Assembly: GCA_030681265.1 (NCBI GenBank)
Contig: JAUXXD010000191.1
Coordinates: 1-50,300, forward strand
Origin: Candidatus Didemnitutus sp.
GTDB taxonomy: Bacteria > Verrucomicrobiota > Verrucomicrobiia > Opitutales > Opitutaceae
Direction of reading: 5' to 3'
DNA length: 50,300 nucleotides
Positions 1 to 50,300 of the stretch are shown piece by piece. The translations under genes and the position numbers were made by a program. Within the stretch, counting starts at the first letter, position 1. The number at the start of each line of letters is the position of its first letter. The notes under the pieces were generated by a model that made no database searches, was not told where the DNA came from, and saw nothing but the letters and a program-made list of their open reading frames with translations.

Positions 1-170
1 ACCCAGGGTAGCTCGTTCCTCGCAACCCTGGGCTGGAGGCTGCAATCCCTTTGGGATTGCCGGACAGCCGGAGAATCCCAACGGGATTCCGTCCTCCAGC
101 CCAAGGTTGGCGCAGCGCCTACCTTGGGAAACAACGCACAAGACACCGCCAACCCCAACGGGGTTGCGGC
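1..170. repeat. Nested palindromic repeat cluster upstream of the methyltransferase
   Basis: Several perfect inverted repeats are packed here. They are cccaggg (2-8) with ccctggg (26-32); gggctggagg (30-39) with cctccagccc (93-102); the hairpin gcaatccc-ttt-gggattgc (42-60); the hairpin gaatccc-aac-gggattc (73-89); cccaaggt (100-107) with accttggg (121-128); and caacccc-aac-ggggttg (150-166). The stretch has no coding potential. Such palindromes resemble dispersed repeats of Verrucomicrobiota and Planctomycetota, but their function is unknown. Confidence 0.75.
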
Positions 171-202
171 CATCCCACGCGCCTGAACACCTTTGATTGA
201 CC

Positions 203-2107
203 ATGGAAAACCAACCCGCCTCACACCCGCTCGCCGCCGTCTCCTCGCCCGACCACAACGCGGAGCGCCTCGCTGCGCTGAAGCAGCTCTTCCCCGACCT
301 CTTTACCAATGAGGGCCGGCTCAATGTGGACGAACTCAAGAAGGTGGTGGACCCGAAGCTCGTCTCCGAGACCGAGCGCTACGACTTCCGCTGGTATGGC
401 AAGACCGCCAGCAAGCGCGAAGCCTTCACGCCCAGCCGCGCCGCACTCGTTTACGACGAAGACCGCTCATGGAAGCCTGAGAAGGCGGGCGGAAACATGA
501 TTATCGAGGGCGAAAACCTCGAAGTCCTGAAGCTCCTCACCAGCGCCTACCGCGACCGCGTGAAGCTCATCTACATCGACCCGCCATACAACACGGGGAA
601 GGATTTCGTCTATTCCGACCGGTTCGCCGAAGGGCAAAAACCGTATTGGGAACAGACCGGTGTGACCGAAGACGGTGTGAAGGTGGACACCAACACCGAC
701 AGCGACGGCCGCTTTCACTCCAATTGGCTCTCGATGATGCACAGCCGCCTGCTCGTCGCCCGGTATTTGTTGAAGCCCGACGGCGTAATTTTCGTTTCTA
801 TCGATGACAGAGAAGTGAGCAACCTCCGCCGCTTGATGGACGACGTCTTCGGTGAAGAAAACTTCGTCGCCAATCTCGTTTGGCAGAAGCGCTACGTCTC
901 AAACGTGACGGCGCAGTTCGTTTCTGACATGCATGACCACATTCTGGTTTTCGCTCGGAACGTTGAAGCGTTCAGCATCAACAAACTGGAGCGGACGGAA
1001 GAGCAACTTGCGGACTACAAAAATCCCGATGAGGACGAACGGGGAGTTTGGCGGGCTCAAGACTTGTCCGCTAGCAAGCCATACAAAGCGGGAATGTTTG
1101 AAATTACCACGCCCGCGGGGCTTAAGGTGAATCCTCCTCCGGGCCGTTATTGGCGATGCAATCGCGCACAATATGACGAGTGGGTATCTGAAAATCGGAT
1201 TTGGTTTGGAGTAAAAGGAGATGCGCGCCCGATGCTGAAGGCGTTCCTTTCGGAAGTGATCGGAGGCATCACTCCCAACACTTGGTGGTCGCATGAATTT
1301 GCGGGCCACAACAAAGAGGCGACGCTTGAGAACAAAGAACTGTTCGATGGCTTCTCACCGTTCGACACGCCGAAGCCAGTCAAGCTAATCACTCGAATGT
1401 TGGAGTTGGTAGGCAAGCCTGGTGACCTAGTGCTCGACTTCTTCGGTGGGAGCGGCACAACCGCGCAGGCCGTGATAGAGTTGAACAAGGCTGACGGTGG
1501 GAACCGGCAATTCATCCTTGTGCAGCTCCCGGAACTCACCGCCGCCGACTCGCCAACGCACAAGGCCGGCTTCAAAAAGATTAGCGACATCACCATTGAG
1601 CGCGCCAAGCGAGTCATCGCCCGCATTCAAAAGGAGGCGGAAGGGCTGCTGCCGAATGACGCGCAACGCCAGTTCGCCGACGGGCTCGGCTTCAAGGTCT
1701 TCAAGCTCGCCAAATCGCACTTTCCGCGCGTGGAGTTCGCGCCGATCCCGGACAAGACCGAGGTGGAAAACATCGAGCTGCTCAAGCAATACATCCGCGA
1801 CAAGGAAGCCACCTTTCACATCCAGTGGGAGCGTGAGACGGTGCTGGACGAAGTGCTGCTCAAGAACGGCTTCATGCTCGACTACACGCTCACGCCCCAT
1901 CCTGAGTTCACGAAAAACGAAGTCTTCTTCGCCAAAGACGCGCACAAGGAAAGCCTCATCTGCCTCGACGCCACCATCGCGCCCGAGACCGTGGACCACT
2001 TCAAGAAGCACCCCGATCCGTTCTTCATCTGCCTGGAGCTGGCGCTCGACACGACGAAGAAGTGGAACCTGAAACACCACCTCGGCGACAAGCTGAAGGC
2101 GTTCTGA
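203..2107 (+). CDS. Type III-like site-specific DNA methyltransferase (Mod subunit)
   Basis: This is predicted to transfer a methyl group from S-adenosylmethionine to adenine in a specific DNA site. Motif IV DPPYNTG lies at about residues 126-132 and the SAM-binding motif LDFFGGSGTT at about 413-422. Motif IV preceding motif I is the beta-class order of type III Mod proteins. The region between them is probably the target-recognition part. Length (634 residues) is normal for Mod. I chose the ATG at 203 over a TTG six bases upstream. No res helicase-nuclease gene follows; the next gene is a MerR-like regulator seven bases on. It is therefore an orphan methylase, or one whose nuclease partner is unfamiliar or lost. 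The family call is firm, but the recognition site cannot be read from sequence. Confidence 0.88.
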   Translation: MENQPASHPLAAVSSPDHNAERLAALKQLFPDLFTNEGRLNVDELKKVVDPKLVSETERYDFRWYGKTASKREAFTPSRAALVYDEDRSWKPEKAGGNMIIEGENLEVLKLLTSAYRDRVKLIYIDPPYNTGKDFVYSDRFAEGQKPYWEQTGVTEDGVKVDTNTDSDGRFHSNWLSMMHSRLLVARYLLKPDGVIFVSIDDREVSNLRRLMDDVFGEENFVANLVWQKRYVSNVTAQFVSDMHDHILVFARNVEAFSINKLERTEEQLADYKNPDEDERGVWRAQDLSASKPYKAGMFEITTPAGLKVNPPPGRYWRCNRAQYDEWVSENRIWFGVKGDARPMLKAFLSEVIGGITPNTWWSHEFAGHNKEATLENKELFDGFSPFDTPKPVKLITRMLELVGKPGDLVLDFFGGSGTTAQAVIELNKADGGNRQFILVQLPELTAADSPTHKAGFKKISDITIERAKRVIARIQKEAEGLLPNDAQRQFADGLGFKVFKLAKSHFPRVEFAPIPDKTEVENIELLKQYIRDKEATFHIQWERETVLDEVLLKNGFMLDYTLTPHPEFTKNEVFFAKDAHKESLICLDATIAPETVDHFKKHPDPFFICLELALDTTKKWNLKHHLGDKLKAF

Positions 2108-2113
2108 GAAATC

Positions 2114-2638
2114 ATGCATACGCTGGGAGACATGGCGAAGGCCTTGAACCGCTCGGCGGTGTATCTCCATGGCGTTCAAGCCCGATTCGAGCTGCCCGCA
2201 ATGAAGGGCGCGGGCTATACGGAGGCGTATCTCGCTTTCCTCCGCACGGTCGTCTTTCTGCGGATGCTGAACATTTCAGAAGAATCCTTGCGCGACCTGT
2301 GGCACCTCGAAAAGAAGCTGCTGCAACTGCTCCACGTCGATTCCGCTGGCTCACCCACCTGGTTTCTCGACGCCTGCGGCCGGACGACCCACCCCTGCCG
2401 CCGCCTGCTCCTCACGAATCACGACATGGGCGTCGCCCTGCCATCGCGCACGCTTCAACTCGGCCTGAACTTCGCCGCCGACCTGCCCGAACTTTTCGCC
2501 GGTAAAGAAATGGGCGAAGACGCCCTGCGCGTTCTCGGAGATTACCTGAAGCACCAAGCCCGCATCCAAGCCGACGTGAGCGTCGAAGTTCCCCTCGTTC
2601 GTGCCGCCATACGGTGGTCGCGCCGCATCAGCCAGTAG
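2114..2638 (+). CDS. MerR-like helix-turn-helix protein downstream of mod
   Basis: The product is 174 residues. Its N-terminus (MHTLGDMAKALNRSAVYLHG) looks like the first helices of a MerR-type DNA-binding domain, followed by a leucine-rich helical stretch around residues 38-75 and no recognisable effector domain. It starts six bases after the mod stop, so it is almost certainly cotranscribed and may regulate the locus or assist target recognition. The tail after about residue 155 may be altered, because the next reading frame overlaps it by 38 bases and the surrounding DNA is rearranged. Specific function is unknown. Confidence 0.6.
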   Translation: MHTLGDMAKALNRSAVYLHGVQARFELPAMKGAGYTEAYLAFLRTVVFLRMLNISEESLRDLWHLEKKLLQLLHVDSAGSPTWFLDACGRTTHPCRRLLLTNHDMGVALPSRTLQLGLNFAADLPELFAGKEMGEDALRVLGDYLKHQARIQADVSVEVPLVRAAIRWSRRISQ

Positions 2639-3314
2639 TTATGCGCTTATCGCTGTTGTTCCGACCCGAGCCCACCTCGATTACATTGTGGCGCATGGCA
2701 TTTACCATTCGCCCTACGACAAGCACAAGAAGTGGGGACTGCGCCTGCGGGCAGATTTCATCCTCTTCATTCTGAGCGAGACGAGTTTCCCGGGACAAAG
2801 CGGCGTTGCCTACGAAGCCGCAATCAAGTCCGTGCATTTCGGCGAACGCCGGGAGATCGACCCGCAGCCTCCGGCATCCTCTCAAGGTGCAAGCGATCAA
2901 AAGCCCTACATTTGGTTCCGTCTGGAGAACCCGAAGCCGGTGGCGCCGCTGCGAAAGTATGTGAAGCCCATGCCGCGCTTCGCGTTCACCACGCGGCTCG
3001 CATTCAACGAAGCAGACAACGTCGCTGAGTTGCTGCTGATCCGAGAACCGGAGCGGCGCTTCTATCGCGAGTGTCGTAACGCTGGGTTTGAGGTGGCAGT
3101 CCACGATGAATCCATCGGCAGCGATCAGGTTTTCGACGTTGGCCAACTGCGGTTGCGGTTCACCGTGGCGCGGGAAGGCCGAGCCCCAGTTCAGGTTCGC
3201 TTTGATCCATGGACGGCGACTTTCAAAGGTTCCGGCTGGAGTTTCAGTTGGACGCAATTGATGTTCCGCCCAGAGGAGTGCTTGGGGCAGGTAGGCGCTC
3301 CGGATGCATCATGA
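2601..3314 (+). CDS. Conserved-looking protein of unknown function, start uncertain
   Basis: The 237-codon frame begins with GTG at 2601 and overlaps the MerR-like gene. The first 20 or so residues (rich in A, S and R) look untranslated or degraded, while protein-like sequence starts near [20 protein letters not shown]. The middle is rich in charged and aromatic residues. No signal peptide, membrane segment or catalytic motif was recognised. Its stop codon (3312-3314) sits at the edge of an hsdR fragment, so the 3' end may be truncated by rearrangement. Position after mod and MerR-like genes suggests a role in DNA modification or restriction, but that is only context. I do not recognise the family. 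Confidence 0.45.
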
Positions 3315-3415
3315 TCGTGCGCGACATGTGGCTCACCGGCTTCGACGCGCCTTGCCTGCACACCATGTATGCCGACAAGCCGATGCAGGGCCACGGAGTG
3401 GGAAATGTCGAATGA
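3308..3415 (+). pseudogene. hsdR fragment (helicase motif region of a type I restriction subunit)
   Basis: The translated stretch [20 protein letters not shown] followed by DKPMQGHG matches the highly conserved helicase-motif segment of type I restriction subunit HsdR. It breaks off after GHG into unrelated residues and a stop at 3413. Intact HsdR is about 1000 residues, so only about 3 percent of the gene remains here. Confidence 0.8.
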
Positions 3416-3479
3416 CGAATTCGGAATGTCGAACTGACTGAACTTCGGACTTCGCACTTCTGCATTCGCACTTCCCCCG

Positions 3480-3573
3480 GCGCTGGTGGGCGATCCAAAA
3501 CGCATCGCGCTCGTGGCGGCCGATCTGGTGTGTGCATTTTTCAAAGCGCGTGGAGGCGATGGACGGCAACGCT
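3480..3573 (+). pseudogene. Second hsdR fragment, frameshifted
   Basis: Reading LVGDPKRIALVAADLV from 3483, then shifting frame at about 3540 to read KRVEAMDGNA (3544-3573), reproduces the HsdR segment that normally ends in HFEKRxEAMDGKA. In an intact gene this segment lies upstream of the WLTGFDAP motif, but here it lies downstream. The two pieces are therefore scrambled or come from different copies. Confidence 0.7.
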
Positions 3574-3616
3574 GCTGCCGAAGCTGCTGAGCAGGGCGTT
3601 GAGTGTGGCGGGCAAA
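3569..3616 (+). pseudogene. hsdS 3'-end fragment
   Basis: The frame from 3569 reads TLLPKLLSRALSV, matching the usual C-terminus of type I specificity subunits (LLPKLLSGEL). It is joined directly to the hsdR fragment and precedes the AAA/DUF4143 gene. A near-copy of the same DNA occurs at about 5370-5405. Confidence 0.7.
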
Positions 3617-3707
3617 TTTGTGGAACGACCCGATAATCCATCAAATCACACAAAAAGTAGAAAACAGTGAAATCATACTTGCACTAAATAGCGTCAATTG
3701 GCTGAAT

Positions 3708-5168
3708 ATGGCTGTGATTGCTTCCAAAGCCGAGTTGTTCGCGGTGCTCCGCCAGTATAATCCGTGGTGGGCGGGCGGGCGTTTTCCCGACCTGCCGACG
3801 TGGCGGCGGGCGGCGTTTCGGGAGATTTCGGTCTGGGCAGAGAACCCGCCGGCGGGCCGGGCGCTGCTCCTGAGTGGGGCGCGACAGGTGGGCAAGACGA
3901 CGCTTTATCTCCAGGCGATTGATGAGCTGCTGAATCGAGGGGTCGCGCCGACGAACATCCTTTACGCGACGTTTGACCACCTGCTGCTGAAGCTCATCGG
4001 GCTGGATGCGCTGCTGACGCTGTGGCGCGAGTTCGAGCCGGTGCGCGAGGGGCCGGAGTATTTGTTCCTCGACGAAATCCAGGTGGCGAAGGACTGGCAG
4101 ACGTGGCTGAAGCATCAGGTGGATTTCGAAAAGCGCCGTCGCATCGCGGTGACGGGTTCGGCGACGCCGCTCGTGGCGGAAGGGCAGGAGTCGGGCGTGG
4201 GCCGCTGGCAGACCATCCGGCTGGCGACGCTGTCGTTCTTTGAATACCTGCAAATCCGCAAGCTGTCGGTGCCGCCGCTGCCGGCGGTGGGTTCGTTGCT
4301 GGAACTGTTTGCGTGGGAGCCGGCGCAGTTCGCGCGCTGGGGCGAGGAGGGGCGTCCGCTCGTCGGGCTGTTTCACGAGTATCTGCTCCGGGGTGGATTT
4401 CCGCAGAGCGCCATCGTGGAGAGCATCCATCTGGCGCAAAAACTTCTGCGGGAAGACATCGTGGACAAGGTGCTGAAGCGCGACATGACCGCGCTTTTCG
4501 GAGTGCGACGGGTGCTGGAGCTGGAGCAGGTGTTTCTTTACCTCTGCCTGCACGATGGCGGGCTGCTCAACCTGCCGGAGTTGTGCTCCAGCCTAAGTTT
4601 GAAACGGCCGACGGTGGGGAGCTTCATCGCGCTGCTGGAGAGCACGCATCTGATTCACCGGCTGCTGCCCTTCGGCTACGGCAAGCAGGTGCTCCGGGCG
4701 CGGGCCAAGATTTACCTCGCCGACGCGGCGATTGCCCCGAGCGTGCTGCTCAAGGGCAAGGCGCTGCTCGAAGACCCGGATGCGCTCGGTCGCGCGGTGG
4801 AGACGGCGTTTTTCAAACACGTCTTCACGCGCTACTACGCGCGGAGCATCGGCTTTTCCTACTGGCGTGGAAAACAGGATCGGGAGGTGGACATCATCGC
4901 CGACCTCGACGCACGGCTGGTGCCGTTTGAAGTAAAGTATCGCGCCCCGCAACACACGGGCGTGGGCGATTTGAAAGGGATGGTTGATTTTTGTGCCGAG
5001 CACAAAATCGAAACCGGCTACGTCATCACGCGCGAGATGACGGATTTTCAGGTGATGGAAGTGGACCGCGGCGGCGCCAAGGCGCGGCTGCTGAAAATCC
5101 CCGCGCCGCTCGCGTGCTATTGGCTCGGGCGCTCTGAGTTGGAGTCGGCAAATCGAAGCGAGCCATGA
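3708..5168 (+). CDS. AAA ATPase with DUF4143 C-terminal domain
   Basis: The 486-residue protein has an N-terminal AAA_14-type ATPase domain with Walker A GARQVGKTT at about residues 57-65, Walker B YLFLDEIQ at about 118-125 and a sensor-like VTGSATP. Its C-terminal half is DUF4143-like, with DREVDIIADL followed by FEVKYR, which resembles the acidic and E-x-K positions of PD-(D/E)xK nucleases. I chose the ATG at 3708 because the upstream codons run into hsdS relic DNA. The stop TGA overlaps the ATG of the following hsdR relic, so in the ancestral operon it was coupled to hsdR. The family is common in mobile and defence DNA, and its exact activity is unknown. Confidence 0.85.
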   Translation: MAVIASKAELFAVLRQYNPWWAGGRFPDLPTWRRAAFREISVWAENPPAGRALLLSGARQVGKTTLYLQAIDELLNRGVAPTNILYATFDHLLLKLIGLDALLTLWREFEPVREGPEYLFLDEIQVAKDWQTWLKHQVDFEKRRRIAVTGSATPLVAEGQESGVGRWQTIRLATLSFFEYLQIRKLSVPPLPAVGSLLELFAWEPAQFARWGEEGRPLVGLFHEYLLRGGFPQSAIVESIHLAQKLLREDIVDKVLKRDMTALFGVRRVLELEQVFLYLCLHDGGLLNLPELCSSLSLKRPTVGSFIALLESTHLIHRLLPFGYGKQVLRARAKIYLADAAIAPSVLLKGKALLEDPDALGRAVETAFFKHVFTRYYARSIGFSYWRGKQDREVDIIADLDARLVPFEVKYRAPQHTGVGDLKGMVDFCAEHKIETGYVITREMTDFQVMEVDRGGAKARLLKIPAPLACYWLGRSELESANRSEP

Positions 5169-5509
5169 GCCTGAATGAATCCATCGTTGAAGACGCCGCC
5201 CTCGAATGGCTCGGGGAGCTGGGTTATGCGGTCGGGCACGGGCCTGCGTCGCACGCAGACAGGCGGGATTCGTTTGGCGAGGTGGGGCTGGTGGGGCGCT
5301 TGCGCGAGGCCATCCGGCGGCAGAACCCGGTCATTCCCCCATCCCGCACCCTCGCCACCCTGCGCGACGCGCTGCTGCCGAAGCTGCTAAGCGGGGAGTT
5401 GAGCAAGCGCGAGTCCTACGGGAGACGCGAGTTGAGCCTGCCTGCCGCGCTGCTGGCGGCGCAGGCAGGCGCGGCGGCGGCCTCCGCCACTGTGGAGGCC
5501 CACGCATGA
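5165..5509 (+). pseudogene. hsdR 5' end fused to hsdS 3' end (chimeric relic)
   Basis: The open frame of 114 codons begins MSLNESIVEDAALEWLGELG and continues RDSFGEVGLVGRLREAIRR, the canonical HsdR N-terminus. At about residue 57 (near 5335) it switches to TLATLRDALLPKLLSGELS, the canonical HsdS C-terminus. The bulk of hsdR and most of the next hsdS have thus been deleted. A small palindrome (tgcgtcgcacgca, within 5240-5265) interrupts the HsdR part where the family usually has GPxxAPGE. The last 35 residues are low-complexity and palindromic. It could be translated but cannot be a working restriction subunit. Confidence 0.8.
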
Positions 5510-5514
5510 GTTGG

Positions 5515-5574
5515 ATGCGCCACCATTGGCGGGTTGAATCGGAAACCCGCTTCAACCCGCCGCACCTGGCGCAT
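5515..5574. terminator. Long hairpin between the hsd relic and hipB
   Basis: Two nested perfect stems are present: atgcgcca (5515-5522) with tggcgcat (5567-5574), and ggcgggttgaa (5528-5538) with ttcaacccgcc (5551-5561). No T-run follows, so this may be a repeat element or a rho-dependent stop rather than a classical terminator. Confidence 0.45.
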
Positions 5575-5591
5575 AATCCATAATTAACAAG

Positions 5592-5649
5592 ACGCCACAG
5601 ATGGCGTTTTAAGTTGATTTATCCGCTTAACACGCCACTTTAGGCGCGT
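5592..5649 (+). promoter_or_regulatory. Probable HipB operators and hipBA promoter
   Basis: Directly before hipB lie acgcca-caga-tggcgt (5592-5607) and the related half-sites cgcc (5633-5636) and ggcg (5643-5646). A further inverted pair, gcgttttaag (5604-5613) and cttaacacgc (5626-5635), has one mismatch. Paired palindromes overlapping the start region are typical of autorepressed HipB operators. Binding is inferred. Confidence 0.5.
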
Positions 5650-6003
5650 ATGAAGATCGCATCCCACCTCACCGATGACACGCTGCTCAAGCTGCTGGGC
5701 GAGCGGCTGGCCCGGTTGCGCCTGGCGAAGAACCTGACGCAGCAGCAGCTCGCGGAGCAGGCGGGGCTGGGCTTGCGCACGGTGCAACGGCTGGAACTGG
5801 GGGCGGCGGCGACGCAGTTGTCCGGTTTTGTGCGGGTCTGCCGGGTGCTCGGTTTGGTGGAGCGGTTTGAGGCGCTCGTGCCGGAGGAGGCGGCCAGCCC
5901 GATGGAGCAATTGAAACAGCAAGGCCGGAAGCGCCAGCGGGCCACCGGGAAAAAGGCGGCGGAGGGCGCACCGAAAAAATGGACGTGGGGTGAGCCGGCA
6001 TGA
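5650..6003 (+). CDS. hipB: HipB-like antitoxin, XRE family
   Basis: The product is 117 residues. A helix-turn-helix of the Cro/XRE type spans about residues 16-70, with the core LTQQQLAEQAGLGLRTVQRLE. The C-terminal tail is basic (QQGRKRQRATGKKAAEG) and probably contacts the toxin or DNA. It should neutralise the adjacent HipA kinase and repress its own promoter through the palindromes just upstream. Its stop overlaps the hipA start as ATGA, indicating translational coupling. Confidence 0.85.
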   Translation: MKIASHLTDDTLLKLLGERLARLRLAKNLTQQQLAEQAGLGLRTVQRLELGAAATQLSGFVRVCRVLGLVERFEALVPEEAASPMEQLKQQGRKRQRATGKKAAEGAPKKWTWGEPA

Positions 6004-7304
6004 TCGCGAAGGTGCAGCTCTGGGGCCGGACGATCGGCGCGGTGTCGCTCGACGAAGGGCGGGACGTGGCGGCGTTCCAATACGACGCGGACTTCGCTCG
6101 GAGCGGGATCGAGCTTTCCCCGTTGACGATGCCGTTGAGCGAGCGGGTGCATGAGTTTCCCGCGCTGCCGCGAAATACGTTTCACGGGCTGCCGGGTCTG
6201 CTGGCGGATTCGTTGCCGGATAAATTCGGCAATGCGCTGGTCGACGCCTGGCTGGCGACGCAAGGCCGCACGCCGGAAAGTTTCAACGCCGTGGAGCGCC
6301 TCTGCTACACGGGCACGCGCGGGATGGGCGCGCTGGAGTTCGCGCCGGTGCTCGGGCCGAAGCCGCGCACGGCGTCGAAGATCGAGGTGGACGCGCTGGT
6401 GCGGCTGGCGGGCGAGGTGTTGACGCATCGGGGCGATTTGCAGGGGCATTTCCACGAGGCCGGGAAGGAGCAGGCGCTGCGCGACATCCTGTGCGTGGGC
6501 ACGTCCGCCGGCGGGGCGCGGGCCAAGGCGGTGATCGCGTGGAATCGCGCGACGAACGAAGTGCGGTCGGGTCAGATCGCGGCGGGCGACGGTTTCGATT
6601 ACTGGCTGCTGAAATTCGACGGCGTGGCGGGAAACAAGGACAAGGAGCTGGAAGACCCGAAGGGCTACGGTGCCATCGAGTTTGCGTATCACCGAATGGC
6701 GCAGGCGGCGGGCCTCACGATGAGCGAGTGCCGGCTGCTGGAGGAAAGCGGGCGGCGGCATTTCATGACGCGCCGCTTTGACCGGCTCGCGGGCGGGGCG
6801 AAGCTGCACATGCAGTCGCTCTGCGCGCTGGCGCACTTTGATTTCAACCAAGCGGGAGCCTACTCCTACGAGCAGGCGATGCTGACAATCCGCCAGCTCA
6901 AGCTGCCGATGGCGGCGGTGGAGGAGCAGTTCCGGCGGATGGTTTTCAACATCGTGGCGCGGAATCAGGACGACCATGTGAAGAACATCGCGTTCCTCAT
7001 GGACCGGCAGGGCGAGTGGTCGCTCGCGCCGGCGTTCGACGTGACCTACAGCTACAATCCGTCCGGCTCCTGGACGGCGACGCACCAGATGACGCTGAAC
7101 GGGAAGCGGGATGGCTTCACGATCGAAGATTTCGAGGCGTGCGCGAAGGCGGCGCTGATGAAGCGTGGGCGCGCCGCGACGATCATCGACGAGGTGCAGG
7201 CGGCGGTGCGGCGCTGGCCGGAATTTGCGGCGGAAGCGCGGCTCGCCGACGAATGGCGGGACAAGATTCAAAACACCCACCGGCTGACCTTTCCCACAAA
7301 ATGA
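6000..7304 (+). CDS. hipA: HipA-family serine/threonine kinase toxin
   Basis: The 434-residue protein belongs to the HipA toxin family, whose studied members phosphorylate translation factors such as glutamyl-tRNA synthetase and cause growth arrest. The N-terminal subdomain (about 1-100) is followed by the kinase core. Visible elements are the glycine-rich GTSAGGARAK loop (167-176), the catalytic RNQDDHVKN (321-329) and the metal-binding FDVTYS (346-351). All key residues are present, so the toxin is probably active. The gene follows hipB with an ATGA overlap, and its own stop overlaps the ATG of another hsdR relic. The target in this organism is unknown. Confidence 0.92.
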   Translation: MIAKVQLWGRTIGAVSLDEGRDVAAFQYDADFARSGIELSPLTMPLSERVHEFPALPRNTFHGLPGLLADSLPDKFGNALVDAWLATQGRTPESFNAVERLCYTGTRGMGALEFAPVLGPKPRTASKIEVDALVRLAGEVLTHRGDLQGHFHEAGKEQALRDILCVGTSAGGARAKAVIAWNRATNEVRSGQIAAGDGFDYWLLKFDGVAGNKDKELEDPKGYGAIEFAYHRMAQAAGLTMSECRLLEESGRRHFMTRRFDRLAGGAKLHMQSLCALAHFDFNQAGAYSYEQAMLTIRQLKLPMAAVEEQFRRMVFNIVARNQDDHVKNIAFLMDRQGEWSLAPAFDVTYSYNPSGSWTATHQMTLNGKRDGFTIEDFEACAKAALMKRGRAATIIDEVQAAVRRWPEFAAEARLADEWRDKIQNTHRLTFPTK

Positions 7305-7349
7305 GCCCCAACGAATCCGCGGTCGAAGGCGCAGCGTTCGAGTGGTTCC
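7302..7349 (+). pseudogene. Third hsdR 5'-end relic
   Basis: Immediately overlapping the hipA stop (ATGA) the frame reads MSPNESAVEGAAFEWF, a clear variant of the HsdR N-terminus MSLNESIVEDAALEWF. Similarity ends at about 7349, where palindromic, non-coding DNA begins. Confidence 0.75.
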
Positions 7350-7455
7350 TCCTTCGCCCCGTTCGACAGGTTCGACTGGCTTACCGCAGGCAAGCTCAGG
7401 GCTACGGCGGACAAATCGGGGAGCTGGGCTGCCCGCCGGATTTGCCGGAGGAACC
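7344..7455. repeat. 112-bp element bounded by 9-bp perfect inverted repeats
   Basis: ggttcctcc (7344-7352) and ggaggaacc (7447-7455) are perfect inverted repeats flanking non-coding DNA that includes a cgttcgacaggttcg-type palindrome. It separates the hsdR relic from the 3' end of hypD. It may be a miniature insertion element. No target duplication was established. Confidence 0.35.
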
Positions 7456-7457
7456 TC

Positions 7458-8561
7458 CTACGATACGCTCTCCAGCGCGCGGCTGCGGTAGCGGTAGTAG
7501 GCGGCGCAGGCGCCTTCGCTGCTGACCATCGGCGCGCCGAGCGGGTGTTCCGGTTTGCAGCGGGTGCCGAAGGCCGGACAGTCGTGCGGCTTTTTCACGC
7601 CGCGCATGATCTCGCCGCTGATGCACTCCGTGGGCGTGCTCGAGGCCGTCGAGGTGAGGGGAAATTTCCTCGCGGCGTCAAAGGCGGCGTAAAGCGAGCG
7701 GACCCCGAGACCGCTTTGCGGAATCACGCCGATGCCACGCCAGTCGCGATCCGTGATCTCGAAGACCTGATCGACAATGGCGCGCGCGTGCAGATTGCCA
7801 TCGGGGCGAACGGCCCGCGAGTAGGCGTTCTCCACCTCGGCGCGCCCGGCTTCGAGTTGTTTCACGCAAAGCAAAATGCCTTCGAGGATATCCACGGGTT
7901 CGAAACCGGTGATGACAATCGGCGCGCGGTAGTCGCGGGCGATCGGGCCGTATTGGTCGAGGCCCATGATCGTGCAGACATGTCCGGCGGCGAGAAAGCC
8001 CTGCACGCAGTTGTCGGGAGATCCGAGGAGGGCCCGCATCGCGGGTGGCACCAGCACGTGCGAGGTGAGGATGGAAAAGTTCGGCACCGCATCGCGCGCC
8101 GCGAGCAGGACGGACATGGCGTTGGCCGGCGCGGTGGTTTCAAAACCGACGGCGAAAAACACGACCTCGCGGGTGGGATTGGCCTTGGCGATGCCGACGG
8201 CGTCGAGCGGGGAGTAGACGATGCGCACGTCGCCGCCGCGGGCCTTGGCGGTGAGCAGGTCGATGCCATTGCCGGGCACGCGCAACATGTCCCCAAACGA
8301 ACAGAGAATCGCGTTGTGCTGAAGGGTCAGCTCGACGGCCTGGTCGATCAGTTCCGCACTCGTCACGCACACGGGGCAGCCCGGTCCGTGCACGAGCGTG
8401 ATGTTTTCGGGCAGGAGATCATCGAGGCCGAACTTGACGATGGCGTGGGTCTGGCCACCGCAGATTTCCATGATCGTCCACGGCCTCGTGGCAGCGCGTT
8501 TGATGGCGTCGGCGAGTTTGTGCACGAGCGCGGCGTCGCGATACTCGTCGACGTATTTCAT
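7458..8561 (-). CDS. hypD: Hydrogenase maturation protein HypD
   Basis: HypD is the iron-sulfur scaffold on which the Fe(CN)2CO unit of the NiFe site is built, working with HypC and HypE. The 367-residue product has the family motifs CGGQTH (about 35-40), GPGCPVC (about 60-66), [10 protein letters not shown], and a C-terminal cysteine group including [10 protein letters not shown] for the [4Fe-4S] cluster. Length is normal. Its ATG overlaps the hypC stop (ATGA). It is the last hyp gene on this strand. hypE, usually next, is absent, and restriction relics begin immediately downstream. Confidence 0.96.
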
Positions 8562-8848
8562 GGCGCCGTCTCCGTCGCGGTGATGGGCGCCGGGGTTGCG
8601 GGCGGCAGTTCGATGCCGTCGAGTTCTCCCATTTGCTTGAGGTATTCGAAGGTTTCGGCGGCCTCCTTGGCGTCGACGGTGCTGATGGCGACGCCGACGT
8701 GGACGAGCACGTAGTCGCCCACCTGGGCTTCCGGCGTGCAGGTGAGGCTGATCAGTTTGACGACGCCGGCAAAACTGACTTTGGCCGAGCGGAGCAGCGG
8801 ATCGTCACCGATGATTTCAAGAACTTTACCGGGAACAGCGAGGCACAT
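8558..8848 (-). CDS. hypC: Hydrogenase maturation chaperone HypC
   Basis: The 96-residue protein starts [12 protein letters not shown], the HypC signature whose Cys2 binds the iron of the cofactor precursor and later docks on the large subunit. The rest has the small OB-like fold pattern ([21 protein letters not shown]). The C-terminus has an alanine/proline/threonine-rich extension of about 15 residues. It lies between a tiny membrane ORF and hypD, with translational coupling to hypD. Confidence 0.95.
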
Positions 8849-8880
8849 GGGAAGCGTGGGGTTGGGCGGCGGGGGGCGCG

Positions 8881-8958
8881 TCAGCGGCGCGATTGATCGG
8901 CGACGACCAGCACGACCACCGACACGAGGATCAGGGGGACGAGGAGAATGGCAATCAT
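8881..8958 (-). CDS. Candidate 25-residue single-pass membrane microprotein in the hyp operon
   Basis: The ATG overlaps the hypF stop (ATGA, 8955-8958). The predicted product is MIAILLVPLILVSVVVLV followed by VADQSRR: one continuous hydrophobic helix and a short polar, positively charged end. It fills most of the gap between hypF and hypC, which begins 33 bases later. The coupling and the textbook single-helix composition support translation. No family was recognised, and chance cannot be excluded for so short a frame. Confidence 0.45.
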   Translation of the reverse strand: MIAILLVPLILVSVVVLVVADQSRR

Positions 8959-11270
8959 GATGGGAGTGAGACGGAGGTGAGTCCCCAGAGCGCGCCGAGG
9001 GCTTGACCGGCGGCGATGGAGTTGTCGTTGGGTGAGAGCTGGCGGTGCGTGAGCACGTGGAAGCCGGCGTCGCGTAGCGCGGTGGCGGCGAGGGCGTGGA
9101 GGAGGGCGTTTTGGAAACAGCCGCCGGTGAGCGCGACAGTGCCGACGCCCGCGTGACGGGCGGTTGCCACCATTGCTTGGGCCAGTCCGCGGTGGAAGGC
9201 CGCGGCGAGTTCGTCGGGGCCTTGGATGCGCGTGAGGATTTCGCGGATGGCGGGGCGCCAATCGAGATCGAGCACCGCGCCGGGGCTATCTGCGAGACCG
9301 ACCTCAAATGGCAACACGTCGCTCGCGGCGGGCGCGCGCGTCGCGGCGGCTTCGAGGGTTAACGGTGCCTGACCTTCGTATTGATTGCGCGAACACAGAT
9401 TTAGCAGCGCGCTGACGCCGTCGAACAAACGCCCGCCGCTGGAGCAGCGCGGGGAATTCAGCCCTTGGGCGAGCATTTCATGAAGGACGCTTTGCTCGCG
9501 TGTGTTGAAGCGGAGACGCTCGGCTTGTTCGGCAAAACTCCCCATGTCGGCGTCGCGGCTGAGAGCGAGAGCGACGCGGCGGGCATCGCGCACGGCGGCT
9601 TCGCCACCGGGGAGGCGGAACGGACGGAGCCGCGCGAAACGTGAGGCGCGTTGATTTTCGAGGAGGAGAAATTCGCCGCCCCAAATGGTGCCGTCTTCGC
9701 CGTAGCCGGTGCCGTCCCACGAAATACCGAGCACATCATGTGCGGGGTGTTGGTGTTCCAAGAGGAGCGCGAGCACGTGCGCGAGATGGTGTTGCACGCC
9801 GAGTTGAATCAAACCGGAGCGTCCGGCGAAGTGCGTCGAGCAGTAATCGGGATGCTTGTCGTGCACGACGGTCGTCGGTTGGGCGCCGTAGAGTGTCGTG
9901 AGAGTGGCAATCGTCTGCTCGAAGACCGCTTGCGTGTCCGCACTGCCGAGATCGCCGAGGTGCGGGCTGCAAATCACTTGCGCACCGGCCGCGATGGCCA
10001 CGGTGCTTTTCATCTGTGCGCCGACGCAGAGGTGAACTTCCGCGAGCGAACCGGGCAGTGGCAACGGTGACGGAGCGAAACCGCGAGCGCGGCGGAGGAT
10101 AATGGGTGCGCCACAAACGGTTTCACGCACCACCGAATCTTCCACGGGTCGACTGATCGGGCGGTCGTGCGCGAGATGAAAATCCGCGATGCCAAACAAA
10201 CGTGCGCGCGCTTCGTGGTTGTCGGTGCAAATCGGTTCTTCCGCGAGATTGGCGCTGGTGGCGATGAGAGGACGTCCCATCGCTTGCAGCAGCAGCACGT
10301 GGATGGGAGAATAGGGCAAGAGAGCGCCGATCCACGGATTGCCCGGGGCGAGGGAGTAGGCGAGGGAGCTTTCGCGCCGCCGCGGCACCAACACGATGGG
10401 GGCAGTGGGCGAAGTAAGCATGGCCTCAGCGGTGGCGGAGACGTGCGCGTGGAGGCGTAGTGCCGCCAGATCGGCAAACATCACCGCGAGCGGTTTCTCT
10501 TCGCGATGTTTGCGGAGGCGGAGTTCGGCGACCGCAAGTTCGTTGGTCGCATCGCACATGAGATGGAATCCGCCGACGCCTTTGATGGCGCCGATCATTC
10601 CGGAGCGCAGCGCGGTGACGGCACCATGCAAGGCGTCGTCGCGGGCGGCGAAGGCATTGCCGGCGAGATCGGTCAGACTGAGTTGCGGGCCGCAAACGGG
10701 ACAGGCGTTAGGTTCGGCGTGAAAGCGTCGATCGAGTGGATCGTGGTATTCGCGGGTGCACTCCGGGCACATGGTGAAACGCTGCATCGTCGTGCGCGCG
10801 CGGTCGTAGGGCAGTTCCTCGATGAGCGAATAGCGCGGGCCGCACTGCGTGCAATTGATGAAGGGATAGCGGTGGCGGCGATTGGACGGGTCGCGCAACT
10901 CGCGCCGACAATCTACGCAGAGCGCGAGATCGGCGGGAACGGCAGCGCACGTCGGGCGCGCAGTGGTGTCGCTTTGGTCGATGGCAAAGTGTTCGCCCAC
11001 GGGTGCAATTTCGGACGTCGTTTCCGCGCACTCGATCTCCGTGACCCGCGCGGCAGGTGGCGCGTCGGTGCGCAAGTGCGTGAGCAAGGCGTCGCGCTGG
11101 GCTGCCGCACCGACGATGCGAATGAGCACGCCTTCGTTGTCGTTGCGCACCCAACCGCGCAACCCGAGTTCGTGCGCCACGCGATAGACAAACGGGCGGA
11201 AGCCCACCCCTTGCACCGTGCCGCGCACACGGATGACGGAATCGCAAACTTGGGTGGGCACGCTGGGCAT
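8955..11270 (-). CDS. hypF: Carbamoyltransferase HypF
   Basis: HypF activates carbamoyl phosphate and transfers the carbamoyl group to HypE, the source of the cyanide ligands of NiFe hydrogenase. Domains in order are acylphosphatase-like (VRGTVQGVGFRPFVY, about 14-28), two zinc-finger-like blocks (CVDCRRE with CTQCGPRYS, and CPECTREYH with ACPVCGP), a YrdC-like ATP domain (KGVGGFHLMCD, ATSANLAEEP) and the C-terminal carbamoyltransferase part (HHLAHVLALL, LTGGCFQN). The 771-residue length is typical. It follows hypB by 12 bases. Confidence 0.96.
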   Translation of the reverse strand: MPSVPTQVCDSVIRVRGTVQGVGFRPFVYRVAHELGLRGWVRNDNEGVLIRIVGAAAQRDALLTHLRTDAPPAARVTEIECAETTSEIAPVGEHFAIDQSDTTARPTCAAVPADLALCVDCRRELRDPSNRRHRYPFINCTQCGPRYSLIEELPYDRARTTMQRFTMCPECTREYHDPLDRRFHAEPNACPVCGPQLSLTDLAGNAFAARDDALHGAVTALRSGMIGAIKGVGGFHLMCDATNELAVAELRLRKHREEKPLAVMFADLAALRLHAHVSATAEAMLTSPTAPIVLVPRRRESSLAYSLAPGNPWIGALLPYSPIHVLLLQAMGRPLIATSANLAEEPICTDNHEARARLFGIADFHLAHDRPISRPVEDSVVRETVCGAPIILRRARGFAPSPLPLPGSLAEVHLCVGAQMKSTVAIAAGAQVICSPHLGDLGSADTQAVFEQTIATLTTLYGAQPTTVVHDKHPDYCSTHFAGRSGLIQLGVQHHLAHVLALLLEHQHPAHDVLGISWDGTGYGEDGTIWGGEFLLLENQRASRFARLRPFRLPGGEAAVRDARRVALALSRDADMGSFAEQAERLRFNTREQSVLHEMLAQGLNSPRCSSGGRLFDGVSALLNLCSRNQYEGQAPLTLEAAATRAPAASDVLPFEVGLADSPGAVLDLDWRPAIREILTRIQGPDELAAAFHRGLAQAMVATARHAGVGTVALTGGCFQNALLHALAATALRDAGFHVLTHRQLSPNDNSIAAGQALGALWGLTSVSLPS

Positions 11271-11282
11271 GGGCGAGGGGAG

Positions 11283-12089
11283 TTAACGTGGTGGTGCCAG
11301 GTGGGAACGCAGGTAGTCATACCACAGCGCTAGGCCCTCGCCGCTGCGCGTGGAGAGTTCGATGATTTGCGCCTGCGGAGCGATGCGGCGGATGTTTTCG
11401 ACGGCGACGCGGCGATCGAAACCGAGGGTGTCGGCCACGTCGATCTTGGTGAGCAAGACGAGATGCGCGGATTTGAAAATCGGTGGATACTTCAGTGGTT
11501 TGTCTTCGCCTTCGGTGGTGGAAAGGAGGACGACGCGGAGTTGTTCGCCGAGGTCGAACGAGGCGGGGCAGACGAGATTGCCGACGTTTTCGATGAAGAG
11601 CACGCGCGTGCCGGCGAGATCGATTTCCTCGGCGGCGCGGGCGATCATGCCGGCATCGAGATGACAGACGGTGCCGGTCGTGATTTGCGCGACGGCGGCG
11701 TGGGGCCGGCTCAAGCGCCGGCCGTCGTTGTCGGTCTCGAGATCGCCGACCAGCACGGCGCAGCGGTGTTCGAGACCGAACTCGTCGAGCGTGCGTTCGA
11801 GCAGGGTGGTTTTGCCGGCGCCGGGTGAGGAAACGAGATTGAGCGCCAGCAGGCCGCGCCCTAGAAAATAGCCGCGGTTGCGCTCGGCGAGGATGTCGTT
11901 GCGCTCCAGTAGCGGCACGCTGAGGTCGAGTGCGCGGACTTGCACTTCGCCGCGCGGACTGGCCTGCAAGGCGGCATTGATTTCCGCTGCGAGTGGTGCA
12001 CTCAGCGTGCGGCGCGAGGAAGCGGCGGCACCATTGAGCGCATTGATGCGGAATCCCTCAGTGGGAGAATTGGTGGTGTCAGTGGACAT
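11283..12089 (-). CDS. hypB: Hydrogenase nickel-insertion GTPase HypB
   Basis: HypB hydrolyses GTP to drive nickel insertion into the large subunit, with HypA. Visible motifs are the P-loop SSPGAGKTT, the metal/GTP switch GDLETDNDG, ENVGNLVCPASFDLGE and the base-recognition TKID. The first 70 or so residues are low-complexity, without the CxxCGC or histidine-rich nickel-storage sequences found in some homologues. A nickel permease with a histidine-rich loop is instead encoded in the divergent operon. The start overlaps hypA by 11 bases. Confidence 0.95.
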   Translation of the reverse strand: MSTDTTNSPTEGFRINALNGAAASSRRTLSAPLAAEINAALQASPRGEVQVRALDLSVPLLERNDILAERNRGYFLGRGLLALNLVSSPGAGKTTLLERTLDEFGLEHRCAVLVGDLETDNDGRRLSRPHAAVAQITTGTVCHLDAGMIARAAEEIDLAGTRVLFIENVGNLVCPASFDLGEQLRVVLLSTTEGEDKPLKYPPIFKSAHLVLLTKIDVADTLGFDRRVAVENIRRIAPQAQIIELSTRSGEGLALWYDYLRSHLAPPR

Positions 12090-12453
12090 GGCGTGGCGTG
12101 GTGGAGGGAGTGACGAATTCGAGGCGCGCGAGTTCGAGTTCGCGGCCCGCGCGCACGTCGCCAGAAAAGGCGTGGCAGCGTGGACATTGAAAAATGAAGC
12201 CGCTTTCGATGGTGAAATCCTTGTCGCACTCGCGGCAATGGGCGCGGGCGGGGACGCGGCGAATCACGAGTTTGGCTCCGTCGGCGACACTGCCGGGAGA
12301 GACAGCTTCGAAGGCGAAGCGCAGGGCGTCGGGTTCGACGCCGGAGATGGCGCCGATGCGGAGCGTGATGCGCTCCACGCGTTGGGCGTGGTGGGCGCGC
12401 GCTTCACGGGTGATCACCGTCAGGGCGGATTCCATGATGCCGACCTCGTGCAT
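12079..12453 (-). CDS. hypA: Hydrogenase nickel chaperone HypA
   Basis: The 124-residue protein begins MHEVGIMESAL. The N-terminal Met-His-Glu is the nickel site of HypA and decides the start over an upstream codon at 12498. The zinc ribbon is CRECDKDF with CPRCHA at about residues 75-98. It hands nickel to HypB. It is the first gene of the minus-strand hyp operon, divergent from the hydrogenase structural genes. Confidence 0.94.
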   Translation of the reverse strand: MHEVGIMESALTVITREARAHHAQRVERITLRIGAISGVEPDALRFAFEAVSPGSVADGAKLVIRRVPARAHCRECDKDFTIESGFIFQCPRCHAFSGDVRAGRELELARLEFVTPSTTPRHVH

Positions 12454-12648
12454 ACCTTGCTCTATACGCCCGCGCCAGTAGGCGCGTCGAGTCCACACCG
12501 TGATTTCACCAACCCACGCGCATCATATGACAATTGATGGTGATTCAGCCTGTGCGAACTCCGGTAAGTTCACATCCGACAGAAAGATTATTCACCAACC
12601 CCCAACGCGACGTCACTAGACCACGCCTGGCGCGCCGCTCTCGAAGCT
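12454..12648. promoter_or_regulatory. Divergent hyp / hydrogenase promoter region
   Basis: This 195-base gap must carry promoters for both operons. It includes a weak FNR-like sequence, ttgat-ggtg-attca (12534-12547, two mismatches to the FNR consensus), and the inverted repeat gaact (12556-12560) with agttc (12567-12571). No convincing sigma-54 -24/-12 element was found. Specific regulator assignments are not possible. Confidence 0.4.
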
Positions 12649-13794
12649 ATGCTTAATGAAAGCACCTTGGCAAAATCGGCGTGTCAGAAAGAAACGATCT
12701 ACGAACAGGCATTGGCGCGGGGCGTGAGCCGGCGCGACTTCCTGCAGTTCTGCGCCTGGATGGGCGCCTGTATCGGGCTGGATCAAACCGGCGTGGCGGC
12801 GATGACGAATGCGCTGGAAACCAAGAAACGGATTCCGGTGGTGTGGTTGCATTTCCAGGAGTGCACGTGTTGCAGCGAGTCGTTCATCCGCAGCTCGCAT
12901 CCGATCGTCGCGGATATTTTGCTCGATAAAGTTTCGCTCGATTACACCGAGACGCTGATGGCGGCGTCGGGCCATCAGGCGGAAAAATCGCTGCACGACA
13001 CGATCACCAAATACAAGGGCGAGTATCTGCTGTGCATCGAAGGTTCGGTGCCGACGGCGGCGGACGGCGTGTATTGCTGCATCGGCGGCAAGACGGCGCT
13101 GCAGATCGCCGAGGAAGTGGCCAAGGATGCGAAGGCGATCATTGCGTGGGGCAACTGCGCCTGCTCCGGCTGCGTGCAAGCGGCCAAGCCCAACCCCACG
13201 TCGGCCCAGCCGATCCACAAGGTCATCGGCGGCAAGCCGATCATCAACGTGCAGGGTTGCCCGCCCATCGCCGAAGTCATGGCGGGCGTGCTGGTGCATT
13301 TGCTGACGTTTGATCGCATTCCGCAGCTCGACAGTCTCGGACGGCCCAAGGCGTTCTACTCGCGTCGCGTGCACGACACCTGCTACCGCCGCCCGAATTA
13401 TGATGCCGGCCTGTTCGTTGAAACGTTCGACGACGAGAATGCGCGCAAAGGCTACTGCCTCTACAAGGTCGGCTGCCGCGGTCCTACGACCTACAACGCG
13501 TGCGGCACGATCCGCTGGAACGGCGGCGTGAGTTTTCCGATCCAGTCGGGTCACGGCTGCATCGGTTGCTCGGAAGCGAACTTCTGGGACAACGGTCCCT
13601 TCTACCAACGCATCCCGAACTTCCCCGGCTTCGGCATCGAGAGCACGGCCGACCAGATCGGTTTGGCGGCGGTCGGCGCCGCCGCAGTGGGCGCAGCAGC
13701 CCACGCGGTCATGACCAACGTCCGCAAACGCGGCACCATCGGCAAGCAACCGGGTGAAGAACCGCCCAGCCACGGCGGTGGCGACAAATCCTGA
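12649..13794 (+). CDS. hupS: NiFe hydrogenase small subunit, group 1, O2-tolerant type
   Basis: This subunit carries the iron-sulfur relay of a membrane-bound uptake hydrogenase facing the periplasm. The Tat signal is SRRDFLQF (27-34) and a hydrophobic C-terminal anchor lies near residues 335-360. The proximal-cluster segment is ECTCCSES, and a second segment reads [13 protein letters not shown]. Relative to oxygen-sensitive enzymes, both extra cysteines (C74 and C175; C19 and C120 in Ralstonia/E. coli Hyd-1 numbering) are present, predicting a [4Fe-3S] cluster. C172 and the pair C143-C144 are additional. [13 protein letters not shown] provides medial-cluster ligands. It heads the structural operon. 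The group 1d-like call is from motifs only. Confidence 0.94.
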
Positions 13795-13811
13795 ACGCGA
13801 GGAACCCACTC

Positions 13812-15530
13812 ATGAGCACCCGAATTGTAGTAGATCCTGTCACCCGCATCGAAGGCCATCTCCGCATCGAAGCGGAAATCAAGGACGGCAAGATCGTCGA
13901 TGCCTGGAGCGCCGGCACGATGGTGCGCGGCCTCGAAATCATCCTGAAGGGCCGCGATCCGCGCGACGCGTGGGCATTCTGCGAGCGCGTCTGCGGCGTG
14001 TGCACCACGGTGCACGCGCTGGCATCCGTGCGCGCGGTGGAAGATGCCGTCGACATCCGCATCCCGCCCAATGCCGAGTTGATCCGGAACATCATGTTCT
14101 GCACCCAATACATCCATGATCACGTGGTGCATTTCTATCATCTGCACGCGCTGGACTGGGTGGATGTGGTCAGCGCCTTGAAGGCCGATCCCGTCGCCAC
14201 GTCGCAACTGGCCCAGAAAGTCTCCAAGTGGCCGAAGAGTTCGCCGGGTTACTTCAGTGACCTGCAGAAGCGGCTGACGAAGTTCGTCGAGAGCGGCCAG
14301 CTGGGCATCTTTGCCAACGGCTATTGGGGCCACCCGGCCTACAAGCTGCCGCCCGAAGCCAACCTGATGGCGGTGGCGCATTATCTCGAGGCGCTGGAGT
14401 GGCAGAAGGAGATCGTGAAGATCCACACCATCTTCGGAGGGAAGAACCCGCACCCGAACTACCTCGTCGGCGGCGCGCCCTGCTCGATCAACCTCGACGA
14501 AGCCAATGCGATCAACGCCGAGCGTCTCGCCTTCGTCGGTCAGGCTTTGCAGCGCGGTCTCGAATTCGTGGAGCAGGTCTACATTCCCGACGTGCTCGCG
14601 GTGGCGCCCTTCTACCTCGATTGGGCGGGCATCGGCGGCGGGCTCGAGAACTATCTCTGTTACGGCGATCTGCCGACGAACGGCTTCGCCGACCTCAAGA
14701 GCTTCAAGTTCCCGCGCGGTGCGATCCTCGGCCGCAATCTCAACGAAGTGCACGCCGTTGATCCGAAGGATGACACGGGCGTGCAGGAGTTCATCGACCA
14801 CTCGTGGTATGAATATTCCGGGGAGAAGGGCGGGCTGCATCCGTGGGCCGGCGAGACCAACCTGAAATATTCCGGGCCAAAGCCGCCTTATCAGCACCTC
14901 GACGTGGACAAGAAATACAGCTGGCTGAAGACGCCGCGCTGGAAGGGCCACGCGATGGAAGTCGGACCGCTCGCACGCATGCTGGTCGGTTACGCCGCGG
15001 GGAATCACGACATCAAGGAAGTGGTCACGGAAACGCTCGGTGCGCTGCAAGCGCCGGCTTCCGTCTTGTTCTCGACGCTCGGCCGGACGGCGGCGCGCGC
15101 GATCGAATCGCGGCTCGCGGCGCATTGGGGCATCGAGTTCTTCGACCAACTGCTCGCCAACATCAAGGCGGGCGACACGCGCACGTTTACCAAAGAGCGT
15201 TGGGAACCCTCGACGTGGCCGAAAGAGGCGCGGGGCGTCGGTTGCAGCGAAGCGCCGCGGGGTGCGCTGGCGCACTGGATCGTCATTAAGGACAAGAAGA
15301 TTGCGAACTACCAACTGGTGGTTCCGAGCACTTGGAACGCCTCGCCGCGCGACGGCAAGGGCCAGCGCTCCGCCTACGAGGCTTCGCTCATTGGCACCCC
15401 GGTGCACGATCCGCAACAGCCGCTCGAAATCATCCGCACCATTCACTCCTTCGATCCGTGTCTCGCCTGCGCTGTCCATCTCTATGAGGACAGCAAGGAA
15501 ATCGCGCGGCACGAATTGGTGGTGAAATAA
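13812..15530 (+). CDS. hupL: NiFe hydrogenase large subunit
   Basis: This is the catalytic subunit splitting H2 at the NiFe site. Its four nickel-binding cysteines are in ERVCGVC (C61, C64) and DPCLACAVH (C550, C553). Maturation should cut after H556, removing a 16-residue tail that begins LYEDSKE. Its 572-residue length is normal. A clear Shine-Dalgarno gagga precedes the ATG. It is followed by the cytochrome b gene 12 bases later, so electrons are expected to reach the quinone pool. Confidence 0.96.
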
Positions 15531-15542
15531 CCGGAGGCCATC

Positions 15543-16304
15543 ATGGAACCCTCACGCGAATACAAACGGGTCTATGTGTGGGAACAGCCCGTGCGCTGGT
15601 TCCACTGGATCAATGCGGCCTGTGTCATCGTGCTCGGTGTTACCGGCTACCTGATCGCCCATCCGTTCGCCCTTTTGAGTGCGGACGAGGCATCCTTCGG
15701 CTACTGGGTGGGCACGAATCGATTCATCCACTTCCTGACCGCTTATGTTTTTGTCGGAAATTTCGGGTTCCGACTCTACTGGGCGTTTGTCGGCAACAAA
15801 TATGCGCGCTGGCGCAACTTTCTGCCGCTCCGACGGTGGCAACTACGGCAAGCGCGCGACGTGCTGAAGGTCGACATCCTCCAGTCGAGCGACAAGGTCG
15901 TGCACACGCTCGGACACAATTCGGTGGCGTATTTCACCTACTTCGGCACGGCGCTGTTGACCCTGTTCATGATTTTCTCGGGCTATGCACTCTACGCGCC
16001 GACCAGCGAGGCTTGGTTTCCCCAGCTCTTCAACTGGATGATGCCACTCTTCGGCAGTGAGCAAAACCTGCGCCTCTTCCATTATGCCGGGCTGTGGTTC
16101 TTCGCCGTCTTCATCGTCATCCACGTTTACCTCTGCTTCTACCACGACTATGTCGAAGGGCACGGCGTGCTGCTGTCGATCGTCGGCGGCTGGAAGTTCA
16201 TGGAAAAGCGGAAAGCGGAGGCTGAAGAGGCCTCGGGAATTTCGGAGTTCGTTGTTGAGCCGAAACGTTCGGCGACAGATGCCGCTAAACGGGACTTACC
16301 CTAA
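15543..16304 (+). CDS. hupC: Ni/Fe-hydrogenase b-type cytochrome
   Basis: This membrane diheme cytochrome b anchors the hydrogenase and reduces quinone. The 253 residues contain four hydrophobic segments (about 23-43, 60-80, 130-152, 185-207). Conserved histidines include RWFHWIN near the N-terminus and FHYAGLWFFAVFIVIHVY in helix 4. A strong ribosome-binding site (ggagg, 15533-15537) precedes the ATG. The C-terminal 30 residues are charged and cytoplasmic. It abuts the protease gene, whose ATG directly follows its stop. Confidence 0.93.
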   Translation: MEPSREYKRVYVWEQPVRWFHWINAACVIVLGVTGYLIAHPFALLSADEASFGYWVGTNRFIHFLTAYVFVGNFGFRLYWAFVGNKYARWRNFLPLRRWQLRQARDVLKVDILQSSDKVVHTLGHNSVAYFTYFGTALLTLFMIFSGYALYAPTSEAWFPQLFNWMMPLFGSEQNLRLFHYAGLWFFAVFIVIHVYLCFYHDYVEGHGVLLSIVGGWKFMEKRKAEAEEASGISEFVVEPKRSATDAAKRDLP

Positions 16305-16838
16305 ATGCCCACTGTCCTCGAACTCCTGCCGGGAAAATCACCGCTCGCGCTGCCGTTCGCGCCAGCGGAGGAACCGGTATTGATCCTCGGCGTGGGCAAC
16401 TGGATCATGGGTGACGAGGGCGTCGGGATTCACGTCGTGCGGCGCTTGGCGGATTTGCATGCGGTGCCCGGGGTGCGGGTGCTCGATGGCGGGACGGGCG
16501 GCATCAACCTGCTCGTCGAGTTCGACGGCGTGCGCGATGTGGTGTTGGTGGACGCGACGCGCGACGGCCGGCCGGCGGGCACGGTGACGCGACTGCGCCC
16601 GGAACGCGTCGGCGATATTCCGCGCGGCCTCGGCGCGCATGATTTCGGTTTGAAAGATCTCTTCGCCGCGGCGGCGCTGCTTGGTCGCATGCCGAATCTC
16701 TATTTGTTCACCATTGCGGTGGAAGAAGTCCACCCGATGTGCACGGAACTCTCGCCGCCGGTGGCCGCAGTCGTGACGGAAGTCGCGTGCGCGATCCAGC
16801 AGTTGGCCGAGAAATTGGCGAGCGGGCGGGAGGCATAA
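16305..16838 (+). CDS. hupD: Hydrogenase maturation endopeptidase (HyaD/HupD type)
   Basis: This protease removes the C-terminal tail of the large subunit after nickel insertion. The family opening ILGVGNWIMGDEGVG is present, with the nickel-binding Glu in GDEG. Further acidic and histidine positions occur in LDGGTGG and LGAHDFG. It is 177 residues, with an N-terminal extension of about 25 residues relative to typical members. It sits in the structural operon immediately after cytochrome b. Confidence 0.93.
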   Translation: MPTVLELLPGKSPLALPFAPAEEPVLILGVGNWIMGDEGVGIHVVRRLADLHAVPGVRVLDGGTGGINLLVEFDGVRDVVLVDATRDGRPAGTVTRLRPERVGDIPRGLGAHDFGLKDLFAAAALLGRMPNLYLFTIAVEEVHPMCTELSPPVAAVVTEVACAIQQLAEKLASGREA

Positions 16839-16840
16839 TC

Positions 16841-17584
16841 GTGTCGCTCGACGCGCTTACGCTTTCCACCAACGGCGTCGGATTGCTGGTGTTGCTCGGC
16901 AGCACGGTGGGTGTGGCGGTGCTGCACACGTTGGCGGGCCCTGATCACTACCTGCCGTTTATTGTGATGGGTAAAGCGCGCAATTGGCCGATGCGGCGCG
17001 CGGTGTGGTGGACGAGTGTGTGCGGGCTCGGTCACGTCGCGAGTTCGGTGTTGATTGCCTTGGGTGCAGTGGCGCTCGGCGTCGGATTGGAGCGCGTGGA
17101 AGTGATCGAGGAGTTCCGCGGCAATCTGGCGGCGTGGGCGATGATGGCGTTTGGCGCGGTCTATTGTGCGTGGGGCTTGAAGTGCGCGTGGCGTAGTCGT
17201 GCGCATGTGCACCCGCATGCGCACGAGAGTGGGGAAGTGCATGCGCATGGTCACACTCACTCAGCCGCTCATCTCCACGCGCATGGAGAGGGTGTGGGGT
17301 TCAATCTTACGCCGTGGATTCTGTTTACGATTTTTGTGTTGGGTCCTTGCGAGCCGATGATTCCACTCGTGATGTATCCCGCGGCGGCCGGCCATTGGCT
17401 TAGTCTCGTCGCCGTCGTTGCAGTGTTCACCTTGCTGACCCTCGGTGCGATGGTCGGTGCGGTGCTGCTGGCAGCGCGTGGTATACGCTTTTTACCGTTG
17501 CAAAAGATCGAGCGCTACACCCACGCGTTAGCCGGTGCGATGGTTCTAATATCCGGCGGGGCAATGCAATTTCTTGGATTGTGA
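16841..17584 (+). CDS. Nickel permease-like membrane protein with histidine-rich loop
   Basis: The 247-residue protein, starting at GTG 16841 two bases after hupD, has about six hydrophobic helices. Helix 1 carries HTLAGPDHYLPF, an H-x4-DH motif like the metal-selectivity motif of NiCoT/RcnA/UreH-type transporters. A central loop (about residues 120-150) is loaded with histidines (HVHPHAHESGEVHAHGHTH) and probably binds metal. Position in the hydrogenase operon points to nickel supply. The direction of transport and exact subfamily are inferred. Confidence 0.8.
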   Translation: MSLDALTLSTNGVGLLVLLGSTVGVAVLHTLAGPDHYLPFIVMGKARNWPMRRAVWWTSVCGLGHVASSVLIALGAVALGVGLERVEVIEEFRGNLAAWAMMAFGAVYCAWGLKCAWRSRAHVHPHAHESGEVHAHGHTHSAAHLHAHGEGVGFNLTPWILFTIFVLGPCEPMIPLVMYPAAAGHWLSLVAVVAVFTLLTLGAMVGAVLLAARGIRFLPLQKIERYTHALAGAMVLISGGAMQFLGL

Positions 17585-17873
17585 GCGCGGCGATTCATCG
17601 CGAGCTTGCACGTGTGGGCTATTGTAATAATTCGCGCAAGCAGAGTCACGCCCTGTTACGCATCGTCCGCGTCGACTTTGCGAAAGGGAACGCGGGCGTG
17701 CGTTCGCTGCGACGTGGCGCACAAACCAGTCATCCTTTGCAACATGTGCATACACCTGCGCAAATCGTGCGCAGTCATAAGGCGGCGCTTATGGCAGAAT
17801 GCGCACGTTGAGCTATTATTTATCTGAATAGAAACTAACGGGAGCACCTAAAAAAACCAAACCCGCCCAAGTC
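17585..17873. promoter_or_regulatory. 289-base gap upstream of the porin-cytochrome genes
   Basis: No gene was recognised here. A perfect inverted repeat, cataag-gcggcg-cttatg (17776-17793), lies about 80 bases before the cytochrome start, and gcgca-aatcg-tgcgc lies just upstream (17758-17772). A TATTAT sequence (17814-17819) downstream of the palindrome could be a -10 element. I looked for a GEMM-type riboswitch core and did not find one. Confidence 0.4.
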
Positions 17874-18656
17874 ATGAGCACACAACCAAGCCGGACCAAG
17901 AGCACATTAATTTTCGGAGGAGCCGCCATCTGGGGACTTCTTCTCGTCTCCTGCGTGGTGACGAGCCGCACCATGGTGGCACCGCCATCCATCCCTGGAG
18001 CCACGTTTGTAGGATCCGGCAAATGCGCGTCATGCCATGAGGAGGTCTCGCACAGCTTTAGCGATGCGACGCACGCGAAGTTGATCGCCAAAGGCGACAA
18101 CGGCAATGAAATGATCGGCTGCGAATCCTGTCACGGCCCAGGCTCGCTGCACGTCAAGTCCGGCGGTAGCTTCGGCACCATCCTCAATCCGAACAAGTCG
18201 CCGGAGACTTGCTTCCAATGTCACACCGAAAAGCGCGGCGAGTTCAGCTTGCCCTCCACGCACGCAGTGCTCGCGGGCAAGATGACCTGCTCGGACTGCC
18301 ATGACTCGCACAAGGGTGACTCCGTCATCGGCGGCGGCACCAACATGGCCTCGATGAACGAGACCTGCCTCAAGTGCCACCAGGCGCAAATGGGCCCGTA
18401 TGCGTTTGAACACGAAGCCACGCGCGACGGCTGCGTCGTCTGCCACAGTCCGCACGGCTCGGTCAACGCCCGCATGCTCAAGTCCACCAACGCCAACCTC
18501 TGTCTGCAATGCCACGCGCAAACGCAGACCGCCCCCGGCGTCTACACCATCGGCGGCCGCGACCATGCCGGCTCGATGCTCCGCGGCACCTGCTGGGTCG
18601 CCGGATGCCATGAAGGGGTCCACGGCTCTCACGTGAACAACTCCCTCCGCTTCTAA
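17874..18656 (+). CDS. MtrA/DmsE-like periplasmic multiheme cytochrome c, eight heme sites
   Basis: This is predicted to form the heme wire inside the adjacent outer-membrane barrel. The 260 residues contain seven CxxCH motifs (CASCH, CESCH, CFQCH, CSDCH, CLKCH, CVVCH, CLQCH). An eighth, atypical CX4CH (CWVAGCH) lies near the C-terminus. MtrA and DmsE have ten hemes and are longer, while Geobacter periplasmic Oma-type partners have about eight. The N-terminal hydrophobic helix ends LLVSC, which could be a lipoprotein signal. The MtrB-like gene follows 25 bases downstream. No cell-surface partner cytochrome is encoded nearby. Confidence 0.85.
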   Translation: MSTQPSRTKSTLIFGGAAIWGLLLVSCVVTSRTMVAPPSIPGATFVGSGKCASCHEEVSHSFSDATHAKLIAKGDNGNEMIGCESCHGPGSLHVKSGGSFGTILNPNKSPETCFQCHTEKRGEFSLPSTHAVLAGKMTCSDCHDSHKGDSVIGGGTNMASMNETCLKCHQAQMGPYAFEHEATRDGCVVCHSPHGSVNARMLKSTNANLCLQCHAQTQTAPGVYTIGGRDHAGSMLRGTCWVAGCHEGVHGSHVNNSLRF

Positions 18657-18681
18657 CCGCTAACACCAAGAGGGTCCTAAG

Positions 18682-20796
18682 ATGAATATCCAAACCATTA
18701 AGAATTCTATCACCCGGCGGAGCTTGCTCTTGCTGGTCGCCGCAGGGTTCGCCTGCACGGCCGTTGCGCAAGAAAACAGCATCACCTTCGGTCTCGGTAA
18801 CGCTCAGCTCAAAGGCGACATCGCCCGCGGGCAAAATATGCTGCATGTCGAAGACCGCATGAATGCCGGCATTGAAGAGTTGTTCTTCACCAAAGCCATC
18901 AACGACAATACGACCTTCACGCTCGAAGCGAAGGCGTTCGACTTCGACTACCTGATCGACCTCAAACTCGTGAAGGAAGGGGTCGGTTACATCAGCGCGG
19001 GCTACAAACAAAACCGCTACTGGTATGACGGTTCGGGCGCGTTCTTCCTTCCCCGCGCAGCGATGGTCACGCTTTATCCGGAAGAGCTCTATCTCGACCG
19101 CGGTAACTTGTGGCTCGAACTCGGACGCACGCTATCGGAGCACACCAACTTCGTGTTGCGCTACGATCTCTACACCCGCGAAGGGAAGAAGGACTCCCTG
19201 GTCCTCGGCGAAGTGACTGTTCCGGTCACCGCGACCAGTCTGGCGGGGGCGCGCGGCATCATCCCTGCGTTCCGCCAGATCGACGAGCGCCGCCACGTCG
19301 CCAAAGCTACGGTCACCACCGGCAACGACAAGGCCACCTACAAATTCTCGGGCATGATCGATAGCGGGGAGATGAACAACAGCCTCAACGTGCGCCGCCG
19401 CTATCTGGAAGTTGCGACTCCCCCGGCCCGCAATCCGGATCGCCTCTTCACCCATAAGGACAAGTCAGAATTCGATATCTACTCCTTCTACGCCGCCGCG
19501 CAAAACAAGATCAACGAGCGCATGACCCTGAATGCGGCCATCTCGCGCACGACGATCGACAATGTCCTCCACGGCACCCGCATCTACGGCCTGCCCGCGA
19601 GCTACGATCCCGTTTTCGATGCGGCCTATGCCAATCGCCAACAACGGGACGAAGGCTTCAAGTCCATCCACGGTGATGTGCAAAGCACGCAACATGTCGG
19701 CACGGTGAACTTCGTGGTTCGCCCGAACAAGGACTGGACCATGCTCGCGGTGGTTCGGCTCGAACGCTTCTCTACGAAAGCGGACGCAGAATATGCGGAG
19801 ACGAATAATCCGACGCCAACTGGCAACGCGACGCTTCTCCTCATCACCGAAGAAATCGGCGTGCATACCGCCAAGAAGCAGAACAATTCGACCGAAAGTT
19901 TCGAAGTTCGCTACAACGGCATCAAAAACGTCGCGCTCAACGCCAAGGCCGAATTCGAGCAGACTTCCGGCAAGATTGAGGAACTGCAAATTGTCGAACC
20001 CGGCATTTTGAACACCATCCGCATCCAGCGGAACGGCGACTTCGACGTCAGCGGTCACAAGTATTCCTTCACCGCCAACTGGTATCCGCGCGCCGGCACC
20101 ACCATTGCGGCGCAAGTTTACAACAAAGTTCGCAAACACGGTTACGGCGTCACGATCGACAACACGCCGAACACCTCCGGAAACCGCTACCCGGGTTATC
20201 CGACGGACTTCGATACGGAAGTGAACGACATGAACGTCCGGCTCAGCTGGCGCGTCGCGCATAACCTGCGCCTCGTCACCCGCTACGACTACATGGAAAC
20301 GACGAATGACTTCGGTGCCGAAGGGGCCGGCTTCGGTCAGGCCTCGAAGCTCGAAAGCCAGATCATCAGCCAGACCATCACCTGGAACCCGACCGCTCGG
20401 TTGTTCATCCAAGGCAACGTCAACGTCGTCCGCGACAACATCAAAACGCCCTTCACCAACCTGACGGGCAACGCCGCCGGCATCACCAGCGATACCCACA
20501 ACGATTACACTAACGTGTCGGTCAATGCGGGCTACGCGCTCGATGACCAAAGCGACTTGCTCATCGTTGCGTCGCAATACCGGGCCACCAACTACATGCC
20601 GACGGACTTCCGTTCGATGTCCTACGGCACGGACGCGAAGACGCAGCAAGCCTCGGCGACTTACACCCGCAGCTTGAATGCGCGCACGAAGCTTTCGCTC
20701 AAGTATACCTACGCGAAGCACGAAGAACCCTCCTCCGGTGGTTTCTCCGATTACGATGCGCACCTCATCTACGGCAAACTTCAGTATCGCTTCTAA
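18682..20796 (+). CDS. MtrB/PioB-like outer-membrane beta-barrel
   Basis: The 704-residue protein has a cleavable signal peptide ending AVAQ (about residue 30), followed by alternating polar and aromatic beta-strand sequence throughout. It ends in LQYRF, the terminal aromatic residue used for outer-membrane insertion. Size and pairing with a multiheme cytochrome match the MtrB/PioB porins that sheath a cytochrome across the outer membrane. A Shine-Dalgarno aagagg lies eight bases before ATG 18682. The family assignment rests mainly on context and overall pattern, as barrel sequences diverge quickly. Confidence 0.82.
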   Translation: MNIQTIKNSITRRSLLLLVAAGFACTAVAQENSITFGLGNAQLKGDIARGQNMLHVEDRMNAGIEELFFTKAINDNTTFTLEAKAFDFDYLIDLKLVKEGVGYISAGYKQNRYWYDGSGAFFLPRAAMVTLYPEELYLDRGNLWLELGRTLSEHTNFVLRYDLYTREGKKDSLVLGEVTVPVTATSLAGARGIIPAFRQIDERRHVAKATVTTGNDKATYKFSGMIDSGEMNNSLNVRRRYLEVATPPARNPDRLFTHKDKSEFDIYSFYAAAQNKINERMTLNAAISRTTIDNVLHGTRIYGLPASYDPVFDAAYANRQQRDEGFKSIHGDVQSTQHVGTVNFVVRPNKDWTMLAVVRLERFSTKADAEYAETNNPTPTGNATLLLITEEIGVHTAKKQNNSTESFEVRYNGIKNVALNAKAEFEQTSGKIEELQIVEPGILNTIRIQRNGDFDVSGHKYSFTANWYPRAGTTIAAQVYNKVRKHGYGVTIDNTPNTSGNRYPGYPTDFDTEVNDMNVRLSWRVAHNLRLVTRYDYMETTNDFGAEGAGFGQASKLESQIISQTITWNPTARLFIQGNVNVVRDNIKTPFTNLTGNAAGITSDTHNDYTNVSVNAGYALDDQSDLLIVASQYRATNYMPTDFRSMSYGTDAKTQQASATYTRSLNARTKLSLKYTYAKHEEPSSGGFSDYDAHLIYGKLQYRF

Positions 20797-20834
20797 AGTT
20801 TGACTAACTAGGTTTCAGCCAACATATTAAACCT

Positions 20835-21170
20835 ATGAAAACACTACCCAAAATTGCCATTGCCAGCATTGTCCTCGGCTTCGCGGTGGGTGCGGTTTCC
20901 GCCTCTCCAGCCTCGGAGAACTGGGAAAATTCCTGCGCCTCCTGCCACGGCGCGGACGGCAAAGCCCAGACCAAGCAAGGCAAGAAACTCAAGGTCCGCG
21001 ATTATACGCTGGCTGCCGTCCAAGCCGAAATGAAGGACGACGAGATGCTCAAAGCGATTCTCGACGGCTACTTCGAAAACGGCAAGGAGCGCATGAAAGG
21101 GTATAAAGACGAATACTCGGAACAGGAAGCGAAGGACCTCGTGGCCTTCATCCGCGGCCTCAAGCCCTAA
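20835..21170 (+). CDS. Small periplasmic monoheme cytochrome c
   Basis: The 111-residue protein has a signal peptide ending VSASPAS and one heme site CASCHGADGK near residue 36. A methionine-containing C-terminal half could supply the sixth heme ligand. It closely resembles two other small cytochromes in this window (32759-33088 and 37216-37548), sharing CHGxDGK and GK+LK++D patterns. It is last in the porin-cytochrome operon and is a probable electron shuttle in the periplasm. A terminator follows. Confidence 0.85.
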   Translation: MKTLPKIAIASIVLGFAVGAVSASPASENWENSCASCHGADGKAQTKQGKKLKVRDYTLAAVQAEMKDDEMLKAILDGYFENGKERMKGYKDEYSEQEAKDLVAFIRGLKP

Positions 21171-21193
21171 CGCCGTGTAATCCGGCAATTTCA

Positions 21194-21230
21194 GAGCCGA
21201 CGGCAGCCTCACGCTCCGTCGGCTTTTTTT
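21194..21230 (+). terminator. Rho-independent terminator of the porin-cytochrome operon
   Basis: The stem gccgacgg (21196-21203) pairs with ccgtcggc (21216-21223), followed by seven T residues (21224-21230). Confidence 0.85.
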
Positions 21231-21267
21231 CGCCCTCATTTCACTAATCCAACGTCTACGCCACGTC

Positions 21268-22761
21268 ATGACTGCTAGCCCTCCCCAAAAGACCGCCCCG
21301 AAGCGGGTCACTAACTTTAACAACTGGATCAGCGCCGCCGGTGCCGTGTTGGCCGTGGGCGCGCTGTTCTCCTTCGCCCTCCTTGTGGCGATGGATTTTT
21401 CCGCCGGGGAGAAAAATCCCTACCTCGGCATCCTGACGTATATCGTCGCTCCGATATTTCTCATCGCGGGTCTCTCGCTCGTGCTCTTCGGCTGGTGGCA
21501 GCAACGTCGCCATCGTCGCCTGCATACGGGCGCCAAAACAAATTTCTGGGCCATCGATTGGGATAATCCCAATCACCGTCGTGGCATCGTCGTTTTCACC
21601 ATGGGTGGTGCCGCCTTCCTGTTGTTGTCAGCCTTCGGCAGCTACCAGACCTACCACTACGCGGAATCAAATGTCTTCTGCGGCCAGGTTTGCCACTCGG
21701 CCATGAACGCCGAATTCCAAACCTACCAACGCGGGGCACATGCCCGCGTCGCTTGTGTCGAGTGTCACGTCGGCTCCGGCACAAAAGCCTTTGTGCAAGC
21801 CAAGCTCAATGGCACGCGCCAGCTCTACTCCTTTATTCTCGATAACTACGCGCGCCCGATTCCAACGCCCGTGCACAATCTTCGCCCCGCACAGGACACC
21901 TGCGAAAAGTGCCACTGGCCGGAAAAATTCCTCGGCAATCTCGATATGTCGTGGGAGCACTATTTATCCGACCGTAAAAACACGCCTTACACCGTCCGCA
22001 TGCTGATGCGCGTGAACAACGGCCGCCCCGGCAGTCCGCTCAACGGCATCCACTGGCACGTTAACAAGGATCAGGTGGTCGAATACTATGCCGTGGACGA
22101 GAAATATCAGGACATTGTCTGGATGCGCGTGCGCAACAAGCTGGATGGTTCGACGAAAGTGTTCCGCAACGAAGGGTTCAAGGGTGAGCCGCCGGCCAAT
22201 CGTATCCGCGTGATGGACTGCATCGATTGCCACAACCGCCCCGCCCACGTTTTCCCGCCGGCCAACGATTCCGTCGAACAAGCCATGTCCCTCGGCAAGA
22301 TCAGCCGCGACTTGCCCAACATCAAACGCCACGCCGTGGCCGCGATGATCCAAGAGGACATTACCACCACCGCCGAAGCGCCCGGCAAGATCGCCGAATA
22401 CCTGAAGAATCGCTACAAGGACGCGCCCGGCCTCGCCGAGACGATCGCCGAAGTGCAGCGCATCTACGCCGTCACGATGTTTCCCGAGCGCAAAGCGGAC
22501 TGGCGCCAATACCCAAACAACATCGGGCACAAGGACTGGCCCGGTTGCTTCCGTTGCCACGACGACAAACACTCCACTGCCACCGGTGAAAAAGTGCGCG
22601 CGAGCGATTGCACCTCGTGCCACATCATCATCTCCCAAGGCAAAGGCGCGGACCTCGCCACCCTCACCGCAAGCGGCCTCGAGTTCAAACATCCCGCCGG
22701 CGATTACGATGCCGAGCTGCGCTGCGCCGATTGCCACAACGGCGGCATTCAAGGCAAGTGA
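21268..22761 (+). CDS. NapC/NrfH-family seven-heme membrane cytochrome, ImcH-like
   Basis: This is predicted to oxidise quinol in the inner membrane and pass electrons to periplasmic cytochromes. The 497 residues start with three hydrophobic helices (about 20-43, 52-75, 105-125) followed by a periplasmic domain with seven heme sites. The first is an atypical CX3CH (CGQVCH, followed by SAM, recalling the CxxCHxM heme of NrfH). The others are CVECH, CEKCH, CIDCH, CFRCH, CTSCH and CADCH. Three helices and seven hemes match Geobacter ImcH, needed there for reduction of high-potential acceptors. It stands alone between two terminators, directly after the porin-cytochrome operon. The ImcH comparison is by architecture, not alignment. 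Confidence 0.82.
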   Translation: MTASPPQKTAPKRVTNFNNWISAAGAVLAVGALFSFALLVAMDFSAGEKNPYLGILTYIVAPIFLIAGLSLVLFGWWQQRRHRRLHTGAKTNFWAIDWDNPNHRRGIVVFTMGGAAFLLLSAFGSYQTYHYAESNVFCGQVCHSAMNAEFQTYQRGAHARVACVECHVGSGTKAFVQAKLNGTRQLYSFILDNYARPIPTPVHNLRPAQDTCEKCHWPEKFLGNLDMSWEHYLSDRKNTPYTVRMLMRVNNGRPGSPLNGIHWHVNKDQVVEYYAVDEKYQDIVWMRVRNKLDGSTKVFRNEGFKGEPPANRIRVMDCIDCHNRPAHVFPPANDSVEQAMSLGKISRDLPNIKRHAVAAMIQEDITTTAEAPGKIAEYLKNRYKDAPGLAETIAEVQRIYAVTMFPERKADWRQYPNNIGHKDWPGCFRCHDDKHSTATGEKVRASDCTSCHIIISQGKGADLATLTASGLEFKHPAGDYDAELRCADCHNGGIQGK

Positions 22762-22804
22762 CGATTCTTCTTAGTTAAGCCTCATTGGTGCATAACCAGT
22801 GACT

Positions 22805-22841
22805 CCGGCGCCGAACTTCCATTCGGCGCCGGTTTCATTTT
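22805..22841 (+). terminator. Rho-independent terminator after the ImcH-like gene
   Basis: An 11-bp perfect stem, ccggcgccgaa (22805-22815) with ttcggcgccgg (22822-22832), is followed by a T-rich stretch. Confidence 0.85.
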
Positions 22842-22974
22842 AGCAGGAACACGTCCTGCATTTTTTCTTGGCAACGCAATTCACGCCCAGCGCAGCACAA
22901 TCACCGCACAGTCGAGCGCGCTAGTTTGTGTCATACTCTTACCGACGCCGAGCCCCCCGGCGCGGTCGTTGGTT

Positions 22975-24729
22975 GTGTCTGATGCCCCGTCGCATTTTCC
23001 CGTGCCCCCCTCAAGCGATTCGCCGCCGTCGCCTGTTCCGAGTGAACATGGCTGGCAGGAAAAGTTCCGCCAACTCGACGAACGTCTCGCGCGACTCGAA
23101 CGTCATATCGGTGTCGCGGCGACGGCGACCAACGTGTCTGATGGCACCGCGCCGCAAACCATCGCTGAGGAAATCGAATCGCCTGAGGCTGTGCCCGCGG
23201 GCCCCGGCCTCGAATCGGAGATCGGCGAATTCTGGCTCTCGCGCGTCGGCGTCGTGGCGTTGATCGTCGGTCTCGCGTTCCTCGTCACCTATCCCTTCGC
23301 GGGCTTCCCCGCATTCATGCCGAGCGTGATCGGCTACGTGGCGGTGGCTGCGCTGTTCGGGTTGGCGCGCTGGTGGAAAAATTCGCACGCGGAGACGGCG
23401 CGGATTCTCTTTAGCGGCGCGCTCTTCCTCCTCTTTTTTGCCACACTGCGCCTGCACTTTTTCTCGGCGAGTCCGGCAGTGGAAAGTCGCGCCTTCGTGC
23501 TCGTGTTGGTGGGCGCCGTGCTCGTCGTGCAAATGTTCGTGGCAGTGCGGCGCGACAGCGAACTCACCGCCATGCTCGTGACGATTCTCGGCATCGCGGC
23601 GGGTATGGTCAGTCAACTCCCTGTGGTCGGCTTCGCGACGCTCGTTGTGGCCGCTGCTGTCAGCGTATGGCTGTATCGCAGTCGGCATTGGTGGCAATTG
23701 GGTCTGCTGACGCTCGTGTTGGTCTACGCGTCGCATTTGCAATGGCTCCTCGGCAATCCGGCGGGGGGCAATCCGGTGCGCGGGCTGATCGAGCCGCACG
23801 GCAATCTCGCGTTTCTCGCGGTTGCGGGCGCGTTGTTGGTCGCCACAGGACTCACGCGTCCACAGGAGGACGAGCCGGCGTTTCTGCGCATCGTGCGCTC
23901 CTTTGGCAACGGCGCGGGCCTGCTCGTGCTCGGCTTGCTCAACGTGCGCATGTTCTACCTCGGCCAACCACCGTGGGTGCAACTCGGTCTCGCGGCGGGA
24001 TTTCTCGCGGCGGCCACTGCCTATTGGTGGCACCACCGCGGACGCTACGGCACGGCCGTCTACGCGTGTTTCGGTTATCTCGCACTCAGTGCGGGCATCA
24101 TGGCGTGGTTCCCCGCGCCGCAGGTTTACAGCTGGCTCGCATGGCAAAGTCTCCTCGTCGCTGCGACCGCCGTGCTTTTTTGCTCCAAGATCATCATCGT
24201 CACCAATCTGTTCATCTTCGGCGGCATCTACGTTGCCTACTTCGTGATGGCTCCGGCATCGGGCGGCGTGAATCTCAGCTTCGCGCTCGTGGCGCTGCTC
24301 ATTGCGCGGATCCTCAACTGGCAGAAAGAACGGCTCGCGATTCACACCGAGTTGATGCGGAACACCTACCTCGCCGCCGCGACGGTGATCATTCCCTACG
24401 GACTCTACCACACGGTGCCGAAATCGCTCGTCAGCACGTCGTGGCTGTTGGCGGCGGTCGGCTACTTCGCCGCCAGTATTTTCTTGGAAAGCAAAAAATA
24501 CCGCTGGATGGGCATCACGACGATTTTCGCGACGATCGCCTACGTTTTCATCATCGACCTGTCGCAACTGCAGCCCGCCTACCGCATCGTGTCGTTCCTG
24601 ATTCTCGGTGTGGTGTTGATTGTGTTTTCGATGTTCTACGCCCGCCAACGCAAGCGCGAGGAACTGAACGAACAACCGTCGGCTTCGAACGCCGCGGGCA
24701 ATCCGGACGACGCGAAACCGTCCGCTTAA
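22975..24729 (+). CDS. DUF2339-like polytopic membrane protein
   Basis: The roughly 584-residue protein has a proline/serine-rich N-terminus and a short coiled-coil-like segment (EKFRQLDERLARLERHIG, about 28-45), a linker, then about sixteen hydrophobic helices to the end. This layout fits DUF2339 membrane proteins, whose function is unknown. The start is uncertain: GTG 22975 is chosen, but TTG 22969 is possible, and no strong ribosome-binding site is seen. It is convergent with the next gene, 11 bases apart. Confidence 0.7.
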   Translation: MSDAPSHFPVPPSSDSPPSPVPSEHGWQEKFRQLDERLARLERHIGVAATATNVSDGTAPQTIAEEIESPEAVPAGPGLESEIGEFWLSRVGVVALIVGLAFLVTYPFAGFPAFMPSVIGYVAVAALFGLARWWKNSHAETARILFSGALFLLFFATLRLHFFSASPAVESRAFVLVLVGAVLVVQMFVAVRRDSELTAMLVTILGIAAGMVSQLPVVGFATLVVAAAVSVWLYRSRHWWQLGLLTLVLVYASHLQWLLGNPAGGNPVRGLIEPHGNLAFLAVAGALLVATGLTRPQEDEPAFLRIVRSFGNGAGLLVLGLLNVRMFYLGQPPWVQLGLAAGFLAAATAYWWHHRGRYGTAVYACFGYLALSAGIMAWFPAPQVYSWLAWQSLLVAATAVLFCSKIIIVTNLFIFGGIYVAYFVMAPASGGVNLSFALVALLIARILNWQKERLAIHTELMRNTYLAAATVIIPYGLYHTVPKSLVSTSWLLAAVGYFAASIFLESKKYRWMGITTIFATIAYVFIIDLSQLQPAYRIVSFLILGVVLIVFSMFYARQRKREELNEQPSASNAAGNPDDAKPSA

Positions 24730-24740
24730 GCGGTCGTGGC

Positions 24741-25670
24741 TCAGGGAGCGTCGGTCTGCCGCACGGTGCGGCCCCATTCGTTGGAGCGGGCCAGTTTATC
24801 AAAAGCGGCGAACACGATGCGCGTAATTTCGGTGATGTGCTTTTGGCCGGTCGAACTGAAAGTGGTCATGACGCTCAGCGCGAAGGGACGGCCTTCGAGG
24901 AGAATGACTCCGCTCTGGCAATTCACACCGGGGAGACCGCCGGTCTTGGTGGCTGCAGCCACGCCGTCGGGGAGGGCGTCGCGCATGGGGCCTTTGACCA
25001 GTTGCAGGATCTCCAACATCTGCCGGCACGCGGCTTCATCGATCACGCGGCTGCGCCAAAGCTGTTCCGCCATTCGCGCCATCTCATCCGGCGTGGAACT
25101 ATTTTCGCGTCCGGCGCGGATGGCTTCCTGATCAATCATCACGCGCCGCAAGCGCGTGCGCGGGAAGCCCATTTCGTCGAGCATCTGGTTGACGCGATCC
25201 ATGCCGACGAGCGCGATGCATTTGTTCGTCGCGCTGTTGTCGCTGTGTTGGATCATTGCGATGACGACGTCGAGCAGGGGCATTTCCATCGGCCCCGCGG
25301 TGATCGCCGCTTTCAAGTTGCCGCTACCGCCGACGAGATCGCGCGGGGTGAATTTGACCGCATCGGTCAACCGGAACGCGCCTTCGCGCTCGGCTTGGAA
25401 CACGCGCATCATGATGGGGATTTTGATCGAGCTCGCCTGCGGAAACAAAACGTCGCGGTTGACGCCGTAACTCTTGCCCGTGGCAAAATCCGTGAAGGTC
25501 ACGCCGATGACGCCGTCCTGCTGGTGCACGTAGTCGCGCACGTGCTGTTCAGTGCGTTGCAGCAACAACTCGACCACCGAGGGTTGCGCAAAAGCCGTGG
25601 CGGTGGAAAACGCGAAGACACCAACAAACAAGGCGCGGAGAAACATAAGCGGGGAAGTGACGACAAGCAT
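24741..25670 (-). CDS. Secreted class A beta-lactamase-like serine hydrolase
   Basis: The protein is up to 309 residues. A second ATG at 25646 would give a cleaner signal peptide (MFLRALFVGVFAFSTATAFA). Active-site elements of the class A fold are present: SSIK (Ser and Lys of SxxK), SDN in HSDNSAT, and KTG in ATKTGGLPG. The omega-loop ExxLN carrying Glu166 is not recognisable; the aligned stretch reads VMIDQEAIRAG. It may therefore be a slow beta-lactamase, an esterase or a penicillin-binding-protein relative rather than a true resistance enzyme. Confidence 0.75.
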   Translation of the reverse strand: MLVVTSPLMFLRALFVGVFAFSTATAFAQPSVVELLLQRTEQHVRDYVHQQDGVIGVTFTDFATGKSYGVNRDVLFPQASSIKIPIMMRVFQAEREGAFRLTDAVKFTPRDLVGGSGNLKAAITAGPMEMPLLDVVIAMIQHSDNSATNKCIALVGMDRVNQMLDEMGFPRTRLRRVMIDQEAIRAGRENSSTPDEMARMAEQLWRSRVIDEAACRQMLEILQLVKGPMRDALPDGVAAATKTGGLPGVNCQSGVILLEGRPFALSVMTTFSSTGQKHITEITRIVFAAFDKLARSNEWGRTVRQTDAP

Positions 25671-25721
25671 GGGGAACAGGCGCAGAAATTCTAGCGAGGG
25701 GGTGGTTGCTAAGCCCGCCGT

Positions 25722-26369
25722 TTACCGATCGTAAGTTACCGTAATTCCGCTCTCGCTCGTGATTTTCCAAGACTTGGCATTTTGAGAGAGGTCCAGCTTG
25801 CGGTAATCTTCGCCGTCCACGGGTGTCAGCTGCTTGATAAACTTCTCCGGTTCAGGCCCCACGAGTTGCTCGAGGGTCACTTTGTGCACGCCGTGTTCGA
25901 GGAAGAACTGATCAGCCGCGGCCGAAAGCTGCCGCAAATTATTGAGGATCGCCTTTTCCTGCGATGACCGGCGAACCCGCTCAAAAGCACCCAAGGCCTG
26001 CGTCTGCTGGCGCAGGGCGAATTCGATTACTTCGCTCGCCACTTCCTTTGCGCCCCGGCGAAATTCGAGATGTTCCATCCATTTTGGCGAGCCGTCCTGT
26101 GCGCTCTTGAGTAAGAGTTTACCGTCAGCAAACCGACCGCTTTGCGGTTGCTCGGGCAAGTGCCATGTAAAATCGCCGTTGTCCTTTACGTCGATCGACC
26201 CCGTGGCGCCTGAATTGCGGAGTGTCATCGTGCTGTCATCCGCGATGTGCAGCACGACGACACCGTTCACCAATAACCAGTCGCCGCGATACTGTTCCGG
26301 AACGGGTGCGGCACTCGCCATCAATACCGCGCAGCAGAGTGCGGCGAAAATTAGAAGAAAGGGTTTCAT
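25722..26369 (-). CDS. Secreted protein with pseudopilin-like C-terminal domain
   Basis: The 215-residue product has a signal peptide (MKPFLLIFAALCCAVLMASA) and a beta-rich first half (about 25-110). A helical linker then leads to a C-terminal 75 residues reading NNLRQLSAAADQFFLEHG and LVGPEPEKFIKQLTPVDGED. This tail resembles the globular part of type II secretion or type IV pseudopilins common in Verrucomicrobiota, but the usual N-terminal pilin helix is absent. It lies 64 bases downstream of a membrane-protein gene. Function is unknown. Confidence 0.6.
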   Translation of the reverse strand: MKPFLLIFAALCCAVLMASAAPVPEQYRGDWLLVNGVVVLHIADDSTMTLRNSGATGSIDVKDNGDFTWHLPEQPQSGRFADGKLLLKSAQDGSPKWMEHLEFRRGAKEVASEVIEFALRQQTQALGAFERVRRSSQEKAILNNLRQLSAAADQFFLEHGVHKVTLEQLVGPEPEKFIKQLTPVDGEDYRKLDLSQNAKSWKITSESGITVTYDR

Positions 26370-26433
26370 GTGGGTTCTGTTTGTTGACGGTGATTTTTGG
26401 CAGATGCAGTGACGAGAGTTGCGGTTGGATTGA

Positions 26434-26784
26434 TCAGGGCGCTGCGGGTTTCTGCTCGGCGGGCACGTATTCGAGTTGGATCGGTCGCAGATAACCGAGG
26501 AGGCGAATCCCGAGATAAGCGGCGACCCACGCGAACAGGGAAAGGAACAGAATGAAAAACGGCGCTAGCAGGAGGGCGGTTACCAAACCTTTCACGCCCG
26601 TCACGTATTCCCCCGAGAGGGAGACAGTTTTCGCGCCGAAAAATGCCAGCACGCCGAAGCAAAGCATCAGCGGGAGAAACACGACGGTGTTCGCGAGCAA
26701 GACGAGTTTGAGCAGCGACCCCGCCTTAATCCGGCGCAAGAGGATCACTCTGACATTGGGCACGAGCGGGGTATTTTCGTTCAT
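26434..26784 (-). CDS. Small membrane protein of unknown function
   Basis: The 116-residue product has two long hydrophobic regions (about 22-50 and 62-100), a basic N-terminal segment (VILLRRIKAGSLLK) and a polar proline-rich tail. No family was recognised. It is probably cotranscribed with the secreted protein downstream on the same strand. Confidence 0.6.
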   Translation of the reverse strand: MNENTPLVPNVRVILLRRIKAGSLLKLVLLANTVVFLPLMLCFGVLAFFGAKTVSLSGEYVTGVKGLVTALLLAPFFILFLSLFAWVAAYLGIRLLGYLRPIQLEYVPAEQKPAAP

Positions 26785-26914
26785 AAATTTTTAGACTACC
26801 GATCAGAATTTCGCAGTCACCGTCTCAAGCCTACGGCTGGCTTGGCCCGCTGGGGAGGGAGTAAGGTGTGACGCGTGCGGAAATCAACGACGGAGTTTCC
26901 CCTGTTCAATTTGG

Positions 26915-26946
26915 CCAAGAAAAAACCCGCCTCGAAAGGCGGGTTT
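26915..26946 (-). terminator. Terminator of the NirK-like gene
   Basis: aaacccgcct (26923-26932) pairs with aggcgggttt (26937-26946) around a cgaa loop. On the minus strand the stem is followed by a T-run (complement of the A-run at 26919-26925). It lies 31 bases past the gene's stop. Confidence 0.85.
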
Positions 26947-26977
26947 GAGTGGGGGAGGAATTCTTTTTTTGCGTCGC

Positions 26978-28594
26978 TTACTCGACGATGATCACGCCTT
27001 CCATATACGGATGCGGCGTGCAGTAGTAGCTGTATTTGCCTTTTGCCGTGAGGACTTTGCTGAAGCGTTCGGCGTGCGCGAGCATCGGGGACGAGAAGTG
27101 ATCAGGGGCTTCGCTGGTGACGACGTCATGCACGCCGGAGAATTCACCTTTGAAGAATGCGAAGACGTCTTCGTTGACCCATTCGATTTCGGTGCCGGGT
27201 GGCACGACGGCGACTTTCGGGTAGTAGGAGTTGCCGATGATCTGGATGCGAAGTTTCTTCTGACCTTGCGGGAGAACGAAGGGATTCGAGAGGTCTTCGG
27301 TGCCGGGACGGAAGGGCGAGATCGTGCGGACGGATTTCTCACGGATAGCGTCCATTTCCGCGGCGGGGAACACAGGGCCGTCGGAGAGAATCGGGCCGGT
27401 GCGGGGAGCGTCTTTCTCAGCTTGGAGAATGCCGATGGCGCCGCGCGTGGTGCTGCCGAAGGCGTGCGTGACCATGAGGTAGGCGCCGTCATCCGGCGGG
27501 ACGCGGAAGTCGATGACCCACGAGTCGGATGGGCCGGCGGTGACGGTTTGGCCGCCGGTGAAGGTGTTGCCTTCGGTGGGCGTGCCTTGCCAGTAAGCGT
27601 AATCCCAGATGATGCCGACGAGGTGGAAGGTGGAGAGGAGATTCGGGCCGGCGTTGAGGAAGTAGATGCGGACGAAGTCGCCGGGGCGCGCCTTGATCGG
27701 GCTGTCGACGTAGCGGAAGAGTTTGCCATTGAACATGACGTAGGCGGCGCGGCCTTCGATGGCGTCTTTGCCGCTGCCGTAGAGTTCGTGTTGCAGCAGG
27801 TAGATTTCGAGGTCGGGGCCGCGGCCCATGACTTCATCCATCTTGAATTTCACGGTCTTCGGCTTGACGACGATCATGCCGTATTGGCCATTGAGCGTGT
27901 GCATCGGGATGGCGTGGCCGCCGGGTGCGCAGTGATACATGTAGACGCCGGGCGTATTGGCGCGGAAGGTGAACTTCTTGGTCTGGCCGGCGTCGATTCT
28001 GCCGAGGTATTTCGAAGTCTGGGTGTAGGCCGCGTGGATGGAAACGCCGTGGGGAATGCCGCCTTTGTTTTGCGCGGTGAACTCGATCACGTCGCCCTCG
28101 TCGCAGATGAGCGTCGGGCCGGGGATGGAATCGTTAACGGTGAAGCCGCTGTAAACAATGCCGTTGCCGAGGAACACATCGCCCTCTTCGAGCGTGATGG
28201 TGAATTTTTTGTCCGGCGTCGCGCCTTGGGGCATCGTGCTCGTTTCCCAAATACCGAGGGCCTTATCGCGATCGACGACATCCTGAAACGCACGCGCGAC
28301 GGGGGCAGGGGCCGTGGCGGGGGCGGGGGCTTGCGCAGCGGTGCCGCCGGCCTTGACGGTGGCGACGGCGTTGAGGAGGCGATCCTTGCCGTCCCACTCG
28401 GCGTTCTTGATCAGTGCCATCATTTCGGCGGCGTGGGCGGAGGGCTTGTCGCCCGTGACGAGGCGCAGTGCCATCGCCTGTTGGCAGGAGTCACACGCCT
28501 GCAGCACAGGCGCAATGAACAGCGCGGCGGCAACGCCGGCGACTGGAAGCAGGCGCAAGAGCGCGCGACCTAAGTGGGGGGATTTCATTTTCAT
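26978..28594 (-). CDS. NirK-like copper protein with additional C-terminal cupredoxin domain
   Basis: The 538-residue exported protein has a signal peptide, a short segment with CDSC (34-37) and an Ala/Pro linker. Two NirK-type cupredoxin domains follow (about 128-395), then a third cupredoxin domain (about 440-538). Type 1 copper ligands in domain 1 are H182, C222 and H232, but the axial position is Gln (Q237) where nitrite reductases have Met. Type 2 copper ligands H187, H221 and H377 are kept. Of the two catalytic residues, H324 is present but the Asp is Ser (S185 in PHGVSIHAA). Domain 3 has its own site (H489, C525, H528, M531). It is a copper-nitrite-reductase relative, but genuine nitrite reduction is doubtful. 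It is transcribed alone from a promoter with an FNR-like box. Confidence 0.8.
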   Translation of the reverse strand: MKMKSPHLGRALLRLLPVAGVAAALFIAPVLQACDSCQQAMALRLVTGDKPSAHAAEMMALIKNAEWDGKDRLLNAVATVKAGGTAAQAPAPATAPAPVARAFQDVVDRDKALGIWETSTMPQGATPDKKFTITLEEGDVFLGNGIVYSGFTVNDSIPGPTLICDEGDVIEFTAQNKGGIPHGVSIHAAYTQTSKYLGRIDAGQTKKFTFRANTPGVYMYHCAPGGHAIPMHTLNGQYGMIVVKPKTVKFKMDEVMGRGPDLEIYLLQHELYGSGKDAIEGRAAYVMFNGKLFRYVDSPIKARPGDFVRIYFLNAGPNLLSTFHLVGIIWDYAYWQGTPTEGNTFTGGQTVTAGPSDSWVIDFRVPPDDGAYLMVTHAFGSTTRGAIGILQAEKDAPRTGPILSDGPVFPAAEMDAIREKSVRTISPFRPGTEDLSNPFVLPQGQKKLRIQIIGNSYYPKVAVVPPGTEIEWVNEDVFAFFKGEFSGVHDVVTSEAPDHFSSPMLAHAERFSKVLTAKGKYSYYCTPHPYMEGVIIVE

Positions 28595-28679
28595 CGGAAT
28601 GGTTGGAGTGCGAAGCCGGTGGTTTGGAGAAATTTTCCGGCGATGCGGCAGAGCCTAGCAGGTCACGGCGGGAGAAACC

Positions 28680-28693
28680 TTGATATGCGTCAA
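28680..28693. promoter_or_regulatory. FNR/DNR-type binding site upstream of the NirK-like gene
   Basis: TTGAT-ATGC-GTCAA (ttgatatgcgtcaa) differs at one position from the FNR consensus TTGAT-N4-ATCAA and resembles NNR/DNR boxes. It is centred about 92 bases upstream of the start codon on the minus strand. This suggests control by oxygen or nitric oxide through a CRP/FNR-family regulator not encoded here. Confidence 0.55.
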
Positions 28694-28791
28694 CTCGCGG
28701 CGAGTTTTTCGAGCGAAATTTGCGCGTGTCTGACGCGGAGAGTGGAGCGTTGTGTGGCGCTATGCGCGTCTGTGCGCGATTGCCACGCAAT

Positions 28792-28811
28792 GTGGCGAGC
28801 GTGCTCGCCAC
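28792..28811. terminator. Perfect hairpin after the Gly/Cys/His-tailed gene
   Basis: gtggcgagc (28792-28800) and gctcgccac (28803-28811) form a 9-bp stem with a 2-base gap. It lies just downstream of the minus-strand operon end. No T-run follows, so termination is uncertain. Confidence 0.4.
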
Positions 28812-28842
28812 CTACCGGACTCGCGAGGGCTCGCGGGAAATA

Positions 28843-29376
28843 TTAACCGCCGCCGCATCCACCGCCGCCGCAACCCCCACCGTGCGAGTGTTCGTGCATC
28901 GGCCTCACGCCGCCGCCCATGCCGGTGCCGGGGTCGATGCCGACGCCGAGTTGATCGGCGAGTTCACAAATCTTTTGGTAGCACTCTTCGCGATCCATCC
29001 CGAGTGCGTGCGAAGCGAAAGTCTCGGCGTCTTCGTGCGAGGCGAACTCGCCGTAGTTGACGGTGACGATTTGGTAGAGCGCGAGGAGCGGCACGACGCT
29101 GAGTTGCGTCATGTAGATCGGATGCACGTAGAGCGTGAAGCCCTCTTCGGGACGCGCGCCGTTGGGCGCGGGGTAGGCGAATTCGCCCGGATTCAGGTGC
29201 GAACTGTCGAAGGCGAGTTCAACCGGATAGCGCACGACGGTGTGATCCTGCAGGATCGCTTGCAGTTCGGAGTAGCCGATGTGCGGGCCGTATTTTTCGA
29301 AAATCTCGGCGCCCTTCGCCGCCACGTGGGCGCTGAGGGAAACTTTGGCGTGGTCGGCGGTGAGTTGAGTGGCCAT
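28843..29376 (-). CDS. Protein of unknown function with Gly/Cys/His metal-binding-like tail
   Basis: The 177-residue soluble protein, start at ATG 29376, has no signal peptide. The body (about 1-150) is mixed alpha/beta with many aromatic residues (YGPHIGYSELQAIL, LYVHPIYMTQLSVV). The C-terminus is strikingly biased: PMHEHSHGGGCGGGGCGGG. Such His/Cys/Gly tails usually bind nickel, copper or zinc. It is the last gene of the cytochrome/ferredoxin/NrfD operon, 20 bases after the NrfD-like gene, so it may be an assembly or metal-handling factor for that complex. No family was recognised. Confidence 0.65.
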   Translation of the reverse strand: MATQLTADHAKVSLSAHVAAKGAEIFEKYGPHIGYSELQAILQDHTVVRYPVELAFDSSHLNPGEFAYPAPNGARPEEGFTLYVHPIYMTQLSVVPLLALYQIVTVNYGEFASHEDAETFASHALGMDREECYQKICELADQLGVGIDPGTGMGGGVRPMHEHSHGGGCGGGGCGGG

Positions 29377-29396
29377 GGCGTGGGAATGGCGGTGAC

Positions 29397-31133
29397 TCAG
29401 CGGGCGACGGGCGTCGCGACGGTTGCGTCGGTCTCGTCGCCTTGTGGCGCGATGTCGTGTTCGTTGGATTTCAGCATGCGGCCTTGGAGAATGGGCACCG
29501 CCATGCGGAGGAAGAGGGTATAGAGCAACAAGCCGAAGGCCCAGATGCCGAGGGACACGAGCGTCTCGTTCCATGTCGGACTGTATTCGACGATGGCACC
29601 GAGCGGTGTGGGAATGAAACCGGGAATGACGAGGCCCATACCTTTTTCAATCCAGATGCCGATGATGCAGAGCACGCAGGCGACATCGAGCCACTTCAAG
29701 CTGCGGCTCAGCGGCAGGACGAGAATGACGAGCGCAATGAGATTGAAACCGATGGCGGTCCAAATCCACGGCACGAGTGCATTGTGGCCGTGCAGCCCGA
29801 GGAACAGATATTGCGCGGAGGCGACGTGGAGGTTGCCGGTGTAGAATTCCTTGAAGACTTCGTTGGCGAGCAGGAAGACGTTAATGATCATCGAAACCTG
29901 CAAAATGCTGCGGAGCGTGAGCAGGGCCTTATCGGTGATCATCAGCCGCGTGTTCATGCGGTAGCGGAGCGTTTGCTCCACTTGTTGGAATTCAAGCAGG
30001 CAACGGAACGTGTCGCCTGGCATGCGCAGGACGGTGCCGGCTTCCTCGACGATGGCGCTCGCGAGGCGCGGGGCGTTGGTCAGACCGGAGAGTTCGCCAA
30101 ATTGTCCGCCGGGACCAGCGTTGCGGGTGACGCGGTAGCGTCCGTTTTCCTCGCGTTTCACCGTGACGCGCCCGTGCAGGACGAAGAACACGGAGTTGTC
30201 GCGCTCACCTTGGCGCAGCAGCAGATCGCCAGGGGAAACCGAAATCACGACGGCGTGCGCGAGCAAGCCTTCGCGATCACGCTGGGGCAGTGAATTGAGG
30301 CCGGGGAGGTGGGCGCCGAGAATATCGAGGTCGGCCATCGTCGCGGCGCGGCCGGGGGCGTCGCCTTTGTAGGGACGGGTAAAATCGACCTTGGTCGACG
30401 AGGCCGTGACGCGGCGGATAATTTGCAGGGCGAGAATAATGATCGCTGGGCCGGCGGAGAACGCGGAGGCGAGGAAACGCGGGCCGACGATGGCGGAATT
30501 CCAGAACGGGCGACCGCCGAGGCCGACATAGAGAAACGCGGTGACCGTGTGAATCGAGACAGCCCAGACAATCGCGATGAAGACGAAGGGAATGTAGAAC
30601 CACTTTGACGGCTTCTGGCTGCGATAGCGGCAATAGAGCAGGTAGCCGCAAATGTGAACGTTGAGCAAAAGGTAGCCGTTGAGCACGAGGACGTCCCAAC
30701 TGAGCATGGAGGCGGGGAAGTTGAGTTCACCGATGCCCGGTATGAGATGCCAGAAACGGTCGGGTCGTCCGAGGTCGACGGTCACGAACGCAAGACACAT
30801 GATGATGGCGGCGACGGCGAGCAGTTCGCCGAAGATCACCAGATCGTGCATCTCCTCGTTGTTGTAGATGTAGACGGGGATGACCAGCATCACGGCTGCG
30901 GCGGCGACGCCGACGAGGAAGGTGAAGTTCGAGATGTAGACGCCCCACGAGACTTCGTCGGTCATGCCGGTGACGGCGAGTCCGTGCACGAGTTGCTTCG
31001 CGTAGGCGTTGAGGCCAAAGAGGCAGACGATGGTCAGCACCGCCATCCAAGTGTAGTAGCGCCAATCGCCGACGAACGCGACGCGCGTGCAGCGACGGAT
31101 GAAGACGAGGTAGTCGCGGGTGGCGGTGATCAT
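29397..31133 (-). CDS. NrfD/PsrC-type quinone-reactive membrane subunit with inserted cyclic-nucleotide-binding domain
   Basis: The 578-residue protein starts with NrfD-family helices (about 25-45, 62-90, 98-120, 145-168, 180-205, 220-240). A soluble domain at about 268-395 has cNMP-binding features: VSPGDLLLRQGERDNSVFFV, then the phosphate-binding cassette GGQFGELSGLTNAPRLAS with the conserved Glu (347) and Arg (356). Membrane helices resume (about 405-430, 450-480, 490-510, 540-560). The reading frame is unbroken, so this is a true insertion rather than two genes. Its ATG overlaps the ferredoxin stop (ATGA). The membrane part should exchange electrons with quinone via the partner ferredoxin and cytochromes. 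Gating by a cyclic nucleotide is inferred. Confidence 0.88.
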   Translation of the reverse strand: MITATRDYLVFIRRCTRVAFVGDWRYYTWMAVLTIVCLFGLNAYAKQLVHGLAVTGMTDEVSWGVYISNFTFLVGVAAAAVMLVIPVYIYNNEEMHDLVIFGELLAVAAIIMCLAFVTVDLGRPDRFWHLIPGIGELNFPASMLSWDVLVLNGYLLLNVHICGYLLYCRYRSQKPSKWFYIPFVFIAIVWAVSIHTVTAFLYVGLGGRPFWNSAIVGPRFLASAFSAGPAIIILALQIIRRVTASSTKVDFTRPYKGDAPGRAATMADLDILGAHLPGLNSLPQRDREGLLAHAVVISVSPGDLLLRQGERDNSVFFVLHGRVTVKREENGRYRVTRNAGPGGQFGELSGLTNAPRLASAIVEEAGTVLRMPGDTFRCLLEFQQVEQTLRYRMNTRLMITDKALLTLRSILQVSMIINVFLLANEVFKEFYTGNLHVASAQYLFLGLHGHNALVPWIWTAIGFNLIALVILVLPLSRSLKWLDVACVLCIIGIWIEKGMGLVIPGFIPTPLGAIVEYSPTWNETLVSLGIWAFGLLLYTLFLRMAVPILQGRMLKSNEHDIAPQGDETDATVATPVAR

Positions 31134-32080
31134 TTGTCGAAATAGTAGAAAAACCGCGGCGAGGTCCCGAGTTCCTCCTTCAATTGGATGAACACGCGCT
31201 TTGTGCGCATGATGTAGGAAATCTCGCTTTCGGGATCGAGGATGTTGCCGAATTTGCGCGCGCCGACGGGACACACTTCGAGGCAGGCCGGGTAACGACC
31301 ATCGCGGGTGCGTTGCACGCAGAAGTGGCATTTTTCCATCACGCCTTGCTTGCGCGGGCGGTTGCCGAGGTAGGCCATGTTTTTATTGAGGCGTTCCTTG
31401 GGAATCTCGGGTTTGGCGAAATTGAACCGGCGCGCGAAGTAGGGGCAGGCGGCTTCGCAGTAGCGGCAACCGATGCACCAATCGTAATCGATCACCGTGA
31501 TGCCGTCGCTTTCCTGCCACGTGGCGTTGATCGGGCAGACCTTCACGCAGGGCGGATTGCGGCACTGCTGGCACTGGATTGGCATGTAGAAATGCCCTTT
31601 CTCCGGCACCGACTCGGGCGCGTAGTTGTGATCGCCCTTTTCCAAATCGAGCGTGCCGTGCGGCAGCTTCAACACGCGGATATATTGAATCTCCGGGTTG
31701 CGCGACTGGTTATTCTCCTCGACACAGGCGTGCACGCATTTGCGGCAACCGATGCAGCGCGTGAGATTGAGCGCGTAGACGAACTCGACGCCGTCCATCG
31801 GCTTGAGGTCGCGCACGTGTGGGCGCATGCCGTATTGGCGCTCGACGTCGTTTTCGATGCGAGTGAGGACTTTCGCCATCTCGTCCGGCGTCATCTCCTT
31901 GTAATACTTCTGCATGAACTCGTCGGCGGTGGCGAAGTCGCTGAGTTCGCGCAAAGGCGAGAGACTGGCGGCGAGTGCGCTCAGGCCGGCAAAAGCGGCG
32001 GTGGAGCGCAGGAAGCTGCGGCGCGAGAGATCGCGCGCGTCGGGCGGGGCGGGGAGGGTGTTTGGTTCGATGGGTGCCAT
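31130..32080 (-). CDS. Tat-exported four-cluster ferredoxin subunit (NrfC/DsrO/HybA-like)
   Basis: The 316-residue electron-transfer subunit has a Tat signal (DLSRRSFLRSTAAF, about 18-31) and four [4Fe-4S] cysteine groups: CIGCRKCVHAC, CQQCRNPPCVKVCP, CIGCRYCEAACP and CHFCVQRTRDGRYPACLEVC with CP. It should relay electrons between the NrfD-like quinone subunit and the tetraheme cytochrome on the periplasmic face. It is coupled by overlap to the NrfD-like gene and starts one base before the end of the tetraheme gene's intergenic space. Confidence 0.93.
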   Translation of the reverse strand: MAPIEPNTLPAPPDARDLSRRSFLRSTAAFAGLSALAASLSPLRELSDFATADEFMQKYYKEMTPDEMAKVLTRIENDVERQYGMRPHVRDLKPMDGVEFVYALNLTRCIGCRKCVHACVEENNQSRNPEIQYIRVLKLPHGTLDLEKGDHNYAPESVPEKGHFYMPIQCQQCRNPPCVKVCPINATWQESDGITVIDYDWCIGCRYCEAACPYFARRFNFAKPEIPKERLNKNMAYLGNRPRKQGVMEKCHFCVQRTRDGRYPACLEVCPVGARKFGNILDPESEISYIMRTKRVFIQLKEELGTSPRFFYYFDK

Positions 32081-32081
32081 G

Positions 32082-32735
32082 TCAGTGCGTGGGGGCTGAT
32101 TTTGGCGGTGATGGGTGGAGTGAATTCGGACCGGGGGCCGGTTTGCGCGACGGGATGCGCGGCGAGTGCGGGTTGTGGCAATTGACGCAATCGAGGCGAT
32201 GCGCCGGACCCTTCGAGCGATCCCAATAGCCGTTGGTGCGTCCGTGCGCGCCTGCTTCCCAGTCGTTGTAAGTCGGACCGTGGCAACTGCCGCACAGCGT
32301 CGAGCTCTCGGAGAATCTTAATTCGCGACCATCGCGAATGTAAAACGTCTCGCGATTATTCTCGTTATGGCAGTTGAAGCAGTGGTTGTTGCGATCATGC
32401 GAACCGTGACCGAGCACGATGTTGGCGTGTTCCTCCGGCACGATCACATGGTGGTTGGCGTCGAACTTGATCTGCGGTTTTACGCCGCGCTCATGGCACA
32501 GGTAGCAATCGAAGTCGGATACATCCTCTTTGTCCCGCACGAGGTCGGAGTAGGATTTGCGCGAGGCGGTCGTGTCGAGAAACGATGGATCGACCAGCGG
32601 AATGTCTGTGCGGAGGTTGGGCCGCCCCCACGTATTGGTGAGCAGCACGACCACCATGCCGAAAAACGACACCGTGACACCGGCGAGCACCCAATTGGTG
32701 CGTTTGACCGAGGAACCGGAGTGCGGGCGTTCCAT
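32082..32735 (-). CDS. Membrane-anchored tetraheme cytochrome c
   Basis: The 217 residues have one N-terminal membrane helix (about 14-34) and four heme motifs, CYLCH, CFNCH, CGSCH and CVNCH, with extra histidines (HGSHDRNNH) that can be distal ligands. The C-terminal tail is proline/serine-rich. Gene order cytochrome-ferredoxin-NrfD matches NrfBCD and Geobacter Cbc-type quinol:cytochrome complexes. No catalytic NrfA nitrite reductase is present. It is probably the exit for electrons from the NrfD complex to periplasmic cytochromes. Confidence 0.88.
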   Translation of the reverse strand: MERPHSGSSVKRTNWVLAGVTVSFFGMVVVLLTNTWGRPNLRTDIPLVDPSFLDTTASRKSYSDLVRDKEDVSDFDCYLCHERGVKPQIKFDANHHVIVPEEHANIVLGHGSHDRNNHCFNCHNENNRETFYIRDGRELRFSESSTLCGSCHGPTYNDWEAGAHGRTNGYWDRSKGPAHRLDCVNCHNPHSPRIPSRKPAPGPNSLHPSPPKSAPTH

Positions 32736-32758
32736 GGTGTGGTGGTGTGTGGGCGGAC

Positions 32759-33088
32759 TTACTTCTTCAACGTGCGCAGGTAAACGACAACAGCGTTGAT
32801 CTCCTCATCCGTGACTTCCTCGATGGCCTTCATCACGGTTTTGCCCGCCTCGGTTTTCACGCCGATCTTGACCGCGTTGAAGGCGGCTTCGTCGGTGAAC
32901 GACGCTTGGTAGGCGGCGTCGGTGAGATCTTTGATTTTGAGTTTCTTGCCCATCTTGGTGTCGCCCTTGCCGTCGGCACCGTGGCAGGACGAGCAGTGGT
33001 TGTTCCAGACGGCGGTGCCGTCGGCGGCGAACGAACTGGCGGCGAAGGCCAGCGCGGCAAACAGAGCAATAGCAGTGCGTGATTTCAT
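32759..33088 (-). CDS. Small periplasmic monoheme cytochrome c
   Basis: The 109-residue protein starts at ATG 33088 with signal peptide MKSRTAIALFAALAFAASSF. It has one heme site, CSSCHGADGK, and Met residues near residue 85. It is paralogous to the small cytochromes at 20835 and 37216. It is the first gene of the minus-strand NrfD-complex operon, divergent from the eleven-heme cytochrome. It is a likely soluble partner of that complex. Confidence 0.88.
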   Translation of the reverse strand: MKSRTAIALFAALAFAASSFAADGTAVWNNHCSSCHGADGKGDTKMGKKLKIKDLTDAAYQASFTDEAAFNAVKIGVKTEAGKTVMKAIEEVTDEEINAVVVYLRTLKK

Positions 33089-33148
33089 AGTAGAATAGCG
33101 TCGTGGTTGGCGTGGAGGGACGCGGTAACTATGCTGGAATCGGAGCGG

Positions 33149-33204
33149 ACCAACTACGAGCCGGTTGGTTATCACTGCGCATATCTTGTGCTCGTCGACA
33201 AGAT
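33149..33204. promoter_or_regulatory. Inverted repeats in the divergent cytochrome promoter
   Basis: Between the small cytochrome (minus) and the eleven-heme gene (plus) lie accaac (33149-33154) with gttggt (33164-33169) and atcttgt (33183-33189) with acaagat (33198-33204). These are plausible regulator sites controlling both operons. No regulator can be named. Confidence 0.4.
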
Positions 33205-33307
33205 TGCGCAGCGCGACACGCGTTAGACCAAGATACGCCGTGGGCTCGTCAACAGTTGCGCAGACAGGCGGGCGGTGATGCGGCATCATCGCCACCGAGG
33301 GAAAAAT

Positions 33308-35467
33308 ATGAACACGGTAACAATCCGGTGCAGGCTGGCGCAGGGTGCGCTGGTGGCGTTGTTCTTCGCGGCGGGAAGTATTTCCACTGCCCAAACCAAA
33401 TTTGAGGGGAAACCGCCGGCGGTGCCCAACAGCGAGTGCATGGATTGCCACGAAGCGGAATTCAAAGCGCGCAAGAAGGGCCAGCCGAAGGAGTGGGTCG
33501 GGATTCGCCCGGAGGCATTCGCCAGTTCCGCGCACGCCAAGTTGAACTGCGTGGATTGTCACAACACGATCACCGAGCCGGAGCACCCGCCGTCGTTGCC
33601 CAAGGTCAGTTGCGCGTCCTGTCACGAGGCGGCCGTCAAACAATTCGACCACTCGGTGCACGGTTTGCCGCGCAACGGCAGCAAGCCACCCGCGGCGACG
33701 TGCGCGTCGTGTCACGGCAAGAACCTCCACGAGGTGCTCCCCGCCAAGCACATCGATTCAGCGGTTTCGAAATTTAATCTCCTGAACACCTGCGCCAAGT
33801 GCCACGAGGATCCCGCCATCGTCGCGGGCATGGTGCACCCCAATCCGTCGGTGGTGGGCGATTTTCGCGACAGTATCCACGGGCACGGTCTCTACAAAAT
33901 GGGTCTGAAAGTGGCGCCGTCGTGCAACGACTGTCATGGCGTGCACGACATCAAGAGTTCCACTGATCTTACCTCGCACACACACAAGAGCCAGCTCTCC
34001 GCCACGTGCACCAACTGCCACGTCGGTGTCGAGAAGACCTTTAAGGCGAGCGTGCACGGCGCAGCGTTGATGAAGAATCCGGCGAAGGCGCCAGTCTGCA
34101 CTGATTGCCATTCGGCGCACCGCATCGAACGTCCGTCGAATGCGCACTTCAAGCAGACGAGCGACCGGAGCTGCGGCAAGTGCCACGACAAGCAGCTCAC
34201 CAACTACCACGAAACCTACCACGGCAAGGCGATGGCGCTCAACCGCCCCGGCTCCGCACCGGCGGTCGCGGCCTGCTACGATTGCCACGGTCACCATGAC
34301 GTCTTTCCGATTACCGACACGCGGGCAAGTTTGCATCAGGACAACATCGTGCAGACCTGCGCCGCATGCCACGCGGGAGCGAACGAGTCTTTCACGCAAT
34401 ACCAACCGCACGCCGATCCGTCCGACGGGGCGAACTACCCGTTGTTGAACGGCGTGTATTTGTTCATGACGACGCTGTTGCTCAGCGTGTTTTTTTTCTT
34501 CGGCCTGCACACGTTGTTCTGGGTTGGTCGGATGGTGATTAATTACCTGCGCGACCCCGCCGCTTTCCGTGCAGCGAAGGCCGCGGCGCATCACGACGCG
34601 GAAACCTACCGGCGTTTCACGCCGTTCGAGCGTTTTCTGCACATGCTCGTTGTGACGAGTTTCCTTATGCTGGTGATCACCGGCATGCCGCTGAAATTCT
34701 ATTACACCGCATGGGCAAAGGTGATGTTCAATTTCCTCGGCGGACCTGATTCTGCGCGCACGTTGCACCATTTGGCCGCGATTGTGACTTTCGCCTACTT
34801 CGCCTTGCACCTCGGCAGTCTGGCGATCAGCGCGTGGCAGAATCGCCGCGCCGTCTTCCATCCCGAAACGGGACGCTGCGAACTGCGCCGCGTCTGGGGC
34901 GTGCTGTTCGGCCCGGATTCGATGGCTCCGTCGTTCCAAGATCTGCGCGACTTGATCGCGCACGTGAAGTGGTTTTTCGGCAAAGGCGAGAAGCCGCAAT
35001 GGGACCGTTGGACGTATTGGGAACGCTTCGATTACCTCGCGGTGTTCTGGGGCGTGGCGATGATCGGCGTCTCCGGTCTTGTGCTCTGGTTCCCGGTGTT
35101 CTTCACGAAATTCCTGCCGGGTTGGACGATCAACATCGCGCACGTTATCCACTCCGATGAAGCGCTCCTCGCGGCGGGCTTCATCTTCACGTTCCACTTC
35201 TTTAATACGCATTTCCGCCTGGATCGCTTCCCGATGGACATGGTGATCTTCTCTGGTCGCATTTCAAAAACCGAAATGTTGCAGGAGCGGAAGAAGTGGT
35301 ATGACCGTCTCGTCGAGAGCGGGCGGCTCGAACAACACCGCGTCGCGCACGACGATTGGGAAACACGGCGCAGCCTTTACCGTGTGCTGGGCTTCGTGTT
35401 TGTGGGCACCGGCCTGCTGCTGCTCGGGTTGATGATTTATGCGTTCGTGACGCGACTCTCCCATTAG
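33308..35467 (+). CDS. Eleven-heme cytochrome c fused to b-type membrane cytochrome, CbcL-like
   Basis: The 719-residue protein has a signal peptide, then a periplasmic domain (about 30-375) with eleven CxxCH sites (CMDCH, CVDCH, CASCH twice, CAKCH, CNDCH, CTNCH, CTDCH, CGKCH, CYDCH, CAACH). The second half is membrane-embedded with helices near 385-410, 455-480, 490-515, 575-600, 615-640 and 690-712. It carries histidines typical of diheme b cytochromes (FERFLHMLVVT, HHLAAIVTFAYFALHLG, HSDEALLAAGFIFTFHFF). Geobacter CbcL has the same c-plus-b design and oxidises menaquinol for low-potential extracellular acceptors. ATG 33308 follows a gaggg ribosome site. The architecture is certain, but the role is inferred. 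Confidence 0.88.
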   Translation: MNTVTIRCRLAQGALVALFFAAGSISTAQTKFEGKPPAVPNSECMDCHEAEFKARKKGQPKEWVGIRPEAFASSAHAKLNCVDCHNTITEPEHPPSLPKVSCASCHEAAVKQFDHSVHGLPRNGSKPPAATCASCHGKNLHEVLPAKHIDSAVSKFNLLNTCAKCHEDPAIVAGMVHPNPSVVGDFRDSIHGHGLYKMGLKVAPSCNDCHGVHDIKSSTDLTSHTHKSQLSATCTNCHVGVEKTFKASVHGAALMKNPAKAPVCTDCHSAHRIERPSNAHFKQTSDRSCGKCHDKQLTNYHETYHGKAMALNRPGSAPAVAACYDCHGHHDVFPITDTRASLHQDNIVQTCAACHAGANESFTQYQPHADPSDGANYPLLNGVYLFMTTLLLSVFFFFGLHTLFWVGRMVINYLRDPAAFRAAKAAAHHDAETYRRFTPFERFLHMLVVTSFLMLVITGMPLKFYYTAWAKVMFNFLGGPDSARTLHHLAAIVTFAYFALHLGSLAISAWQNRRAVFHPETGRCELRRVWGVLFGPDSMAPSFQDLRDLIAHVKWFFGKGEKPQWDRWTYWERFDYLAVFWGVAMIGVSGLVLWFPVFFTKFLPGWTINIAHVIHSDEALLAAGFIFTFHFFNTHFRLDRFPMDMVIFSGRISKTEMLQERKKWYDRLVESGRLEQHRVAHDDWETRRSLYRVLGFVFVGTGLLLLGLMIYAFVTRLSH

Positions 35468-35650
35468 CAACGCAGCGCCTCGGCAGGATTGCGGCTCCTA
35501 AAGTCGGGCGTTAGTTTTTTTACTGAGTGAGGCGGCGCGCCGATCTTTTGGCCGCCGCGCTCAATGCGACCGCTAGTTAGCCGAAGAGAGTAGTGGGATA
35601 GTGCGCTGCGCACGGAGAATTTCCGCAGGGTGGCGCGCGATTTCCTTTCT

Positions 35651-37195
35651 ATGACTATGCAACGCAAGTTCCTTATTGCGCTCCTCGGCGGCATCGGGGC
35701 GGTCTATTTATCTGTCCAGTTCTTCCAATATCGCGCCAGCGATCGGGCGATCCGGGACATGGCGGCGGAGAATTTCGCGCTGGAAACGGAAAATCAGTGG
35801 CATTGGGTGCGCGCCCTCGAGGGCGCGACCGGCACGGCGATGCTTCATTCCATGCAGATGGGCGAAATGGCGCAGGTGCATGCGATGCTGGAGCAACAAC
35901 GAGAGGTGAAGGGCGTGCAGGAAATCTCCTTTTACGGCATTCGTGGCACCGTGGCCTTGTCCACTGATCGCGCGAACATCAAGAAACCGCTGCCCGAAGA
36001 ACTGCGCGAGCAGCTGCTCACGGAGCCGGTTGAGATCAAACGCCAGACGGAGACCTCATTTGAAATCTACAAATCGATGCCCGTGACCACGGGGTGTCTC
36101 GAATGTCACAGCAATTTCAAGAACCGGAAGGTTGGTGGGGTAATGGCCTTTCGCTACAGCACCGAGAGTTTGCAGCAGGCGCACGCGCAGTGGGAAGCGG
36201 TGGCGACGACGGTGAGCGAGCAAAACAAATGGAATGCGGCGATTACTTCGGCGGTGTTGATCGTCATTGTGAGCGGTTTGGTCTGGGTGCTAATCCGCGT
36301 GCTGGTGACCAAGCCTCTCATCGTGGTGACGGAGCACTTGACCGCGAACTCCCGGCAGGTGCGTCAGGTGGCGGACAGTATTGCGCAGGCCAGTGCGGTG
36401 ATTGCGGACGGCGCGAGCGAACAGGCGGCGGCGCTCGAAGAATCGAGTGCCTCGCTCCTCCAGATGACCACAACGGCCCACGAAAACTCGCACGCGGCCA
36501 CTGGAGTGGAAACGTGCATGCGCGATGAAGTGGCGCCGAATCTGCAGAAGATCCACGAGCTGACCGAGCGCGTGCAAAAAACGTTGTGCGAGTCCGTCGC
36601 TGCGGGAGCGCGCACCACGGAGGTGATCAAGGTGATTGATGAGATCGCATTTCAAACCAACATCCTTGCGCTCAACGCCGCAGTCGAAGCGGCGCGGGCG
36701 GGCGATGCCGGGCTCGGTTTTGCGGTAGTGGCGACAGAAGTGCGCAATCTTGCCCAGCGTTGCTCCGAAGCGGCGCACCATACGCAGGAGTTGGTGGAAA
36801 ATTCGCACAAGCATCTTTCGGCGACCGCCACGGATTTTGCGCGGGTCAGTGAGGCGATCCAAGAGAGCACAGTGCTGGGCGGAAAAGTTTCTCGCCTGAT
36901 GGCGGGCATCAGCAGCGCCAGCCGCGAGCAAGCACAAGGTTGCGAGCAAATCAGCGGTGCTGTGAGCCAGATCGATGCCGTCACCCAAGCTAATGCCGCC
37001 AACGCTGAGCAGAATGCAGCGGCGTCGATCGAATTGAACGGCGAAGCCGAAGCGCTCGGTCGTGCAGTGACGTCGTTACTCGTCCTTCTGGGCCTGGATG
37101 CGAAGAAGTGCGCAGTGCACTCCGCCACCAAGCCGCCGACTCATTTGGCTGTCCCGCCTGCGCAACCGGCCAAGCACGAACTGGCGATGCGCTAA
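35651..37195 (+). CDS. Methyl-accepting chemotaxis protein with periplasmic c-heme sensor
   Basis: The 514-residue chemoreceptor has a membrane helix near residues 8-27 and a periplasmic sensor (about 28-195) containing a single heme-binding motif, CLECH, within [12 protein letters not shown] second helix (about 205-228) and the cytoplasmic signalling coiled coil follow, with the conserved tip [21 protein letters not shown]. The sensor resembles DUF3365/c-type heme PAS-like domains that sense redox state or gases. ATG 35651 is preferred over GTG 35630. It follows the CbcL-like gene, suggesting movement towards electron acceptors. No che genes are in the window. Confidence 0.88.
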
Positions 37196-37215
37196 GTGGC
37201 GCAGCAGCCCCGAAT

Positions 37216-37548
37216 TCAGCGCTTCGGGAATTTGCGCAGGTATTGCACCAACTCGCGAATTTCGTCGTCGGTCAGGCGATAGTCGCTCGGGTGCATCACG
37301 GGCCCGTCGTCGTCTTTCAGGCCGCGCTTGATGATGCGGAAGGCTTGTTCGTCGGTGAAAGAGGCTTGGACTCGCTTGTCGGACAAGTCGGTGATCTTGA
37401 TGCGCTTTCCTTCGGGAGTGCGGCCGCGACCGTCTTTCCCGTGGCATTCGGAGCAGTTCATCAACCACGAGGTGCGCACATTGGCGGCGGACGCCAAGAC
37501 TGCGCCAGTGAAGATCAACGCGAGGCAGAGAATGGCTCGAGCTTTCAT
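37216..37548 (-). CDS. Small periplasmic monoheme cytochrome c
   Basis: The 110-residue protein has a signal peptide (MKARAILCLALIFTGAVLASA), one heme motif CSECHGKDGRG and a methionine in GPVMHPSDY as possible axial ligand. It is the third member of the paralogous set in this window. It is convergent with the chemoreceptor gene, 20 bases apart. It is probably a periplasmic electron carrier. Confidence 0.87.
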   Translation of the reverse strand: MKARAILCLALIFTGAVLASAANVRTSWLMNCSECHGKDGRGRTPEGKRIKITDLSDKRVQASFTDEQAFRIIKRGLKDDDGPVMHPSDYRLTDDEIRELVQYLRKFPKR

Positions 37549-37668
37549 GGGAGGACAGGGAGGATTTTGCCTGATTATGGCATGAAAACCTGGCGCGCGC
37601 TAATGCCCCCTTGGCTAACCCTGCGCACCGGTTGGGACGCGAGGGAAGACGATCAGCCGTTAAACGGT

Positions 37669-37700
37669 GAGGCCCGCGGATTGCTCCACGGGCCTCTTTT
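37669..37700. terminator. Terminator-like hairpin between ccsA and the small cytochrome
   Basis: gaggcccg (37669-37676) and cgggcctc (37689-37696) pair, with TTTT on the plus strand. It may stop read-through after ccsA on the minus strand or mark an unannotated plus-strand transcript. The T-run favours the plus orientation. Confidence 0.5.
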
Positions 37701-37735
37701 GGGTCACTAATACCGGCTAGGCCGGCAGCAAGGGA

Positions 37736-39595
37736 TTAGGCGGATTTCGCTTTGTCGCGGAAGCTCAGCCATTTTTCCGTCGGCACAAGCGCGAGGGCCA
37801 TGATGGCGAGTTGCGAGGCGACGAAAGAAACCAGGGCGTAAAAGGCCGAGTCCATAAAACCGTAGCTATGGAGACCCACGCCCAGCATGTTGGTGCCAAA
37901 CCAGCTCCAACTTGTGATGATGTTGCCGAAAATCGCCATGCACATCAGGCCGCGTTGTTTGACCAGACCACCCCAGCGCGCGTGCAAGATGACGGCGCAC
38001 CACAGCACGATGAGCAGCGCGCCGTTTTCTTTCGGATCCCAGCCCCAGAAGCGGCCCCACGATTGATCGGCCCAAATGCCGCCGAGCACCGTGCCGACGA
38101 GGCTGAAGAGCGTCGCGAAGCACACCGTGCCATACACCATGCGGGTGAGCGCGTCGGCCGTGGCTTGATCGAGCGACCGAGTCAAAACACCGCGCAAAAC
38201 ATACACGATGCCAAGGAAACCCGCGAGGAAAGTGGCCGAGTAACCGATCGTGATGACGATGACATGCGTCGCCAACCAGAAGTTGGAATCGAGCACGGCG
38301 CGCATCATTTCGAGCGTATCGCCGCCAATGGAAAGGTGGTGGGCGATGACGAGCGTGGCGAAACCGATCATGCCGCCGGTGACGGCGCCGATGGCGTTGT
38401 GGTAAAGCCGTTCGAGGATCAAACAGATGATGACTGCGCCCCAACCGACGCCGAGTGCCGAGGAATAGAGATTGGTTACGGGCGGGCGGCCTTCGAGCCA
38501 CATGCGCGTCGCGATGCCGATTGTGGTGGCGATGAAGGCGAGCAGGAGCAGCCAATACGCACTGCGTTGCAGCGTCTGCGGCCATTTCAGCCACGAGAAC
38601 ACGCCGAGCAGGAACGCGAGCACGTAGAGATACATGCTGCTGTAGAATGGACCGGCGTTGTTGAAACGGGATTCGACATCACTCTTCAGCATCGCGTCGG
38701 CGTAGCGCTTTTCGAGCTGCTCGTGGAACATCGTGGTGATTTGATTAAAATCCTCCGCTTTGCCGCTGCGCCAGGAGTGGCCGAGGGCGGCGTAGGCCAT
38801 GACGTTCGGATTCACGCGGCCCGTGGCGAAGGATTCCATCAAAGCGCTGCCGGTGGGACGCCACTTCGTTGGGTCTTCCGCGCCGACATCGGGCGGAATG
38901 GTGTTAAGGATGCCGAGCTGCTCCATATACATGAAGCGGTCGGCCATTTCGCGCATCACCGCGGTGGCGGGAGTGCTGTGGGATTCGCCCTTTTCCCGTG
39001 CGGCAATCGCCGCGAGACCCTCGGGCAGGGCTTTTTCAAATTGAATCAGCTCCGCGAAAAAATTAGGCGCATCCGGCACTTGCACGCTCGTCTTGAGGCG
39101 CAGGTAAAGGATGGCGCGCTCGCGCACGATACTGACCTGTTTTTGGAACGGCGTGCGTAGTTGCACCGCGACGTTTTCAACCAGACGGGCCTGCCGATCG
39201 AGCTCGGGCATTTGCGCGCGGAGTTGGGCGTAGGAGAAGCGCTTTTTGCCGTCGCCGTCTTCCAATCTGACTTTCAGCAAGTCGAGCACCTCGTGATTTT
39301 CGACGAGGATGACCTGATAGGTGTCGGCTTTTTCCGGTGCGAACAATACATCGGCCAACCATTCCGCAGGGAGAATAGTGCGACCCTCGGGTGTGACGAT
39401 GCGCTGGCGACCTTGGATGGTGAGAATCGAATTTCGCGCCACAGTGTCGAGCGGCTTGATGCGGCCGTTGACGAGCACGGGCACGCGCCCGAATTCGTTG
39501 AGGTTGAACTCGGTAGTGGACTTCGGCTCGCGCAGGGTGGAGGCGAGGTAAAGCGCGCCGAGCGCGAGGACGATGAGAGGGATGAAGCGTTTCAT
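37736..39595 (-). CDS. ccsA: System II cytochrome c assembly protein CcsA, long form
   Basis: CcsA carries heme to the periplasm and, with ResB/Ccs1, attaches it to CxxCH sites. The 619-residue protein starts at ATG 39595 (MKRFIPLIV). An N-terminal helix and about 300 residues of periplasmic sequence precede the polytopic CcsA domain. The tryptophan-rich heme motif WGRFWGWDPK is at about 513-522, with conserved His in AHHLSIGG and LGVGLHSYGF. The long N-terminal extension is seen in fused or extended CcsA proteins of several phyla. It is encoded 31 bases after resB, which fits the many cytochromes c nearby. Confidence 0.92.
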   Translation of the reverse strand: MKRFIPLIVLALGALYLASTLREPKSTTEFNLNEFGRVPVLVNGRIKPLDTVARNSILTIQGRQRIVTPEGRTILPAEWLADVLFAPEKADTYQVILVENHEVLDLLKVRLEDGDGKKRFSYAQLRAQMPELDRQARLVENVAVQLRTPFQKQVSIVRERAILYLRLKTSVQVPDAPNFFAELIQFEKALPEGLAAIAAREKGESHSTPATAVMREMADRFMYMEQLGILNTIPPDVGAEDPTKWRPTGSALMESFATGRVNPNVMAYAALGHSWRSGKAEDFNQITTMFHEQLEKRYADAMLKSDVESRFNNAGPFYSSMYLYVLAFLLGVFSWLKWPQTLQRSAYWLLLLAFIATTIGIATRMWLEGRPPVTNLYSSALGVGWGAVIICLILERLYHNAIGAVTGGMIGFATLVIAHHLSIGGDTLEMMRAVLDSNFWLATHVIVITIGYSATFLAGFLGIVYVLRGVLTRSLDQATADALTRMVYGTVCFATLFSLVGTVLGGIWADQSWGRFWGWDPKENGALLIVLWCAVILHARWGGLVKQRGLMCMAIFGNIITSWSWFGTNMLGVGLHSYGFMDSAFYALVSFVASQLAIMALALVPTEKWLSFRDKAKSA

Positions 39596-39626
39596 GGCGT
39601 GGCTAAGTGTGGAAGCGGGGCGTGAC

Positions 39627-40808
39627 TCAGGCAGTGGCTTTGGCCGTGGCGGCACTGCGCTTGCGGATGAAGCTGCCGAGGGAGAGGCTGAATTGCAGAC
39701 TAAGACCGACGCCCATCAAGAGGCAGGCGACGTAGGGCAGCAACCAACCGGGGTTGCGCACGACTTGGAGGATGCTGGTGGTGTCGTTGTTGTCGAAACC
39801 GGCTTGATAGAACGTCAGGCCGCCGTAACGCAGCGGATTGTTCATGAAGATAAGGATTTCGCGATCCTCGGTGCCGTCATCGCTGCGCAGGCGCACGCGG
39901 CTGGAGAAATTGCGCGGAATTTCCGTGCCGGGATACTTGTCGTGGCTGAACTTCAGCAATTGGACGGTGAAATGTTTATAGATGCGCTTGTTGCGGAAAT
40001 TCAGTTCCCACGTCTTGCCGCCGTAGTTGAAAGTTTGGGGCTGGTTGAGCAACGGCGAGACGAGCCACGTGCCGAGTTTGCCTTCGGGCGTGACGATTTC
40101 GACGTAGGCGCCGGGGACGTTGCGTTCGCTCGGCTTGTAGGTCATGGCGAGCGGCAGCATCACGACTTGGGTGCCGTGGCCGGCGGTGGCGAGCGCGGGG
40201 GCGGCCATGGCGGCGGCGGATTGATTCCGCATCTCGAGCATCGAATTCGGGTAGTATTCCTTGACGTTGACCTGGAACGGCAGGCGCGGGTGTTGCACCG
40301 ATTTCCGGTCGGCGACGAGTGCCTCAGGGAGCGAAACGACTTCGTTGTAGTCGGCAGCGCTATGGTCGATGAAAACGAGTTCGTTGTCGCTGAAGCTCTC
40401 CGAGTAGCGCTTGGTTTCGCCTTCATCCATGCGGAGGAAGCTTTCCTGCTGCATCAAACCAGTTACGAGTTCGCCAATCAGGAGCACGATGATGCCAGCG
40501 TGCGCGAGTTGGATGCCGAGTTTTTTCCAACTGAGAGAAAACCGGTAGATGTGGGCCGCGATGAGATTCATCAGCAGCAATCCGCCGATAAAGTAGCCGC
40601 CGGGGAACACCGGGATGGCGATGTTCGTGTTGGGCACCGCCCACAGGACGGCGAAGCTGCGGAAGTATTTCGCTTGGACGGCCCAGATGCCGAGATTCAC
40701 CTGATCAAGCGTCGCCACGAAGACGAGGATGATGGAGAGAATCAACAGCACGACCGTGAGCTGTAGCGAGACGAAGAAATCGCGAAATTGGCGAAGCGTG
40801 GAGTTCAT
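39627..40808 (-). CDS. resB: System II cytochrome c assembly protein ResB/Ccs1
   Basis: This 393-residue partner of CcsA has membrane helices at about 14-35, 70-88, 100-118 and 360-382 and a large periplasmic domain between helices 3 and 4. Typical ResB features include SLQLTVVLL near the N-terminus, GIQLAHAGIIVLLIGELVTG, and NPLRYGGLTFYQAGFD before the last helix. It is needed for heme delivery to apocytochromes. It lies between a lipoprotein gene (37 bases upstream) and ccsA. Confidence 0.92.
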   Translation of the reverse strand: MNSTLRQFRDFFVSLQLTVVLLILSIILVFVATLDQVNLGIWAVQAKYFRSFAVLWAVPNTNIAIPVFPGGYFIGGLLLMNLIAAHIYRFSLSWKKLGIQLAHAGIIVLLIGELVTGLMQQESFLRMDEGETKRYSESFSDNELVFIDHSAADYNEVVSLPEALVADRKSVQHPRLPFQVNVKEYYPNSMLEMRNQSAAAMAAPALATAGHGTQVVMLPLAMTYKPSERNVPGAYVEIVTPEGKLGTWLVSPLLNQPQTFNYGGKTWELNFRNKRIYKHFTVQLLKFSHDKYPGTEIPRNFSSRVRLRSDDGTEDREILIFMNNPLRYGGLTFYQAGFDNNDTTSILQVVRNPGWLLPYVACLLMGVGLSLQFSLSLGSFIRKRSAATAKATA

Positions 40809-40845
40809 GGACAGGCGAGTAGAGTAGGGCTGCGTTGGGGCAAAC

Positions 40846-41517
40846 TCAACGCACGCGGATGGTCAGGATAAATTCGCGAAATGCAGCGCGCTCGCGAGCG
40901 ATGAGGGCGTCCGGCCCGGTGAGTTTGAAAAACCACGTCTCGGTGCCGTGCGGCACGATCGCCCCGAGGAGGCGGATACCGTTGGGGCCGACCATGTCGA
41001 CGAAATCGATGTGGAGACTGTTGACGTCGATGTGCTCGATGCCCGCTTCGACTTCCTTGTTGCCGATATTGGAGAGACCGATCTGGCCGCGCCAGCGATT
41101 GATGTTGGCGTGCAGACCGCCGGTGTCGCCGGGGAAGGCCGTGATGCCGAGGTCGCCGACGGTGCCGCCGTCGCCATTAATGACGTAGCTGCCTTTGCGG
41201 ACGGTGCCGGGGGCCTTTTCCTGCCAATGAGCGGGGGCGATCCAAGCGAGGGCATTGGTCGCGGTGAGTGCGCCACTCGGCAGCGCGCCCATCATGGAGC
41301 CGTCAGGCGCGACGCCCCCGGTGTTGGTGCTGGTATTGCCGATGGGCGGATGACCGTCGGGCAGGGAATCGGTGTGGTGGATCGGTGTCTTCTGCGCGAC
41401 AGGCGTCGGGCCTTCCTTGGGCGTGCGATAGGCCACAATCTCGCGGTCACGGCAGCCCGTGGAGATTAGCAGAAGTGATACAGCCAGCGTTTGCGTGGTT
41501 AAACGGAGGAGCGACAT
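40846..41517 (-). CDS. Lipoprotein of unknown function upstream of resB-ccsA
   Basis: The 223-residue protein has a lipoprotein signal (LLLISTGC, Cys about 22), a proline/threonine-rich spacer (about 25-75) and a globular C-terminal domain (about 85-223). The domain contains APAHWQEKAPGTVRKGSY and GGLHANINRWRGQIGL. Start ATG 41517 matches the signal peptide. It is the first gene of the operon with resB and ccsA, so a link to cytochrome c assembly or redox quality control is possible. I do not know a function for this domain. Confidence 0.7.
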   Translation of the reverse strand: MSLLRLTTQTLAVSLLLISTGCRDREIVAYRTPKEGPTPVAQKTPIHHTDSLPDGHPPIGNTSTNTGGVAPDGSMMGALPSGALTATNALAWIAPAHWQEKAPGTVRKGSYVINGDGGTVGDLGITAFPGDTGGLHANINRWRGQIGLSNIGNKEVEAGIEHIDVNSLHIDFVDMVGPNGIRLLGAIVPHGTETWFFKLTGPDALIARERAAFREFILTIRVR

Positions 41518-41658
41518 TTGAGTTGTTTTTGAAGCTGTTAGTCGGGAAAGGGCAATAGCAACCGCTCGCAAAAGAATTCTGGGCAGCGTAATTAGCAAAA
41601 TATGCGCAGGGCGGGAATTTTGCTGCCAAGTGGCGGCGAGACCCTTCACTTTGCGGGT
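41518..41658. promoter_or_regulatory. Divergent promoter region, lipoprotein-resB-ccsA versus pyroglutamate operon
   Basis: This 141-base, comparatively AT-rich gap must contain promoters for both directions. No convincing operator, riboswitch or terminator was recognised. Confidence 0.35.
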
Positions 41659-42363
41659 ATGCAAATTATGCCGTTGGGCGATTGCGCCCTTCGAGTCGAA
41701 TTCGGACGGGAAATTGAGCTGGGAACACATGCGCGTGTCCAAGCCGCTTGGGCCGCGTTGGATGCGGCGGCCTTGCCGGGTGTGCGCGAGATCGTGCCGG
41801 CCTACACGACGCTCACCCTTTATTACGACCCCGTCGCGCTGGCGGCGGCTGGTGCGCCGCCCAATGACCTCGTCGGCTGGCTCGGGTTGCGCATGGAACA
41901 AACCATCGCACGCGGCGCCAAGGCGGCCAAGGCGCGCCGCCAGGCCATCACCATCCCAGTCTGCTACGGTGGCACGTTCGGACCTGATTTAGAAAAATTA
42001 GCAACGCGCGCGAAGCTCAGCGTCGACGAATTTATCCGCCGTCACACGAAACCAGAATACAGGGTGGCGATGATCGGCTTCGCCCCGGGCTTCCCGTATC
42101 TCGCGGGTCTGCCCAAGGAATTATCCGCGCCACGTCTCGCGCACCCTCGGGCAATCGTCGCGCCCGGCTCTGTCGGCATCGCGGGCGGGCAAACCGGCAT
42201 TTACCCAATCGCCACTCCCGGGGGTTGGAATCTCATCGGTCGCACGCCGCTGCGCCTTTTTCTGCCGGAGCAAAACCCGCCGACGTTGCTGCAATCCGGC
42301 GACCGCGTGCAGTTCCGCGCCATCACTTCTGCCGAGTTCGACAAGCTGGAGGCCGCGCCATGA
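41659..42363 (+). CDS. pxpB: 5-oxoprolinase subunit PxpB
   Basis: PxpB is part of the ATP-dependent PxpABC enzyme that opens 5-oxoproline (pyroglutamate) to glutamate. The 234-residue product starts at ATG 41659 (MQIMPLGDCALRVEFG). It contains the KipI/PxpB signature MIGFAPGFPYLAGLP and the GIAGGQTGIYPIATPGGW motif near its end. It overlaps pxpC by ATGA. It is first in an operon devoted to pyroglutamate use. Confidence 0.93.
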   Translation: MQIMPLGDCALRVEFGREIELGTHARVQAAWAALDAAALPGVREIVPAYTTLTLYYDPVALAAAGAPPNDLVGWLGLRMEQTIARGAKAAKARRQAITIPVCYGGTFGPDLEKLATRAKLSVDEFIRRHTKPEYRVAMIGFAPGFPYLAGLPKELSAPRLAHPRAIVAPGSVGIAGGQTGIYPIATPGGWNLIGRTPLRLFLPEQNPPTLLQSGDRVQFRAITSAEFDKLEAAP

Positions 42364-43337
42364 TCACTGTGCAAAAAGCCGGCCTGCTCACGTCGGTGAT
42401 GGATTTGGGCCGCACCGGTTATCAACGCCTCGGCGTCGTCGTCGGTGGCGCGCTCGATCGTTTTTCCGCGCGCGTCGCGAATGTGTTGGTCGGCAATCAC
42501 GAGAATGCCGCGCTGCTCGAGCTCGCGCAACGTGGACCCGAACTGCACTTTGCGGCCGACACACTCGTTGCCTGGTGCGGCGCGGATTTTGAGCCGCGCA
42601 TCGGCACGTCGCCATTTCCGCGCGATCGCGTTGTGCAGATTCGTGCGGGCGAAACCATTCGCTTCGGTGCTGCGAAGAGCGGCTTGCGCGCCTGGCTCGC
42701 CGTCGCGGGCGGACTCGACGTGCCGCTCATCTTGGGCAGTCGCAGCACTTACCGCCGTGCCGCCTTCGGCGGGTGGCAAGGTCGTCCGCTCAAAGCTGGT
42801 GACAACTTGCCCGTCGGCCCCCGTTCCGAGTGGGCGGAGAGGCGCCTGCACTCCGCGCAACGCATTTCATCGTGGTCCGTGCGACCGGAAACCTTGGGTC
42901 GACAAGCGGCGGTCGGCACGGTGCGCGCCATGCCCGGCCCGGAGTGGGAATGGTTTTCGCACGACGCCCACCGCGATTTTTTCACGGCCACTTGGACGAT
43001 TACCAAGGAGGCCGATCGCATGGGTGTGCAACTGGCGGGACCGGCGCTCAAACTCGCGGAGGAACGCGACATGATTTCGGAAGGGGTCAACGAAGGCGTC
43101 GTGCAAGTGGCGAATGGCGGACAGCCGATTGTGTTGCTCGCCAGTCGCCAAACCGTCGGCGGCTATCCGCGCATCGGCGCCGTCGCGTCGGTTGATCTCG
43201 GTCGCATGGCGCAACTCGTGCCGGGCGCCAAATTGCGCTTCGAACCAGTCACGCTTGCCGACGCGCATCAACTCTACCTCGCGCGCGAACACGATTTTGC
43301 CCGCGTGCGCACCGGATTGGCTCGACTGAGCGACTGA
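42360..43337 (+). CDS. pxpC: 5-oxoprolinase subunit PxpC
   Basis: The 325-residue biotin-dependent-carboxylase-like subunit partners PxpB. Recognisable stretches are AGLLTSVMDLGRTGYQRLGV at the start, GLRAWLAVAGGLDVP in the middle, and TKEADRMGVQLAGP and PIVLLASRQTVGGYPRIG near the end, all typical of the family. It is translationally coupled to pxpB and followed by pxpA after six bases. Confidence 0.94.
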   Translation: MITVQKAGLLTSVMDLGRTGYQRLGVVVGGALDRFSARVANVLVGNHENAALLELAQRGPELHFAADTLVAWCGADFEPRIGTSPFPRDRVVQIRAGETIRFGAAKSGLRAWLAVAGGLDVPLILGSRSTYRRAAFGGWQGRPLKAGDNLPVGPRSEWAERRLHSAQRISSWSVRPETLGRQAAVGTVRAMPGPEWEWFSHDAHRDFFTATWTITKEADRMGVQLAGPALKLAEERDMISEGVNEGVVQVANGGQPIVLLASRQTVGGYPRIGAVASVDLGRMAQLVPGAKLRFEPVTLADAHQLYLAREHDFARVRTGLARLSD

Positions 43338-43343
43338 TCGACC

Positions 43344-44090
43344 ATGCCGCGCATCGATCTCAACTGCGATCTGGGCGAAGGCGCGGGACACGACACGGAG
43401 CTGATGTCGCTGATTACGTCGGCGAACATCGCCTGTGGCGGGCACGCCGGCGACGCGGCGATGATGCGCGCAACGGTCTTGCTCGCGTTGCAGCACGGCG
43501 TGGCGATTGGCGCGCATCCGGGCTACGAGGATCGCGAACATTTCGGCCGCCGCGAATTGGCATTGCACGCGACGCAAGTGCGCGAGTTGGTGGAAACGCA
43601 GACCCGTGCCCTGCAAACCATCGCGCGCGCCTGCGGTGGGCGCGTCGTGCATGTGAAGCCGCACGGTGCGCTCTACAATCTGGCGGCGCGCGACGCCGCC
43701 GTGGCGCGCGCCGTGGCCGAAGGCGTGCGCGCCTGCGGCGCGGAGTTGATTTTGTGCGGGCTCGCGGGCAGCGCACTCACTGCCGCAGGAGAGGCATGCG
43801 GCTTGCGCGTGGCGCACGAAGTTTTTGCTGATCGCACGTATCAAACGGACGGCTCGCTCACGCCGCGCTCGCAGGCCGGCGCGCTGATCGCCAACGAGGC
43901 CGCCGCCGTGGCGCAGGCGCGGCGTTTTGTCGCGGAAGGACGGGTGCGCGCCCTCGGCGGCGCGGAAGTCGCGGTGCGGGCAGATACGCTTTGCTTGCAC
44001 GGCGACGGCGCGCACGCCGTGACGTTTGCACGGAAGATTCGCGCGGAGTTTCTCCGCGCGGGCATTGACCTCAAGGCGTTTGCCGCATGA
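43344..44090 (+). CDS. pxpA: 5-oxoprolinase subunit PxpA (LamB/YcsF family)
   Basis: This 248-residue protein begins IDLNCDLGEG and has NIACGGHAGD, GAHPGYEDREHFGRR and VKPHGALYN, the conserved metal/substrate motifs of PxpA. It acts with PxpB and PxpC to hydrolyse 5-oxoproline. Its stop overlaps the DUF969 gene start (ATGA), tying the enzyme to the membrane pair. Confidence 0.95.
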   Translation: MPRIDLNCDLGEGAGHDTELMSLITSANIACGGHAGDAAMMRATVLLALQHGVAIGAHPGYEDREHFGRRELALHATQVRELVETQTRALQTIARACGGRVVHVKPHGALYNLAARDAAVARAVAEGVRACGAELILCGLAGSALTAAGEACGLRVAHEVFADRTYQTDGSLTPRSQAGALIANEAAAVAQARRFVAEGRVRALGGAEVAVRADTLCLHGDGAHAVTFARKIRAEFLRAGIDLKAFAA

Positions 44091-44785
44091 CGAAGCTGCT
44101 CGGCATCTTCGTCATCGCGATCGGTTTTGCGCTGCGGTGGAACGCGTTGCTGGTGGTCGTGCTGGCGGGCATCGTCACTGGTTTGCTGGCGGGTTTTTCG
44201 TTCAGCGAGATCGTGCAGATGACCGGGCAATTTTTTGTCGATAACCGCGCGTTGACGTTGCCGATCATTCTGATGGTGCCCGTGGTGGGCTTGCTGGAGC
44301 GGCACGGCTTGCAGGAACGCGTGGCGCACCTGATGCGGCAGTCGAAAGCCGCCACGGCGGGGCGCGTGTTGTGGCTGTATCAATTTGTGCGCGAGCTCAC
44401 GAGTATGTTTGGCATCAGCATGGGCAATCACGCCTCGATGGTGCGCCCGCTCGTTGCCCCGATGGCGGAGGCGGCGGCGGAAAAGGCCGGATTGCTCAAC
44501 GAGGAGACAAGTCAGCAGATTCGCGCGCATGCGGCGGCGGCGGAGAACGTCGGTAATTTCTTCGCGGACGACATTTTCGTCGCGGTGGGAGCGCTGTTGT
44601 TGATCTACGGATTTTTCCAGTCGGTCGGTGTGCCGGTGCGGTTGGAGGAGATCAAATTGTGGAGCGCGCCGACGGCCGTGTGGGTGCTGGCGCTCGGTTG
44701 GTGGCGCTATCGCGTGCTCGATGCGCGGCTGCAGAAAGCCAAGCGCGAACCGCGCGAAGCGAAGGAGCAAGAGGTGGGCCCATGA
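44087..44785 (+). CDS. DUF969 membrane protein, putative pyroglutamate transporter half
   Basis: The 232-residue polytopic protein (about six helices) has conserved-looking loops RELTSMFGISMGNHASMVRP and ENVGNFFADDIFVAVGA. DUF969 proteins always occur next to DUF979 proteins and often near pcp. The gene overlaps pxpA upstream and the DUF979 gene downstream. The most likely role is one half of a transporter for pyroglutamate or pyroglutamyl peptides, which is an inference from operon structure. Confidence 0.85.
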   Translation: MTKLLGIFVIAIGFALRWNALLVVVLAGIVTGLLAGFSFSEIVQMTGQFFVDNRALTLPIILMVPVVGLLERHGLQERVAHLMRQSKAATAGRVLWLYQFVRELTSMFGISMGNHASMVRPLVAPMAEAAAEKAGLLNEETSQQIRAHAAAAENVGNFFADDIFVAVGALLLIYGFFQSVGVPVRLEEIKLWSAPTAVWVLALGWWRYRVLDARLQKAKREPREAKEQEVGP

Positions 44786-45747
44786 GCGCGTGGCTGACGC
44801 TGGAGAATTTCTTTGTGATCGCGGGACTGTTCGTGCTCGCGCTCGGCTTGCGCATCGCGACCACGCCCACGCACCCGCGCCGCTGGGGCTCGGCGGCGTT
44901 CTGGTTGTTGCTCGGCGGTTGCATCGTCGCGGGCAAACACGTGCCGCCGGAAATCATCGGCTACGCCGTGCTCGCGATGACGGTGCTCGCGGCGTTGAAA
45001 CAGGTGGATCCGCCGGGCTTTGCGCATGGCGACGGCGCGGCGTTGGCGCAGCGCGCGGTGGAATTGAAAAACAAATTACTCTGGCCCGTGCTCTTGGTGC
45101 CGGCCGTGGCGGTGGTGGGCGGATTTACGCTCGCCCAAATCAAAGTGGGCGGCGCGCCGCTCGCGTTGGCGGGGCAGGCGTCGCAAATTTCGCTGGGGCT
45201 CGGGTGTGTCATTGCGCTGGTGCTGGCCTATGCGTTGACGCGCGCGCGGCCGCTGACGGCGGTGGATGAAGGCGGACGGTTGCTGCAACTGGTGAGTTGG
45301 ACGTTGATTTTGCCGCAGATGCTGGCGGCGCTCGGCGGGATTTTTGCCAAAGCTGGAGTCGGCGATGAAGTGGCGAAGATCGTGGCGGCGTTGCTGCCGG
45401 TGCAGCATCCGCTGGTGGCCGTGGTGGCGTATTGCGGCGGGATGGCGCTTTTCACGATCATGATGGGTAATGCGTTTGCGGCGTTTCCGGTGCTGACGCT
45501 CGGAGTCGGTTTGCCGTTTATTGTGCAAATGCACGGAGGAAATCCGGCCTTGATGGGCGCGATCGGGATGCTGTCGGGCTATTGCGGGACGCTGCTCACG
45601 CCGATGGCGGCGAACTTCAATCTCGTGCCGGTGCGCTTGCTGGAATTGCGCAGTGATTTCAGCGTGATCCGGGCGCAGGTCCCGTTTGCGGTGGCGATTT
45701 GGATTTTCAATGTCGTCGTCATGGCGCTTTGCGTTTACCGCTTTTGA
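44782..45747 (+). CDS. DUF979 membrane protein, putative pyroglutamate transporter half
   Basis: The 321-residue protein, start ATG 44782 overlapping the DUF969 stop, has about nine hydrophobic helices. The core sequences MMGNAFAAFPVLTLGVGLPF and SGYCGTLLTPMAANFNLVPV look like the discontinuous helices of secondary transporters. With DUF969 it probably forms one transport unit. It is followed by pcp nine bases later. Confidence 0.85.
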   Translation: MSAWLTLENFFVIAGLFVLALGLRIATTPTHPRRWGSAAFWLLLGGCIVAGKHVPPEIIGYAVLAMTVLAALKQVDPPGFAHGDGAALAQRAVELKNKLLWPVLLVPAVAVVGGFTLAQIKVGGAPLALAGQASQISLGLGCVIALVLAYALTRARPLTAVDEGGRLLQLVSWTLILPQMLAALGGIFAKAGVGDEVAKIVAALLPVQHPLVAVVAYCGGMALFTIMMGNAFAAFPVLTLGVGLPFIVQMHGGNPALMGAIGMLSGYCGTLLTPMAANFNLVPVRLLELRSDFSVIRAQVPFAVAIWIFNVVVMALCVYRF

Positions 45748-45756
45748 AAACACCCC

Positions 45757-46395
45757 ATGAAAACTGTGCTGCTGACGGGATTTGAACCGTTCGACGGACA
45801 GGCGCTCAACGCCTCGGAAGAAATCGCGCGCGAGATCAACGACGCCACCATCGTGCGGCACAAAGTCATCGGGGCGCTGCTGCCCTGCGTGTTCGGCGCG
45901 GCGATCAAGGAGCTGAAGCACCTGATCAAATTGCACCACCCCGCGGTGGTGATTTGTCTCGGCCAAGCGGGCGGTCGCGCGGCGATCACGCCGGAGCGTG
46001 TGGCGATCAATCTCGACGACGCGCGCATCGCGGATAACGCCGGGCAACAACCGATCGACAAGCCGATCGTGAAGAATGGACCCGCGGCGTATTTCAGCAC
46101 GCTGCCGATCAAGGCCATCGTGCACGAGTTGCGGAAGCACAAGATTCCCGCGGAGGTGTCGCAGACGGCAGGCACGTTTGTCTGCAATCATGTTTTCTAT
46201 GGATTGATGCACGAACTCGCGCTGCATCGCGAAGGCGTGCGTGGTGGTTTTGTGCATCTGCCGTTGTTGCCCGAGCAGGCGACGACGGAACCGAGTTTGC
46301 CTTTTGAGAAAATGACGGAAGCGGCGCGCCTCATCATCGCCGCCGCCATCGATTACCGTCGCGATATCAAGGCGGTCGGTGGGAAAACGGAGTAA
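45757..46395 (+). CDS. pcp: Pyrrolidone-carboxylate (pyroglutamyl) peptidase I
   Basis: This 212-residue cysteine peptidase removes N-terminal pyroglutamate from peptides. Motifs are LLTGFEPFDG at the start, the catalytic Cys in GTFVCNHVFYG, the catalytic Glu around the CLGQAGGR-ITPERVA region, and the catalytic His in FVHLPLLPEQ. It is cytoplasmic. Its product, 5-oxoproline, is the substrate of PxpABC encoded upstream, completing the pathway. Confidence 0.95.
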   Translation: MKTVLLTGFEPFDGQALNASEEIAREINDATIVRHKVIGALLPCVFGAAIKELKHLIKLHHPAVVICLGQAGGRAAITPERVAINLDDARIADNAGQQPIDKPIVKNGPAAYFSTLPIKAIVHELRKHKIPAEVSQTAGTFVCNHVFYGLMHELALHREGVRGGFVHLPLLPEQATTEPSLPFEKMTEAARLIIAAAIDYRRDIKAVGGKTE

Positions 46396-46402
46396 TTTAT
46401 CT

Positions 46403-47995
46403 ATGCCACGACTAAATCGTTTCGCGCCGTGGACGGCGGTGTTTTTGGCAACGGTCTGGGTGGGCACGGTGCTGGCGGCGACGCCGGCGCGGCTGGCGAC
46501 GTTCGATGCCTACGCCGAGCGCGTGCTGCGCGAATTCGACGTGCCGGGCATGGCGGTGGCCGTGATGCAGGATGGCGCGGTGGTTTTTGCGCGCGGCTAC
46601 GGCGTGCGCGAGTTGGGCAAGCCGGAACTGGTGGACGAGCACACGTTGTTCGCCATCGCGTCGAACACGAAGGCGTTCACCGCGACATTGCTCGCGCAAT
46701 TGGTGGACGAAAAGAAGCTCCGCTGGGACGATCGCGTGATCGACCATTTGCCGTGGTTTGCGATGAGCGATCCCTACGTGACGCGCGAGATGACAATCCG
46801 CGATTTGCTGGTGCACCGCAGCGGGCTCGGACTTGGCGCGGGTGATTTGCTGTATTGGCCGACGACGAATTTCACGACGAAGGAAGTGGTGCAGCGGTTA
46901 AAGTTCATTCCGCTCGCGACGAGTTTTCGCGCCGCCTACGCCTACGATAATATTCTCTACGCCGTCGCGGGTTTGGTGATCGAAGAGGTGAGTGGCCGCA
47001 CGTGGGCGCAGAACGTGCGCGAGCGCATCTTCGCGCCGGTCGGTATGGCCGACGCGAAGGCGAACTGCCTCGAACTCGCGCCGACCGACAACACCGCGAC
47101 GGGGCACGCGAAATTTGATTTTACGGATTTGCGGCCGGTGCCGCCGTTGGCGTGGGACAACAACTCTGCGGCCGGTGGCATTTACGCGAACGTGACGGAT
47201 CTCGCACGCTGGCTGCAGGTGCAACTCGCTGCTGGGCGCTTGCCGCCTGCCGAGGATGGCGCGGAACGCCGGTTGTTTGCTGCCGCGCGCCAGAAGGACA
47301 TGTGGACGCTGGTGACGCCGATGCCGTTTTCCAATCCGCCGCCGTTGCTGGCGGAAGCAAAACGGAATTTTCGCGGCTACGCCTTGGGTTGGGAGATTAC
47401 GGATTTTCGCGGCCAACGATTGGTGACGCACACCGGCGGTTGGCCGGGGCAGGTGTCGCGCACGACGCTCGTGCCGGATCGGCAACTCGGAATCGTGGTG
47501 CTGACGAATCAGGAAGTGGGCGCGGCGTTCCAAGCGGTGACGATGCACCTGCTCGATGTGTTCCTCGAAGCGCCCGAAAAGGATTGGTGCGCGGCCTATG
47601 CGGAGATTGTGCGCAAGAGTGGCGCGGACGCGGACGACAGTTGGGCGAAACTCGTCGCTGGCCGCGCGGCGGATTCGCAGCCGTCGTTGCCGCTCGCGAG
47701 TTACGCGGGCACGTATCGCGACGAGTGGTATGGCGACGTGTTCGTGCGCGAAGACGCGGGCAAGTTGGTCGTGCAATTCAGCCGGACTGAGCAGTTGCTC
47801 GGCGACGTCGAGCACTGGCAGCACGACAGTTTCATCATTCGCTGGCGTGACCGCAGTTTAAATGCGGATGCGTTTCTGACATTTGCGTTGCACCCCGACG
47901 GCACGATCCGCGAAGCGCGGATGGAAGCGGTGTCACCGCTGACGGATTTCAGCTTCAATTTCCACGACCTGCGCCTCGCGCCGGGCAAGCAGTAG
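46403..47995 (+). CDS. Secreted class C beta-lactamase-family serine hydrolase
   Basis: The 530-residue protein has an N-terminal signal (about 10-32, ending VLAAT), a beta-lactamase/D-alanyl-peptidase fold and a C-terminal DUF3471-like domain (about 420-530). The nucleophile motif is SNTK (in IASNTKAFTA), the YxN-type motif YDN (in YAYDNILYAVAG) and the third motif HTGG (in VTHTGGWPG). Start ATG 46403 is chosen for the signal peptide. It follows pcp by seven bases and may act as a peptidase supplying peptides, though esterase or amidase activity is equally possible. Confidence 0.85.
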   Translation: MPRLNRFAPWTAVFLATVWVGTVLAATPARLATFDAYAERVLREFDVPGMAVAVMQDGAVVFARGYGVRELGKPELVDEHTLFAIASNTKAFTATLLAQLVDEKKLRWDDRVIDHLPWFAMSDPYVTREMTIRDLLVHRSGLGLGAGDLLYWPTTNFTTKEVVQRLKFIPLATSFRAAYAYDNILYAVAGLVIEEVSGRTWAQNVRERIFAPVGMADAKANCLELAPTDNTATGHAKFDFTDLRPVPPLAWDNNSAAGGIYANVTDLARWLQVQLAAGRLPPAEDGAERRLFAAARQKDMWTLVTPMPFSNPPPLLAEAKRNFRGYALGWEITDFRGQRLVTHTGGWPGQVSRTTLVPDRQLGIVVLTNQEVGAAFQAVTMHLLDVFLEAPEKDWCAAYAEIVRKSGADADDSWAKLVAGRAADSQPSLPLASYAGTYRDEWYGDVFVREDAGKLVVQFSRTEQLLGDVEHWQHDSFIIRWRDRSLNADAFLTFALHPDGTIREARMEAVSPLTDFSFNFHDLRLAPGKQ

Positions 47996-48091
47996 GGCGC
48001 GGCAGCACAGGTGGGGGGCGAAGTTCCCTATCGCGTCCACGGATGTCTTGAATCTTATTGCAGGGCAAAACGGCCCACCCAAGCTCGCTTT

Positions 48092-49198
48092 GTGTCCACC
48101 AGATTGTCACTCGACGGGTTGAGAAAACGCTTTGGGCGCCCCTTGTCTTCCGTCCTCAGTTACAAGCCGGAAAAGCAAAGCACCAGCATTGTTCTCATCA
48201 CGCTTTGTGTGCTGCTAATTGGTCTGTTGGACTACGTCACCGGGGCGTGGCTCTCGCTGCTTGTTTTCTACATTGTGCCGATTTGTTTTGCGGCGTCCTG
48301 GCTGGGATTGCCGGCTGCCTTTGTGACCACGATCACTGGTATTTCGCTGCGAGTGACTGGCGACTATATCCTCGACGCCCCGTATGCCCACCATCCCACC
48401 GTCTATTGGAACCAGCTGATTTTGTTGAGCAATTACATGATCGTCGCGTGGGTGTGGCGCGCACTCATTTTGCTCCAACGCGATTTGGAGGAGCGGGTTT
48501 CCGTGCGGACGGCGGCCTTGGCAGAAGAAACCAAGGTGCGGGAGAAACTGCAGCAAGAGCTGATGGAAACCAGCGAACGCGAGCGCCGCACCATCGGTAA
48601 TGATTTGCACGACGGACTGGGCCAACATCTCACCGCCATGGCTTATGCGGCCCAAATCCTCAGTCAGCGTCTCGATAACCAAAATAATAGTATCGCCAAA
48701 GACGCCCACGAAATCGTCCGGCTGGCCGAGGAGGGAATTCTGCAATCGCGACAATTGGCGCGGGGTCTTCTGCTCACAGCGATCGAACCCGCCAACCTCA
48801 GTCTCGAACTCGCGGAACTGGCGGCCTCGGTGCAACAGCAGAGCGGGGTGCGCTGCTATTATGATCGGCAGGAGGTTCCCCTCGTTGCCGACAGCACCAC
48901 CGCGTCCCATATTTTTCGTATTGCGCAGGAAGCCGTGCGTAACTCCCTCCGGCATGCCAATCCTTCGGCCGTGACACTTAGCCTGACGAAAGACGACCAA
49001 TCCCTCGTGCTGACGGTGAGCGACAATGGCTCTGGACTGCGCACCGCCCACACCTCCAAGAACAGCGTCGGATTACGAGTCATGGCGCAGCGCGCTAAAT
49101 TGATCGGCGGCGAATTCGCCATCCAATCCACGCCAAATCGCGGCACAAGTATCCACTGTCGGGTTCCCTTACCCGCGGCCATAGATTCCATCGCATGA
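48092..49198 (+). CDS. Membrane sensor histidine kinase (HisKA_3 / NarX-UhpB type)
   Basis: This has about four N-terminal membrane helices (MASE1-like region), a short coiled coil and a HisKA_3 dimerisation domain with the phosphorylated His in RRTIGNDLHDGLGQHL. The HATPase domain shows the N box in FRIAQEAVRNSLRHANP and the G1 box SDNGSGL. No separate sensor domain is visible, so the signal is probably sensed in or near the membrane. GTG 48092 is a guess; GTG 48011 is also open. It overlaps its response regulator gene by ATGA. Confidence 0.85.
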   Translation: MSTRLSLDGLRKRFGRPLSSVLSYKPEKQSTSIVLITLCVLLIGLLDYVTGAWLSLLVFYIVPICFAASWLGLPAAFVTTITGISLRVTGDYILDAPYAHHPTVYWNQLILLSNYMIVAWVWRALILLQRDLEERVSVRTAALAEETKVREKLQQELMETSERERRTIGNDLHDGLGQHLTAMAYAAQILSQRLDNQNNSIAKDAHEIVRLAEEGILQSRQLARGLLLTAIEPANLSLELAELAASVQQQSGVRCYYDRQEVPLVADSTTASHIFRIAQEAVRNSLRHANPSAVTLSLTKDDQSLVLTVSDNGSGLRTAHTSKNSVGLRVMAQRAKLIGGEFAIQSTPNRGTSIHCRVPLPAAIDSIA

Positions 49199-49854
49199 GC
49201 ACGAGTTCCCATCGAATTTTCCTCGTGGATGACCACGCCTTGGTGCGGGAGTGGTTGGCTAATCTCTTGCGGCAGGAAGCCGATTTCGAAGTCTGCGGGC
49301 AGGCAGACAATGCACCGGCGGCGCTATCCGCCATGATTGCGCGGCCGCCCCAGATCGCGATCGTGGATTTATCGCTGAAAAGCGGATCCGGATTGGATTT
49401 GATCAAGGATCTGCGGGCGCAGTGTCCGACGACCCAAGTGATCGTGCTCTCCATGCATGAGGAAATTTATTTCGTGGAGCGGGCGTTTCGAGCCGGAGCT
49501 CGTTCCTATGTGACAAAACGGGATTCGCCGCACCGCATCGTTGAAGCAATCCGGACGGTGCTGACGGGGAAAATTTATGCCAACGCCGACCTCCTTGCCC
49601 AATTGACCGAACGCATGGTGAGCTTTGCGCCGGGCAAGCTAGGTGGCGTCGATTCGCTGAGCGACCGCGAGATGGAAGTATTTCGGCGGCTCGGGCTTGG
49701 CCAAAGCACACGGCTCATCGCGACGGAAATGAATTTGAACATGAAAACGGTGCAGGCCTATAGCGCGCGCATCAAAGAAAAGCTTGGGTTGGCCAACGCC
49801 AGTGAACTCATCCGAGAGGCGGTCCGTTGGGTGCAGGCGAGTTCGGCCTACTAA
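49195..49854 (+). CDS. NarL/FixJ-family response regulator
   Basis: The 219-residue regulator has a receiver domain with acidic pocket DD (12-13), phosphoacceptor Asp58 in AIVDLSL, and Lys in YVTKRDS. A LuxR-type DNA-binding domain lies at about 150-210 (LSDREMEVFRRLGLG, MKTVQAYSARIKEKLGL). It pairs with the kinase encoded just upstream. Target genes are unknown. Confidence 0.93.
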   Translation: MSTSSHRIFLVDDHALVREWLANLLRQEADFEVCGQADNAPAALSAMIARPPQIAIVDLSLKSGSGLDLIKDLRAQCPTTQVIVLSMHEEIYFVERAFRAGARSYVTKRDSPHRIVEAIRTVLTGKIYANADLLAQLTERMVSFAPGKLGGVDSLSDREMEVFRRLGLGQSTRLIATEMNLNMKTVQAYSARIKEKLGLANASELIREAVRWVQASSAY

Positions 49855-49986
49855 TCGTTCAGGTTTCGTGTCGGGCGGCGCCTTAGGCGTGATTTCAATC
49901 CGACCTAACAGAAAAATTCCGGCCGTTGTCGTAGAGTGTGCGTGCGGCTGGTTTGGCAACCGCCTCGCGTCGGCTGCCTTTGGCCG

Positions 49987-50300
49987 ATGGCCCCAGTGCC
50001 ACAACTCCCTCTGTTTGTGTCCTCGAACTCTTTCCCCCATCATTCGGAAGTTTATTCAAATTCGGGCCCTCGTCGCATTTTCCATGCGATATTTTCCTCC
50101 GGGATTGCTGGAGCAGAGCGCTATTGCACGGATTTGGCCAATCGGCAGGCCGCGCTCGGTTACGAAGTCCATGTCGCGGGCAGGTATGCCTCACCACTCA
50201 GACATGCTTTGATGCCGGCTGTCCGCTTCCATAGTGTCGGCCCGTTTTTCAGGGTTTTTTCCCTGCGCCGTCTGCTCGCGGAAATTCGGCCAGACATTTG
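49987..50300 (+). CDS. GT4-family glycosyltransferase, N-terminal part (runs off window)
   Basis: An uninterrupted frame from ATG 49987 to the window end (104 codons) reads IFSSGIAGAERYCTDLANRQ, then ALGYEVHVAGRYASPL and LLAEIRPDI. These are the donor/acceptor-fold opening motifs of family 4 glycosyltransferases (GxAER, xxGHEVHV, RPDxxH). The first 30 residues before IFHAIFSSG are atypical, so the real start may be GTG 49996 or 50017. It probably acts in polysaccharide synthesis. Confidence 0.7.
   Translation, partial: MAPVPQLPLFVSSNSFPHHSEVYSNSGPRRIFHAIFSSGIAGAERYCTDLANRQAALGYEVHVAGRYASPLRHALMPAVRFHSVGPFFRVFSLRRLLAEIRPDI

Follow-up and report, generated by a model that had tools for sequence, protein, structure and literature searches.

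A cyclic-nucleotide-binding domain inserted in an NrfD-type quinone subunit of Verrucomicrobiota

Described systems and the protein of the window

The described proteins closest to the subunit studied here are ActC of alternative complex III and DsrP of the DsrMKJOP complex. ActC carries out quinone:cytochrome chemistry with an iron-sulphur partner on the P side. A cyclic-nucleotide-binding (cNMP) domain fused to an effector is known from the mycobacterial acetyltransferase Pat/Rv0998 and from the CNG, HCN and SthK channels, in which the domain lies at a terminus of the acetyltransferase or channel and cAMP acts directly on the effector. To our knowledge, second-messenger control of respiratory complexes is known only through gene expression, kinases or separate proteins. 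In Rhodococcus equi, the hydrogenase 3b cluster encodes a cNMP-domain protein beside the redox enzyme, as a separate protein not fused to NrfD (PMC13332983). For freshwater Verrucomicrobia, He et al. (2017) described an eight-haem periplasmic cytochrome with a large porin and proposed them for extracellular electron transfer; the main text of that paper leaves the inner-membrane step unspecified and contains neither NrfD nor cyclic (PMC5615132).

We analysed a window of 50,300 nucleotides from Candidatus Didemnitutus sp. (assembly GCA_030681265.1, contig JAUXXD010000191.1, positions 1 to 50,300). Like DsrP, as the review of NrfD-like subunits by Calisto and Pereira (2021) describes it, its NrfD-type protein has ten helices, regularly spaced quinone-site and most ion-path residues, and a DsrO-type ferredoxin (PMC8076601). 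The locus differs from DsrMKJOP in that its genome gave no dsrA match, no DsrMK was found among the neighbours scanned, and its cytochrome has four haem motifs, against three in DsrJ. Unlike Rv0998 and the channels, it carries the cNMP domain inserted inside an electron-transfer membrane subunit. Open-licence PMC full texts gave no description of NrfD with an inserted cNMP domain, the two being mentioned together only in unrelated clusters. They also gave nothing for DsrMKJOP with cyclic nucleotide-binding, for a cAMP-binding domain with NrfD, or for polysulfide reductase NrfD, cyclic nucleotide and Verrucomicrobi joined. In its main text, the DsrP review contains none of the words "cyclic", "nucleotide" and "inserted" (PMC8076601). 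The first-pass annotation knew of no respiratory complex described as regulated in this way, and we found no such description in open-licence papers. As far as these papers were searched, the parts are of known kinds and the combination is undescribed.

The gene lies on the minus strand at 29397-31133, with the ATG at 31133 and the stop at 29399-29397. It encodes 578 aa without an internal stop; a plus-strand reading contains stops and was ruled out. The first-pass annotation, made from the letters alone, had proposed a single unbroken frame with NrfD-like helices, a cNMP domain and further helices. The minus-strand frame from 31133 to 29397 agrees with this, as do Pfam, NCBIfam and AlphaFold2 for the order of the parts; the domain limits it had given (residues 268-395, nt 30332-29949) and its phosphate-binding cassette FGELSGLTNAPRLAS (residues 345-359, 30057-30101) were correct. 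Pfam matched only two families in the protein, NrfD at residues 54-250 (E 1.2e-37, 130.7 bits against a cut-off of 25.8) and cNMP_binding at residues 298-380 (E 1.8e-17, 63.5 bits against 27.5). NCBIfam DsrP matched the flanking parts in two stretches, with 414.4 bits against a cut-off of 350. A CRP/FNR transcription factor was ruled out, since there is no HTH and a transmembrane helix follows the cNMP domain from residue 401.

A full-length AlphaFold2 model (pLDDT 82.8, pTM 0.83), built from 61 window and locus sequences, shows ten long helices, the sixth of which is followed by a beta-roll domain. For the protein alone, a check proposed in the first-pass annotation, the model thus gives NrfD-type helices interrupted by a cNMP beta-roll, which sits between helices 216-243 and 401-431. 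Modelled alone, the inserted domain reached a pLDDT of 91.6. The best fold match of the membrane part is ActC (Z 33.2 over 369 aligned residues); PsrC (Z 18.7) and cytochrome bd subunits (Z up to 22) were also matched. The aligned ActC chains leave the inserted domain uncovered, and the partners in the window are a small ferredoxin and two cytochromes. The inserted part matched the cNMP domain of the MlotiK1 channel (Z 16.4), the cAMP-regulated acetyltransferase Rv0998 (Z 16.3), PKA and PKG. Run against solved structures, the domain profile, which the first-pass annotation had expected to identify a cNMP domain in the middle, found a multi-domain Toxoplasma protein first, then PKG, EPAC and PKA, and also CRP. 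Because both the profile and the fold match cNMP domains of solved structures, the assignment is not a matter of chance.

A family with and without the insert

Public bacterial genome contigs were scanned, and the best 80 of 559 relatives, ranked by their similarity to an insert form, were kept. A search of 57 related genomes added five loci, the window's own included, and seven duplicates were dropped. In this locus set (the best 80 of 559 relatives plus five), 55 loci bear the insert, 51 of them full-length and 4 cut by contig ends, with the window included, and 30 homologues lack it. The ratio in the scan itself (53:27) is biased, because the loci kept were those most similar to an insert form. 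The insert is 151-162 aa long, against 1-3 aa at the same place in the 30 homologues without it, and the site is constant in the 51 full-length loci, after residue 243 and before residue 397. The architecture that the first-pass annotation had suggested looking for in other genomes therefore exists there, and the insertion is a family trait, not a one-off. The same annotation had raised a frameshift separating two genes; the insertion also stands in a single open frame in 50 other full-length homologues from different genome records, so a frameshift or assembly error is very unlikely.

Over the N-terminal arm of the membrane part, the window protein is 67-91% identical to insert forms and 60-88% identical to non-insert forms of the locus set, and 28 of the 30 non-insert homologues fall at 79-88%. 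These 28 make natural plus/minus pairs with the insert forms. Of 387 evenly sampled genomes of the phylum, 5 carry an insert form and 12 others only a clear homologue without it (at least 50% identity over the N-terminal arm). None of the nine inspected homologues with less than 70% identity over this arm (L091, L092, L110-L116) has the insert, so a no-insert state outside the subfamily looks likely. Among the best 80 of 559 relatives, 48 of the 53 insert loci are labelled Verrucomicrobia or its subgroups; the others are labelled "bacterium" (L009, L035) or other phyla (L034, L040, L042). The last three, labelled Klebsiella or Proteobacteria, group with Verrucomicrobia rows in the trees. For two loci labelled Akkermansia muciniphila (L067, L068) the species label looks doubtful, and the insert-form protein at L028:2489-4687 runs on past the usual C-terminus by about 150 residues.

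The domain changes about 2.4 times as fast as the membrane arms, and its mean pairwise identity is 57.9%, against 84% and 80% for the arms. Among the 23 pairs whose membrane arms are at least 92% identical, the dN/dS of the domain was 0.05-0.33 (median 0.18). It was below 1 in all 1237 computable pairs of 1275, with a highest value of 0.8, many of these pairs being near saturation. Distances in the domain and in the membrane arms were correlated (Mantel r 0.60, 0 of 2000 permutations as high), so the two have mostly travelled together. These data indicate a conserved, selected family of NrfD subunits bearing a cNMP domain in Verrucomicrobiota.

In the tree of the membrane arms (NrfD only), insert and non-insert forms are interleaved, with at least 11 changes, and starred branches force at least 5 of them. 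In a bootstrap that had not settled, none of the 200 trees of the arms showed a single change. The NrfD plus DsrO tree, a quick tree whose long outgroup branches do not lie on one side, needed 11 changes, at least 6 of them forced. The trees make repeated loss or exchange of the insert likely; it is unproven, because the AU test keeps a single non-insert clade (p 0.215). M393, R396 and L397 are invariant in all 51 full insert forms of the locus set, and 28 of the 30 non-insert forms have Y397. Because the insert forms share R396/L397, repeated clean deletions would hardly restore Y397. We therefore prefer, as an unproven reading of the sequences, that two alleles may have been exchanged by homologous recombination. 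The coming and going of the insert on the trees is what an optional or partly dispensable module would give.

Operon, quinone site and orientation

The NrfD gene stands in an operon on the minus strand. A 4Fe-4S ferredoxin of the DsrO/QrcC/TtrB kind (31130-32080; Pfam, NCBIfam) precedes it, and the two genes overlap at an ATGA (ferredoxin stop, NrfD start), an arrangement that fits coupled genes of an operon. Twin-arginine motifs act as export signals, and the ferredoxin carries one (RRSFL, seen by eye), so it should face the periplasm. Upstream lie a tetrahaem c-type cytochrome with four CXXCH and a hydrophobic N-terminal stretch (32082-32735), identified by profile scan and motif count and without an NCBIfam match, and a monohaem c-type cytochrome found in the neighbour scan (32759-33088). 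On the other side, a conserved 177-aa protein with a Gly/Cys-rich C-terminus adjoins NrfD (28843-29376) and has no Pfam or NCBIfam match. The order cytochrome c, tetrahaem cytochrome, ferredoxin, NrfD and 177-aa protein recurs, and it is the same with or without the insert. In the 37 loci of at least 14 kb in the locus set, relatives of the tetrahaem cytochrome and of the ferredoxin occur in 37 of 37, and those of the monohaem cytochrome and the 177-aa protein in 36 each. The tie to a respiratory quinone subunit with a ferredoxin partner, as first proposed from the letters, is borne out. Rfam gave no match at gathering score over 26500-34000.

Two plus-strand genes of the window may encode the onward path. 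One is a multihaem cytochrome like the DmsE/decahaem family, below NCBIfam cut-offs, with 7 CXXCH and 1 CX4CH (17874-18656), a possible electron acceptor. It is paired with a putative outer-membrane porin of 704 aa (18682-20796), which ends in Phe, looks barrel-like by eye and has no Pfam or NCBIfam match. Relatives of the porin and multihaem proteins, the porins mostly at 22-38% identity, occur within the fetched flanks of 19 of the 37 long loci of the locus set (12/27 insert, 7/10 non-insert). By description only, the pair fits the cluster of freshwater Verrucomicrobia presented in the main text of PMC5615132. The NrfD module is a candidate inner-membrane donor for such porin-cytochrome systems of Verrucomicrobia.

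Other redox genes are found nearby. Divergent from the operon is a gene for a 730-aa protein with 11 CXXCH and a cytochrome b561-like membrane part (33275-35467, plus strand), relatives of which lie near 22 of the 37 long loci of the locus set. A methyl-accepting chemotaxis protein (35630-37195, plus strand) has one CXXCH in its sensor part, which suggests a covalently bound haem as a redox or gas sensor. Just downstream of the operon lies a copper nitrite-reductase-like gene with a C-terminal plastocyanin-type domain, below the NCBIfam cut-off (26978-28594, minus strand), and the same contig holds NiFe hydrogenase subunits with HypB/D/F-type maturation genes (7458-16304). This NirK-like protein and the NiFe hydrogenase were both rejected as partners, as neither has a relative in the 37 long loci of the locus set.

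The NrfD-like review lists, in its Table 2, the quinone-site (Tyr52, Asp106, Ser124, Asp129) and ion-path residues of DsrP1 (PMC8076601). We mapped these listed residues by fitted spacing, not direct alignment (+14, +18, +19, then +168 to +171 past the insert). By this spacing, the proposed quinone site corresponds to Y66, D120, S142 and D147 (+14, then +18), within transmembrane helices 1-6 (residues 24-243, 30405-31064), and all four are kept in every one of the 51 insert and 30 non-insert forms of the locus set. Counterparts on the N-side path would be T71, Y88, E103, Y154, H195 and T198, and on the P-side path R208, R219, S223, E425, H436 and K497, the last three in the final four transmembrane helices (residues 401-549, 29487-29933). 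They are kept in nearly all insert and non-insert forms of the locus set. Of the other DsrP1 residues in that list, Lys162 and Ser168 have no counterpart by spacing, Thr194 falls on S213, which is often Ala in relatives, and Arg152 was matched only with a shifted spacing.

The structural alignment with PsrC covers model residues 56-514, so model helices 2-9 should equal the eight common ones. The insert would then lie between TMH5 and TMH6, in the second bundle (R219/S223 to E425). The loops hold 15 Lys and Arg on the insert side and 3 on the opposite side. By the positive-inside rule the domain is therefore predicted to be cytoplasmic, on the other side of the membrane from the Tat-type ferredoxin. 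The linker into the domain (residues 244-261, 30351-30404) is poorly conserved (mean majority-residue fraction 0.35), whereas the exit into TMH6 is tight (0.84). At this exit, the junction from the C-helix to the transmembrane helix (residues 393-401, 29931-29957) holds the invariant M393, R396 and L397.

Ligand pocket, gating and alternatives

The inserted domain spans residues 262-396 (29946-30350), as delimited by profile, alignment and fold. F345, G346, E347, S349, R356 and A360 are invariant in all 53 domains of the locus set that reach the cassette, and position 359 is T, S or N in them. A Gly/Glu/Arg cassette holds the cyclic phosphate in PKA, PKG and CRP, with Glu and Arg holding the ribose and the cyclic phosphate in PKA and CRP. 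Only 17 of 135 domain columns are invariant among the 51 full sequences of the locus set, and two columns drawn at random would both be invariant with a probability of 0.015. The invariant cassette stands out because the rest of the domain diverges fast. The cNMP-type phosphate cassette of the first-pass annotation thus holds up. Because none of the 53 domains departs from the ligand-contacting Gly, Glu and Arg, binding of a cyclic nucleotide by the inserted domain is well supported at the level of sequence. The residue after R356, which we take to help discriminate cAMP from cGMP, varies among M, T, V, A, L, E and Q and is Leu in the window, so the ligand may differ between members. It is Thr in only 14 of the 51 full sequences, which suggests cAMP for the other members, the window included.

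The genome of the window (98.9% complete) encodes two class III cyclases. Two cNMP domains were found in it, the NrfD-borne one and a CRP/FNR-type regulator whose cassette, by eye, lacks the Glu/Arg pattern. In a relative (G010, 86% complete), the NrfD-borne domain was the only cNMP domain found, and 13 other relatives, with and without the insert, have 2-11 each. Cyclases occurred in 50 of 50 insert genomes and 25 of 27 non-insert genomes (77 of the scan's best 80 of 559 loci, with L050-L052 left out). They do not discriminate insert from non-insert forms, because they are nearly as common without the insert. The presence of cyclases permits a second-messenger link and does not prove it.

We read the protein as the membrane subunit of an NrfD/DsrP-kind quinone:cytochrome c oxidoreductase whose turnover a cyclic nucleotide, most likely cAMP, would gate on the cytoplasmic side (probability about 0.6). 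The structure of the gene, its predicted fold, the conservation of pocket and operon, the purifying selection and the cyclases of the genome are results; from them we infer the identity of the ligand, the gating, the direction of electron flow and the terminal acceptor. The electron path would connect the quinone pool with the periplasm by way of the P-side quinone site of NrfD, the exported ferredoxin and the tetrahaem and monohaem cytochromes, and would perhaps continue to outer-membrane multihaem carriers. The domain would hang in the cytoplasm between TMH5 and TMH6, the first two helices of the second four-helix bundle, which is the proposed seat of the P-side ion half-channel. From the C-helix the chain leads straight into TMH6 across the invariant junction. 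A bound ligand would shift the C-helix, and displacement of TMH6 may then alter ion coupling or the turnover of quinone. That the domain directly and allosterically controls electron flow is suggested by its predicted cytoplasmic position and its invariant junction with the transmembrane helix. Because close homologues lack the domain, the core reaction is probably independent of it.

An unlikely alternative, though the strongest of them, is that the cNMP fold senses another ligand, such as a cyclic dinucleotide or a redox or haem ligand as in the FNR/DNR type, and still regulates the complex. Many CRP/FNR-fold domains bind other ligands, structures of DNR and FNR are among the fold matches of the inserted domain, and the position after the cassette Arg varies between members. 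However, the cassette is complete and invariant, the closest profile matches after the Toxoplasma protein are PKG, EPAC and PKA, and the 17 columns invariant in the 51 full sequences of the locus set include neither Cys nor His. Somewhat less probable still is a docking or assembly element, used in oligomerisation or partner recruitment, in which the ligand has no effect on turnover. Such a role would agree with an insert that is optional among close homologues and an operon of identical make-up with and without it; a pure scaffold, however, would not need the invariant Glu/Arg pair or the invariant junction of C-helix and TMH6.

It is very improbable that the protein is the DsrP of a DsrMKJOP sulfite-reduction complex that acquired an extra domain. 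The NCBIfam DsrP score lies over the cut-off, DsrO is the best match of the ferredoxin, and the DsrP1 quinone and ion residues listed in the review are conserved (PMC8076601). Against this, the ferredoxin scores below the DsrO cut-off (173.6 against 200), the four-CXXCH cytochrome has no NCBIfam match, and no DsrM, DsrK or trihaem DsrJ is among the neighbouring genes scanned. No dsrA match was found in the genome of the window, and in none of nine genomes tested did a match exceed the cut-off. One relative (G027) has a dsrA-like pair (329 bits, cut-off 393) beside a separate NrfD without the insert, and its insert form is on another contig. Membership in DsrMKJOP was rejected on this gene context and the missing dsrA match. 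The dsrA-like pair and the separate NrfD gene (G027, contig C14, about 49585-57577), in a genome of the window's family, are a possible sulfur-metabolism cluster. Because the NCBIfam DsrP equivalog NF045798 accepts the window protein above its cut-off, although the genome gave no dsrA match, automated pipelines may misname the protein. A frameshift, chimera or decayed insertion deserves almost no weight, given 51 full-length open frames in the locus set (window included), purifying selection and a confident fold.

A bolder form of the gated-oxidoreductase reading, to which we give slightly less than even odds, would make it the first case of a cyclic nucleotide directly gating a respiratory quinone complex. 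In it, cAMP bound in the cytoplasm would mechanically change the ion half-channel or the quinone turnover of NrfD, a second-messenger valve of Verrucomicrobia on anaerobic or extracellular electron flow, and gated and ungated versions would be exchanged between lineages. The family offers a ready experiment in its close relatives with and without the domain, and the subunit is a candidate natural cyclic-nucleotide-gated redox protein for sensor engineering. A sensor built into the quinone subunit would link cell signalling directly to electron flow, and the cell may in this way switch an electron pathway directly by a second messenger.
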